Shown here: piece after piece, positions 1-64,000 of the stretch
Layout: each line of letters starts with the position of its first letter
How positions within the stretch are numbered: the first letter of the stretch is position 1
Origin: Arenicola marina
Taxonomy: Eukaryota > Annelida > Polychaeta > Arenicolidae
DNA length: 64,000 nucleotides
Assembly (NCBI GenBank): GCA_964019135.1
Contig: OZ025252.1
Coordinates: 9,440,823-9,504,822, forward strand
Reading direction: 5' to 3'
Notes under the pieces: generated by a model
The model's database searches: none
Seen by the model: the letters and a program-made list of their open reading frames with translations, nothing else
What the model was told of the DNA's origin: nothing
Position numbers and translations under genes: made by a program

Positions 1-3000
1 TGATGTATGTGATGCCGCGTTATGACTCTAATGATGTATGTGATGCCGCGTTATGACTAATGATGTATGTGATGCCGCGTTATGACTAATGATGTATGTG
101 ATGCCGCGTTATGACTCTAATGATGTATGTGATGCTGCGTTATGACTAATGATGTATATGATGCCGCGTTATGACTAATGATGTATGTGATGCCGCGTTA
201 TGACTAATGATGTATGTGATGCCGCGTTATGACTAATGATGTATGTGATGCCGCGTTGTGACTAATGATGTATGTGATGCCGCGTGATGACTAATGATGT
301 ATGTGATGCCGCGTGATGACTAATGATGTATGTGATGCCGCGTTATGACTAATGATGTATGTGATGCCGCGTGATGACTAATGATGTATGTGATGCTGCG
401 TTATGACTAATGATGTATGTGATGCCGCGTTATGACTAATGATGTATGTGATGCCGCGTGATGACTAATGATGTATATGATGCCGCGTTATGACTAATGA
501 TGTATGTGATGCCGCGTTATGACTAATGATGTATGTGATGCCGCGTTATGACTAATGATGTATGTGATGCCGCGTTATGACTAATGATGTATGTGATGCC
601 GCGTTATGACTAATGATGTATGTGATGCCGCGTGATGACTAATGATGTATGTGATGCCGCGTGATGACTAATGATGTATGTGATGCCGCGTTATGACTAA
701 TGATGTATGTGATGCCGCGTTATGACTAATGATGTATGTGATGCCGCGTGATGACTAATGATGTATGTGATGCCGCGTGATGACTAATGATGTATGTGAT
801 GCCGCGTTATGACTAATGATGTATGTGATGCCGCGTTATGACTAATGATGTATGTGATGCTGCGTTATGACTAATGATGTATGTGATGCTGCGTTATGAC
901 TAATGATGTATGTGATGCCGCGTTATGACTCTAATGATGTATGTGATGCTGCGTTATGACTAATGATGTATGTGATGCCGCGTTATGACTCTAATGATGT
1001 ATGTGATGCTGCGTTATGACTAATGATGGATATTATGCCGCGTTATGACTCTAATGATGTATGTGATGCCGCGTTATGACTCTAATGATGTATGTGATGC
1101 CGCGTTATGACTAATGATGTATGTGATGCCGCGTTATGAATCTAATGATGTATGTGATGCCGCGTTATGACTAATGATGTATGTGATGCTGCGTTATGAC
1201 TAATGATGTATGTGATGCTGCGTTATGACTAATGATGTATGTGATGCCGCGTTATGACTCTAATGATGTATGTGATGCTGCGTTATGACTAATGATGGAT
1301 ATTATGCCGCGTTATGACTCTAATGATGTATGTGATGCTGCGTTATGACTAATGATGGATATTATGCCGCGTTTTGACTCTAATGATGTATGTGATGCCG
1401 CGTTATGACTATTGATGTATGTGATGCTGCGTTATGACTAATGATGTATGTGATGCCGCGTTATGACTCTAATGATGTATGTGATGCTGCGTTATGACTA
1501 ATGATGGATATTATGCCGCGTTATGACTCTAATGATGTATGTGATTGCGCGTTATGACTCTAATGATGTATGTGATGCCGCGTTATGACTAATGATGTAT
1601 GTGATGCTGCGTTATGACTAATGATGTATGTGATGCCGCGTTATGACTAATGATGTATGTGATGCCGCGTTATGACTCTAATGATGTATGTGATGCCGCG
1701 TTATGACTAATGATGTATGTGATGCCGCGTTATGACTCTAATGATGTATGTGATGCCGCGTTATGACTAATGATGTATGTGATGCCGCGTTATGACTAAT
1801 GATGTATATTATACCGCGTTATGACTAATGATGTATGTGATGCCGCGTTATGACTAATGATGTATATTATGCCGCGTTATGACTAATGATGTATGTGATG
1901 CTGCGTTATGACTAATGATGTATGTGATGCTGCGTTATGACTAATGATGTATATGATGCCGCGTTATGAATCTAATGATGTATGTGATGCCGCGTTATGA
2001 ATCTAATGATGTATATTATGCCGCGTTATGACTCTAATGATGTATGTGATGCCGCGTTATGACTAATGATGTATGTGGTGCCGCGTTATGACTAATGATG
2101 TATGTGATGCCGCGTTATGACTAATGATGTATGTGATGCCGCGTTATGACTAATGATGTATATGATGCCGCGTTATGAATCTAATGATGTATGTGATGCC
2201 GCGTTATGAATCTAATGATGTATATTATGCCGCGTTATGACTCTAATGATGTATGTGATGCCGCGTTATGAATCTAATGATGTATGTGATGCCGCGTTAT
2301 GACTAATGATGTATGTGATGCTGCGTTATGACTAATGATGTATGTGATGCCGCGTTATGACTAATGATGTATGTGATGCCGCGTTATGACTCTAATGATG
2401 TATGTGATGCCGCGTTATGACTAATGATGTATGTGATGCCGCGTTATGACTAATGATGTATGTGATGCCGCGTTATGACTCTAATGATGTATGTGATGCC
2501 GCGTTATGACTAATGATGTATGTGATGCCGCGTTATGACTAATGATGTATGTGATGCCGCGTTATGACTAATGATGTATGTGATGCCGCGTTATGACTAA
2601 TGATGTATATTATACCGCGTTATGACTAATGATGTATGTGATGCTGCGTTATGACTAATGATGTATGTGATGCTGCGTTATGACTAATGATGTATATGAT
2701 GCCGCGTTATGAATCTAATGATGTATGTGATGCCGCGTTATGAATCTAATGATGTATATTATGCCGCGTTATGACTCTAATGATGTATGTGATGCCGCGT
2801 TATGACTAATGATGTATGTGGTGCCGCGTTATGACTAATGATGTATGTGATGCCGCGTTATGACTAATGATGTATGTGATGCCGCGTTATGACTAATGAT
2901 GTATATGATGCCGCGTTATGAATCTAATGATGTATGTGATGCCGCGTTATGAATCTAATGATGTATATTATGCCGCGTTATGACTCTAATGATGTATGTG

Positions 3001-4505
3001 ATGCCGCGTTATGACTAATGATGTATGTGGTGCCGCGTTATGACTAATGATGTATGTGATGCCGCGTTATGACTAATGATGTATGTGATGCCGCGTTATG
3101 ACTAATGATGTATGTGATGCCGCGTTATGACTCTAATGATGTATATGATGCTGCGTTATGACTAATGATGTATGTGATGCCGCGTTATGACTAATGATGT
3201 ATGTGATGCCGCGTTATGACTAATGATGTATGTGATGCCGCGTGATGACTAATGATGTATATTATACCGCGTTATGACTAATGATGTATGTGATGCCGCG
3301 TGATGACTAATGATGTATGTGATGCCGCGTTATGACTAATGATGTATGTGATGCTGCGTTATGACTAATGATGTATGTGATGCCGCGTGATGACTAATGA
3401 TGTATGTGATGCCGCGTTATGACTAATGATGTATGTGATGCTGCGTTATGACTAATGATGTATGTGATGCCGCGTTATGACTAATGATGTATGTGATGCT
3501 GCGTTATGACTAATGATGTATGTGATGCCGCGTGATGACTAATGATGTATGTGATGCCGCGTTATGACTAATGATGTATGTGATGCCGCGTTATGACTAA
3601 TGATGTATGTGATGCCGCGTGATGACTAATGATGTATGTGATGCCGCGTTATGACTAATGATGTATGTGATGCCGCGTTATGACTAATGATGTATGTGAT
3701 GCCGCGTTATGACTAATGATGTATGTGATGCCGCGTTATGACTAATGATGTATGTGATGCTGCGTTATGACTAATGATGTATGTGATGCCGCGTGATGAC
3801 TAATGATGTATGTGATGCCGCGTTATGACTAATGATGTATGTGATGCCGCGTTATGACTAATGATGTATGTGATGCCGCGTTATGACTAATGATGTATGT
3901 GATGCCGCGTTATGACTAATGGTGTATGTGATGCCGCGTTATGACTAATGATGTATGTGATGCTGCGTTATGACTAATGATGTATGTGATGCCGCGTTAT
4001 GACTAATGATGTATGTGATGCTGCGTTATGACTAATGATGTATGTGATGCCGCGTTATGACTAATGATGTATGTGATGCCGCGTTATGACTAATGATGTA
4101 TGTGATGCCGCGTTATGACTAATGATGTATGTGATGCCGCGTTATGACTAATGATGTATGTGATGCCGCGTTATGACTAATGATGTATGTGATGCCGCGT
4201 TATGACTAATGATGTATGTGATGCCGCGTTATGACTAATGATGTATGTGATGCCGCGTTATGACTAATGATGTATGTGATGCCGCGTTATGACTCTAATG
4301 ATGTATGTGATGCTGCGTTATGACTAATGATGTATGTGATGCTGCGTTATGACTAATGATGTATGTGATGCTGCGTTATGACTAATGATGTATGTGATGC
4401 TGCGTTATGACTAATGATGTATGTGATGCCGCGTTATGACTCTAATGATGTATGTGATGCTGCGTTATGACTAATGATGTATGTGATGCTGCGTTATGAC
4501 TAATG
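1..4505. repeat. 29-bp minisatellite (about 150 copies) in an AMN intron
   Basis: Near-perfect tandem array with core GATGTATGTGATGCCGCG followed by TTATGACTAAT. Most units are 29 bp; a 31-bp form has CTCTAA in place of CTAA, and variants such as GTGATGAC and TATATTATGCC recur in blocks, which indicates higher-order duplication. It starts before base 1 and stops about 30 bp short of the first visible AMN acceptor, so it fills the upstream intron. It has no coding potential. Each unit contains GTATGT, a donor-like hexamer. Confidence 0.97.
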
Positions 4506-4535
4506 ATGATACAAGATATTTCGCACCGCTTACAG

Positions 4536-7500
4536 ATATAGAATTCACCCGAATGGATCCAGAGAGCTGGTTCGATCCCGACAACTGGTGCGAGGTGGCT
4601 GATCCGGATGGAGCCTGCATGTCGGAGCAGCCCAGCCGACTGGACTCAGAGCGCCCTCCCTGCGACACAGATGAAGTCATCTTTCCGAGAGGCAGCGGCG
4701 TCTTCGTTGACCTTGACAGTGGGGTTGACCTCTACATGCCCAGACTTACTGTCGATGGGACAGTGAGTGTTTCTTCTTTGAGGCTATTAATTAACGCTGC
4801 CCATACAGAAAGTTTTCACATAGACACTGATTGTCTACATTTATGTGGAAACTGACTGGATTTATTGTCTGATCGTGTAAACGTTAAACTCGTGTACATA
4901 CATTATCAAGCTTAACTTGGTACATGGCAAAATAGGGCAACACTGCCCGCATTTGGATGACGTAGTACGCACGCCGCTACATTTTCCGTCACCATCGTGG
5001 CAAACAATAGTAACTACAACTAGCCGTTTCATTTTTTGCGCACTATACATGTATATTTAATGTTATGTAGTCAATCACCAAGACATCGTTTCCAAGTAAA
5101 AGACTGAAACTTACTGCTTTCTGGGGGAAAATTGCTCTATTAGTAACTTTAATACAACATATCATCTCCTTAAAACCTCTCAACAAGTTTCAAGTGGAAA
5201 GCATGTGTTAATATATTAACGCGCAACAACCTTTGGTACTTACCGTACGGTCTCAATTGTAACGCTTCTTTGCCAGTTCGTTAGTAGTAACCTTAAGGTT
5301 TAGCCCCGTCATGAATTACTCATTTGCAGTAGGTAGCATGGTTAGGTGGTTAGGCCTACGACCTTCAGAAGCGCGAGCTCCATTCCAAATGTACAAATGC
5401 AGATACAATACAAGTAATAAGATAGAGACAAGTTAAGTGACTTTAACATAGCTCTGTCCATACACGATGAGCCGTCCCCCAACTGCCGATACAACCTTGT
5501 CATAACAATGCGTGGCAATGAATGACATCGCCACTTGTGTAGTAATGCCACGTCGTACTTAATGAGATATATATATACCTATTTTTTCGATTTGATGATC
5601 ACAAAGACCTTCCGTACCAAGTAAATACAACGCCCTTGATGATCCCTCATGTCATGGCAGGATATGTATAAAAATCATTGTTCGGTCTCCAAGTGTCCTT
5701 TATATGTCCTCCAACTCAGATTTCATCTCAGCCTGAGCGGGCTCAATACTCACAGCAACAAATTTGACTTTATTGAGAGCAGCGGCTCTCTCACCTGCTT
5801 CGCGAAGACGTGCAAAGACGTTGTACACTATCTTTCGAAATGTCAAACTTTAACGATATACCACGATAAATGTGTTATTTGATGTACGCTCCCTTCGTAA
5901 ACACAGCTTTTACCTCATCCTTAGTTCGGAGGTAGATTATAACTAATTTTGTCAATGCTTTATTGTTTCCTTTGCCTGATTATTTTTTAACGCCGTGCAT
6001 GTATATATTTTACAAACGAAATGATTATTATACGAACTTCTTGTTGCTTTTGTGTATCATTGAATTATTGTACTCTTGTATTAAGATCTCTATTTAAATA
6101 TTGAGGTGGTTATTTACATGTGTTAAATATACATTACCTTCTAATAACGCATTTTAAAAAATGGCATTGTGAGAGTGTTTTTGTTTCCAGTCGTACACGA
6201 CCAGATCTTTCCGAGACTACGTAGACGGCACCGAGGGTCGCAAGAGGTTCCACAGGCAGCCTGGGTCCAGACCAACCACGGTCAACGTGGTCGGTCACCC
6301 GTGTTCTGACGTCACGGGGTGCATCTGTGGCAACGACCAGGGAGAGGTCAGTATAATGACGTCACGAGGTGTATGTGTGGCAACAACCAAGAAGGGGTCC
6401 GTATCATGACGTCACGGGGTGTATGTGTGGCACCAACCAGTAAAAAGGTCCGTATGATGACGTCACGGGGTGTATGGGTGACAAAGATCATTGAGGCCAG
6501 TATGATAACCTGGTTAGCGCACTAGACCGGAGTCTTCCCTGTGCATTGACAAGCGCACTAGACCTGGGGGCTTCCCTGGTGAGTGGTTAGCGCACTAGAA
6601 CGCAGACTAATAGGTCCTGGGGCCGCCTTGGTGAGTGGTTAACCCACTAGACCGCAGATCAATAGGTCCTGGGGGCCTACCTGGTGTAGTGGTTGGCGCA
6701 CTAGACCGCTGATCAATAGGTCCTGGGGCCGCCCTGGTGTAGTGGTTGGCGCACTAGACCGCAGATCAATATGTCCTGGGGCCGCCCTGGTGTAGTGGTT
6801 GGCGCACTAGACCGCAGATCAATAGGTCCTGGGGCCGCCCTGGTGTAGTGGTTGGCGCAGTAGACCGCAGATCAATAGGTCATGGGGGGCCGCCCGGGTG
6901 TAGTGGTTGGCGCACTAAACCGCAGATCAATAGGTCCTGGGGGCCGCCCTGGTGTAGTGGTTGGCGCACTAAACCGCAGATCAATAGATCCTGGGGGCCG
7001 CCCTGGTGTAGTGGTTGGCGCACTAGACCGCAGATCAATACGTTGTCAGTTGAATCCATCCCCGAGCACCTAATCTGGAGCATGGTTCATCCATTCATCC
7101 ATCATCATCCTGGCAGGTTTCTTGGCCCAGTTTAGCTCGTGTGGGCCCAGAAGCTGCTTAAAACACCAATTTCTTTAGCGTCCTATATTTGCCGTCTACA
7201 GATTCACAAGCGTATCTGTGCAGTGCAAAGCTCTCGGTGCGGCAAGCCCACATGTGAGAGCCCCCTGGTGGTGGAGGGACACTGTTGCAAAGTCTGTGGT
7301 AGGTACTTATTTTCCTATTAACTGGTCCAATTCGTCCACGGTAATATACATTAGGTTCTGAGGGGTGACCTCTACCTTCATACTCTATTATACTCTTCGC
7401 TTAATTTGTCTCTTTTTGTGTGTGTATAAGCTGTATTTCTGTATAGAGGTTTGCAACAACGTACAAGAGATGTGAATGCTCACCTCTCTTAATAATTATA

Positions 7501-10500
7501 CAACAGTGATGAAGCCCGGAAAAAAAATAGTTATAATATTGATTTCGTTATTTGAATTCAAAAACGCTTTCTCTCGAGTTTATAAGCATGAATTAATTTA
7601 AAACAATTTGACATTACATTCATACGAGAGGAGTTCCCTTCTATAGAGGAGTATTGTATCAAGGTTACGGGTATCGCGTTTTGATATAGGTGGTGTAGAA
7701 ATATGAAGGTTTGTTTCCAAGAACAGTAAACTCATCACTCCCATTAGCCTGGCACGTTGATTTGTCAGTTAATTTATGTTTGACCCACTTTCCTTAATAA
7801 CGTTGGTATATGCCCCCCTCCACCTTGATATTATTTGCTATGCTCTCCGGCCCTCCACAGTGGTATTTTGATGTTGTACACTATGACCACTCCCCCCCCC
7901 CCTCCCTCCCAGGGGTATTTTAATGTTGTTCACTGTAACCACCACCCGCCATTTGCAGGGGCAGTGCTGGAGGTGGAGTACGGCCTGGGATTTCGCTTCA
8001 AGAGCCTAGAGAACATGGTTTACAACAGCATCCCTCGGGTAATTAAGATGTTATATTCTAATATTATATCTCTGGAATATGGTTCTGACTCTGTTTCCCC
8101 AAAAAACCACTAGGTGGCATCACTTCACAAATCGAGAACCTATTGTCCTAGCATTGGACTAGCTGGTTCCACCCCCAAATATTATGAATGTCGATACCGT
8201 AACAATATATATTTTTTATTTACAAGCAGGCATAATATATGTATAGCCAGATAGTGTGATCTGCAGCCGCGGTCAAGTTAAATGTAAAATTCAAATTAAA
8301 CTGCCGCCGCTTCCTACGCGCCCTTCCAAACTACTTGTTTATTAACGACATGATAATCACCGGGTAAGGCATATCCGATGAGAGGAAATAGTTCTCACAA
8401 GCGGCACCAAATTATTCTGATCAACAAGGTATATAGTATATGTAAACACTATGATTGTACGCGTACACATTATGATCAAAGCTACAGTCGATTCCCGACT
8501 GGCGTCTAAAGAACTTAGCATGAACACCGTTGTGCCCCTAGAAAAGCGGGCTTGTCTGGGGGCACTTGCGCCAACAGAGACACTAGACCTTTTTTTAGAT
8601 ATTTTACAAGAAAACAAAAATGGCCAGAAAATATTTTGTTCCCAATAAATTACTTTTGGCTGAAAATCAGCCTTTTTTGCATGCCATTAGTATCAATCAG
8701 TACCTCAAGTTAGAGGGAGTTTATTTTAATATATATATTTACAATATTCATTAGGCGGTATTAAAAAAGTATATGTTATATATATTAAGCATGTTATATG
8801 TTAAGCACTTAATAACTGCATGTCATTTATCCACTTGTTGTCTGTTAATTTGGCCTAGTACGTTCTATAAGAAAAATTAAAAATGTTTGCCAAAAAAAGA
8901 CTGACAGAGTAAAGGAAGCTTACTGTTAGCCTAAAGTTTAGTTTGTGCCTGTTTTTTTATTTCCGTTCCCATGAGGAAATACCAATGAACATTGCATTTA
9001 TATAAATATATATAATGGCAGTTAATGGATGCTGATCACCTATAGTAAAATGATTTTCACAGACAGTTAGCATGGTTAGAGTAGTTGTCACATCCAGCTC
9101 AGCCAATTACCATGGTTTTATTTCTTATTACTCAATCTAATTGGCTTCCAGCATATCATGTCAGTTGCAAAGGTGCTAATTACATTTACAGTTATGAATT
9201 CCATATTGTTAACATATGAAGTATATCACACAATCTGCTATTGGCCATTTGTAGTTTTTGCATGCCAGTTTTGTTTTATTAATGATCATAGGAGCATACT
9301 CAGTGTTTCATCTCTTAACTATCACTTCAATCTGTGTTGTTATTTGAATTACACATACAGGCCTACATTTTCATTTCCTTTGACATGCAGTCTATGTATA
9401 TCCACCTCATTACAGATTTAAACACCCATAGTTTTCATTATTTTTCCCAGTAGCTATTCATTAGTGATGCATTATGAATCCACTTATCATAATAGACTAG
9501 ATGAGATGCACTAGAAATCTGCAACACTTCCCATATTCTTTCTAGATATATCCAGGTAATTCAGACAATCAGTAGGCCTAATTTAGTCTAGAAGTAGAAC
9601 TTTTTCGATCCAAAAATATTTGCGCTCGCCCTATTAAGTTTTACCTATATGACATATTATTTGTTTACAGATTTTTTGCAGGTCGAAAGACTACTTTTTA
9701 TAAATTTTACGTATTGTTGGGCCTGGACGCCATGTTGGAAATCCTCGTGATCCTCCTCTGGGTGGGGAGTAAGGTCCGGGAGTAAAATGTACCACGTGAC
9801 CGCGCTATCGGAACACAATCTCCGCGTTTGGTTATGCAATCCGAAGAGTCCGACTACTCCGCTCGCATACCCGAACTTACCCTAATAGGATCACTCCTTA
9901 AAAGGGGAGCACAATAAAAAAAATTGACGATTGGGGGGCTGAACAAAATAAGCGACCAAGGGATCCATTAATTTTTTGACGACCGGGGGGCAATCAATTT
10001 TAAAAGGGAGGCACAGATATACTTTAGGTCTGAAAGGGGGGACACGTGCCCCCTTTGCCCCCCCCCCCCCCAGGACACTCCATGTGACCCCCTTGTATTC
10101 ATGTAATGTCCTTTAACCTTGTAGAATGAACGGGACAGCGTCAAGGTCATTGTCTCGAAGACGGGGTCTGAAGTGATCCAGGTGGCGCTGCAGAACACTG
10201 GCGACCAGGACAAGGCGGGACTGATCGGCGTGGGTCTGGAGAAGAAGCTTCATCAAGGTACGCCCTGGACGGGTCAGACAATGAAGATGATACGAATGGC
10301 GCTTCCTAAACACGCCTTGCGTTGAGTGACCTAGTAGGTAGCGCGTTGGGCTGTTGTCCAGTGTGTTCTGCCCCAGCGTAAGAAGAGTACGCCCGAAGAA
10401 ATGGTTCATCTCTGCCTTGACGCATGCCATTGCCGCGATATGACCAACACACATTAGTGTCCTACATAAATCAAATTAAATGAACTTATCGTTGTCAAAT

Positions 10501-13500
10501 TCGAGGTATAATCTTCATTTTTATAAGAACGGCGTAACGGATGGATATTATCATATTAGATTAGTAATCTAGATTTTGTCACGTCAGGCGAGCTATCAGA
10601 ACTGTAAAACATGTCATTCATATCCGTCACGTCCGGCGAGCTATCAGAACTGTAAAACATGGCATACATATCAGTCACGTCAGGCGAGCTATCAGAATTG
10701 TAAAACATGGCATACATATCCGTCACGTCCGGCGAGCTATCAAAACTAATACATGTCATACATATCAGTCACGGCCGGCGAGCTATCAGAACTGTAAAAC
10801 ATGGCATACATATCAGTCACGTCAGGCGAGCTATCAGAACTGTAAAACATGGCATACATATCAGTCACGTCCGGCGAGCTATCAGAACTGTAAAACATGG
10901 CATACATATCAGTCACGTCAGGCGAGCTATCAGAACTGTAAAACATGTCATACATATCAGTCACGGCCGGCGAGCTATCAGAACTGTAAAACATGGCATA
11001 CATATCAGTCACGTCAGGCGAGCTATCAGAACTGTAAAACATGGCATACATATCAGTCACGTCAGGCGAGCTATCAGAATTGTAAAACATGTCATACATA
11101 TCAGTCACGTCCGGCGAGCTATCAGAACTGTAAAACATGGCATACATATCAGTCACGTCAGGCGAGCTATCAGAACTGTAATACATGTCATACATATCAG
11201 TCACGTCAGGCGAGCTATCAGAACTGTAAAACATGGCATACATATCAGTCACGTCAGGCGAGCTATCAGAACTGTAAAACATGGCATACATATCAGTCAC
11301 GTCAGGCGAGCTATCAGAACTGTAAAACATGTCATACATATCAGTCCCGTCAGGCGAGCTATCAGAACTGTAAAACATGGCATACATATCAGTCACGTCA
11401 GGCGAGCTATCAGAACTGTAAAACATGTCATACATATCAGTCACGTCAGGCGAGCTATCAGAATTGTAAAACATGTCATACATATCAGTCACGTCAGGCG
11501 AGCTATCAGAACTGTAAAACATGGCATACATATCAGTCACGTCAGGCGAGCTATCAGAATTGTAAAACATGTCATACATATCAGTCACGTCAGGCGAGCT
11601 ATCAGAACTGTAAAACATGTCATACATTTCAGTCACGTCAGGCGAGCTATCAGAACTGTAAAACATGTCATACATATCATTCACGTCAGGCGAGCTATCA
11701 GAATTGTAAAACATGTCATACATATCAGTCACGTCAGGCGAGCTATCAGAACTGTAAAACATGGCATACATATCACTCACGTCAGGCGAGCTATCAGAAT
11801 TGTAAAACATGTCATACATATCAGTCACGTCCGGCGAGCTATCAGTACTGTAAAACATGTCATACATATCAGTCCCGTCAGGCGAGCTATCAGAACTGTA
11901 AAACATGGCATACATATCAGTCACGTCAGGCGAGCTATCAGAATTGTAAAATATGTCATACATATCAGTCACGTCAGGCGAGCTATCAGAATTGTAAAAC
12001 ATGTCATACATATCAGTCACGTCCGGCGAGCTATCAGAACTGTAAAACATGTCATACATATCAGTCACGTCAGGCGAGCTATCAGAATTTTAAAACATGT
12101 CATACATATCAGTCACGTCCGGCGAGCTATCAGAACTGTAAAACATGTCATACATATCAGTCCCGTCAGGCGAGCTATCAGAACTGTAAAACATGTCATA
12201 CATATCAGTCACGTCCGGTGAGCTATCACAACTGTAAAACATGTCATACATATCAGTCCCGTCAGGCGAGCTATCAGAATTGTAAACATGTCATACATAT
12301 CAGTCACGTCCGGCGAGCTATCAGAACTGTAAAACTTGTCATACATATCAGTCCCGTCAGGCGAGCTATCAGAACTGTAAAACATGTCCTACATATCAGT
12401 CACGTCAGGCAAGCTATCACAACTGTAAAACATGTCATACATATCATCCAAATCTCTGGCCAGAATATTTCGAGCTTAGACTATTTATTCTCGACGTCGT
12501 TGTTTTAGATATCTCGGGCGGCCGTAAGTACGGTGTGACCGAAGTGCGCCTGCGTCGTTCTGACGGGACTTCCCCCTTCCCGTCCGGCGCCCCCCAGAGC
12601 GGCTCGCAGTCCGGGAAGCCCGAGGGATCCGGATCCAGGTGGCTGGGATCGGGCAGTATCGCCTCTCTCGTCATTGCCATTCTGGCTCTCATTCTGCTGG
12701 TGGCCCTCGGCATGTACTGCCTCATCGACCGGCGGCGACCACCCACCGAGAGGTGAGGAAGGGGGGGGGGGGTGGGGGGGGGGTCAGGGGGCGGGCGTAG
12801 TAGGTGGTGGTGGTGGAAGTGGGGGCAGTCAGGGTCCGGGTGTAACAGGTGGGGTTGGTGATGGGGGGGCGTTCAGGGGCCAGGTATTGGAGGTGGTGGT
12901 AGTGGGGGGGGGGTCAGGGTGCGGGTGCAGGAGGTGGTGGTGGGGGGATCAGGGTGCGGGTGTAGGAGGTAGTGGTGGGGGGGGGGGGGGGCGTGCGTAC
13001 AGGGGGCGGGTGTAGGATGGGATGGTGATGATGGGACGGTCAGGGTGCGGCTGTAGGAGGTGGTGGTGGTGGGGGGGGGTCAGATTGCGGGTGTAGGAGG
13101 TGATGATGGAGCGGTTAGGGGGCGGGTATAGGAAGTGGTGGTGGTGGGGGGGGGGGATGGTCAGGGTGCGGGTGTAGGAGGCGGTGGTGGTGGAAGAGGT
13201 TAGGTGCCGTTTTAGGAGGTGGTGATGGGTGGGGGGGGTCAGGGGCGGTTGTAAGAGGTGCTGATGGTGATTGGGCGGGTGTAGAAGGTTGTAGTGGGTG
13301 GTGAGGTGACTTGTAGTTGGGGTCTGGGACGTCTGGGTGGGTTGTAGTTGGGGTGAGAGTCAGGGTGAGATGCGTTAAGGGCGGTAATGGTGGGGTTTAG
13401 TTAGTGTGGGTTGCAGTGGGTAGGGTTGGGGGGGGGGTGTCGTTCTGTGGGGATGGAGGTCAGAGTGGGTGGGCTGGCTTGTGGTTGCGGGGGTTGGATT

Positions 13501-16120
13501 GAGTTGGGGTGGTGTATGCCCGCTCACCAATCGCCTTTCATATTAAAACGACAAATAAAATTAAATAGTTTATTCAAGGCATAAATCCGCAAATCTATTG
13601 AGTTATATTATCGTCCGTGATACGCGTACACTCATTCTAACGCTTACCATTGGTGACGTCATGTTGCAGGCAGCACGCCAAGTGGCCGTCGTTCCGGCTG
13701 CCCTTCCGTAAGATGGGCAGTGCCGGCGGGGAGATGGAGCTGGGCTCTACCCCCTTCCGCGACGACAAGACAGTTATGTATGGGGACATGCTGAGGGCTT
13801 TCAACAACCCCGTGTACGATACCCCCCAACAGGTGAGACACGGGTGTGGGCGGGTAGGAGTGGGGGGGGGGGGGTCACCAGGTAGCCATCACTTGGTGTG
13901 ACGTATCATTTTTCTATTTTCACTGTCCCTCTTCCCTTTCTCGCGTCACTTTAACTGTCCCCTCCCCTTTCTCATGTCATTTTCATTGTCCCCTCCCCTT
14001 TCTCGTGTCACTTTCAGTGCCCCCCTCCCCTTCCTGGTGTCACTTTAACTGTCCCCTCCCCTTTCTCGTGTCACTTTAACTGTCCCCCTCTCCTTCCACG
14101 CGTCACTTTCACTGTCCCCTCCCCTTTCTCATGTCACTTTCAGTGCCCCGCTCCCCTTCCTGGTGTCACTTTAACTGTCCCCTCCCCTTTCTGGTGTCAC
14201 TTTAACTGTCCTCCTTCCCTTTCTCGTGTCATTTTCACTGTCCTCCTCCCCTTTCTGGTGTCATTTTCACTGTCCCCGCTCCCCTTTCTGGTGTCACTTT
14301 AGCTGTCCCCTCCCCTTTCTCGTGTCACTTTAATTGTCCCCTCCCCTTTCTGGTGTCACTTTAACTGTCCTCCCCTTTCTCGTGTCACTTTAACTGTCCC
14401 TCTCCCCTTTCTCGTGTCACTTTAACTGTCCCCCTCCCCTTGCTCATGTCACTTTAACTGTCATCTCCCCTTTCTCGTGTCACTTTAACTGTCCCCCTCC
14501 CCTTTCCCGTGTCACTTTAACTGTCCCCTTCCCTTTCTCGTGTCACTTTAACTGTCCCCCTCCCCTTTCTCGTGTCACTTTAATTGTCCCCTCCCCTTTC
14601 TGGTGTCACTTTAACTGTCCTCCCTTTCTCGTGTCACTTTAACTGTCCCTCTCCCCTTTCTCGTGTCACTTTAACTGTCCCCCTCCCCTTGCTCATGTCA
14701 CTTTAACTGTCATCTCCCCTTTCTCGTGTCACTTTAACTGTCCCCCTCCCCTTTCCCGTGTCACTTTAACTGTCCCCTTCCCTTTCTCGTGTCACTTTAA
14801 CTGTCCCCCTTCCCTTTCTCGTGTCACTTTAATTGTCCCCTCCCCTTTCTGGTGTCACTTTAACTGTCCTCCCCTTTCTCGTGTCACTTTAACTGTCCCT
14901 CTCCCCTTTCTCCTGTCACTTTAACTGTCCCCCTCCCCTGGCTCATGTCACTTTAACTGTCATTTCCCTATTCTCGTGTCACTTTAACTGTCCCCCTCCC
15001 TTTTCCCGTGTCACTTTAACTGTCCCCCTTCCCTTTCTCGTGTCACTTTAACTGTCCCCCTTCCCTTTCTCGTGTCACTTTAACTGTCCCCCTTCCCTTT
15101 CTCGTGTCACTTTAACTGTCCCCTTCCCTTTCCCGTGTCACTTTAACTGTCCCCCTCCCCTTTCTCGTGTCACTTTAACTGTCCCTCTCCCCTTTCTCGT
15201 GTCACTTTAACTGTCCCCCTTCCCTTTCTCGTGTCACTTTAACTGTCCCCTTCCCTTTCCCGTGTCACTTTAACTGTCCCCCTCCCCTTTCTCGTGTCAC
15301 TTTAACTGTCCCCTCCCCGTTCCCGTGTCACTTTAACTGTCCCCCTCCCCTTTCTCGTGTCACTTTAACTGTCCCCTCCCCTTTCCCGTGTCACTTTAAC
15401 TGTCCCCCTCCCCTTTCAGTACGATGACGATGCGATAGGTGCCGCCAATGGTAGCAACCCCGTAATCCTTGACGCCAGTGACATTGAACCGACCTTCCAG
15501 AAGTCGATGAGGTCAGACTCGACGGCGGGCTTCAGCAACCCACTCTACGGTCAGAGTCAGGTGAGGTCAACCCCTGTCCGCGGGTGCTTTAACTGCTCAC
15601 CCCTAGTTCAATCCACTGGGTTCAATAGCGGAAGGATATTAAGGTTGGAGGAGTCCTACATATATATACGCCTGCCTTCGCACACCCCATCTAATGATAC
15701 GCTGCCATGCAGCATGTTACTGATGGTTAACCCGGCAGCTGGGCTTTTCGCCCGGGAGACAGGGCCTTCACTAACCCCATGTACTTTTTTGTTAAGGCAT
15801 ATATAGCGTAGATTATCCATGTCTCAAGATGTAAATGTCATTTCTATTCAACATAGTTAACACAGATTATAATTGGGTATGTAATTGATATTTATATGCG
15901 ACAACAACGACAACGAATGGTATTTAAATATGACGACAGCGACAACTTGTTCCGTGTCGCCAAACGTAGCGTAAAGCCCAATAGCATTATCTTTGTGAAC
16001 GATGTTTGCCATTTCCTTTCCCGTCCCCAGCAGTCGCAGCCAACATTGTACATCGATGCCAACATGAAGATCAACCCAGTTTTCACCCAGGAGGGCATAG
16101 AGGAGGACAGCTCCATATAG
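4536..16120 (+). CDS. AMN: Amnionless (AMN), 3' nine coding exons; 5' end outside window
   Basis: Type I membrane protein that carries cubilin to the apical surface for endocytosis. Exons: 4536-4762, 6191-6346, 7202-7298, 7959-8038, 10125-10257, 12509-12752, 13670-13832, 15420-15560, 16031-16120. All have AG/GT borders and compatible phases and give 442 residues plus stop. The order follows vertebrate AMN: a DPESWFDPDNW beta-helix segment, then the Cys-rich module CSDVTGCICGN and CESPLVVEGHCCKVCG, a juxtamembrane domain, one membrane helix (SLVIAILALILLVALGMY) followed by the basic stop DRRRPP, and a cytoplasmic tail. The tail has three endocytic motifs: FNNPVY (13800-13817), FSNPLY (15531-15548) and INPVF (16070-16084), like the FxNPxF pair of mammals. 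The signal peptide and N-terminal part (about 110-130 residues, judged from human AMN) must lie upstream of the 29-bp array. The first acceptor was set at TTACAG ending at 4535. The last acceptor is a CAGCAG tandem, so one Gln may be optional. The tail is longer than in mammals. Confidence 0.93.
4763..6190 (+). other. AMN intron between exons 4536-4762 and 6191-6346
   Basis: A GTGAGT donor and a TTTGTTTCCAG acceptor bound this 1.4-kb AT-rich stretch. I see no gene, array or recognisable transposon in it; the short ORFs are chance. Confidence 0.7.
6308..6505 (+). repeat. 50-bp tandem duplication of an AMN exon end and its donor (4 copies)
   Basis: The last 39 bases of exon 6191-6346 plus the donor GTCAGT form the first unit. 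Copies start at the TGACGTCAC motif at 6308, 6358, 6407 and 6458. Only the first is coding: read-through from the exon meets a stop in the second unit. The copied donors read GTCCGT rather than GTCAGT, so they look weaker. Confidence 0.85.
6536..7042 (+). repeat. 54-bp array made of tRNA-type SINE heads
   Basis: About nine tandem units containing GGTGTAGTGGTTGGCGCACT, which is an RNA polymerase III A-box region, followed by agaccgcagatcaataggtc. The same head occurs in a fuller tRNA-derived SINE at 35.5 kb, here without the B box. Short ORFs on both strands across it are by-products of a 54-bp unit. Confidence 0.8.
7299..7958 (+). other. AMN intron between exons 7202-7298 and 7959-8038
   Basis: Intron starting GTAGGT and ending TTTGCAG. 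It holds AT-rich sequence and a short C-rich stretch with a repeated GGTATTTT-ATGTTGT segment before the acceptor; no gene seen. Confidence 0.65.
8039..10124 (+). other. AMN intron between exons 7959-8038 and 10125-10257
   Basis: A 2.1-kb intron (GTAATT...CTTGTAG). It is unique-looking AT-rich DNA with a C-rich run near 10060. No coding region, RNA gene or clear mobile element recognised. Confidence 0.65.
10567..12450. repeat. 48-bp minisatellite (about 39 copies) in an AMN intron
   Basis: Unit of 48 bp with core CAGTCACGTCAGGCGAGC and TATCAGAACTGTAAAACATG. Because 48 is divisible by three and the unit lacks stops in some frames, long repetitive ORFs appear on both strands (504 codons on +, 440 on -). 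No independent sign of coding. It lies between AMN exons ending at 10257 and starting at 12509, ending about 60 bp before the acceptor. Confidence 0.95.
12755..13505 (+). repeat. G-rich degenerate array directly after an AMN donor
   Basis: Imperfect repeats of GTGTAGGAGGTGGTGGTGG with GGGGGG tracts and GTCAGGGTGCG begin 3 bases into the intron after exon 12509-12752. The + strand (RNA sense) has many runs of three or more Gs, so G-quadruplexes in the pre-mRNA are possible. Short Gly-rich ORFs here are not genes. Confidence 0.85.
13915..15419 (+). repeat. 30-32-bp pyrimidine-rich array ending in an AMN acceptor
   Basis: About 48 units of GTGTCACTTTAACTGTCCCC followed by CTCCCCTTTCTC. The last unit ends CCCCTTTCAG and is the polypyrimidine tract and 3' splice site of exon 15420-15560. 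Higher-order blocks (for example the TCATCTCCCC and GCTCATGTCAC variants) recur about every 300 bp. Confidence 0.93.
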
Positions 16121-16226
16121 GGGGCGCCTTTCATCTTCACCTAGGACTTCGGCGAGGAGAGCTCCATTTAGGGGGCGCCTTTAATCTTCACCTAGGACTT
16201 CGGCGAGGACAGCTCCATTTAGCGTG
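16096..16226 (+). repeat. 51-bp duplication containing the AMN stop codon
   Basis: The coding end GAGGACAGCTCCATATAG and the following GGGGCGCC...CACCTAGGACTT are repeated 2.6 times into the 3' UTR, each time with a TAG in the equivalent place. The first TAG (16118-16120) ends the protein. Confidence 0.85.
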
Positions 16227-16625
16227 CCTCGAGCTACATCCGGGCAGCGTACAACGCTAGCGTCCAGTTATATTCTTAGTATGAAGTCAGTCTATTGTCA
16301 TTAATTGTCAGAGCATTTGTTTTAATGAATGAAGACACCCTGTAGGTGTAGATACACACTTGACTCCGGGAGCCGGTTCTGAACAAGGAATCGCGCGTCA
16401 GTTACATTCCTGATCACCACGATAATGGCGTCATATCCGTCCAAACGTGGCACAATCACACAGCCAAATTGCCAATGACTTAATTGTCATACTTAGCCGA
16501 TCTTTGGTATGTGAATTTGATGTTTAAAAACTGTATTTACATAAAGTGATCACTGGGACCAGAAATTGTCACAATTAAAGCTACCGACGTTTTTGCAAAT
16601 AAATCACCATGTTATTGGCAATCAA
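16121..16625 (+). other. AMN 3' untranslated region
   Basis: About 500 bases from the stop to a canonical poly(A) signal. It starts with the 51-bp duplication and is otherwise unremarkable. Confidence 0.7.
16598..16603 (+). terminator. AMN poly(A) signal AATAAA
   Basis: AATAAA on the + strand 478 bases after the AMN stop, the first canonical signal downstream; cleavage is expected about 10-30 bases later. Confidence 0.65.
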
Positions 16626-16854
16626 GTATGATTTTGATTCCAGTTTTATCTTGCTTGCCCAGTTCACGAGGCGCTGCGGTTGTACCGACGTAATAAACAT
16701 TTGAGGAATAAGTAAATATAAATATTAATCGTATATCCTTTAAACCGGTTCTAGGGTTCTCAGGCGGCTGGCCTCCCGGAGCCTGAAACTGCACACCGCA
16801 TGAACAGGCCACGGCGGCTCTACGGTAGGGTAGGTCTGGCGGCTTAAAGGGCAT

Positions 16855-17395
16855 TGCATTACATCTTAAAATAAAATTGGAGAGTGTTAACGCTTCGTTT
16901 CGGCCTACTAGTAAGGAGAAATAACATTAAGGCAACCCGCCCCCAGCAATGTCGAGCAGCGCGCCATTTTCCGGAGCAAGTGACGTATATTGTGACCCTT
17001 CATGTGGCGCCGCCTTACGTTATAATTGTAAGTTGTCTCGCCGAGGGAACTCTTCACAGTGGAGGTACCCTTCAGGGGAAACTCGTGAAACGAGAGATCA
17101 GGGCCGCGATTTGCGACAGTTCCAAGCCGCGCAGTAAACCATGATCTTAATGTTTCATGGAAAATAATATACAAACACATTGATATATGTCCGACGATTG
17201 TCTCCCTAAAAAATACACGATTGGAATCGCGGCTATTTATATTAGCGATGATCACGCGCTCTTGTTTTGCTCAGACAGTAGGCGTCATTTCCGGTTTGAA
17301 TATAATTAGTATCGCCTCCTAATTGGTCAATCACACCTCCAAAAACTGCTGGCAGTCACTTCTAGATTTTATTATGAGCTACAGACAGGACTTTA
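16855..17395 (-). mobile_element. Repeat with THAP first exon, copy 1
   Basis: Reads on the - strand and matches 30425-31005 over about 540 bp, including CCAAT-type motifs, the start of a THAP-like reading frame (MVYCAAWNC), the segment [14 protein letters not shown] and a shared downstream tail. Relative to copy 2, about 11 bases after CAAWNC are missing, so the THAP frame is broken here. It fills the gap between the convergent AMN and SART1 genes; its outer end contains an AATAAA usable by SART1. It may be a P-type (THAP) transposon fragment or a duplicated promoter plus exon. Confidence 0.6.
17368..17373 (-). terminator. Candidate SART1 poly(A) signal
   Basis: AATAAA on the - strand about 450 bases after the SART1 stop; a second AATAAA lies at 17432-17437. 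The 17368 copy falls in sequence shared with the THAP repeat, the other outside it. Which one is used cannot be told from sequence. Confidence 0.45.
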
Positions 17396-17820
17396 ATATA
17401 AATGTTCAGATCAAATTTTCACTTAGTCAGATTTATTATACAACCAAATCTTGCAAACTGTTCTTGCACGATATAAGTCGTTCACAAATGTATGCAGTCA
17501 GCGTGTGAGGGCATAGCCCTCATTAAACTTAGGTCACTTCATCTACATTGATCACTGCATTACATACGGAATTAATGATCCCAGTACTATCCACACTATC
17601 CATTCCACCGTTCCGTCACATCGCTGGGCAGACCACATTCAGAACCACATGGTGGGTCGCATCTCCATTATCGCGCACTTCTCATACAATCTACACGCAT
17701 CGCTTTTGTCGACACATCATGACGTCACACATATCAAGCCATGGGAGTGGCTTCCCTTGTCCAGAAGATGGCTGGCACGCGGAAGGGCACACAAAGAAAG
17801 CGTCTGCGCTCCAGTGACGT

Positions 17821-20800
17821 CTACTTGGATAACGACCTGAAAACATAAACAAATTTACAACACCGTGACCACGGACTCCGTCGCTTCTTGTCGGTATTCT
17901 ATAACAAGCACAGTTAGAGGATAACCCTGTTTCAAACGGACCTAGCAACTCGGGTGTAACATACTGCAAGTACATCAAATGTGATGTAATTAAGGCTATT
18001 ATTATTAATAGCGATAGTACCTGGGGCCGTATGCACACACTCCCCGCAGTTTACGCATCACATCCCACGTGCCATTCCAATTGGATATGACAGCCCTGAC
18101 AGCGCTGACAGCAGATACGGCATATACAATGGCGACTACGGCCCCTAGGGCTGTGTGGTGGGCCTGCCACATCTCATGCGTAAGCCAGGTGTGGTGTATG
18201 ACTACGGCCCCTAGGGCTGTGTATGACTACAGCCCCTAGGGTTGTGTATGACTACGGCCCCTAGGGCTGTGTATGACTACGGCCCCTAAGGCTGTGTATG
18301 ACTACAGCCCCTAGGGTTGTGTATGACTACGGCCCCTAGGGCTGTGTATGACTACAGCCCCTAGGGTTATGTATGACTACGGCCCCTAGGGCTGTGTATG
18401 ACTACGGCCCCTAAGGCTGTGTATGACTACAGCCCCTAGGGTTGTGTATGACTACGGCCCCTAGGGCTGTGTATGACTACGGCCCCTAAGGCTGTGTATG
18501 ACTACGGCCCCTAAGGCTGTGTATGACTACAGCCCCTAGGGTTATGTATGACTACGGCCCCTAGGGCTGTGTATGACTACGGCCCCTAAGGCTGTGTATG
18601 ACTACGGCCCCTAGGGTTGTGTATGACTACGGCCCCTAGGGCTGTGTATGACTACGGCCCCTAGGGCTGTGTATGACTACGGCCCCTAGGGCTGTGTATG
18701 ACTACGGCCCCTAGGGCTGTGTATGACTACAGCCCCTAGGGCTGTGTATGACTACGGCCCCTAAGGCTGTGTATGACTACGGCTCCTAGGGCTGTGTATG
18801 ACTACGGCCCCTAGGGCTGTGTATGACTACGGCCCCTAGGGCTGTGTATGATTACGGCCCCTAGGGCTGTGTATGACTACGGCCCCTAGGGCTGTGTATG
18901 ACTACGGCCCCTAGGGCTGTGTATGACTACGGCCCCTAGGGCTGTGTATGACTACGGCCCCTAGGGCTGTGTATGACTACGGCCCCTAGGGTTGTGTATG
19001 ACTACGGCCCCTAGGGTTGTGTATGACTACGGCCCCTAGGGCTGTGTATGACTACGGCCCCTAGGGCTGTGTATGACTACGGCCCCTAGGGCTGTGTATG
19101 ACTACGGCCCCTAGGGCTGTGTATGACTACGGCCCCTAGGGCTGTGTATGACTACGGCCCCTAGGGCTGTGTACGACTACAGCCCCTAGGGTTGTGTATG
19201 ACTACGGCCCCTAGGGCTGTGTATGACTACGGCCCCTAGGGCTGTGTATGACTACGACCCCTAGGGTTGTGTATGACTACGGCCCCTAGGGTTGTGTATG
19301 ACTACGGCCCCTAGGGCTGTGTATGACTACGGCCCCTAGGGCTGTGTATGACTACGACCCCTAGGGTTGTGTATGACTACGGCCCCTAGGGCTGTGTATG
19401 ACTACGGCCCCTAGGGCTGTGTATGACTACGGCCCCTAGGGCTGTGTATGACTACGGCCCCTAGGGTTGTGTATGACTACGGCCCCTAGGGCTGTGTATG
19501 ACTACGGCCCCTAGGGCTGTGTATGACTACGGCCCCTAGGGCTGCGTATGACTACGGCCCCTAGGGCTGTGTATGACTACGGCCCCTAGGGCTGTGTATG
19601 ACTACGGCCCCTAGGGCTGTGTATGACTACGGCCCCTAGGGCTGTGTATGACTACGGCCCCTAGGGCTGTGTATGACTACGGCCCCTAGGGCGGTGTATG
19701 ACTACGGCCCCTAGGGCTGTGTATGACTACGGCCCCTAGGGTTGTGTATGACTACGGCCCCTAGGGCTGTGTATGACTACGGCCCCTAGGGTTGTGTATG
19801 ACTACGGCCCCTAGGGCTGTGTATGACTACGGCCCCTAGGGCTGTGTATGACTACGGCCCCTAGGGCTGTGTATGACTACGGCCCCTAGGGCTGTGTATG
19901 ACTACGGCCCCTAGGGTTGTGTATGACTACGGCCCCTAGGGTTGTGTATGACTACGGCCCCTAGGGCTGTGTATGACTACGGCCCCTAGGGCTGTGTATG
20001 ACTACGGCCCCTAGGGCTGTGTATGACTACGGCCCCTAGGGCTGTGTATGACTACGGCCCCTAGGGCTGCGTATGACTACGGCCCCTAGGGCGGTGTATG
20101 ACTACGGCCCCTAGGGTTGTGTATGACTACGGCCCCTAGGGCTGTGTATGACTACGGCCCCTAGGGCTGTGTATGACTACGGCCCCTAGGGCGGTGTATG
20201 ACTACGGCCCCTAGGGCGGTGTATGACTACGGCCCCTAGGGCGGTGTATGACTACGGCCCCTAGGGCTGTGTATGACTACGGCCCCTAGGGCTGCGTATG
20301 ACTACGGCCCCTAGGGCTGCGTATGACTACGGCCCCTAGGGCTGTGTATGACTACGGCCCCTAGGGCTGTGTATGACTACGGCCCCTAGGGCTGTGTATG
20401 ACTACGGCCCCTAGGGCGGTGTATGACTACGGCCCCTAGGGCTGTGTATGACTACGGCCCCTAGGGCTGTGTATGACTACGGCCCCTAGGGTTGTGTATG
20501 ACTACGGCCCCTAGGGCTGTGTATGACTACGGCCCCTAGGGCTGTGTATGACTACGGCCCCTAGGGCGGTGTATGACTACGGCCCCTAGGGCTGCGTATG
20601 ACTACGGCCCCTAGGGCTGTGTATGACTACGGCCCCTAGGGCTGCGTATGACTACGGCCCCTAGGGCGGTGTATGACTACGGCCCCTAGGGCTGTGTATG
20701 ACTACGGCCCCTAGGGCTGTGTATGACTACGGCCCCTAGGGCTGTGTATGACTACGGCCCCTAGGGCTGTGTATGACTACGGCCCCTAGGGTTGTGTATG

Positions 20801-23800
20801 ACTACGGCCCCTAGGGCTGTGTATGACTACGGCCCCTAGGGCTGTGTATGACTACGGCCCCTAGGGCTGTGTATGACTACGGCCCCTAGGGCTGTGTATG
20901 ACTACGGCCCCTAGGGCTGTGTATGACTACGGCCCCTAGGGCTGTGTATGACTACGGCCCCTAGGGTTATGTATGACTACGGCCCCTAGGGCTGTGTATG
21001 ACTACGGCCCCTAGGGCTGTGTATGACTACGGCCCCTAGGGCTGTGTATGACTACGGCCCCTAGGGCTGTGTACTCACGTGGAGGCGTTCTTTCCGCCGC
21101 CGGAGAGCACGATGTACGGCGTCTTCTCCTTTTGCTGCTTGAGGTGCAGCAGCTCAACCGTCCCCAGGGGCGTGTCCGTGGAACTCATCGACTTCATCAG
21201 CTGAAGGGGGGGGGAGGGTGGGGGGAGGGGGGCAATGCGGAGTCAAAGGTCACAGACATGACACGCAGCTTATACCACGATATCTAGGGGGTACTCATCA
21301 TCCGACAAGGGTGGAATGTGCGGTTACCGGTAGTTCTCAGGGTGTCTGTACATCGTTTCCCACCCCAATAATTTGTTCAGGAATATACCTATCATACAAG
21401 AATGTCCTGTATGCTACTCCAATGTATGAACTGTTTCCGCAGTCAGTCACCCCCTTGCCCAGCAGATAGCCGCGCCTACCCCGTGCCACCATGACCCTGA
21501 CAATACCTGCCCCACTCTCCTTAACCCAGACACCCACCAGCCCCATACCTCCACCCTGACCCAGACACCCACCAGCCCTGCCCCTGCTCAACTCAATCAA
21601 CTCTCCCGAAACCCTGCTCCACTCTCCCTCCGCACCACGTGAGCCAGACACGCAACAGCCCCATACCTCCTCCTTGACCTAGAAACCACGTGCCCCACTC
21701 TCTCTTCTCCCCGCCCACCCTGCCCCACACTGGCAGACACCTACCTGCTCCTCCTCCACTTTCTTCATGCGTTTCTCCGTCTTCTTCTTGCCGGATCCCT
21801 TGCCGTGGAAGCGGTGGGAGAGGTATCGGAAGGCCTCCTTCTGGTTCATCAGGCGCCCAGTGTCGTCCACGTACTCCAGCTTCACGTCCGGCTTGTAGCT
21901 GTCCTTGTCCTTGAAGTCCAGGATCATGCCACCGCTGTAGCGGCTCTGCTTCCGGAACTTCTCGTCAAGGTCACTGCACCAAGGTCAAACACACCCGTTA
22001 TTTACATCATCACTCTCACTTTAAGGTCATCCAGGTCAATCAAGTGGCCAAGATCAAAGGGGTTAAAAAGCTAATGAAGGTCCACCATGTTAACAATGTT
22101 AAAAAGGTAATAAAGCTCAACAATGTTAACAAGCTAATAAATGTCAACAATGTTAAGAATGTCATCAAGGTGATAGATACACGTAGCTTGAGAAGAAAGG
22201 CGAAAATCGGGGTGATGTGTGTAACCTGAAGATGTTAGTACCGACTGCGACTATGTACATGCAATAACGACGGGGTTATAGGCCGAAACGTCACCACGCC
22301 GTCAGTCATTTGGCGTATCGAGGCTTTATAATGGGATTGGCCATGTTCAAGTGTGATTATTTGCCAGCGTCCAAACTACTCGTTCGATTTCGAAGCCATT
22401 TGGCAAACATGATGTCAATAACATGGGTACATATTGCGCCACATGTGGGTCATCTACCTACATTCATGTAGTGACAGCGATTTTTATACACTTTTGGCAA
22501 TGTCAATACTGCATTTGCGACTCGCTCTGAAGAATACTCTCGAACAAACAGCGGATTTCTATACCCCATATTAACGCAGTGTTACGTGGGAAACCATATT
22601 TCGTGACCTTGAGCTTGGAAGCGTGATCTTGATCAATATAGTGCTTCGCGCCAAAATACTAAAGTCAAGTTTCACCTAAAGTGTCGTTCATCTGACATGT
22701 CCCCTTCGCGAAGAAATTGAGCATGCCATTTCCCGCCAAAATGCTCTCATAGAGTCCCATGTTAAACGTTTGGAATTGAACCTATCCGGGCAATTTAAGA
22801 AAGTGAAAAACCGTATACAAGGCACCTGTAGGCCCAATAGGTAAAACAATTGGCAGCGGGATTAAATCAAAACTGTGAACGGTATAGCGATTTTCGGTCC
22901 TAGCTTTCAATGGTTAAGCGAATTTCATAAAATTCCTGTGACCTTGACCTTTGACCTACATGGTACATATACGAATTTAGCCTGACGATGGCCATTTCGC
23001 ATCTTTTTGTGAATTTGGAAGTCGATATCTTAAGGCATTCGAAAGATAATGCGTCACGTGACAGACAGACAGACAGACATACTAACCGAACACAGATTTT
23101 TGTCTCACTAACCGAACACACCGACATTTTTTTCCTTTGGTTAAACATGGTATCCAGTAGCCACAGTTCGCTTACCATATACAATTCGAGCAAGAAATGA
23201 CGTCACAGAAGTTTTTAGAAATTTGGACAATGATGAAACATTATTGGTGCTATCAGGGGCTCCCACTGGCGTCTTATGCAGGCGATCACTCTATGCTTGC
23301 AGTTGTGGATGAATAATACTGAGCTGGATGGTGACATAACATAACATAAACGTTTAACATGGGACCCCATGGGGATAATCAAACTTCCTTCAATATGACG
23401 CACTTGGCCCAATGATAAAGCATACAGATTCTGGCTTAGAAAATTAGAAAAATCATCAAAATCGGAAAAAAAGCTTGAGCTGCGATATTTGCGGCACATA
23501 GTAGGGATAAACTTTCGCTCAATATACCTGAGCACAGAATTAACACAGTGTGCTTGGTGTGGGCACCAGGCCACTACGAAGAGCGGTACCCTACTCGCTC
23601 GGTCGCCCATGATTAGTGAATTTGGAAATCGATTTTTGTTTCTTGGCTAGAATAGCAACATTGAGCGAGCTCTCAATATTTATGCTGAAACGTTGCAACC
23701 GGTAGGATAAGACCGGCATGAGTATATTATAGTATGTGTTTTTCGCCTGTACCCTAGAACGCCTAGTTTCGGCGCTTAAAGGGTGCCACAGTAGTGGACA

Positions 23801-26800
23801 TAACAAATTGCGTCATTTCTGTCAGTACTTTCAGCCTAGGGCTACCTTGTTTGTATTGCCCCGTATTCCCCAGATCGACCACTGTTAATGTCGGTCCAAG
23901 CCTGAGTGACCATTGGAACAGTTGCCCGATCACCACCGGATTGCCCCAATGAGCACACCCACACGACTTAGTCGTATCACCACCGGATTGCCCCAATGAG
24001 CACACCCACACGACTTACTCGTATCGCTTGTCCTCGATGGAGTAGTTCTGCGACTCCATGACGGCATGGCGAGGGGCGCTCACCTTCTTCGTCGTCTCCT
24101 GCTCCAGGTAACCTAGCAACGAGACCAAGGACTCGCAGACATCAACACTTGAAGACAAATATGTATACTATAAAGTAACTCTTGGTGGCAAGAGGTAGCC
24201 CACTCTCCCCCTTCCTCTCCACGCCCCCACTCCTAGTCTCACGGCTCCTCGTCCCGATTTACCCCCCCCCCTCCCCTAATCTCTGACCTTTCTTATTGAT
24301 CAGGGTTCCCCCTCTCAGGGCCAGGGCCCCTCCCCCACCCCCATCCACTCCACCCCCCGTCGCTAGTGACCCACCTGTTTTGCTGGTCAGGGCACTCCCC
24401 CCTATGTTCCCGAAGTGACCCACCTTTCTTGGTGGCCAGCGCCAGCGCGGCCGCTAGCCCCTCGTTCAGAATGGGCTCCTCCTCCAGCCCGCTCTTCTCC
24501 TCCACCTTGATCTCGACGGGCCGCGTGTCAATCTGGACGGACTGCCAGCCCCGCGCCGCCTCCTCCTCTTCCTCAGCCTCGCGCCGCCGCTGCTCCGACA
24601 GCTCTTGCTCCAGGTCCTGTGGGGGAGGCGGTGAGGGGGTGATCAGTTACGTATCACTCACACTTAACTAATAGTTTGTAGACCGTCAAATACGACCGTC
24701 AAAATGTATTTATTCGACCCAAATTGATTTTCAACTGATTTAAAAATTTGAAATATTTATTTTAATTAATTATAATACAATTGCTTGTCACTTTTGAAAC
24801 GGAAAATATTAACAAGGTAATATTGGTCAGCTTACCGCCATGCCGTGAGGGTGACCACTCACCATCAGCTGATTCGCCTTCGCCGCCGGTCTGTTGCTTG
24901 CCATGCCGTGAGGGTGACAACTTATCATCGGGTGACCACTTACCATCAGCTGATCCTCCTCCGCCGCCGGTCTGTTGCCCTTGCCGTGAGGGTGACCACT
25001 TACCATCAGCTGATCCTCCTCCTCCGCCGGTCTGTTGGCCTTGCCGTGAGGGTGACCACTTACCATCGGGTGACCACTTACCATCAGCTGATCATCCTCC
25101 GCCGCCGGTCTGTTGCCCTTGCCGTGAGGGTGACCACTTACCATCAGCTGATCCTCCTCCTCCGCCGGTCTGTTGCCTGCCATGCCGTGAGGGTGACCAC
25201 TTACCATCAGCTGATCCTCCTCCTCCGCCGGTTTGTTACCCATGCCGTGAGGGTGACCACTTACCATCAGCTGATCCTCCTCCTCAGCCGGTCTGTTACC
25301 CTTGCCGTGAGGGTGACCACTTACCATCAGCTGATCCTCCTCCGCCGCCGGTCTGTTACCCTTGCCGTGAGGGTGACCACTTACCATCAGCTGATCCTCC
25401 TCCTCCGCCGGTCTGTTGCCCTTGCCGTGAGGGTGACCACTTACCATCAGCTGATCCTCCTCCGCCGCCGGTCTGTTGCCCTTGCCGTGAGGGTGACCAC
25501 TTACCATCAGCTGATCCTCCTCCTCCGCCGGTCTGTTGCCCTTGCCGTGAGGGTGACCACTTACCATCAGCTGATCCTCCTCCTCCGCCGGTCTGTTGCC
25601 CTTGCCGTGAGGGTGACCACTTACCATCAGCTGATCCTCCTCCGCCGCCGGTCTGTTGCCCTTGCCGTGAGGGTGACCACTTACCATCAGGTGATCCTCC
25701 ACCGCCGCCGGTCTGTTGCCCTTGCCGTGAGGGTGACCACTTACCATCAGCTGATCCTCCTCCTCCGCCGGTCTGTTGCCCTTGCCGTGAGGGTGACCAC
25801 TTACCATCAGCTGATCCTCCTCCGCCGCCGGTCTGTTGCCCTTGCCGTGAGGGTGACCACTTACCATCAGCTGATCCTCCTCCTCCGCCGGTCTGTTGCC
25901 CTTGCCGTGAGGGTGACCACTTACCATCAGCTGATCCTCCTCCTCCGCCGGTCTGTTGCCCTTGCCGTGAGGGTGACCACTTACCATCAGCTGATCCTCC
26001 TCCTCCGCCGGTCTGTTGCCCTTGCCGTGAGGGTGACCACTTACCATCAGCTGATCCTCCTCCTCCGCCGGTCTGTTGCCCTTGCCGTGAGGGTGACCAC
26101 TTACCATCAGCTGATCCTCCTCCTCCGCCGGTCTGTTGCCCTTGCCGTGAGGGTGACCACTTACCATCAGCTGATCCTCCTCCTCCGCCGGTCTGTTGCC
26201 CTTGCCGTGAGGGTGACCACTTACCATCAGCTGATCCTCCTCCTCCGCCGGTCTGTTGCCCTTGCCGTGAGGGTGACCACTTACCATCAGCTGATCCTCC
26301 TCCTCCGCCGGTCTGTTGCCCTTGCCGTGAGGGTGACCACTTACCATCAGCTGATCCTCCTCCGCCGCCGGTCTGTTGCCCTTGCCGTGAGGGTGACCAC
26401 TTACCATCAGGTGATCCTCCACCGCCGCCGGTGTGTTGCCCTTGCCGTGAGGGTGACCACTTACCATCAGCTGATCCTCCTCCGCCGCCGGTGTGTTGCC
26501 CTTGCCGTGAGGGTGACCACTTACCATCAGCTCATCCTCCTCCTCCGCCGGTCTGTTGCCCGCCATGCCGTAAGTGGGAATCTCGCCCAGGGAGCGGCAA
26601 AACTCGGACGTGGAGTTGAGGACGATCTGGCCGACCTGTCCCACCATCAAAGAGGCCACCCCCTCGGCGGGAGGTAGGGACGTCCAGCGCCGCCCCTCTG
26701 CCTCCCCCACATCCTCCGCCTCCTCCACATGGTCTGTCCGGCTCTGTCGCAGGACGGTTTCCGCCAGCGCCTTGCAAGGAAATGGAACAGATTTTGACGG

Positions 26801-29800
26801 TTTAACAAGGCCTAAGAATTCTAAAACTAATGATAATGCGATGGTTGGCGGCCAATGCCCCCCAAATCCCTGTGTAACTTAATCCCATATGAAAATACAT
26901 GGCAGCTGCAGCGTTGCGATCCATATGAAAACCTTCACCTTGGTGATGGCTTTGATGTCAGAGCTATCAGTACTCATACTATATTCAAATATTTAAGTAG
27001 CGGCCGCCAGATAATTAAGTGGCCGCCGCGGCTTTGTTTAGATTAAAAGCAAACAACATTCTAGAAAAGGCGAACAAATCCATCGATAATGTACGAATGA
27101 ATTGGTAGCTTGACCTATTTTTCATTGAGAACTGCCCAGGGACTCACCTCGACGTTCTTTTTGTGTTTGAGTCTGGTCGCTTTGTTGAGGGCAAGCTGTA
27201 GCTCCAGGGTGGCCCCGTCCTCCTCCAGCGACACTCCCGCCAAATCTTCCTCCGGGCCCAGGATGTCGTCTGCTCAACACAACACATGCCCAACCATCTG
27301 TATTATCGTTCAGTTTAATTTTGTTTATTAAACAAACAAATTTGTTCATTTAACATTGCTCACCTCCTTTTCCTTTTAAGCTATCGTTAAGAGGTTCTAA
27401 TACGTCATATTATTTGAATAGGGATGACCTTTTTCGAATCGTAGATTTTTTCCGATAAGTCATGTGACGTCACGATGACGTCACTTTGGGTATATACGAA
27501 AAAATCGTCAAAAATCTGGGGACAAAATAGAAAAAATACTAGAGTAGCGTCATATTGTAGCGAGACTAGTTTCTCGTATAGCTGCAGATAAAGAAACGAT
27601 ATGCTCCAATCTTACTTCCGGTTCCAGGGATGTCGGTACGCGAAGCTAGTTACAAGGAAAACACGGCGATCGCAATATTGTTTCGTTTCCATGGCTACAC
27701 CACAGCAACAAAGCAAATAGCCTATTTGTCCAGTGCCCCTTTCCAAGCCAATTACTCCGACGTCAATTATATATGCAAGCAGTCGCGACGACAAAACATT
27801 CGCCTATTCCTCTGCCATCACACCTCTTATCAAGTGTCACACTAGTAGCGGGCTCTCTTGGCATGTACTGCATATTTATGAATGACTGTCGCGCTTCCCC
27901 CCCTCACGCACGCCCGATCCCGACATCCGCCCTACCGTGACTTTTGACCCACATGGTCCTACTACTTGGTATTTCCATCCCAACACGCATATTGGGTCTT
28001 CCCGCTTACCACCTTCTCCCAATATCATCCCCACACTGCGGCCCACTATGCTAGTGGAGCAAGCAGCCCTCCTGCCAGGAAGCCCTTCCCAGGTGCAGCT
28101 GTTTCAGATCATTCGGGAAAGTATGAACACCGATCCCTCGTTTATCACACGCTAGTTTGGAGCAGCCAGTCATGATACACGGCGAGGCATTCTTTCACCA
28201 CTGACAGACTGGTCACTGACACTGTTTTGTGTGTACGAACGCTGCCTCAGGCCACACGCAGAAAATGGGGGTTCCCGCACTTACGTCATATCCGGCATCC
28301 CCAAACGAAGTCAAATTTCTCAAGGGGATTTTGCCCACGAGGTTCAATTATCAGATACACGACTCGCCAGTGCTCGACGTGGCGAAATTATGCAGTTTTC
28401 ATATTTAGAAAGTCAGTCGGTATAACGTTTTTTAAAGTAAACCAGGCTGGCATGAGCTCTTTAATTCAGCTTAAATGTAATCCAATCATAGTTCGCCAAA
28501 ACATCTGTTGAGTCTGGCTCAACACCATAAACCTGTATTATCGCCCGAGTGCCCCTGATTTGTCAATTTAATAGAAAAACAAAACAAATTACACATATTA
28601 CATGTGTGTCGGGACCGGGTTACTTACTTTCGTCGAGATCCGGAGGGTCGACCTCCATGTCCTCCACCAGATCCAGACCGGGGATGTCTCCGGACCTGTC
28701 AATCATCTCACGGGGCACCTCCGGATCGATGGGTGCGCTGGGGTCCGCTCCGCCCCTGGAGGGGAGAGGGGGGTGAGACACACGGGCAGGCATGTAATAT
28801 CGCTGCAGAATGGCCACAATGCATCATGTTAATACTACTGTACGACTCCCAGCCGCACGGTCCCACAGTGAACAAGCCAACACTTGTTGTCCGTTTCGAT
28901 TTCTTTTATTTCGATGTAATCTTCATCCATGCAATCCACTGTGTCCTGTCTATCTCTCCTCCCAGTTCAACCTGTCCATCTCCCAGTACAACCTCCTCTA
29001 TTTATACTACCTTTCTGATCTCCCCTCCACTAGGTTGGGGGTACCCCCTTGGACCTTCCCCCCTCCCCTAAGTTGGGTGCACCACCCCAACTTGGCGCTC
29101 TCCCCTCCCCTGAGTTGGGATCCACCACCCCCACTTGGCGTTCTCCTCTCTCCTGAGTTGGGGTGCACCACCCCAACCCTGGTGAGCCGCACCACCCCCA
29201 CTGCGGTCACAGCCTGGTTTTGTTCTCCCCTCCCCTGAGTTGGGGTGTACTACCCCAACCCTGGTGAGCCTCACCACCCCCACCGCGGCCACAGCCTGGT
29301 TGTCTCGTTAGTATCCCGCCCTGGACGGCCGTACCCGGATCTGGTTACACATCCCTCTCCCGTCCCGTGCTACGTACGCTCTTCCCCTGATTCATGGCTG
29401 TCCGCTGCTAGACCTAGCTACTACCCCCTCCCTGCCTTACCGCTAGCCAGTTCCACGAAACTCTCTACACTACAAACGAAAACAGAGTCCGCGTTGGGGG
29501 AACCTATCTTCGAAGAAAAACAAAGGACACGAAATGAATTGAGTGAAATGAGTGTTTTAGGCCGCTTTGGCGCAAATAAGGGCCAAACTGGACCAATCAC
29601 GCAAAAACAGGACGGGTTCTCTCATTGATAGCATAAATGTAGGTCGACGCACACCAGACTCGAACCTACAAGCCGCCACCCTTCCTAGGTAACATCACTG
29701 ATTCAAGAGGTAAGCAGGCTGAACTTCAGATCAACAGGTCATGGGTTCACGAGCCTTGTTCAATGCAAGGTTTCTTGGCACAGTATAGCCTGTGTATGGC

Positions 29801-32800
29801 CACAAGAATGGCATAAACAGCAATATTTATACCACGCTTTGACCGCTTCCGTTACGGGCAAAAGCTTGGACATTTTGGACATGATTGTCAAAATATAAAA
29901 CATGTTAAACATTTGATTAAACAAATTATAGTTTATAGCATAAATTACAAAAGTCAAATCGATTTCGCCCCCCACCACCCCCACACCATCGACATACAAA
30001 CACCAGCGCCGTAGACCACTGCCCCCCACCCCCTCAGTCCCATGCCGCCACTCACCTTCGTCCGGCACCCCGGGTGCCAAGGTCATTGCGCACAACGTCC
30101 CTCATCTGCAGAAGTTCGTCGGCGGTCACGGTTTTGGGCTTCTTACGCATCTTGCGCACCTTCTTCTTGACCTTCTTGAAGGTCGCAGCCTCGTCTTGGG
30201 TCATGTATTCTGTGGCCAGAGTGGGCGGTGGCAATGATAGAGTCTCCTGAAACGGGAGGGTGAGGGATGTAACAAAGGTAGGCTGGGAAGACTGCTGTAC
30301 GGGTGTAACAAAGGTAGGCTCGGGAGGAGCTTATAGGGGTGTAACAAAGATAGGAAACCGCCTCTAACTCTGCTTTACCGATTCATAAAATACCCAAGTG
30401 TCTATCCTGCAAATTACAGAATTTTACGTCCTGTCTATAGCTTACAATAAAATTTAGAAGTGACCGCCAGCCACGACTTCGCCGCTTAACCAGACCGAAG
30501 CCCTTTTTGGAGGTGTGTCCGCGATTGACCAATCAGGAGGCGATACTCTAATTATATTCAAACCGGAAATGACGCTTACTGTGTGCGCAAAAGAAGAGCG
30601 CGTGATCATCGTGATCATATAAATAGCTGCGATTCTAACTCTAATCATGTTTTTTTTTACGAGACAATCTTTGCAAGAGATATATAAATTTGTTTCGATA
30701 CTATTTTTCCATGAAACACTATGATTATGGTCTACTGCGCGGCTTGGAACTGCCGCAATTCATCCGCAAATCGCGGCCCTGATCTCTCGTTTCCCGTGTT
30801 TCCCCTGAAGGGTACCTCCACTGCGAAGAGTTCCCTCTGTGAGATAATTTCCAGTTCGAACGTTAGGCGGCGCCACATGAAGGGTCACAATATACGTCAC
30901 TTGCTCCGGCAAAATGGCGCTGTCGACATTGATGGAGGCGGGATGCCTTAATTTTTTTCTCCTTACCAGTCGGCCGAGACATTAATTTTTTAAGATGTAA
31001 ACATTCGGTGCAGAACGCGATTAGATTAGGTTGGACATCTGCTGTAACCTCTCATAATAATTAAAGAAAGCGACAAGTAGCTAAACCAGCCTAGAATAAG
31101 ACCAATGGCCCGGCATGAATACATACAAAAAGCAAACCTTCGATTGCCAGTGTAACAAACCAATACTCATCGTCCCGAACGGGGCGCCACTGTTCCTTGT
31201 GATGGGGAGGTGGACAGGGCTGAAATACTCAAACCACGGCACCACTCACCCCTCTCTGTCTGATCTCCGCCTTAAACTGCTCCAGTCTTCGGTCATCGTC
31301 GGCGTCATATTTACCTCCAGCGCCTGAAACATCGAGATAACAATAGGTCTGTGATATATGACATCAGGATCCATATGGGTCTGTGATATATGACATCATG
31401 ATCCATATGGGTCTGTGATATATGACATAATGATCCATATGGGTCTGTGATATATGACATCACGATCCATATGGGTCTGTGATATATGACATAATGATCC
31501 ATATGGGTCTGTGATATATGACATCATGATCCATATGGGTCTGTGAAATTAGCCCCCAGTTCCTGCATCCTGCATATAGTCGACAGAGTCCTAACTTGCA
31601 GAAAATAGTTATTGGTAAATGGTTAATATATAGTACGAACGTTAAAATAATTCGCAATACCTCAAACTATGTAAGACTCATTTGTTAGCGACGAAACATA
31701 TTATACCAGTAACTTTATAGCTAAACCTTGAAACCTTACTGCATGTATATTAATAGTGATACATAACAATATAGTTTTGATGTTTAGAGGATAGTGACTG
31801 GTTAGCTGTTCAGGCTGGTTGGCCTATGTTACCCCACTATTGTATTTCGCAGTTTTATATTGTATATTATCTAGTGTCTCATGCCAAGTGTCACTTAAAT
31901 CAATTATTCTTCTACTACTACTACTACTACTACTAGTACTACAGTAATTATTGATTTAAGATGGGCTGCAGGCACCAAGCCAAGACACATCCTGGGATGA
32001 GAGGTGTGGAACTATCAAGTCTGAGGGGCCCGGTGAGCTGAGGGAAGTTGATGATACACCGGATTACATACCCAGTTCAAACTGCTTTTTTCTCTCGCCG
32101 AGAATTTCCTCGTCGTATTTCTCAAGCATTTCTCTTGGTTTAAGCTGGAAATACAATAATTATACATCAGGCTATACCAGATTACACATGTTAGAAGCCA
32201 CAGCCCACAACAAGCAGGTTACAATAGTGATTTTATCTGATTATATCTGAATTTTATCTCAAACTAACGGTATCCTCTGTTGCTTGTGAAGAAGAGGTAA
32301 CCATCTCTCTTGCCCCATTTTGTCACTAAGTTAATTACGCAAAGGGTCTGTTGTGGTCACACAGAGGGCTGGCTGACTGTAGTGGTCACACAGAGGGCTG
32401 GCTGACTGTAGTGGTCACACAGAGGGCTGGCTGACTGTAGTGGTCACACAGAGGGCTGGCTGACTGTTGTGGTCACACAGAGGGCTGGCTGACTGTAGTG
32501 GTCACACAGAGGGCTGGCTGACTGTTGTGGTCACACAGAGGGCTGGCTGACTGTAGTGGTCACACAGAGGGCTGGCTGACTGTAGTGGTCACACAGAGGG
32601 CTGGCTGACTGTAGTGGTCACACAGAGGGCTGTCTGACTGTAGTAGTCACACAGAGGGCATGCTAACTGTAGTGGTCACACAGAGGGCTGGCTGACTGTA
32701 GTGGTCACACAGAGGGCGGGCTGACTGTAGTGGTCACACAGAGGGCTAGCTGACTGTAGTGGTCACACAGAGAGCTGGCTGACTGTAGTGGTCACACAGA

Positions 32801-35800
32801 GGGCTGGCTGACTAGTGGTCACACAGAGGGCTGGCTGACTGTAGTGGTCACACAGAGGGCTGGCTGAATGTAGTGGTCACACAGAGAGATGGCTGACTGT
32901 AGTGGTCACACAGAGGGCTGGTTGACTGTAGTGGTCACACAGAGGGCTGGCTGACTGTAGTGGTCACACAGAGGGCTGGTTGACTGTAGTGGTCACACAG
33001 AGGGCTGGCTGACTAGTGGTCACACAGAGGGCTGGCTGACTGTAGTAGTCACACAGAGGGCTGTCTGACTGTAGTAGTCACACAGAGGGCTGGCTGACTG
33101 TAGTGGTCACACAGAGGGATGTCTGACTGTAGTAGTCACACAGAGGGCTGGCTGACTCTAGTGATCACACAGAGGGTGGCTGACTGTAGTAGTCTCACAG
33201 AGGGCTGGCTGACTGTAGTGGTCACACAGAGGGCAGGCTGACTGTAGTAGTCCCACAGAGGGCTGGCTGACTGTAGTGGTCACACAGAGGGCTGGCTGAC
33301 TGTAGTAGTCACACAGAGGGCTGTCTGACTGTAGTAGTCACACAGAGGGTGGCTGACTGTAGTAGTCCCACAGAGGGTTGGCTGACTGTAGTGGTCACAC
33401 AGAGGGCTGGCTGACTGTAGTAGTCCCACAGAGGGCTGGCTGACTGTAGTGGTCCAACAGAGGGCTGGCTGACTGTAGTGGTCACACAGAGGGCTGGCTG
33501 ACTGTAGTGGTCACAGATGGTTGGCTGACTGTAGTGGTCACACAGAGGGCTGGCTGACTAGTGGTCACACAGAGGGTTGGCTGACTGTAGTGGTCACACA
33601 GAGGGTTGGCTGACTGTAGTGGTCACACAGAGGGCTGGCTGACTAGTAGTCACACAGAGGGCTGTCTGACTGTAGTGGTCACACAGAGGGCTGGCTGACT
33701 AGTGGTCACACAGAGGGCTGGCTGACTGTAGTAGTCACACAGAGGGCTGGCTGACTAGTAGTCACACAGAGGGCTGGCTGACTGTAGTAGTCACACAGCG
33801 GGCTGGCTGACTGTAGGGGTCACACAGAGGGCTGGCTGACTGTAGTAGTCACACAGAGGGCTGCCTGACTGTAGTGGTCACACAGAGGGCTGGCTGACTG
33901 TAGTAGTCACACAGAGGGCTGGCTGACTCGTGATCACACAGAGGGTGGCTGACTGTAGTAGTCACACAGAGGGCTGGCTGACTGTAGTGGTCACACAGAG
34001 GGCTGTCTGACTGTAGTAGTCACACAGAGGGCTGGCTGACTCGTGATCACACAGAGGGTGGCTGACTGTAGTAGTCACACAGAGGGCTGGCTGACTGTAG
34101 TGGTCACACAGAGGGCTGGCTGACTGTAGTAGTCACACAGAGGGCTGTCTGACTGTAGTAGTCACAGAGGGCTGGCTGACTGTAGTAGTCACACAGAGGG
34201 CTGGCTGACTGTAGTGGTCACACAGAGGGCTGGCTGACTGTAGTAGTCACACAGAGGGCTGGCTGACTGTAGTGGTCACACAGAGGGCTGGCTGACTAGT
34301 AGTCACACAGAGGGCTGGCTGACTTTAGTGGTGACACAGAGGGCTGGCTGAGTAGTAGTCACACAGAGGGCTGGCTGACTGTAGTGGTCACACAGAGGGC
34401 TGGCTGACTAGTTGTTACACAGAGGGCTGGCTGACTGTAGTTGCCACACAGAGGGTGGCTGACTGTAGTAGTCACACAGAGGGCTGGCTGACTGTAGTGG
34501 TCACACAGAGGGCTGGCTGACTGTAGTGGTCACACAGAGGGCTGGCTGACTGTAGTAGTCACACAGAGGGCTGGCTGACTGTAGTAGTCACACAGAGGGC
34601 TGGCTGACTAGCGGTCACACAGAGGGTTGGCTGACTTTAGTGGTGACACAGAGGGCTGGCTGACTAGTGGTCACAGAGAGGGCTGGCTGACTGTGGTGGT
34701 CACACAGAGGGCTGGCTGACTAGTGGTCACACAGATGGTTGGCTGACTTTAGTGGTGACACAGAGGGCTGGCTGACTAGTGGTCACAGAGAGGGCTGGCT
34801 GACTGTGGTGGTCACACAGAGGGCAGGCTGACTGTAGTGGTCACACAGAGGGCTGGCTGACTAGTGGTCACACAGATGGTTGGCTGACTTTAGTGGTGAC
34901 ACAGAGGGCTGTCTGACTGTAGTGGTCACACAGAGGGCTGGCTGACTGTAGTAGTCACACAGAGGGCTGGCTGACTGTAGTGGTCACACAGAGGGCTGGC
35001 TGACTGTAGTGGTCACACAGAGGGCTGGCTGACTGTAGTGGTCACACAGAGGGCTGGCTGACTGTAGTGGTCACACCGAGGGCTGACTGACTGTAGTAGT
35101 CACACAGAGGGCTGGCTGACTGTAGTGGTCACACAGAGGGCTGGCTGACTGTAGTGGTCACACAGAGGGCTGGCTGACTGTAGTGGTCACACCGAGGGCT
35201 GGCTGACTGTAGTAGTCACACAGAGGGCTGGCTGACTCACCATGCCATATTCGTCCACATCGGGTTCGTCGTACGGTTTGTAGTCTGGTTTCTTCTTCTT
35301 GTTGTCCACGTTCTTGGCTGCCTTCTCGTCGTCAGCGATGTTGACGTTAACCAGGACGTCTCCATCCTCCTCCAGCACGCCTGCCGGCAAGGAAGGAAGC
35401 CATTTGGGGGTTTTAGGCCGTCTTTCCGCACACAAGAGCTTAAACTGGGCCAAGGAACCTCCCTAGTCCTGGGACGATGAAGGATGAATGGAAAAAAACA
35501 TGTGCCCAGGCGCGGATTCGAACTCAGGACCTATTAATCTGCCGTCTAGTGCGCTAACCACTACACCAAGGAGAAACACTTCATACCAAGATGTAAATCG
35601 AGCTCAGAAATACCCATCTGTCGCTTCAAAGACATTATAACGTGTAATGCAACCTATTTATTTTATGCGGCGTGTGATCCTTAAGTTAACAAGTTTAAGT
35701 TTACCGTGTTAACAGATGCGTGTTAACTACTGTGTTAACAGATGCGTTGCTGCCACTTACCCTTGTCTTTGAGCGTCAGTATGACCATGCGGCCCTCCTT

Positions 35801-38800
35801 GAAGGACTCCTTTTCGTGCTCCACCGTCAGCCCACGCAGGTCCTTGGCAGAGTAACCCTAAAGAAACAACGGATAGACAGGTCATGGCCCTGGGTATAAG
35901 ACACAGCGGATAGACAGGTCATGTCTCTGGGTATCAGACAGTGGATAGACAGGTCATGGCTCTGGGTATAAGACACAGCGGATAGACAGGTCATGGCTCT
36001 GGGTATAAGACACAGCGGATACCCAGGTCATGGCCCTGGGTATAAGACACAGCGGATAGCCAGGTCATGGCCCTGGGTATAAGACACAGCGGATAGACAG
36101 GTCATGGCTCTGGGTATAAGACACAGCGGATACCCAGGTCATGGCCCTGGTATAAGACACAGCGGATAGACAGGTCATGGCCCTGGGTATAAGACAGCGG
36201 ATAGACAGGTCATGGCTCTGGGTATAAGACACAGCGGATAGACAGGTCATGGCCCTGGGTATAAGACACAGCGGATAGACAGGTCATGGCCCTGGGTATA
36301 AGACAGCGGTCATGACTGGGTATAAGACACAGCGGATAGACAGGTCATGACTGGGTATAAGACACAGCGGTTAGACAGGTCATGGCCCTGGGTATAAGAC
36401 AGCGGTTAGACATATAATGGCTATAGGGTATACAGTGGGCGATGACCAAACCAGATGTCCACAGATTAGGCAGACCGGAGTGATAATTTTTTGTTACACT
36501 TTGTTTCATTTTGTAATAAATGATTTGTATACGCTGTTCAAAATTATGAATTACGAACAATCTTACGTTAGCTCCCTCCCCCTCTGACCATTCACTTTAT
36601 TTCTTTTGACAACCCATTTTGTCTCTCTGACCATCCACATTGTCTCTGACGACCCACCTGGTCTCTGAAAACCCACCTGATCTCTGAACACCCACCTGAT
36701 CTCTGAACACCCACCTTATCTGACTACCCACCCTTTCTCAGACCACCCACCTTGTCTCTATGACAAACGACCTTGTCTCTAAAACAAACGACCTTGTCTC
36801 TATGATCACCCACCCTATCTCTCTGACCACCCACCTTGTTTCTGACCACAAACCTTGTCTCTCTGACAACCTACCTTGTTTCTGACCACCCCATCATGTC
36901 TCTCTGACCACCCCACCTTGTCTCTCTGACCACCCCTCCATGTCTCTCTGACCACCCCTCCATGTCTCATTGAGCACCCACCTTGTCTCTCTGACCACCC
37001 CATCATGTCTCTCTGACCACCCCACCATGTCTCATTGAGCACCCACATTGTCTCTCTGACCACCCCATCATGTCTCTCTGACCACCCCACCTTGTCTCTC
37101 TGACCACCCCATCATGTCTCTTTGAGCACCCACCTTGTCTCTCTGACCACCCCACCATGTCTCTTTGAGCACTCACCTTGTCTCTTTGACCACCCCATCA
37201 TGTCTCTTTGAGCACCCACCTTGTCTCTCTGACCACCCCATCATGTCTCTTTGAGCACCCACCTTGTCTCTCTGACCACCCCACCATGTCTCTCTGACCA
37301 CCCCACCATGTCTCTTGGAGCACCCATCTTGTCTCTCTGACCACCCCATCATGTCTCTTTGAGCACCCACCTTGTCTCTGACCACCCCACCATGTCTCTC
37401 TGACCACCCCACCATGTCTCATTGAGCACCCACCTTGTCTCTCTGACCACCCCATCATGTCTCTTTGAGCACCCACCTTGTCTCTCTGACCACCCCACCA
37501 CGTCTCTCTGACCAACCCACCATGTCTCATTGAGCACCCACCTTGTCTCTGACCACCCCATCATGTCTCTTTGAGCACCCACCTTGTCTCTCTGACCACC
37601 CCACCATGTCTCTCTGACCCCCCCACCATGTCTCATTGAGCACCCACCTTGTCTCTCTGACCACCCCATCATGTCTCTTTGAGCACCCACCTTGTCTCTC
37701 TGACCAGCCCACCATGTCTCTCTGACCACCCCACCATGTCTCTTGGAGCACCCACCTTGTCTCTCTGACCAGCCCACCATGTCTCTCTGACCACCCCACC
37801 ATGTCTTTTTGAGCACCCACCTTGTCTCTCTGACCACCCCACCATGTCTCTTTGATCACCCACCTTGTCTTTCTGACCACCAAACGCCTCGTCCACGAGG
37901 TCTCCGACTCCGAACTCAGCATCCATCTCCTCCAACAACTTGGCCTGGAAATAACAGTGCAATCTTCACTATAACATGTGACGGACGAAACGAGTGACCA
38001 ATCGTTGAACATGGATACAAGTATCCCCACTATAACCTTTTCTTTTTTTTCTTTTCTTATATTAACAAATAAGTAACAAACCTCACGAGAGAAAATAAGT
38101 ATTAACTATTGAAAGAAGGTGCCATGATCTGACAGTGAAACCAGATCATGAGTGGAAGTCACTCTGCGGACATCTGAGCTACAATAGTTCGCTAGTCCTT
38201 GTACCACAGAACTTTGACTCATTGGCCAAAGGCATATTGGAGAGCTTGCTCACCTGTTTGTCTGCTTTGTCTTTCTCTATCTGTTTCTGACGACTCTTCT
38301 TGACCCAGATGGCCGCATTCAATTCATCATCCGAGTCACTATCTGCCAATGTCTTCACTTTGCTGCAACAAGGACATCCAGATGAATAATGATCTATAAC
38401 GGTTTATTATATATAAAGTTTGTATGCTATATGTATATTCTAGTTTTGAATAAGGTGGTTAAGAAATGTGCAACGTAATAAATATATAAAGTAAGATATG
38501 ACGATTAATATATCACAATATCAGTCAGTGACAATGTCCGCATGGTTATCAAAATATCATATGAGTATGGGACAATGTTTCCATGATAGTCAAGATAGTC
38601 ATCAGCGTCCAAATAACTAATGTTGTGTCTTAGGCACAGTGTCGTTTGTCTGACGTGTAGCCTTCATAGAGAAATCGAGCAGTCATGTGCCCGCCAAAAT
38701 TCTCTCGTATGGTCCCATGTTAAACTTCGGGAATTTTTTGCAGAAAAACTATTGGGGCGATTTGCAAAATGTCAAGACGATATACAAGGTACCCGATAAG

Positions 38801-41800
38801 CCCAATACGTGAAATATTTTGAGCGTCATTAAATGAAAAGTGTGAACGCTACAGCTATTTTCCCCATTTTGGGTCCAATATTTCAATGGTTAAGGTCTAG
38901 AGATTCGCATTTTGTTTGAGAGTATTCTTCAGAGAGAGGCAAAAACGCATTGTTGATTTTACCTCACATTTACACTTTTAGAGTTAATAGATGATCAAAT
39001 AACAAACCGAACACACCGACATAAGACAAAAATCGACGATTTCCATTAATTTCAAACTTTGCTTACTGGTGACGCTACCGGTATAGAAATATGAGACCTA
39101 CAGTATACGTATAGTCAAAGAACAATATCACTTTAGCGTTTATTATTTTTAATACGTATATCTGCACACAAAATGACATGCTCAAAGTCTCCTATTTCAC
39201 TCTTTTCTGGCATTCTCATTCCCGTTCCCAGCTAACCCTCTACCGGCACTCGCATTCCCTCGTTATCCTCTCTCGCCACTCTCGTGCCATGCTGATCCTC
39301 TCGTCGCCCTCACATTCCCTACTTTCCTCTCCTGGCAGTCCCATACCCTTCTGATCCTCTTTTGGCACTCTCAGTTCCTTCGCATCCTCTCCTGGCACAC
39401 CAAATCTCTTCATATGGCATTTTGGCACTAACACTCCCTCGTCAACCTCCTTTGGCACTCTCATTCCTTTCTTATGCTCTCTTGTACTGCCTGTCTCTCA
39501 GAATCCTCTTTTGGCACTTCCATTCTCTTAGTATAATTTCCTGGCACTCCCTTTCATTGTTTTCCTCTGCTGACACTCCCATTCCCTACACTTTCCTGTT
39601 GTTACGGTTCCCTTCACACCCTTTGTTGGAATTCGCATTCCCTCCTTATCCTCTCCTAGCGCTCACATTCCTTGCTGTCATGTCTTGGCAGTCCCATTGC
39701 CTCCTTATCCTCCCCTAGCAATACCATTCTCTCCTCATGCTTTCTTGGCACTCCGATTCCCTTCTTACCATAGCATGGCACCCCCATGCCCTCTTTTTCC
39801 TCTCCTGGTACTGTCATTCCCTGTTTGTCTTTTCCTCACACTCTCATTCTTTCCCTATCCTCTCCCGGGGCTCTCATTCATTCATTACCCTCTCCTGACA
39901 CTCTCATTCTCTCCTTATCCTCTCCCGGGGCTCTCATTTATTCATTACTCTCTCCTGACACTCTCATTCTCTCCTTATCCTCTTCCAGGGTTCTCATTCA
40001 TTCATTACCCTCTCCTGGCACTCTCATTCTCTCCTTATCCTCTCCCGGGGCTCTCATTCATTCATTACCCTCTCCTGACACTCTCATTCTCTCCTTATCC
40101 TCTCCCGGGGCTCTCATTCATTTATTACCCTCTCCTGACACTCTCATTCTCTCCTTATCCTCTCCCGGGGCTCTCATTCATTCATTACCCTCTCCTGGCA
40201 CTCTCATTCTCTCCTTATCCTCTCCCGGGGCTCTCATTCATTCATTACCCTCTCCTGACACTCTCATTCTCTCCTTATCCTCTCCCGGGGCTCTCATTCA
40301 TTTATTACCCTCCCCTGGCACTCTCATTTTATCCTAATACTCTACTGGTGCTCTCGTTCATTTCATATCCTCCCCTGGCCGCCCCATTCCCTCTGTATCC
40401 TGTTCTCCCTAGAACACGTCACACGCGACTACTTTGTGCACATATTCATGCCAACCAACCACCCGGCGGGAAATTTCATATTATATATGCATATATATAT
40501 TAGAACTACGAGAGATTTACATCGGCATATATTGTTCTTGGAAATGTAATGCAGTTTTTGCAATGTCGTATGAAAGTCGATTAAAGTCTACATTTTTCCT
40601 TCTCAACGTTCACTACCACGACTTGCGTTGTTTTTTAATTTACACAATATTTACCCCTGTGACATGCGTTGTTTTTTAATTTACACAATATTTACCCCTG
40701 TGACATGTGTTGTTTTTTAATTTACACAATATTTACCCCTGTGACATGTGTTGTTTTTTTAATTTACACAATATTTACCCCTGTGACATGTGTTGTTTTT
40801 TAATTTACACAATATTTACCCCTGTGACATGTGTTGTTTTTTAATTTACACAATATTTACCCCTGTGACATGTGTTGTTTTTTAATTTACACAATATTTA
40901 CCCCTGTGACATTTTACTTAAACAGATTCAATACACCCGTGATATAGATGCGAATACCAGGCTATCTATTTATATATTCTTTTTACCAGAAACACACCTT
41001 CCATCACCTCTGGCATTCTCTTCGCTACCCTTCTGTTCAAAAAGTGTGCTAAGGGGGCCCGGCTTTCTTCATATACGTCACACCCCTAACTTCCAGGGTT
41101 ACCTTGAATGAAGTCTACCAGCTAACAAAATCCCGCCGCCATTTTATTCGCCATGTTGGACGATGACACTTTGGAAGCCATGTGTAGCAACAAGACACTT
41201 TCTGCCCACAATGCTGTGATAACGCTGGGATATGAAAACCTCGGACGCCACCTTGAATTGTGAAAAAGCACGATTTTGTGAAAACTGTATTTTTCTATTA
41301 ATCCACGCATACTTATACATAGTAATACATTCCTAACCATTTTGGCGGCCATATTCAATTTTCGTCTAATTATATTCTTCCCTGAACGTACATTTATACC
41401 TATCAAGGTCAAATCTAAGGTGGTACTCACCTTGGTTCAAAACCTCACCTCATGTAGATATTATTCCACAAAGATTTAAAACATTTGGACAAAAAATGCC
41501 ATTAAATGTTTTTTGGGGGGGGGGTTGCCGGCCGTCTTTATTTAATCCAGTGGAATTCACGCAGGGGTGGCCCCACTGGAAATGTTATAGAGGGTACATA
41601 TGTATGAAAAATCGCCACCAGTCTTTTACAGCAGAGCGTGTCCACCCAACCCCCCTTGGCCCCCCCAACGGGTACAGTCAATGACAATGTTTCCATGGTG
41701 GTTATCAATTTATCCTATTCCAGTCAGTGACAATGTCGCCATGGTTATCAATATATCATATAACTGTCAGTGACAATGTCCTCATGATTATCAATAGCCA

Positions 41801-44800
41801 TATATCAGTCAGCGACAATGTTCCCATGGTCATCGATATATCATATATCAATCAGTGACAATGATAATAGCAATTCAGGGTTGTGTAGGTGTGATATTCT
41901 ATAAAATGTGTTCCTACCCCAGTTTTTTATTGATGAGTCGCTTCTGCCTCATTTGCTTCATCTTCTCCCTCAGAGCCTCGGTTTTCTTCACGTCGCTGAT
42001 GTTGACTGGTGGGGCATGTACATCATCCGTCTTAGTGGACTTTGAATCATCTCCTGGCCAAAGAGGAGCAACAAAGACATTACAGTGGCTCCTTCATCAG
42101 AGCATTTAAATACGAAGAAAGAAAACATTCAGCTGGTGGGATTCCAACCCTGGCAGTGAAGCTGATGGAGCAATACAATTCACAAACAGGATTCTCCGCC
42201 AGACATCGCCAATTGAGCAAACGTTATAATTAGATTCCAGTTAGAGTATCAAGGCAGGTCGAGGGTAAACTTACCTTTGCTGGAATCTCCAACATCTAAT
42301 GGCTTCAAACCTAGTTTCGCCCTCAAACGACTGAAATACAAGCAGACCTTGTCATTACATGAAGACTTTACACACAAATAAAACAATTAATTTCTACATT
42401 TACTTAAGTAACGTTATAATAATGAGACCTGTCACTGTATCCAGTAAATTACAGGTATGTCATATCTCCTCTTAGAAATATGGAGGTTATTGAAAAGTTA
42501 ATCATATTGAAATAGCCAAATATGCTTTTAATCATTTCACTAGAATAGACATATGTATATTAAATAACAATATATAGCTAGGAGGCACCATACTCTACAT
42601 CGACTCTTAGCAACGTAAGTGATCAAAACGTTTATTGATAACTGATTTCTGATATGAAAGATAAAGTAACTTGTTGGAAGGCAATAAGATGTTTAAAAAG
42701 GACAAAATGTTCAAACACTATAACGCCACCAGCTTGGAAAAAGTACTTTGAGAAATTGCTAGGTTTTATACCAGCTATCGACCAAGAGGCTCAAAATCAG
42801 GTAGATAGGATGCTGGACAACCGGGCTCGTTGGGAAAAATATACCAATAATGAACCAGAAGTTCTGAATGACGTAATATCATTGGGGGAAATAGTGAAGG
42901 CTGTAGATGGTTTACAAAATAATAAGGCAGCTGGTATTGAGGGTATTTTAGACGAGATGATTATCGGAAGCAAGGATGTAATCATCAGTAATCAGCCTAA
43001 GCAACTTTGGTTTAGATTATACAGTAAGGGCATCCACGGTAACATAACGAATGTGTGGCAATCCATATACAGTGGTCCCTGCGTTATACGACTTCTGTTC
43101 TGTCAGCCCGAAAAAGACCGCATAACGGAGGGAGTCGTATAATAGAGGGATGCCCCGAGATATCGCGAACACCAATCAGCAGCCGTCTCCGGGTTAACTT
43201 CAGTTGACTATCCACTCAGCCCTGACGCTTTTATATTGTGTATTATAGTAGAATTACAGTCACCTGTTATACACTCAGATATCTCTGCATAGAGGTGATC
43301 CTTAGCAAATTGTGAGTAGTATATAAGCTGTGCCACCAAAATATAATGTAACACTTACAGGAAAGTGTATAGAGACGTCTTGTTTGCTTGTTCTGTGAGT
43401 AACAATGCCATAAAACCAATCTATCCCTGGTAAAAGAAACGTTGAAGCCGGGCACCTGAACCCGAGCTCCATAGGCATGCAGGGTAAACGCATGCCATAA
43501 TCTGTTTTCTAACCCATAACACGCAGTGTCTATGTTTGACGATAGATGTCGCCTGGGGTATCTGGAACGGTCTATAAAATGACCGTATAATGCAGGGACC
43601 ACCGTACTCGAAACTTACGTCTAGCTTCCTGACTATTGAAGGACTCACCGAGTCATTTTATAACAATACTGGCCCAAGACAGGGGCGTATTTTAAGTCCC
43701 TTTCCTTTAAACATATACTTGAATTAACTGAAATATGCATGTAAGAAAAATGGTTGTGAGGGTGTATATATCAATGATGTCTTCCCCAATGTAATGCAGT
43801 TAATGTTTGCAGATGATATTGTGAAAGGTACGGACACTGTCGGTCGACTACAGAGATTGTTGAATGTTTTAGGTCTTTAGTAACAAATGGGGACTACAAC
43901 TTCATATCGAAAAGAGCCAGATTATGGTATTTAGAAATGAAGTAGTGCCATATTACAAATATATTTTATTCTCCTCGAGTTTGGTCTGGGGTGAAGCCCA
44001 AAGGACCCTTGCCGCACAACCAGGTAAAGCGATAAGGCTTATAAAACAGATTATTAAGAGTTGTGGAGGTTTAGATGTTAAGCAGTGTTTTGAACTGTTT
44101 GATGAGATGATTACGCCAATATTAACTTATGGAGCAGAAATCTGGGGATATGATGTCAGAGATTGTATTGAAAGAGTTCATACTATATATTGTTAATATG
44201 TTCTGGGTGTACAATGGGGTATGGTTAATTAATGCTGCTGTTTATTGGGAATGTGGGAGACTTCCTCTAAGAATAAGATGTACGATCAGTTGTATCATGT
44301 ACTGGGTTAAATTTTTGACAATGCCAGATGACAGATTAACGAAGAACGCTTACGACATGCTCTACAATCTAACAGAAGCGGGTAGGACTACATGGGCATC
44401 CAAAATAAAACAATTACTTTTTATGTATAGCTTCGGTGATGTCTGGTTGGCTCAACAATTGGGTAACCCAGAGTTATTTATCTCCTTATTTAGCCAGAGT
44501 TATTGACTGTGCAGGGCAGGAATGGTGTAGTAATGTTAGTACCGTAAACTGCCTATTAGAAGCCGCACCCCAACTTTGGCCGCAAACCCGGGTTGGCAGG
44601 CACCAAGAACGATTTCCGGAAAACTACATATTATAAGCCGCACCCGGACTTTGGCCTCTCGACGCCTGGCACAATTATCTTATTGCATTTGGTGCGAGGC
44701 CGCCGGCAAAAGTATCAATTTACACCACCTGAAACCTGGCCTCTGATCATTGGTGTACAATAGGTGTGGGCGGAGTCGCGTGGCAGCAGTAATAAATAAC

Positions 44801-47800
44801 ACAACCGTAAGTTGCTCATTGTCAGCTTAGACTAGGACATAAAAGGTATCTCATGCGTGAAGATTATTTAATATTACTCTAAATTTAGACTTCGTCAGGC
44901 CCTGTCAAAATTACGATGTGGAATGTCTTTGTTAAGAAAGCATGAGGCAAATGTTGTAATATGTAAATACTGCCTTGAAGAAAATAGTTTACAGTTAAAG
45001 CTAGACGAGTTTCATATTGTGGTCAAATCTTACTGTTAAGATCTAAGTATATATCTAGAAAAGATCTCCAATATTGCAACCATGTAGATTTTTGCAATTT
45101 AAGGTCTTCCAACGATAAAGGAAAACTTCATAACCTATTTGTTAAATGTGTAGCTAAGCTGTATGAAGAAACGTATTTACGTTGAGATATTTCACTTTAT
45201 GGCTTTTGGGTTTTCTATTGTAAAAATGTTGTGCTTTGTTGCAAATTAAATGTTTCTATTTTTGTACAATGGGCCTGGTGCCTACAGTTGGAAATAAACA
45301 TTATTATTATTGATAATAACACACCTAGCCTCACGGAAGCGAGACTTCAATACCTACTTTGCTTCTGCTATACTCAATGAAGCATCAGAGCCTGTGTTGG
45401 CTGATATTGGTTCTGAAATCATAAAAAATGATAAAAGTAAGATATAATGACAACATTAAACTTTATTTAACATTGTTATACCGTATATAAGAGTCAACAA
45501 TAAACATTGGCAGAAATGCTATTAACCAACAATGATCAAATGACAGGCTGAAGCGGAACCGGATTGCATACATATCAGGGTTCCCACAGGAAAGACAAAA
45601 ACAAATTCCCTGATTTCTCCCTGAGCAATTCAAAGTTTCCCTGAGTAACCGAAAAGCATGTAGCCTTCACCCTACCCTTATAGCCACACAGACTCAACCA
45701 AATAATTGCCATTAATTGTCAATTGCAGATTACAACCCCGGCTGGCAGCACTGTTATACGATTCTGGTGGCGGGTTCTGCGGATGCCACTTGATGCCTGA
45801 GGGAGCAGATATTTATAAAGAAAAATACTTGCGATCGGGAGGGAAGGGGGGGGGGGGGGGGAGGTTTCGGAAAATGTGCGTTCATAGAGCAGGTCGCCGC
45901 GAAAAAGTATCACTTCTGAGCAGATTTTGGCCTTAAAACGCCCCAACCGAGCAGATTTTGGCGGTAAAGCGCCCCGACCCAGCGGATCTTGGCGGTAAAA
46001 CATCTCCAGTCAGCGGATTTTGGCGATAAAACGCCCCGACCGAGTGGATGGCAAGGCCCAAGTGACAACTTTGTTGAAAGAGGCATGCGACGTTTTAATT
46101 GGGAGCGAAGTTTGTTTCACACGAATCACCCACAGCAGAGCAATACAAGAACATTTTTTGACTTGATAAACAGTTCTAACTACAGACAAAAAAATCCCTC
46201 ATTTACTCGTCTTTTGCGTCATCCATAAATATAACTGCTAAATATAATATACTACCTGCAGCGAAATAGTGTAATATATAAATTAACGAAATTGAGAGAA
46301 CATTGCTCAGATATTGAATCAAAAATTATTGCCTTACAGTTTTTACATATATTGTTATTTACTGTGTGTGTATTTTGCATAAAAACTTGGAAATAAAACA
46401 ATCTGTTTGCATTAAATTTGCATTTTGAAAAAAGAAAACAACGCATGGGGGAGGTTTGCTTATTTTCAAATCATTGCAGAGTTTGGTATACCACATAGTA
46501 CAGAGCTGCCCTCTACTGACTGAGCCAGTCAAAATCACCCACGCGTGGCGGGCCGACTTTTGTCGTTGTTACGCATGAGTGATTCCTTCACCAGATGGCG
46601 CCACTGTTCCATGCGGTTTCTACGGAACTCAGCCCCGAAAAAGGAGATTCCGATACTACCCCATTGGAAATTTTCACAGCCTATAACACATGTCTAAATG
46701 CAGTGATTCTTAGAGCGTGAAATTATAGCAAAAGAACTTATGGCATACATGTCATTGCATAAGTATACAAGACCATGCCTATGATCAGTTACATATATTA
46801 CGATATTAATAACCATTTACATATGAGGATATTATTACCCATGTAATAAAGGCAGGAAATTCTTAATCTTCCAGATATTAATAATGGGATTGAACAGTTA
46901 CCAAAATATGATCTAGGCTTCTGAAATTCCCTGATTTTCCCCTGATTTTGCATTGAAGAGAAAATTCCCTGATTTTTCCCTGTAGGGAATTTTCACAATT
47001 TTCCCTGTTTTCTCTGACCTGTGGGAACCCTAACATATGATAAGGAAAATTTACCTGGTAACAACCATCCTGTCAACTCACTCTATGCATGCATACACAT
47101 AAGCAGGCTGTCTAGCACACCCTCATGAAAAAGTAGGAATGAAAGTATAGAAAAAGTAGTGTAATAGAAGCAAAAATTAGGACAAAAGAAAAAAAATAGA
47201 ACCAAAAAATCTCAAACAGCATATGTAGCAACATTATTCTGGAGTTTCTAACGTAGCATAACATTAGAAGTGTTTACAGTTGTCAAGAACATTGTGCCCA
47301 GTTACCTCCATGACATGCTTACTTATCCATAATCATATATCAATTGCCATTCTTGCACTATGTTGTAACAACTAACCAACTACCGGTACATACCATGTTC
47401 CTAATAATTTGATCAGGATATATTTTCACAATGAATTCTAGAGATAGAAGCAACAGGTTTTGTTGTAAAACTAACAAATAGCATATAGTAGGAACACTGA
47501 ACAGATGTGGAATGGAAAGAGAAACCGCAAAGATCAAGATCATAAATTGCTATGACCACAACAGAGTTCTTAAAAATGATAAGATATAAAACAACAAACT
47601 TATGCAAATTAGCACTTCTTCGAAGACAAACTCTTCAAATCTTGAGTGCCTATACTATCGGTACCAATCCTGCATCCCTTCAGTTTCAATTCATTTGATA
47701 AATTGTGTATGAATTTGTGTCACTCTCAGGTTGCGTTTCTCATCCCAATCATGATAACAGCTACTTGTCCTACGTGATAAGTACTTTCAATTTTCACTTG

Positions 47801-50800
47801 TCCCCTCAAAAAAAAAAAGTTATATTAAAGTACTTGTGCCATGGTGTAAATAATATTGGATTGATCAATGCATATCAAAGACAAATATGTTACAATGATT
47901 TTGATACACTGCTGTCAATTCATAGCATTAGCCAGTTTAAGTGGGAATGCCCCCCTCACCTTACAATTCACATAACATATTAATTAAGGTAGAATGAATT
48001 TGATATGGGGTGCGTCTGGTCATGGCTTGAATCAGTACAGGTACTTACGGAAATTCCCACTATCCATTACAAAAAGTTAAAGGTTTAAGATGGGATGAGG
48101 GGGTGGAGGTATCTGGTCATGGCTAGAATCTGCTCATGCAGAAATAGCCCCCCCCCCTCTCCACCTTCACTACATATAAGGTAAACCAGAAGTGGAAAAG
48201 GGGCATCTGGTAATGGCTTGAATCAGCTCATGCGGAATGCCCCCTACTCCCCTTACACTCAATATAGAACGATTTTAAATGGGGAGGGATTTGGCCATGG
48301 CTTGACCAGACCCCCCACTAAAACCGTTCTACAGTGTGTTATATAAACTGTTGGGGGGCTAGGCCCTTCCACATGGGTTTCTTTCAGCCATTGCCAGATG
48401 CCCCACCTCTCCCACCCCATCTTAAACTTGACTGGCTTGCATTATATGTAGTGTAGGGGGAAGGGCATTTCCGCATGAGTGGATTCAAGCCACAACCAGA
48501 TGCCCCCCTCCCTCACCCAGTCGAAAACACATTTGGCTTACATTATATGTAGTGAAGGGGGCAGGACATTTCTGTATGAGCTGATTCAAGCCATGACTAG
48601 ATGCCCCCCCTCCTGTGTCCCATCTTAAACATGTTTGGCTGGGTACTGGGGGATAGTGGCACACTTCTGTGCCCACAGACCACTAATAAAAGTTAGATTA
48701 TAAAAATAGATTCAGAAGAAGCACAAAGCAGCATAAAATACAGGTTTAGACTAGAGAGGGCCGATCTGCAAGAAGAAATGAGACAAGGGTTATGCACATG
48801 CGCAGTGTTCCTCTATGCATGTGCACAATATGGGGGAGGCATCTCTGCATTGGGTTTACTTGTCCCACAGGCAAAATGACTTGTCCCTGACACTCTTACC
48901 ATTACTGTCCCGTTACTCTTTCCAGTCTTGCCACTCCCTTATCCCTTCCCGCACCTCCCAAACTTGATACTCATGAATAATACACCTTGGAACCCACATT
49001 TCACACGAAAGCCAACATTAGAAAAGAATAAGAAGTTTTCCAGTTTACTTCTGGGCAGGCACCCCTTTCCATGCCTTCTCCATACTATTAATCACGCTGG
49101 AGGACCCTGTGGCACAAAGCCAGCGATGCATCTGTTTGATCTACAGCGAGCAGACATTTTATACATTAGTGCGTACCACTTCACAACAGGAAGTGCAAAT
49201 GCAAACATGGCAGACCTTGGTTCATGTTCAGTTGTTGGTGTAAAATTATTGTTTTTTCACGCTTTAAAATACCTGACAACAATTCTACCGGGCAAAAGTA
49301 AATGCTAATACCTTTTCCCGCAAGTTATCTTGGTAAGAGAACGCTGTACAATGTGTACATTCACTTAAGCAATGCTTATGTTGGCGGGCCGGTATCAATA
49401 TCATATGTATGCAGTGCAATTTAGACCTACTTTTCATAGTACATTTGGGCTATCAATAGAACTGCGGAAGTCTGCAGAAGTCTGAGGAAGCTTGAGGAAG
49501 TCTCAGAAAAGGGTTCCTGTGGCAAAGACGGTGGCAGGTACACATATATAATTGAAGTGAGACTTACTTCTTTGAAAACTGTAAACGATAATCCAACTTA
49601 TTACTGGCCACGCTGACATGGTTGGCTGGTTAGTGAAGCCCAGGCAGGAGTTGGCCTGGGTAGGGTGGGTAGGCAGGGGTCAGACTAAGTTCAGGCTGGT
49701 TAGGGGTAGGGGGGTGGAGGGTGTAGATGACTAAACGCAGTGAGTGGGGGACATGAATAATGGACTGTGAATAACACATTGGCTAATTGCTTTCTAGATC
49801 GACTGGTTGAGCGAAGTGTCATGTTTCACATCAAAAGCTCTCACAAGTAATATATTGATATCACTCGTTTTTTAATGCTGCTAGTTTCTATTGTTGTTCA
49901 AAGGCGTCTAGTTCTGTTTAATGTCTGTTCTAAAATTAAGTCATGACCCCCACCTGCCACCGTCTTTGCCACAGAAACCCTTTTCTGAGCCTTCTTCAGA
50001 CTTCCACGTTTTATTGACTGATGTAAATTTGTGGAGTGGGCAAGGAGTAATTCTTGCATCTGCATCTGGTGATACAACAAAAACTGGGTCCTCGGCCTAC
50101 TCACCATTATTTAGCTCCTGTTTGCTAGTTTCTATTGTTGTTCAAGGCTTCTAGTTCTGTTTAATGTCTGTTCTAAAATTAAGTCATCGACCCCCGCCTG
50201 CCACCGTCTTTGCCACAGAAACCCAAGGCGCAATTCTTGCATCTGCATCTGGTGATACAACAAAAAATGGGTCCTCGACCTATTCACCATTATTTAGCTC
50301 TTGTTTGCTAGTTTCTATTGTTGTTCAAAGGCATCTATAGTCGCAACGGAAACTCTCCGGACAATGAAATTTCCCATTTACGAGAAAATATTCAGTGATT
50401 AGAAGAAAAAAATACTTTCTATGTGAACTTCAAATCGGGGCCTAATAAGTGTATGTCAACTCATGTTTCTTGAGACACTTGCAAATAGATTAAAAGCAAA
50501 TGTTGCTTTGCTGCACTTCGAAGCAGCAGATCGGCTTGATGGCGCCATTCACTGTTTACTGTGACGGGACTGGGCGATACCATTTACATCTTTGTAAGGG
50601 GTCATAGGCTTGAATTCTTTTATAGCATTTTATCTTTAACTCTGTTTTTAAGCATTGACGCATACCTAGTGACCCAGAGCGAACTTGAAATCAGTTTAGT
50701 ATCAATTGAGGCTAAACTTGGATTCATGGCCCGAAATAAAACGCTTCCTGCAAAAGTGGGTACAGCAGATCAACCACTACTAACTGACCATTGCATTCAA

Positions 50801-52107
50801 CATCAGTACCCTCGTCAAATGACTCGTCAAATGGACTTTCTGGGCTTGCGCTAGGATATTTTTTTCATTAGCTAATTTGGCTAATTCCGTGGAAAAACAT
50901 TAGCCAAAATTAGCCAAATATATTGGTTATAAATCTCATAATTGGAGATGAATGTAGTAGATCTATCATGTAATGTGTTTTCCAGGCACATCTATGCCTC
51001 GATAGCCAGAGGAACAGTTGATAAATGGGGTTAAACACTTATAATGCTGCAGTTCACCAGGTAATCATGGTAATATATATATACTATTATTGAGCAGTGG
51101 TTCCAGATATGTAAGAACTTAGTACCAGAACCGGTGAGGATATACTGATTACATTGAAGCAGAATATACACACTGGATTATATAATAAAAATGTGTTTGT
51201 AGTTGAAATTTTATATTCGCCAATTTTGATAAGTGTCCAGGAAGTTCTTATCGCCAAATCCCGAATTTTCTCGCCGAATGGCTATTGGCAAATGCTAGCG
51301 CGAGCCCAGACTTTGCCAACCTGACCTAGATTTTGAACCAATCAGGTTGCAGTTGGATGACCTTTACATTTGCGTAACTGACAAGAGAACGATAAAAACA
51401 ACATCGTCTGCTCTATTAAATAGCATGGCAGGTCATGTATTGTGAGGATAGAAATCAAACTGCAGATCGGATAAATAATTGTTCAGATAGGCCCCAGTTT
51501 ATAGGTAAGGAATATGCATAGATTTTCGTCCTCAACTCGTAGAATAAACAAATAACTCTCGCAAATTTCTATATCCGAAGAGTTTCCGTTTCGACTGTAG
51601 TTCTGTTTAATGTCTGTTCTAAAATTAAGTCATCGACCCCCGCCTGCCACCGTCCTTGCCACAGAAACCCTTTTCTGAGACTTCCTCAAACTTCCTTATT
51701 TTATTGACTGCCGTACATTTGTGGGGTGGGCAAAGGCAAGGAGTAATTCTTGCATCTGCATCTAGTGATACAACGAAAACTGGGTCCTCGACCTACTCAC
51801 CATTACTTGGCTCCTGTTTGATGAAGACCTCTTCCTGCTCTTCAATTTCCCCTTCCTCAAAGTGTGGAACTCTCTGTTCTCTGGGGTCCCCATACTGTTC
51901 ATCCTGGTCGCTTCGCCGTCGCTTCTCCTCCCTCCGGCGCTGCTCTCGATCTCGAGAAGTCGAACGATTCCGGTATTTTCGCTCATCCCGCGGCTCCCGT
52001 TCCTTCGATCGTGACCGACTCCGGTGTTTACGCTTCCGCTTGTGTTCCTTCTCACTTTTAGACCGATCCTTATTCTTGTCGTGCTTGTGTTTCTTTGATG
52101 AACCCAT
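17821..52107 (-). CDS. SART1: SART1 / Snu66, U4/U6.U5 tri-snRNP-associated protein 1, complete
   Basis: Nuclear splicing factor needed to bring the tri-snRNP to the pre-spliceosome. Coding exons in order (- strand): 52107-51801, 45412-45358, 42330-42275, 42053-41918, 38362-38254, 37944-37864, 35857-35761, 35380-35241, 32144-32072, 31323-31250, 30246-30056, 28755-28628, 27269-27148, 26770-26525, 24616-24424, 24112-24019, 21973-21745, 21200-21079, 17836-17821. Every junction is AG/GT and every phase joins, giving 822 residues (human is about 800). Family segments in order: [17 protein letters not shown] and an Arg/Ser/Lys-rich start; a Hub1-binding (HIND) motif [18 protein letters not shown] split across exons 2 and 3; [132 protein letters not shown]; and [13 protein letters not shown] near the end. 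The start ATG has A at -3 and G at +4. The last exon adds only TSLSK before TAG and is the least certain; its acceptor (TATGTTTTCAG) is strong. Confidence 0.95.
18128..21072. repeat. 25-bp minisatellite (about 117 copies) in the last SART1 intron
   Basis: Unit GTATGACTACGGCCCCTAGG followed by GCTGT. It begins (in SART1 sense) within about 6 bases of the exon 18 donor GTGAGT and fills most of the 3.2-kb last intron. The unit contains the palindrome CCCTAGGG. Variants (cggcccctaagg, acagcccctagg, gcggtg) cluster. Confidence 0.97.
21079..21200 (-). CDS. SART1: SART1 coding exon 18
   Basis: Reads [15 protein letters not shown] then [13 protein letters not shown], the hallmark C-terminal stretch of SART1. 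It ends in phase 2 (AC|GTGAGT), which joins the single G of the last exon to give Thr. This exon sits between the 25-bp array and a G-rich intron. Confidence 0.92.
22015..22180. repeat. Degenerate short array (AACAATGTTAA type)
   Basis: Repeated segments such as CAACAATGTTAACAAGCTAA in SART1 intron 17 (21974-24018). A few imperfect copies. Confidence 0.6.
22500..23780. mobile_element. Dispersed non-coding repeat with inverted parts, copy 1
   Basis: Shares CCCATGTTAAAC, TATACAAGG, GTGTGAACG-like and ACCGAACACACCGACAT segments with 38620-39035. GTTTAACATGGGACCCCATG near 23350 is an inverted counterpart of the segment near 22760, so the element may be foldback in structure. It also has a CAGA microsatellite near 23060. 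No coding content recognised. Confidence 0.45.
23950..24030 (-). repeat. 52-bp duplication spanning the SART1 exon 16 donor
   Basis: GATACGA|GTAAGTCG at the exon 16 end is followed (in gene sense) by a second, nearly identical unit in which the donor reads CTAAGT. The units share TGTGGGTGTGCTCATTGGGG. Confidence 0.75.
24285..24445 (-). repeat. About 52-bp duplication spanning the SART1 exon 15 donor
   Basis: The exon 15 end GCCACCAAGAAAG|GTGGGTCACT is copied as GACCAGCAAAACAG|GTGGGTCACT around 24364-24394, and a third, weaker copy lies near 24285-24310. At least one intronic donor is intact. Confidence 0.7.
24835..26524 (-). repeat. 60-bp array that copies the SART1 exon 14 end and donor (about 28 units)
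   Basis: In gene sense each unit reads GGCAACAGACCGGCGGAGG..GATCAGCTGATG|GTAAGTGGTCACCCTCACGG, that is, the exon 14 tail ([12 protein letters not shown]), the 5' splice site and 24 bases of intron. The unit is 60 bp, so the frame entering from exon 14 stays open through the whole array (peptide unit [20 protein letters not shown]). Comparison with vertebrate SART1 (ELM followed by D-F/L-E) places the ancestral junction at the first donor, 26525/26524. All later units are therefore intronic or optional coding sequence. The last units are more degenerate. Confidence 0.9.
26525..26770 (-). CDS. SART1: SART1 coding exon 14 (source of the 60-bp array)
   Basis: Eighty-two codons, phase 0 at both ends, containing [20 protein letters not shown], the most conserved block of the family, then [12 protein letters not shown]. 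The acceptor is TTGCAAG. The donor GTAAGT at 26524-26519 is the first of about 28 equivalent donors. The reading frame continues uninterrupted into the array to about 24827. Confidence 0.9.
29020..29300. repeat. C-rich tandem repeats in SART1 intron 11
   Basis: Four to five imperfect units of CCCCTCCCCTGAGTTGGG with CACCACCCCAAC and variable spacers. ORFs on both strands here are by-products. Confidence 0.75.
30265..30355. repeat. Three tandem GGGTGTAACAAAGGTAGG copies near the exon 11 acceptor
   Basis: About 40-bp spacing, starting some 20 bases upstream (gene sense) of the SART1 exon 11 acceptor. Confidence 0.7.
30425..31005 (+). mobile_element. Repeat with THAP first exon, copy 2
   Basis: Antisense to SART1 in its intron 10. 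It carries a CCAAT-type pair, a TATA-like TATAAATAG near 30616, and an ATG at 30721 (or 30727) opening [17 protein letters not shown] then LSFPVFPLK. The Cys spacing and FPxFPL segment match the start of a THAP zinc finger. The match stops at CTGAAG|GGTACC, a plausible donor, where many THAP genes have their first intron. No further THAP exon follows, so it is a promoter-plus-first-exon fragment. Matches 16855-17395 in inverted orientation. Confidence 0.6.
31340..31553. repeat. 32-bp array (about 6.5 copies) beside the SART1 exon 10 acceptor
   Basis: Unit GATCCATATGGGTCTGTGAT followed by ATATGACATCAT, starting within 20 bases of the acceptor of exon 31323-31250. Confidence 0.93.
31555..32071 (-). 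other. SART1 intron 9, non-repetitive part
   Basis: AT-rich intron sequence with a short TAC/ACT microsatellite at 31912-31936; nothing else recognised. Confidence 0.6.
32345..35238. repeat. 29-bp minisatellite (about 100 copies) starting at the SART1 exon 8 donor
   Basis: Unit GTAGTGGTCACACAGAGGGC followed by TGGCTGACT. In gene sense the intron opens GTGAGTCAGCCAGCCCTC, so the array starts three bases inside the intron. Truncated units (CTAGTGGTC, CTCGTGATC) are scattered through the array. Confidence 0.96.
35510..35585 (-). mobile_element. tRNA-derived SINE head in SART1 intron 7
   Basis: In - sense it has an A box in TTGGTGTAGTGGTTAGCGCA and a B box in GAGTTCGAATCC, about 35 bases apart, as in a tRNA-derived RNA polymerase III promoter. 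It does not fold as an intact tRNA gene by eye. Same family as the AMN intron array at 6.5-7.0 kb. Confidence 0.65.
35875..36425. repeat. 37-bp array (about 14 copies) upstream of the SART1 exon 7 acceptor
   Basis: Unit GGATAGACAGGTCATGGCCC followed by TGGGTATAAGACACAGC, starting about 15 bases from the acceptor; several units lack ACAC or CCC. Confidence 0.93.
36600..37863 (-). repeat. Composite array copying the SART1 exon 6 donor
   Basis: In gene sense exon 6 ends GGTCAGAAAGACAAG|GTGGGTGATC. The intron continues with dozens of GGTCAGAGAGACAAG|GTGGGTGCTC and GGTCAGAGAGACATGGTGGG variants in 22-bp steps grouped into 43-65-bp higher-order units. Many copies keep a CAAG|GTGGGT donor. Because 22 is not a multiple of three, read-through changes frame. 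Overlapping Trp/Gly-rich ORFs here are array by-products. Confidence 0.9.
38620..39035. mobile_element. Dispersed non-coding repeat, copy 2
   Basis: Diverged relative of 22500-23780: shared GTCCCATGTTAAAC, GATATACAAGGTACC, TTTCAATGGTTAAG and ACCGAACACACCGACAT. No coding content seen. Confidence 0.45.
39190..40390. repeat. Pyrimidine-rich array: degenerate 30-bp units, then 60-bp units
   Basis: From 39190 loose CTCTCCTGGCACTCTCATTC units; from about 39840 a regular 60-bp unit containing CTCTCCTTATCCTCTCCCGG (about nine copies). The 272- and 183-codon Leu/Ser/Pro ORFs over it are by-products of a 60-bp stop-free unit. SART1 intron 4. Confidence 0.9.
40598..40915. repeat. 41-bp array (about 7.7 copies)
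   Basis: Unit TTTACACAATATTTACCCCT followed by GTGACATGTGTTGTTTTTTAA, almost identical between copies, so recently expanded. Confidence 0.95.
41675..41870. repeat. Array of CAGTCAGTGACAATGT units
   Basis: Four or five units of about 45 bp with ATGGTTATCAATATATCATAT; a related pair lies at 38515-38610 near the other end of the same SART1 intron. Confidence 0.75.
43070..43604. mobile_element. pogo/Tigger-like MITE inserted in the LINE
   Basis: Terminal inverted repeats CAGTGGTCCCTGCGTTATAC and (inverted) CGGTGGTCCCTGCATTATAC, flanked by TA on both sides (43068-43069 and 43605-43606). No transposase; non-autonomous. Confidence 0.75.
44543..44700. mobile_element. MITE fragment (ATTATAAGCCGCACC type)
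   Basis: Contains TACCGTAAACTGCCTATTAG and two AAGCCGCACCC blocks, a pattern of widespread short DNA elements. The right end is not clear. Confidence 0.4.
45576..47032. mobile_element. hAT-like non-autonomous element, about 1.46 kb
   Basis: Ends with CAGGGTTCCCACAGG and its inverse CCTGTGGGAACCCTA, with ACATAT directly next to both ends. The subterminal regions repeat the TTCCCTGATTT motif. The interior holds a TTGGCGGTAAA array but no transposase. SART1 intron 1. Confidence 0.65.
45910..46050. repeat. 35-bp array (GCGGATTTTGGCGGTAAAAC type)
   Basis: Four imperfect units with AGCGGATTTTGGCGATAAAA and CGCCCCGACCGA. Same family as the array at 55373-55530. Confidence 0.8.
47945..48640. repeat. 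Head-to-head inverted tandem arrays (foldback)
   Basis: Left half repeats CTGGTCATGGCTTGAATC..CTCATGC..TGCCCCC about every 120-130 bp; the right half carries the same units inverted (GATTCAAGCCATGACTAGAT, ATTATATGTAGTG). The two halves could form a hairpin of about 300 bp. SART1 intron 1. Confidence 0.7.
49905..50335 (-). repeat. Two intronic copies of the SART1 exon 1 end and donor region
   Basis: The segment 51601-51820 (the last about 20 bases of exon 1, its donor GTGAGTAGG and following intron) recurs at about 50150-50325 and 49905-50130. Shared parts are TTTGCCACAGAAACCC, CTTGCATCTGCATCTGGTGA and the exon end CAAACAGGAGCTAAATAATG. The copy at 50.1 kb keeps GTGAGTAGG; the other reads GTGAATAGG. 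An inverted fragment lies near 49480-49540. Confidence 0.8.
51801..52107 (-). CDS. SART1: SART1 coding exon 1
   Basis: One hundred and two codons plus one base. Starts [17 protein letters not shown], then Arg/Ser/Glu/Lys-rich sequence typical of the N-terminus, ending in [19 protein letters not shown], with a possible SUMO-type FIKQEP site. A TTTATCCCGACCAG acceptor-like sequence directly precedes ATCATGG and CAG|GTAATT lies about 60 bases further up, so a very short 5' UTR intron is possible. Confidence 0.9.
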
Positions 52108-52260
52108 GATCTGGTCGGGATAAATATACTCAAAGGTAGAAATTTACCACGAAGACAAGCAAGATAACAATTACCTGATTACCGAACGAGAAACGCCAAA
52201 CAGGCAAACCAGCAAACGGCGCTGAAGTGCGTGTTGGCGCGCGCTGGAGTCTGCCAGTTA
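52108..52260 (-). promoter_or_regulatory. SART1 5' UTR and presumed promoter
   Basis: GC-rich GGCGTTTC and GCGCGCGCC stretches lie just upstream of the coding start, without a clear TATA box near the probable start. Assigned from position only. Confidence 0.4.
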
Positions 52261-52489
52261 TTAACTGCCAGTTTTGGTCTGCCATTTGGGCGGTGGGGGA
52301 GGGGGGGGGGGGACGGGGGGTCGGCTGGGCGCTATCAGGGGCGTAGGCAGACTAGCTAGAGTGGGTGGTGGGCAAGGGTGGGGGGGGGGGGGGGGTCTTG
52401 TTCCCACATCTTGAAGAATAAATTTCTTTATTCCCAGGTCACGATGAAGTAAAAAGGATAATTCCCAGCATACATAGGAAGGGCGCATA

Positions 52490-53045
52490 CATCATATAAA
52501 TCAGCGATTTCCCGATTCACCGTTATTTAATATTTAAATTCCCTGGTCACGATTAATGAAAATCCTTGGTCACGACGGTCGGCTAATATCCCATTCCCAG
52601 TTCACGAACAATTATTTGCCTCATTCCCAGTTCAAGGTGAAAGGAAAAGCCCATTCCCGAGGAACGGAAATACCCCTTGCCCCCCACCCCCCACACCTAG
52701 AGTAAGTGTACGAATGTGAGGGCGGTGGAGCGCACGGCGCTCCATACATGTTGTACTTGGTAGGCGTGTGGCACCGCTTAGTGGGAGAGTGTGCGTTTAG
52801 TCTCGTCTTATATTTCAGTTGTGGCATATTTGAATTTTATGCTGTGTTGCTTTAGTAAGGGGGCGGGGGGGGGGGGGGGCAAGGGGTATTTGCGTTCCTC
52901 GTGATTGGGCTTTTCATTTCAACGTAAACTGGGAATGAGGCAAATAATTCTTCGTGAACTGGCAATGGGGGGAGGGGGGGGGGTATTAGCCGACCGCCGT
53001 GATAATATTAAATAACCGTGAATCGGGATATCGTCAATTTAGTAT
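52490..53045. mobile_element. Foldback MITE, 0.55 kb
   Basis: Inverted arms of about 170 bp: the left arm has CGATTTCCCGATTCACCG, GACGGTCGGCTAATA and CATTCCCAGTTCACGAA; the right arm has the reverse order on the other strand (TATTAGCCGACCGCCGTGAT, ATTAAATAACCGTGAATCGG). No coding content. Confidence 0.75.
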
Positions 53046-53859
53046 CGTGTATCCGCCCTTCCATTGCATGCAGAGAGTTATGGGAGAACATGGGGTAAAA
53101 TGACCCACCGGGGTCATATGGCCCACCACAATATCGCGCAATTGCGGTGCTGCCACCTGTTTTATATTTGTTCCTGTTTGTTACGTGACACCTTAACAAA
53201 TCTACATGGGCGCTGAAGCAGACAGCTGACCTTCGGTACCGAAGTAAAAGATTCTGGGCCGTTGCCATCTATGGTAAACACTAGAAGGAAGTAACACTCA
53301 GTTATTGGGGGACATTTTTTATAAATTAACACGATCAAAGATAAGTCTAAGTCAAGCCCCAGACGTAACTCAGATGCTGAATATACTGCGCCGTATTTTT
53401 CATACAGCTGTCAAATGTTAAGGTTGCTAACAGGGGCAAAATGACCCACGCTGTTTCGGGCAAAATGACCCAGTGGGCCGTTTTACCCACATCCAATTTA
53501 ATATGTATACGTATAACGTATACATATAATATGCATAACAGAAACGATTATCTTTAGAAAACTGGATGATATGTCCACTGAATCGGAACATCTTTGATGA
53601 TCACGAATATCCTTGCAGAAGAAAACGATGTGCGCCCCAGGGAGCCGGAAGCGTTGATTGAAGCAGAGCCAGGCGGCATGCGGCGACTTCGTGTCTCCAT
53701 TCGATACATCCCCACTCCCAAAAGTTACTAGATTTCCAGTTAGAAAGACAAAGCCAAGTAACAAGCAATGCCCCGCTACGGTCGATCACCACTAACAGAA
53801 AGAGTGTGGCAAGTCCCGGCTGATTTCGAGAAGTCAGAAACCTAGGAGACAACTATAAG

Positions 53860-54900
53860 GGTCATTATCTCCAGCAGCTCGTCGTCTACAAAGTCCAAAT
53901 GTTCATCCAATATAACTTCTAAGTACTTGCATTGGAAGCAATCTGGATTTCCTGATCTCAGAAGCTAAATTTGTACAATGATCTAATTCGTCGACGTGGG
54001 CGAAAGTGAACAACCTGAGACTTGTTAACGTTTAATCTCAGTCTCCACTTCGTACACCATTGATGCATATGGCGCTCAACATTGTCTGTAAATCATCTTC
54101 ACTTTCCGCATGTAGCGCAATATCATCCGCGTATAATAGGATAGTCACAACCTCATCATTGATCATAACCCAATGCCCTAGCGACTTCAAAAAAAGTGCA
54201 AGATCATTAACATAAAGGCTAAACGGCGTGGGGGATAAACAATCCCCTTGACGTACACCATACCGAACCTTAAACCAATTCGTTCGTAAATTATTTATTT
54301 TAAAGGCTGATTGCGTCTCTATATACATGGCTTTTACTGCATGATACACTTTACCCGTTATATTGTAATCCAAAAGTATTATCATCAAGAGATTACGATC
54401 AACCCGATCGAACGCTTTTTCCATGTCTAAAAACGTCACATATGTTGCGAGTCCCATTGATTTTCTATCAATGAGGTCCGTTAACTCACAGTAATCAATT
54501 ATTCTTCTGTTTGGGAGGGCAGAGTATAACTTAGACACACACGACAGGAGGCTAATAGCTAGACAATTAAGTGGTATACACGGATCAACTAGTGCATTTT
54601 TTGGGATTGGTCCTTTTAAAGCTTGCGACCAGGCAGTTGGAGACTGACCACAATTAAAGGACTTTTGCAGTAACACATTCAATAGTTTTATCACACGACC
54701 GATTTTGTGTACCTTGTTTGGGATCTGATCAACGCCGACCGCCTTGCCTGTTTTCAGCTTTGAGGTGGCAGCATCCACTTCACTCAGTTCTATGTCGCGG
54801 TTAATATATTCGTTGGAAGTTTGACCATTGCCTTGCGTACTATTTTCCATAAACTCTTTGTGACTCATTGCCTCTGAGTAGAAGGCTTCGTCAAAATAGG
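53860..54900 (-). mobile_element. LINE fragment with reverse transcriptase domain
   Basis: A 276-codon open stretch (54868-54038) with LKTGKAVGVDQIPNKV, TFLDMEKAFDRVDR, GVRQGDCLSPTPFSLYVNDL and the catalytic LLYADDIAL. It continues, after a break, with WCTKWRLRLNVNKSQVVHF. A short stretch between DLIDRKS and TYVTFLDM appears deleted. The endonuclease and 3' end are missing. Intergenic between SART1 and MAD2L2. Confidence 0.85.
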
Positions 54901-55098
54901 GGCTGTCTGTGTCATTGTATAACGATGAAAACTGTTACACTCATGTATTCAAGACTTTCTGCGGGTCATTACAGTATTGACCATTATCAGATACTCCTCC
55001 ATTTCTTTAATTATCATAGCACACATGTTATCATACGCGTTATCAATATCAGACTGTGTATTTCTGGAATGTTCAATGTTCTCGATTAACTCAACCAC

Positions 55099-55143
55099 CT
55101 AAATGGTTGAGTTGAGTTGAGTTGAGTTGGGTTGGGTTGAGTT
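55099..55143. repeat. GAGTT microsatellite
   Basis: Pentamer repeat GTTGAGTTGAGTTGAGTTGG with GGGTT variants. Confidence 0.85.
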
Positions 55144-55372
55144 AAATCCGCTCAGAGTATTCTATTTCCCGATAACCCACTCTATGGATTTTCCCGGTCC
55201 CCCCACCCCCCCCTAGGTCGCAAGTCTTAAAATCAGTTCTATGTTTTTGTTTGAAATGTTCGCCCTATTGATTTCAGGTTTTCAACTCCAATGGTATATT
55301 CTATTAGAATATCAAGTCTTATTATCAGTAAATAAATGATAATTAAAGACACTTTGTTGGCATGTTCTCTGC

Positions 55373-55530
55373 AGTTTTGGCGATAAAAAGCCCCGACCGA
55401 ACGTATTTGGCGATAAAAACCCCCGACCGAGCGTATTTGGCGGTAAAAAGCCCCGACCGAGCGTATTTGGCGGTAAAAAGCCCAGACCGAGCGGATTTGG
55501 CGTAAAAAGCCCCGACCAAACGGATTTGGC
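55373..55530. repeat. 31-bp array (GTATTTGGCGGTAAAAAGCC type)
   Basis: Five units of CGTATTTGGCGGTAAAAAGC followed by CCCGACCGAG; related to 45910-46050. Confidence 0.85.
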
Positions 55531-55759
55531 GAAATCTCAGGCACAGTGAGCGAGACGAATCTGATTGGTCGGCAGTCGAAAAATGTCACGTGCCACGGGG
55601 GATGCAACTTCAATATATAGTGAATCGGGACGAACATTGATATAGCATCTCCCTATGATGTGATTAATCAAAATGACAGATTTTAGGAGTACCTCACCAG
55701 ATGAGCGTCATGTGAAAGCTGACCAATCGTCATCTCGCGCACTGTGCCTGAGATCTCGC
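55529..55759. mobile_element. Short inverted-repeat element (MITE-like)
   Basis: Arms of about 42 bp: GCGAAATCTCAGGCACAGTG at the left and its inverse CACTGTGCCTGAGATCTCGC at the right, including the inner GATTGGTC/GACCAATC. About 230 bp long; target-site duplication not clear. Confidence 0.6.
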
Positions 55760-56019
55760 AGGCGAATTCTCGCGATGTCAGCGATGCTTGCTCCATCTGT
55801 TCCGGAGTTGGGTGTTGTCGTTGCATAATTCTTTATTTGCCTCTACACGGCAGTACAGGTCTCGTTTACTTACTAATGAATTAATAAATTACTTACAAAT
55901 GAGACTTAGGCATTTACGGGACTGTGATTATTGTGATCGGGCGTGTAGGCAAAATGCCCGTCCAGACATGCTTGGAGATGGGAGATGGGAGATTGAAGGG
56001 AGAGTGGAGCCATATCTCC

Positions 56020-56160
56020 GGGGGTAACCCCCTACTCTTTACGAAGAAAGACATGGGATCTTTATCCTGCGACCACACAGACATGGCCACAGCAGGGCTC
56101 GAACCATCGATCCACAGAGCTATCGCGCCGGCCCCCTCAGCACAGCTGTAACAAGGCACC
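56020..56160 (-). mobile_element. tRNA-derived SINE fragment
   Basis: In - sense, GGGGGCCGGCGCGATAGCTC with a B box GATGGTTCGAGCCC 25-30 bases later, followed by a non-tRNA body. By eye not a functional tRNA. Confidence 0.5.
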
Positions 56161-56349
56161 AGCGTGATGCGCAATCGTTCTAAGAACACGTGTTTGTGTT
56201 GGTCCCCAAAAGACCTAAACCGCAAATAGAACTGTACATTAACATTGTACTTAGAATGTGTTCGATTGAGCGCCATATGTGGTTCTAGAACTAGGGCCGC
56301 CTGTTCTGCGCGTTCGACTTGACACCTGCACCGGAACCGGTTCTCAGTT

Positions 56350-56530
56350 TTCGCCAGATATGGGTCGCAATTCACGGTTACTGAGTATTGAAATTCTTAG
56401 TTCACGAGTAATGAAAATGCTTAATCTCGACGGGTTGGCTAATGTCTCATTCGCAGTTCATGAAGAATGATTTGCCTCATTCCCAGTTCACGATAAAATG
56501 AAAAGCCCGTTCCCGGGATCGGATATACCA
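56350..56530. mobile_element. Single-arm relative of the 52.5-kb foldback MITE
   Basis: Shares TTCACGGTTA, GACGGGTTGGCTAAT, TTTGCCTCATTCCCAGTTCA and AAAAGCCCGTTCCCG in the same order as the left arm of 52490-53045. Confidence 0.65.
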
Positions 56531-57587
56531 CTTTTTAATAAAAAAATTATCCATTTAGTAATTGGAATATTCGATTCATTTCATAGCCCAATTACTGGAG
56601 GGCGGGTGGGGGTGGGGGGGGGCATTGATTGCCGGAAAGTCAGGCTCTTTTAGACGGGGTGTCAATTAAATAAATGACAGTTTCGCGGCATGTGGAAGTA
56701 TAATGTCTTCATATATTCCGGCATTGTTCACTTTATAATGTGATTGAGTAGGATGATGACTGTCTCTTAAGTATTTGCATGTTCAAATAGAAAGGGAAAC
56801 GCCGGTTCGATCGAGGGCTCCACGGGGTGGTGAAGAGGGGATCTGTCGGTTGGTGCGCCAAATCGCGCATTTGGCCCGCGGCACCAATATCTACATTCTC
56901 CACGAATTTTTTAGTTATTATTTCAACAAAATGTAAACAAACAATCCGGTGGGGCCGCCAGAACAAATCTTCCCATTATTCACTGAAGCACACTTGGAAT
57001 CAAGGAATCTATACTAATAAAATGAAGCTGTCTCGTCTGTCCCACTATGCCGCGGCATGCAAGAGCCCATTGGCTCCAGCAGCCGCCTTGAGAACCTACG
57101 CCATGAGAACCTATTAATATCCAGCCGTCGCTCTTAGATGTGTCAAAGATATCGCATGTGTCAACACAACCGCTGGGTCTTTATCACCTTATATCCCGCG
57201 GCCTGCGGCGGGCTGCCTGGCTTGGTGCCAACAGTAATACTATTTCTCCCAACGCCTTATCGCCCGAACCGTCATCAAAACAAACAAATCCCGTACTCTC
57301 TCGCGTCCACAACTTCCCATTAGTAGCAAGAGAACGAACTCTGCCCGGGAAACTCTGCCCGGGAAACCTATACGCTGCTCTTAACATCAGTCACGGCAGT
57401 ATCCAATTCCACCCACACCAACCAGGGTTAATGAACTCCTCTCTGCTCATCCCCCACACCCATCCTGCAGCCCCACGCCCCGTCGACATTCATCAGACTC
57501 CGGCTTTACTGGCCCGCCCCCCCGCCCACCGGCACCCACTAGCCTTAAGGTTTATGCACTTCTGTTTTTGTTCGTACCCTCTACGGA

Positions 57588-57680
57588 CTCACAGGTGCCT
57601 CAATCGCGGGAGGTGGGGGGGGGGGGGGCGGCTCTCTTTATATGACATATGTGTGAAGCCGGCCCACGATTGAGGTACCT
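57588..57680. repeat. Small inverted repeat
   Basis: ACAGGTGCCTCAATCG and CGATTGAGGTACCTGT flank about 60 bases including a G run; possible MITE end pair. Confidence 0.5.
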
Positions 57681-57897
57681 GTGACTGACTTAACGACAAC
57701 AGCTATCGTTCACCAACTTTTATGGAAATGTGGCATGTCCGAGCCTCTACAATTTTCAAGTATTATTGTATCCAGTACAGAATACGCAAATTGCAGCTAA
57801 AGCACGCTGACAAAAATGTGTACATGGCGTATATGTATCTCAGTTGGAATAACAACAACATGTCTAGATGCAATCTGTACCAATATAGTACCGGAAG

Positions 57898-58265
57898 CGT
57901 GACGTTAAAGACCGGTGTACATAAACAATTCTAATTATCGTATATGTTGAAATTATAACATTCATTTGTAATCAACAAACATGCGCACAATAACTGAGCG
58001 GACGCGTGTCGTTAAAGACCGACGTACAGAAACAATTCGAATTATCGTATATGTTGAAATTATAACATTCATTTGTAATCAACAAACATGCGCAAAATAA
58101 CTGAGCGGACGCGTGTCGTTAAGGACCGACGTACAGAAACAATTCGAATTATCATGTTGAAACTATAACATTAATTTGTAATCAACAAACATGCACAAAA
58201 TAACTGAGCGGACGCGTGTCGTTAAAGACCGACGTACAGAAACAATTTTAATTATCATATATGTT
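57898..58265. repeat. 107-bp tandem repeat (about 3.5 copies)
   Basis: Unit begins GCGTGTCGTTAAAGACCGAC and contains ATTTGTAATCAACAAACATG. Copies are 90-97 percent alike by eye. Confidence 0.9.
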
Positions 58266-58377
58266 GAAATTATCCTTGACATTTATGTCCCGTTATTCAG
58301 TAGCTCCCGGTCAATATTATTTCTACCCAATGTCTACCTTCTGCCTGCTACTATTTGACGTATAAACCTAAATACCG

Positions 58378-58638
58378 TCATTTCTTTCGCTTATTACTAC
58401 GAACGCTAGACGTCCCGCGAGCGGAGCGGCTAGTTTCCTTAAAAAACTGATCATCGTCGGGAGAAGCACTTTTTTTAGAACAATAGTGGTTATTGCCACA
58501 ACGAAATGCACAATTAAACAAGTTGCCTCCATCGCGATTTAAACGGACCACCATGCCGTTGTCTGATGCTTGGGTGCGCTTAACAATTAATGGTGGCGTT
58601 TGAGCCTGCTTCTGAACTCGCGAAACCGTTCCCGCCAA
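58378..58638 (-). other. Unassigned 86-codon ORF with Cys/His cluster
   Basis: Reads MAGTVSRVQKQAQ.. with a CAFRCGNNHYC cluster (C-x3-C-x3-H-x-C) and a basic end RSNKRKK. I do not recognise it. It could be the last exon of a transposon gene or chance. No splice or promoter signal strong enough to call a gene. Confidence 0.2.
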
Positions 58639-60159
58639 AATTCCATATTCTCTCCTGTGTGCAGGTATTATAACAAAATGAATGTTGACATTTACTTTTT
58701 GTTGAAAAAGTAACGTTGACGAGGTCTTATTAAATAATTATTCAACCAAGGCCGCCATATTACATGTATTATAACAAAATGAATGTTCACATGACGCAGT
58801 GGGTCAGAAAATGCAGGGATCAGGCGCTTAACATGGCCCACCCTACGCGCAAATGTCGTATTTTCTGACTAGATGGGGAGCTCTCTTTACATACACTATT
58901 TACTGTATCAACACTTGGTTTTACCCTCCCTCTACTTAAGTTAGTGTATTTCATTAACTACAGTGGATTATGTGACAAATTTTAAGTAATTCGCTTGTTG
59001 AAATGTCATTGAAGACGAAATTGCCACTGCATGGCCGGGAAGAGGCTTACTTTAATGTATGTACAGGGCCTGGTCAGAATTGACAAGGCTGGTCAGAATC
59101 GACAACCACAGACATGCTCTTTCTTTTAGCTTATTTTGAGGCAGACATTTGTGGTCAATGGAGCTTCATCATGTACAATATTACTTTGGATAATATAGGA
59201 AGACTAGAATGGCACAGAAAGGAAAGTATGATTGAATTATCTGGGTCTCTGGGTCTTGCAGCCTGTCTGTAAATTTCTGATTGCTCACTTCAAAATTTTA
59301 ACGAAAATATCGGCCAAAAGCAGTGTGAACAGCATTAATGAATTTGAGTATAGGACATACGAGATGCACAACAAAACGAGACTTGCATGCCCCATGATAC
59401 GCGTGGGGGCAAGTTGGCATTGACATGTTCTCGTGGGAAGGGAGAGATTACCAATCTGTTAGTATTATCTGTCACTATAGTAAATCAGCTTATATTTTCA
59501 GCCGTGACTATACAGTTTGAAATTCATAATTTAGCTGGAAGACATTTCATACTGTACAGTCACTTTGTTGCAGTACATTAAAGTGGTAGATTCAGGATTT
59601 GCCAAAGGGGATGCACACATCATCTTAGCATATAAATGCTGCCACAAATGGATGAAATTAGCCCTTCTGCGCTATCAAATGGGGGGGTATGTGCCCCATC
59701 TCCTCACCCTGGATCTGCCACTGTATCATACACAATATAGTGTAACAAAGCGGTCTCACTTTATAGCGAAAAGACGTGTCTTTTCGCGAAAAGACACTAA
59801 TCTCGCGAAAAGACAGCCCAAATCCAATTAACCCCGATTTGAAGCTGTTGAACCGGCTGATTCGGGTTGTAATATCTTTACTGCGGGCAGGAATGCAAAT
59901 ATGTATTGTTTAATCGGGCTCATATGCATATTTAACAAATATTTCAACACGGACGCCGTTCAGCGATCGGTACGGCTTTTCGCCATGTTGGATAGACACT
60001 TGCCCGTTGACTCACTAGATGGCGTAACGCGACAAATGATGTTACATCCATGTTTGCGTTATGAGGTCTTTTCGCGAAAAGACGGTTACATCGGTGTAAA
60101 AGGGACATGTATCGCTGCTAAAAGACACTTAAAGCATTAGTCATAGTAGATTTGTACAG

Positions 60160-60165
60160 TTTATT
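60160..60165 (-). terminator. Poly(A) signal of the transposon's inner gene
   Basis: AATAAA 23 bases after the stop of the remnant exon at 60188-60325. Confidence 0.5.
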
Positions 60166-60187
60166 TACACACATGACATTACACACA

Positions 60188-60325
60188 TTACGCCTTCTTC
60201 TTACTTGTCGTCGTTTTAGCGGAGCGCTTCCGTTTGTGCTGGCATGGCTTCTTGCCGCCAGTGGGTGCCGTGACCACGAGTTGGCCGTCTGTTGAGCGGA
60301 CACAGCCTTTGAGCAGTCCCGACTT
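60188..60325 (-). pseudogene. Last exon of a transposon gene, probably a transposase remnant
   Basis: Forty-five codons plus stop: KSGLLKGCVRSTDGQLVV then a basic tail HKRKRSAKTTTSKKKA that looks like a nuclear localisation signal. Preceded by an acceptor-like CTACCCCATTG complement (…GGGTAG) and followed at once by AATAAA. It lies in the centre of the inverted-repeat element, as a transposase would. No upstream exon was found, so the copy cannot be autonomous. Confidence 0.4.
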
Positions 60326-60827
60326 CTACCCCATTGTTATTTACCTTTTGCTCCAAACCTCTCGACACAGTCATGTAACAAGCCAAGTGATGAGAAGCCT
60401 TTGCTGAACTAAACTGCCCTTAGATGTAAACTCGATGTAACAAACTAATTAGTGTTAACTCATTAGCCCTGCACGAAACCGGCGCCCCGAAACCGGGTGT
60501 CTTCCGACTTCTACCTCAACTAATTGGTGTCACATAACTGCGGCATGCGTGTCTCCTACCACAATAATACTAACATTTATTTTCGTGGAAAATGGCAACC
60601 CAATCTTGATGAATTAAAAAAAAAACGTTTCAGGCGATACATGTCCCATTTACGATTAGATTGTCGCATTATCGTCTTTTCGCGAAAAGACTTCATAACG
60701 CAAACATGTACTTATACGATACTGCACGCCATCTAGTGAGGCAACGGGCAAGTGTCTATCCAACATGGCGGCAGCCCCGTACCGATCGCTGAACGGCGTC
60801 CGTGTTGAAATTGTTGTTAAATATGCA

Positions 60828-61468
60828 TGTAACCGGTCATAGTTTTTGTGTTAATTATGCACGCAAAGGCACCCTATAGTTCACCGCAATTGTAGCGTCA
60901 ACAATTTAATGTGTCCTGATTGGTCAAGGTTTTGTTTACTGTCGCCATAGCGACGTCTGACGTCAAACCGCGCGTCTTTGTAAAAGTCATTGCGAAGTGT
61001 GGCACCGACTAGGCAACACGTACGAGACGATTCGTAATCAACTTGTTATATTCTGTCCGTCGACCAAAGACCTACAGGTATTCATATGAATTATTAAATC
61101 GAGTGATGTAAGAATGTATTGATGCATGTGTGTTGTATGTTTAAAGTGGTGTATAATTGAGTAATATTAGACAAGACTTCAGTGAATCAAATGACTGGAA
61201 TTAATTCTAATGTGTGCATAATCAGCGTGATTTAATGTTACTGTCACGATGTGCGCGTGGAATGTAATGTGCTATATTTTATTATTATTAATCACTGTAC
61301 CGGATCAATATTCACCTATCGCTTTGTTCTCTACAGGTGGAGCTGTTTTCTTTTTTTGTTATTTATATTTCAATAAATAACCCGATCAGCCAGATTGGAG
61401 TTGGTGTGCTGTATGTCCAAACCCACCCAGGGAACCTCGTGAAAATGGGGTTTCTATAAGCGGCAACA
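60828..61468. mobile_element. Solo LTR, 641 bp (fossil LTR retrotransposon)
   Basis: Begins TG and ends CA, is flanked by the 5-bp duplication ATGCA on both sides, and interrupts the right arm of the inverted-repeat transposon exactly between matching arm sequences. It contains CCAAT-type and TGACGTCA-like promoter motifs and an AATAAA, the parts expected of an LTR. No internal coding region remains. It is younger than the transposon it sits in. A Ty3/Gypsy-type origin is likely from the 5-bp duplication, but not proven. Confidence 0.7.
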
Positions 61469-61680
61469 ATGCATATGAACCCAATTAAACAATACATTTT
61501 TTCATTCCTGCCCGCAGTAAAGACAATACAAACCGAATCAGCCGGTTCAACAGCTTCAAATCGGGGTTAATTGGCATTTGGACTGTCTTTTCGCGAGATT
61601 AGTGTCTTTTCGCGAAAAGACACGTCTTTTCGCTATAAAGTGAGACCCGTAACAAAGCCATATTGTCACCAGTAGTCACC

Positions 61681-61686
61681 TTTATT
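61681..61686 (-). terminator. MAD2L2 poly(A) signal candidate
   Basis: AATAAA on the - strand about 240 bases after the MAD2L2 stop, just before the inverted-repeat transposon. Confidence 0.5.
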
Positions 61687-61924
61687 GGGTCTAAAATCAA
61701 GGTAAGAGTAACTTGCTGCAATTACCTCAAATGTGATTCTTGAGCCATACATACAAGCCCTAATTATGATGCTAAGTATTCTGCAGTCACTTAGTATCCC
61801 AATATCCATCAAGAACACAAATGAATAGAAAATACCTCAGATAAGTAATTTTCCACATGAATGCTACAGATTTATAGCAAACAACATGAATAATACAATC
61901 TTTACACAGTTAGACAAAGCAGCC

Positions 61925-62578
61925 TCAGCTCTTCTCAGCACTTTCTTCTACATAAAGCTGCATCTTGATAAGCTCTGTGTCACAAGCCTTCATGGGCGTG
62001 AGTTTAGGTGATGTCATTTCTAATTCACTTTTCTCTGCAGGTATCCAAGTGAAGTCGTCTATTAGTTTTCTTTCCATCATTTCCTGAATAGCAGACTGTT
62101 TTGCATGTATTTGAACAGTCCAGCTGCAATCTTTTGGCAAATCTATTAGCGAGGCATCACTCAGACTGAGCTTCAGCAGAAAGCCCCGTAGTGCTTGCTC
62201 GACATGTAGCAAGAGATCCTGTCTTAACTGGGCTTCCTGTTCAGCATATTCATGGTGCATAGATACAGCAAGTGGCGTGGCTAACTCAAAGACAAAGCGC
62301 TCGAGAGATTGCCCAGCTGACCCTACAATGACCACATCAACCCGCTGCACCTGCCCACGGTCTAGCAGAGGCCTCACGCTCTGCACCAACTCGCTGATGT
62401 ACTTTGTCACCTCAGGCTGACAGCAAACCTGCAGAGGGACACGGTATTTTTTCTTCAGTCGAAATATCCCCTGTGGATATAATTCTCGAATATATAAAAT
62501 GTTGTGAATTGCCACTTCAAGGAATTCACAAAAGATGTCCCCACTAATTTTCACCACGTTGTTGTCATGTGTAGCCAT
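61925..62578 (-). CDS. MAD2L2: MAD2L2 / REV7, HORMA-domain protein, intronless
   Basis: HORMA adaptor of DNA polymerase zeta (with REV3 and REV1) and of shieldin, also tied to APC/C control. 217 codons in one exon; human is 211 residues. Recognisable blocks: CEFLEVAIHNILYIRELYP, GIFRLKKKYRVPLQVC, LERFVFELATP, HVEQALRGFLLKLSLSDASL, then the C-terminal safety-belt part DFTWIPAEKSELE..SPKLTPMK and IKMQLYVEE. An extra stretch of about ten residues lies between the ATPLAV and LLLHVEQ segments. The start has A at -3 and G at +4. Vertebrate MAD2L2 has several coding introns, so this copy either lost them or is a retrocopy. The frame is intact, and no poly(A) tract is seen next to the 3' end. Confidence 0.95.
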   Translation of the reverse strand: MATHDNNVVKISGDIFCEFLEVAIHNILYIRELYPQGIFRLKKKYRVPLQVCCQPEVTKYISELVQSVRPLLDRGQVQRVDVVIVGSAGQSLERFVFELATPLAVSMHHEYAEQEAQLRQDLLLHVEQALRGFLLKLSLSDASLIDLPKDCSWTVQIHAKQSAIQEMMERKLIDDFTWIPAEKSELEMTSPKLTPMKACDTELIKMQLYVEESAEKS

Positions 62579-62975
62579 GATTAGTAATCAGTCATCTTTG
62601 TAAACCAGTATACTTCTTAAAAAACAATGCCGATGGGATCAGGCTGTCGCCAAACACACGCCATTTGTAAACACCTTAGGCAGTGAGGGTAGTTAGCCAA
62701 GCTCCCCGCAAGGTGGCGCTACGCAGGCTCTATAATGGAGCCCTAGCGGAGTGAGTCGAAGGCAGAGAGTGGGTAGTTAGCGTTTCAACCGCCGCGACAC
62801 CTGCTGGGAGAGTATGCTGTAAGACAAGTATTTCTTGAAACACCCACCGAACACTGCCTCTTCCGGTTTACATGTCAAACTGCAAAATATAAATCTGTAA
62901 TCCGTTTATTTATCTATTTAACTTGGCAATTCACTTTTTACTACATACTTATGTTGATCAAATGATTGCGAGACA
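62579..62975. promoter_or_regulatory. Shared 0.4-kb intergenic region, MAD2L2 and PPP1R21
   Basis: The two coding starts are divergent and 397 bases apart, so both 5' UTRs and promoters must overlap or adjoin here unless an upstream exon exists. No TATA box is obvious at a useful position for either gene. Confidence 0.5.
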
Positions 62976-63026
62976 ATGAGCGACCTCCAGGCCAAGTACC
63001 AAAAGCTGGCAACAGAATATTCGAAG
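62976..63026 (+). CDS. PPP1R21: PPP1R21 first coding exon; gene continues beyond window
   Basis: Seventeen codons, MSDLQAKYQKLATEYSK, ending TCGAAG|GTATGA in phase 0. Human PPP1R21 (also KLRAQ1, CCDC128), an endosomal coiled-coil protein, begins with LQGKYQKLAQEYSK followed by the KLRAQ motif. The junction after ..EYSK fits, with LRAQ expected in the next exon. No second exon was found in the 974 bases left, so the rest lies downstream. Confidence 0.75.
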
Positions 63027-63655
63027 GTATGACATTTGGTGTTTGAACGAACGTAACTGGGCGTTAGACCCAGGCCAGGCCATATGAGACAGACTCTTGA
63101 CAGTTGTTGCTCCGCATATCCTCAGGCAGAAAATGTGGGGGGAAGATTTTTTTGTGTGGGCAAATGTTTTGTTTTGTGTTTTGAATGGCACAATCCATCA
63201 AACCATTGTCATTTTACTATTGTCACTAAGATACCTAAACTTTGTATTTACCACAAAACCCACATGCATATGAACTAACAAATTATCGCATTACTATCAA
63301 GGCGGTTGAAATGAGACTGTCTTGTTGTTTATCGCGCCATTTTGTATTTGGTCATTCTTCACCAGGGGCTTTAGCCAGGTGGCGTTTCGCTTATTGCATG
63401 TCAATAGCTAGGTGTATGCCACCAAGCGAATGGTATTATATTGACGGCATGCATAGATTTTCCACTGGGTGGGCTTGAGAAACGTTATTGTCGTAATAAT
63501 GAAGACTTGAAATAAAATAGTAACGTAAGTTGATTGATACATACTTCCAGAAATTATTCCTATACTCCAAACAGTTTGTCGCCATCAATACCGCTTCTCG
63601 CCTCGCATGTTTATGCATTGCGATACAGGATTTGATCGTTAGGACATGTGGCATT
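63027..63655 (+). other. PPP1R21 intron 1, non-repetitive part
   Basis: No gene, array or mobile element recognised; short ORFs on both strands lack support. Confidence 0.55.
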
Positions 63656-64000
63656 GTTTCGTGAAACCAACAATGTCACATGTCTTCATCTGTCTCATCT
63701 GCATTTTCTTCACACTGGCAGCCTCTAATAGGTTCGAGTGGGTAGATTTCGACATTTTGCTGAACCAGGTAGCAGTCGTTAATAGGTATGTCGTACGCCT
63801 TTGACCGGAATTGAGATTTGATGAATTTGCGGATTTCACACTGATCTCCTGATATTTCAACCACGATATATCTATCTCGGCCTTTCGTCTTATCACGATC
63901 CACCTTTAGATAGACCGAATCACCCACTTGCACCTTGATCATCGTTGATTCACTGCGGCTTCCAGCTTTGGACTTGCTGCTGTGAAGATGGTTAGCAGTG
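63656..64000 (-). mobile_element. LTR-retrotransposon pol 3' remnant (fossil), runs off window
   Basis: The - strand carries the C-terminal end of an integrase-like polyprotein, with VQVGDSVYLKVDRDKTKG and RDRYIVVEISGDQCEIRKF, and continues past base 64000. The pattern is typical of integrase C-terminal ends in invertebrate LTR retrotransposons, probably Ty3/Gypsy-like. Too little is in the window to judge whether the element is whole. Confidence 0.45.

Follow-up and report, generated by a model that had tools for sequence, protein, structure and literature searches.

The 5′ splice site of one exon of SART1, here called exon K, has been amplified into a tandem array of 29 donors, all of which lie in the reading frame of the exon. 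Most probably the array is a splice-site-spanning minisatellite that is tolerated by the gene, its first donor being used and the later copies being removed as intron. The components of this reading that were observed are the array itself, the phases of its donors, the neutral-fitting changes among its units and the similar arrays elsewhere in the genome.

The gene was examined by tblastn with residues 117–800 of human SART1, a query identical to PDB 5o9z_P. It mapped as 14 colinear pieces to the minus strand of the window (the whole stretch of 64,000 nucleotides that was analysed), beginning at 42332 and ending at 21078; three of the pieces were weak on their own (E-values of 0.048 for A, 0.14 for J, and 6.3 for H). 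Exon M was placed by eye, resulting in 15 colinear exon pieces, A to O. When joined at hand-chosen splice sites, exons A–I and exons J–O each form a stop-free frame; the model comprises these two blocks, to either side of a gap separating I from J, and stops before the terminal exon. By this homology the gene is SART1, the predicted U4/U6.U5 tri-snRNP-associated protein 1, as a preliminary description of the same DNA had proposed. An RS-rich open frame at 51793–52143 of the minus strand resembles the SART1 N-terminus. Exon K ends in ELM at the first donor and exon L opens with DLEQ. Since the human sequence reads ELM and then DF, the first donor yields the conserved SART1 junction. As exon L starts in phase 0, read-through of the array would remain in frame. 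The coordinates of the main features are listed in Table 1.

A motif scan of the minus strand for GT[AG]AGT identified 29 donors from 26524 to 24862. Twenty-eight of them read GTAAGT (26524 to 24943), and the remaining one, at 24862, is GTGAGT. The donors are near-identical, and ATGGTRAGTGGTCACCC is common to all 29. The 28 spacings between them measure 60 bp in 25 cases and 63, 18, and 81 bp once each, every length being a multiple of three. At about 24925 a further copy of the junction is broken and has ATAAGT in place of the donor. Tandem Repeats Finder assigned a score of 2793 to 25068–26561. The array is real and not a chance pattern, and its units contain the exon tail, the donor, and the start of the intron together, so that the exon–intron boundary is spanned. 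The preliminary description had counted about 28 equivalent donors in 60-bp units, each with the exon tail, a donor, and 24 intron bases. The donor array and the repetition of tail and donor were borne out, but the donors number 29, plus the one broken copy, and the "24 intron bases" are partly derived from the exon.

It could be argued that a short duplication was collapsed or expanded into 29 donors during assembly, given that the array is seen in one assembly only (867 Mb, 762 contigs) and that tandem arrays are often misassembled. However, the units carry different variants and are of mixed lengths, and similar arrays are present at other sites of the genome. No second allele or paralog of the array was found in the assembly by a search that scored the best candidates alone; it returned the exon and a 35-base match within the array. 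An artefact of this kind is thus extremely improbable, although the copy number of the array may still be off.

Table 1. Exons and tandem arrays in and around SART1 (positions in the window)
Feature	Position	Strand	Details
SART1 exon K (246 bases; "exon 14" of the preliminary description)	26525..26770	-	tblastn to human SART1; acceptor TTGCAAG/GCG picked by hand; ends in phase 0
SART1 exon L, phase 0 start (GAC CTG GAG)	24424..24616	-	tblastn, joining
SART1 exon K array; repeated unit made up of the exon tail, its donor, and the first intron bases	24841..26561	-	units of 60 bp, one of 63 bp, and short copies of 18 bp; 29 donors, 26524 to 24862
First donor GTAAGT, gives conserved junction ELM/D	26519..26524	-	human ELM/DF
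Distalmost copy, in which a GTGAGT donor is followed by 16 intron-type bases and the 12-bp ACGGCATGGCGG	24835..24862	-	ACGGCATGGCGG also at exon -47 to -36
Second donor-spanning array, SART1 exon D, GACAAG/GTGGGT	36607..37881	-	45 donor-like copies; 17 of 44 extra in frame; stop at +192
Third donor-spanning array, SART1 exon M, ATACGA/GTAAGT	23929..24025	-	47 bp × 2.1; copy 2 CTAAGT, a broken donor
25-bp array, 115 copies	18194..21073	-	starts about 6 bases beyond the end of exon O (21079)
29-bp array, 101 copies	32348..35237	-	starts 4 bases beyond the end of exon F (35241); donor not part of unit
37-bp array	35861..36305	-	stops 4 bases short of the exon E acceptor edge (35857)

An older form of the repeat unit is retained at the distal end of the array. 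It is 63 bp long and consists of about 47 exon-derived and 16 intron-derived bases, and the 60-bp unit corresponds to it minus 3 bases. The 12-base sequence ACGGCATGGCGG is shared between the exon (−47 to −36) and the intron at +17 after the last donor, while the longest exon–intron match among 150 control intron pieces was 9 bases. We infer the founding event, as we do the donor choice and the tolerance discussed below. The founding step would have been a tandem duplication, probably between the two ACGGCATGGCGG direct repeats at exon −47 and intron +17, that copied the last 47 bases of the exon and the first 16 of the intron. The 60-bp form may then have arisen from the 63-bp unit by a 3-base deletion, and later unequal exchange or slippage would have led to the 29 donors. 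Where the exon has GAG, the 63-bp unit and each of the 25 units counted have CAG, or CAC derived from CAG, indicating that the exon copy has not been homogenised with the array units. The near-identity of the units fits a recent expansion, which was one of the two explanations that the preliminary description had offered for the open frame, the other being selection against stops.

That the frame is open and in phase 0 throughout was confirmed. Measured from the first donor, the inserts range from 0 to 1662 bases and are all multiples of three, all 28 extra donors are in the exon frame, and the first in-frame stop, a TGA, is located 1695 bases past the first donor, just beyond the last one. 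Such a structure could be an optional coding repeat, in which the internal donors would be used appreciably, the SART1 protein would carry a variable number of 20-residue repeats, and the frame would be selected. The 28 in-frame donors without a stop over 1.7 kb are in line with this, as are the near-identity of the 29 donors and the unit lengths. In addition, ELM is followed in human SART1 by an acidic region, and an insert may be tolerated there. The fact that all lengths (60, 63, 18, and 81) are multiples of three is mildly unexpected, at about 1 in 9, by our own estimate, for two independent free indel events, and is a weak point for selection.

The changes within the array, on the other hand, speak against a coding repeat. 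Ten distinct variants were found in the 25 60-bp units, eight nonsynonymous, two synonymous, and none creating a stop. The possible single changes comprise 137 nonsynonymous, 37 synonymous, and 6 stop changes, which gives a probability of 0.71 that ten changes contain no stop; with ten changes only, the test has low power. The count is confined to the 60-bp units; the further changes present in the 63-bp unit, in the copies of 18 and 81 bp, and in the partial copy at the end would lower this probability somewhat. Within the 25 60-bp units, and at this low power, neither an excess of synonymous changes nor a lack of stops beyond chance was found, and the variant pattern fits neutrality. Moreover, the exon frame is not the only open one. 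Three of the six frames through the array, including the exon's own, are open for more than 600 codons, and the open frames other than the exon's own extend for 391 codons on the same strand and for 617 and 618 codons on the opposite strand. None of 15 sister donor arrays in other genes (described below) remains open, and in the nearest studied case, that of human ABCA7, about 2% of transcripts keep one unit. On the minisatellite reading, a multiple-of-three, stop-free unit is a property of the founding unit and not evidence of selection. Selection on the frame, and with it the proposed selection against stops, is not supported by these data; the frame seems to be open by chance and not because a protein repeat was selected, and we consider a coding repeat unlikely.

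If the array is instead a tolerated minisatellite, the first donor would mostly be used, giving the normal ELM/D junction, and the array would be spliced out as intron, by analogy with ABCA7. The duplication would be tolerated by construction, because the copy proximal to the exon always has an intact exon tail and an intact donor. Occasional splicing from a later donor would insert about 20 in-frame residues for each unit, and nonsense-mediated decay (NMD) would not be expected. As the unit is in frame, a leak is expected to give a stable mRNA, and an in-frame coding leak from donors 2–29 is possible. A special RNA fold that hides the internal donors was not supported by the folding of the first units (z +0.89).

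A long array need not be silent, since longer ABCA7 arrays raise the skipping of the next exon. The array could also be pictured as a regulatory decoy that binds U1 or splicing factors, its copy number tuning the inclusion of exon K or L. The effect of array length on ABCA7 exon 19 (PMC5954066) favours such a role, as does the 29-fold repetition of a strong donor (scored at 10.5 by a crude matrix). Nevertheless, unrelated genes of this genome carry such arrays with unrelated units, which argues against a device specific to SART1, and the RNA folding value given above is not special. A decoy is in our opinion quite unlikely.

Two more SART1 exons, D and M, have donor-spanning arrays, and further arrays begin or end within a few bases of an exon (Table 1). 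Eight out of 20 SART1 arrays have an end at most 30 bases from a splice edge, compared with a mean of 2.9 under rotated exon edges (p 0.009). Tandem arrays (89 with a period of at least 10 and at least 2.5 copies) cover about 35% of a 264-kb region consisting of the window and 100 kb on each side (C5:9340823-9604822). For one earthworm genome, 2.65% minisatellites are given in a report that used other settings (PMC12130307).

Several other elements were seen in the window. On the plus strand, a 32-bp pyrimidine-rich array of about 48 copies (13918–15417) extends as far as the acceptor of what appears to be an exon (CCCCTTTCAG/TACGATGACG) and is an acceptor-side counterpart to the donor arrays. 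A 29-bp array of 153 copies (1–4508) ends directly before an open frame at about 4510–4830, an apparent protein exon that we take to resemble amnionless. At 10568–12508 there is a 48-bp array with long open frames, 646 and 505 codons on the plus strand and 447 codons on the minus strand. Finally, an open frame with reverse-transcriptase-like motifs (YADDIALHAES, by eye) at 54038–54934 of the minus strand is probably a LINE fragment.

To place the SART1 array in its genomic context, exons of the same genome were sampled by matches to Pfam Myosin_head (at least 77 matches, 65 of 168 candidates scored) and Cpn60_TCP1 (49 matches). Altogether 104 exons were read, 57 of the 77 myosin matches and 47 of the 49 CCT matches, two CCT matches of more than 600 bases having been dropped. 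Twelve of the 57 myosin exons lie in five stretches that were chosen first, four of these because of long open-frame values. Since such values recur at distant exons of one gene, they were given no weight as evidence, and stops were computed directly. The donor was repeated in an array overlapping the exon end in 15 of the 104 exons (14 by the main rule, plus L042; L113 is a doubtful case). With the first-chosen stretches excluded, the number was 12 out of 92, two repeated donors of L024 and one of L028 being subtracted from the 15. In L079, L092, L095, and L112 an array overlapped the exon end and no repeated donor was found. Tandem Repeats Finder showed arrays touching many exon edges in the sample, and acceptor edges were also spanned, for example in L076 and L048. 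The repeat units in unrelated genes were unrelated to one another.

All 15 sister donor arrays meet a stop within 184 bases, as judged from about 250 bases past each exon. One to five extra donors, not all in frame, precede the stop in six of them (L024 twice, L102, L117, L051, and L066). Only L101 (C4:41903679-41904358), a myosin exon with a 42-bp donor array, has every extra donor in frame (5/5). This exon is in phase 2, and therefore GTAAG immediately places TAA in frame and the stop is at the donor itself. The complete openness of the exon K array is thus matched by none of the 15. As the sister arrays and those of SART1 exons D and M lose the frame or the donor, frame retention is no general demand. 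A multiple-of-three unit whose phase is not 2 and whose intron part lacks stops would be expected in roughly one array in eight, by a rough estimate, and was seen in one of 17 (the 15 plus SART1 D and K).

The starts of the arrays accumulate at the donor. In the 104 exons, the last 25 exon bases, [−25,0), contain 10 array starts (3.85 per kb) against 1.07 expected, and the last 75, [−75,0), contain 16 against 3.08, with a Poisson P of about 2 × 10−7 for both under a model that ignores clustering. Thirteen starts fall in the first 100 intron bases (4.3 expected) and one between +100 and +175 (3.2 expected). The background was 0.41 array starts per kb, obtained from 377 pieces of 700 bp of the 264-kb region, and the comparison applies to exons of two gene families that include paralogs, to a single background region, and to HMM match ends taken as splice edges. 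In the 92 exons outside the first-chosen stretches the corresponding numbers of starts were 7, 13, 13, and 1, with 0.95, 2.75, and 3.8 expected for the first three. On the acceptor side, 14 array ends lie in [−50,+50) against 4.3 expected (P 1.6 × 10−4) and 6 further ends lie 100 to 150 bases upstream of the acceptor, the peak being less sharp than on the donor side.

Donor motifs showed no enrichment in the units of the 89 arrays of the 264-kb region over a reversed control (GGTRAGT 1 vs. 3 units, GTAAGT 1 vs. 4, GTGAGT 5 vs. 5, AGGTRAG 2 vs. 1, and AGGTRRGT 2 vs. 2), a result that by itself speaks against a general association of arrays with splice sites. We judged this to be a weaker test than the position relative to known exons, because the array donors vary (GTACGT, GTAAGC, GTGGGT, GTAGGC) and most of the 264 kb is away from known exon edges.

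A broader proposal, which we put forward tentatively and with more doubt than confidence, is that 5′ splice sites are birthplaces of minisatellites in this genome: arrays would begin at donors several times as frequently as at other places, about one in seven donors would carry an array, the first donor would win, and a phase-0 subset would leak in-frame repeats at a low level. If true, this would be a route from an intron edge to a coding repeat, SART1 being the clearest phase-0 case seen. The greater surprise is the frequency of arrays among the sampled donors. Two questions become testable: how the spliceosome settles on a single donor when 29 nearly identical ones are on offer, and what causes tandem arrays to form at 5′ splice sites. 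SART1 should be a good locus for studying donor choice, because splicing from any of its donors preserves the frame and the transcripts should not be subject to NMD, so that the junctions could be counted without loss.

The mitochondrial contig, on which cox1 was identified by a profile, gave an indication of the host. The order nad3, nad2, cox1, cox2, atp8, cox3 was read by eye, as were the apparent tRNAs N, D, Y, and G between these genes; ARAGORN with the bacterial code found no tRNAs on the contig. In the annelid arrangement, as far as it is given in one source, nad3 lies between nad1 and nad2, and Sipunculus has cox1-N-cox2-D-atp8-Y-E-G-cox3 (PMC2639372). Judged by these readings, the gene order looks annelid-like, and we regard the genome as that of an annelid. 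The GFP family, tried as an amphioxus marker, gave no match, but it gave none in the control genomes either and so carries no information. Splice-edge arrays, clustered at the donor, are frequent in the sampled exons of an animal from what is apparently another phylum than those of the published cases found.

Protein-coding VNTRs have units that are multiples of three and a long open frame. The exon K array shares both properties; unlike them, it is located downstream of an intact donor, should behave as intron, and shows no sign of codon selection. Earthworm metallothionein genes contain minisatellite-sized tandem repeats in introns, and another clone has exon 4 duplications that are absent from the transcript (PMC12783039). 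These are annelid repeats as well, but no donor-spanning is described in the accessible text of that report. Similarly, C. elegans CeRep25B is an intronic minisatellite near alternatively spliced exons, for which the available description does not mention repetition of an exon edge (PMC4039745). No report of donor-spanning minisatellites in annelids was found in the literature searched, which included few subscription papers.

Within that literature, splice-edge minisatellites were found in amphioxus genes and at one human disease locus. The latter is the VNTR in intron 18 of ABCA7, a 25-bp minisatellite of 12 to approximately 427 copies whose first GT is the canonical donor of exon 18 (PMC5954066). 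Like the exon K array it includes the canonical donor, while its unit, as described there, starts at GT and has no exon tail. Its function and polymorphism have been measured. The ABCA7 unit is not a multiple of three, and a transcript that keeps one unit therefore loses the frame. According to the same source, these transcripts carry a PTC and are raised by cycloheximide, so the figure of about 2% is lowered by NMD, and it is independent of array length; the skipping of exon 19 ranges from 12 to 45% by tissue and increases with array length (PMC5954066).

The amphioxus "mirages" are minisatellites at exon–intron edges, described for Adh3, the globins BflGb6 and BflGb9, troponin C, and PGBD5, and splicing at them was tested experimentally (PMC3087553, PMC3902484). 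The accounts list 3 and 6 units, each 150 to 160 bp long, for BflGb6, one duplicate for BflGb9, and units of 10 to 72 bp for Adh3 (PMC3087553, PMC3902484). The exon K array is a minisatellite of the "mirage" type, as it spans the boundary and its units hold the splice signals. It differs in having 29 donors, all in frame, and in being known from sequence alone. Its host has an annelid-like mitochondrial order and is not a cephalochordate, for which the term was coined, a difference that is descriptive and not defining. Taken together, the exon K array looks like a known kind of structure in an apparently new phylum and in an unusual, in-frame form.
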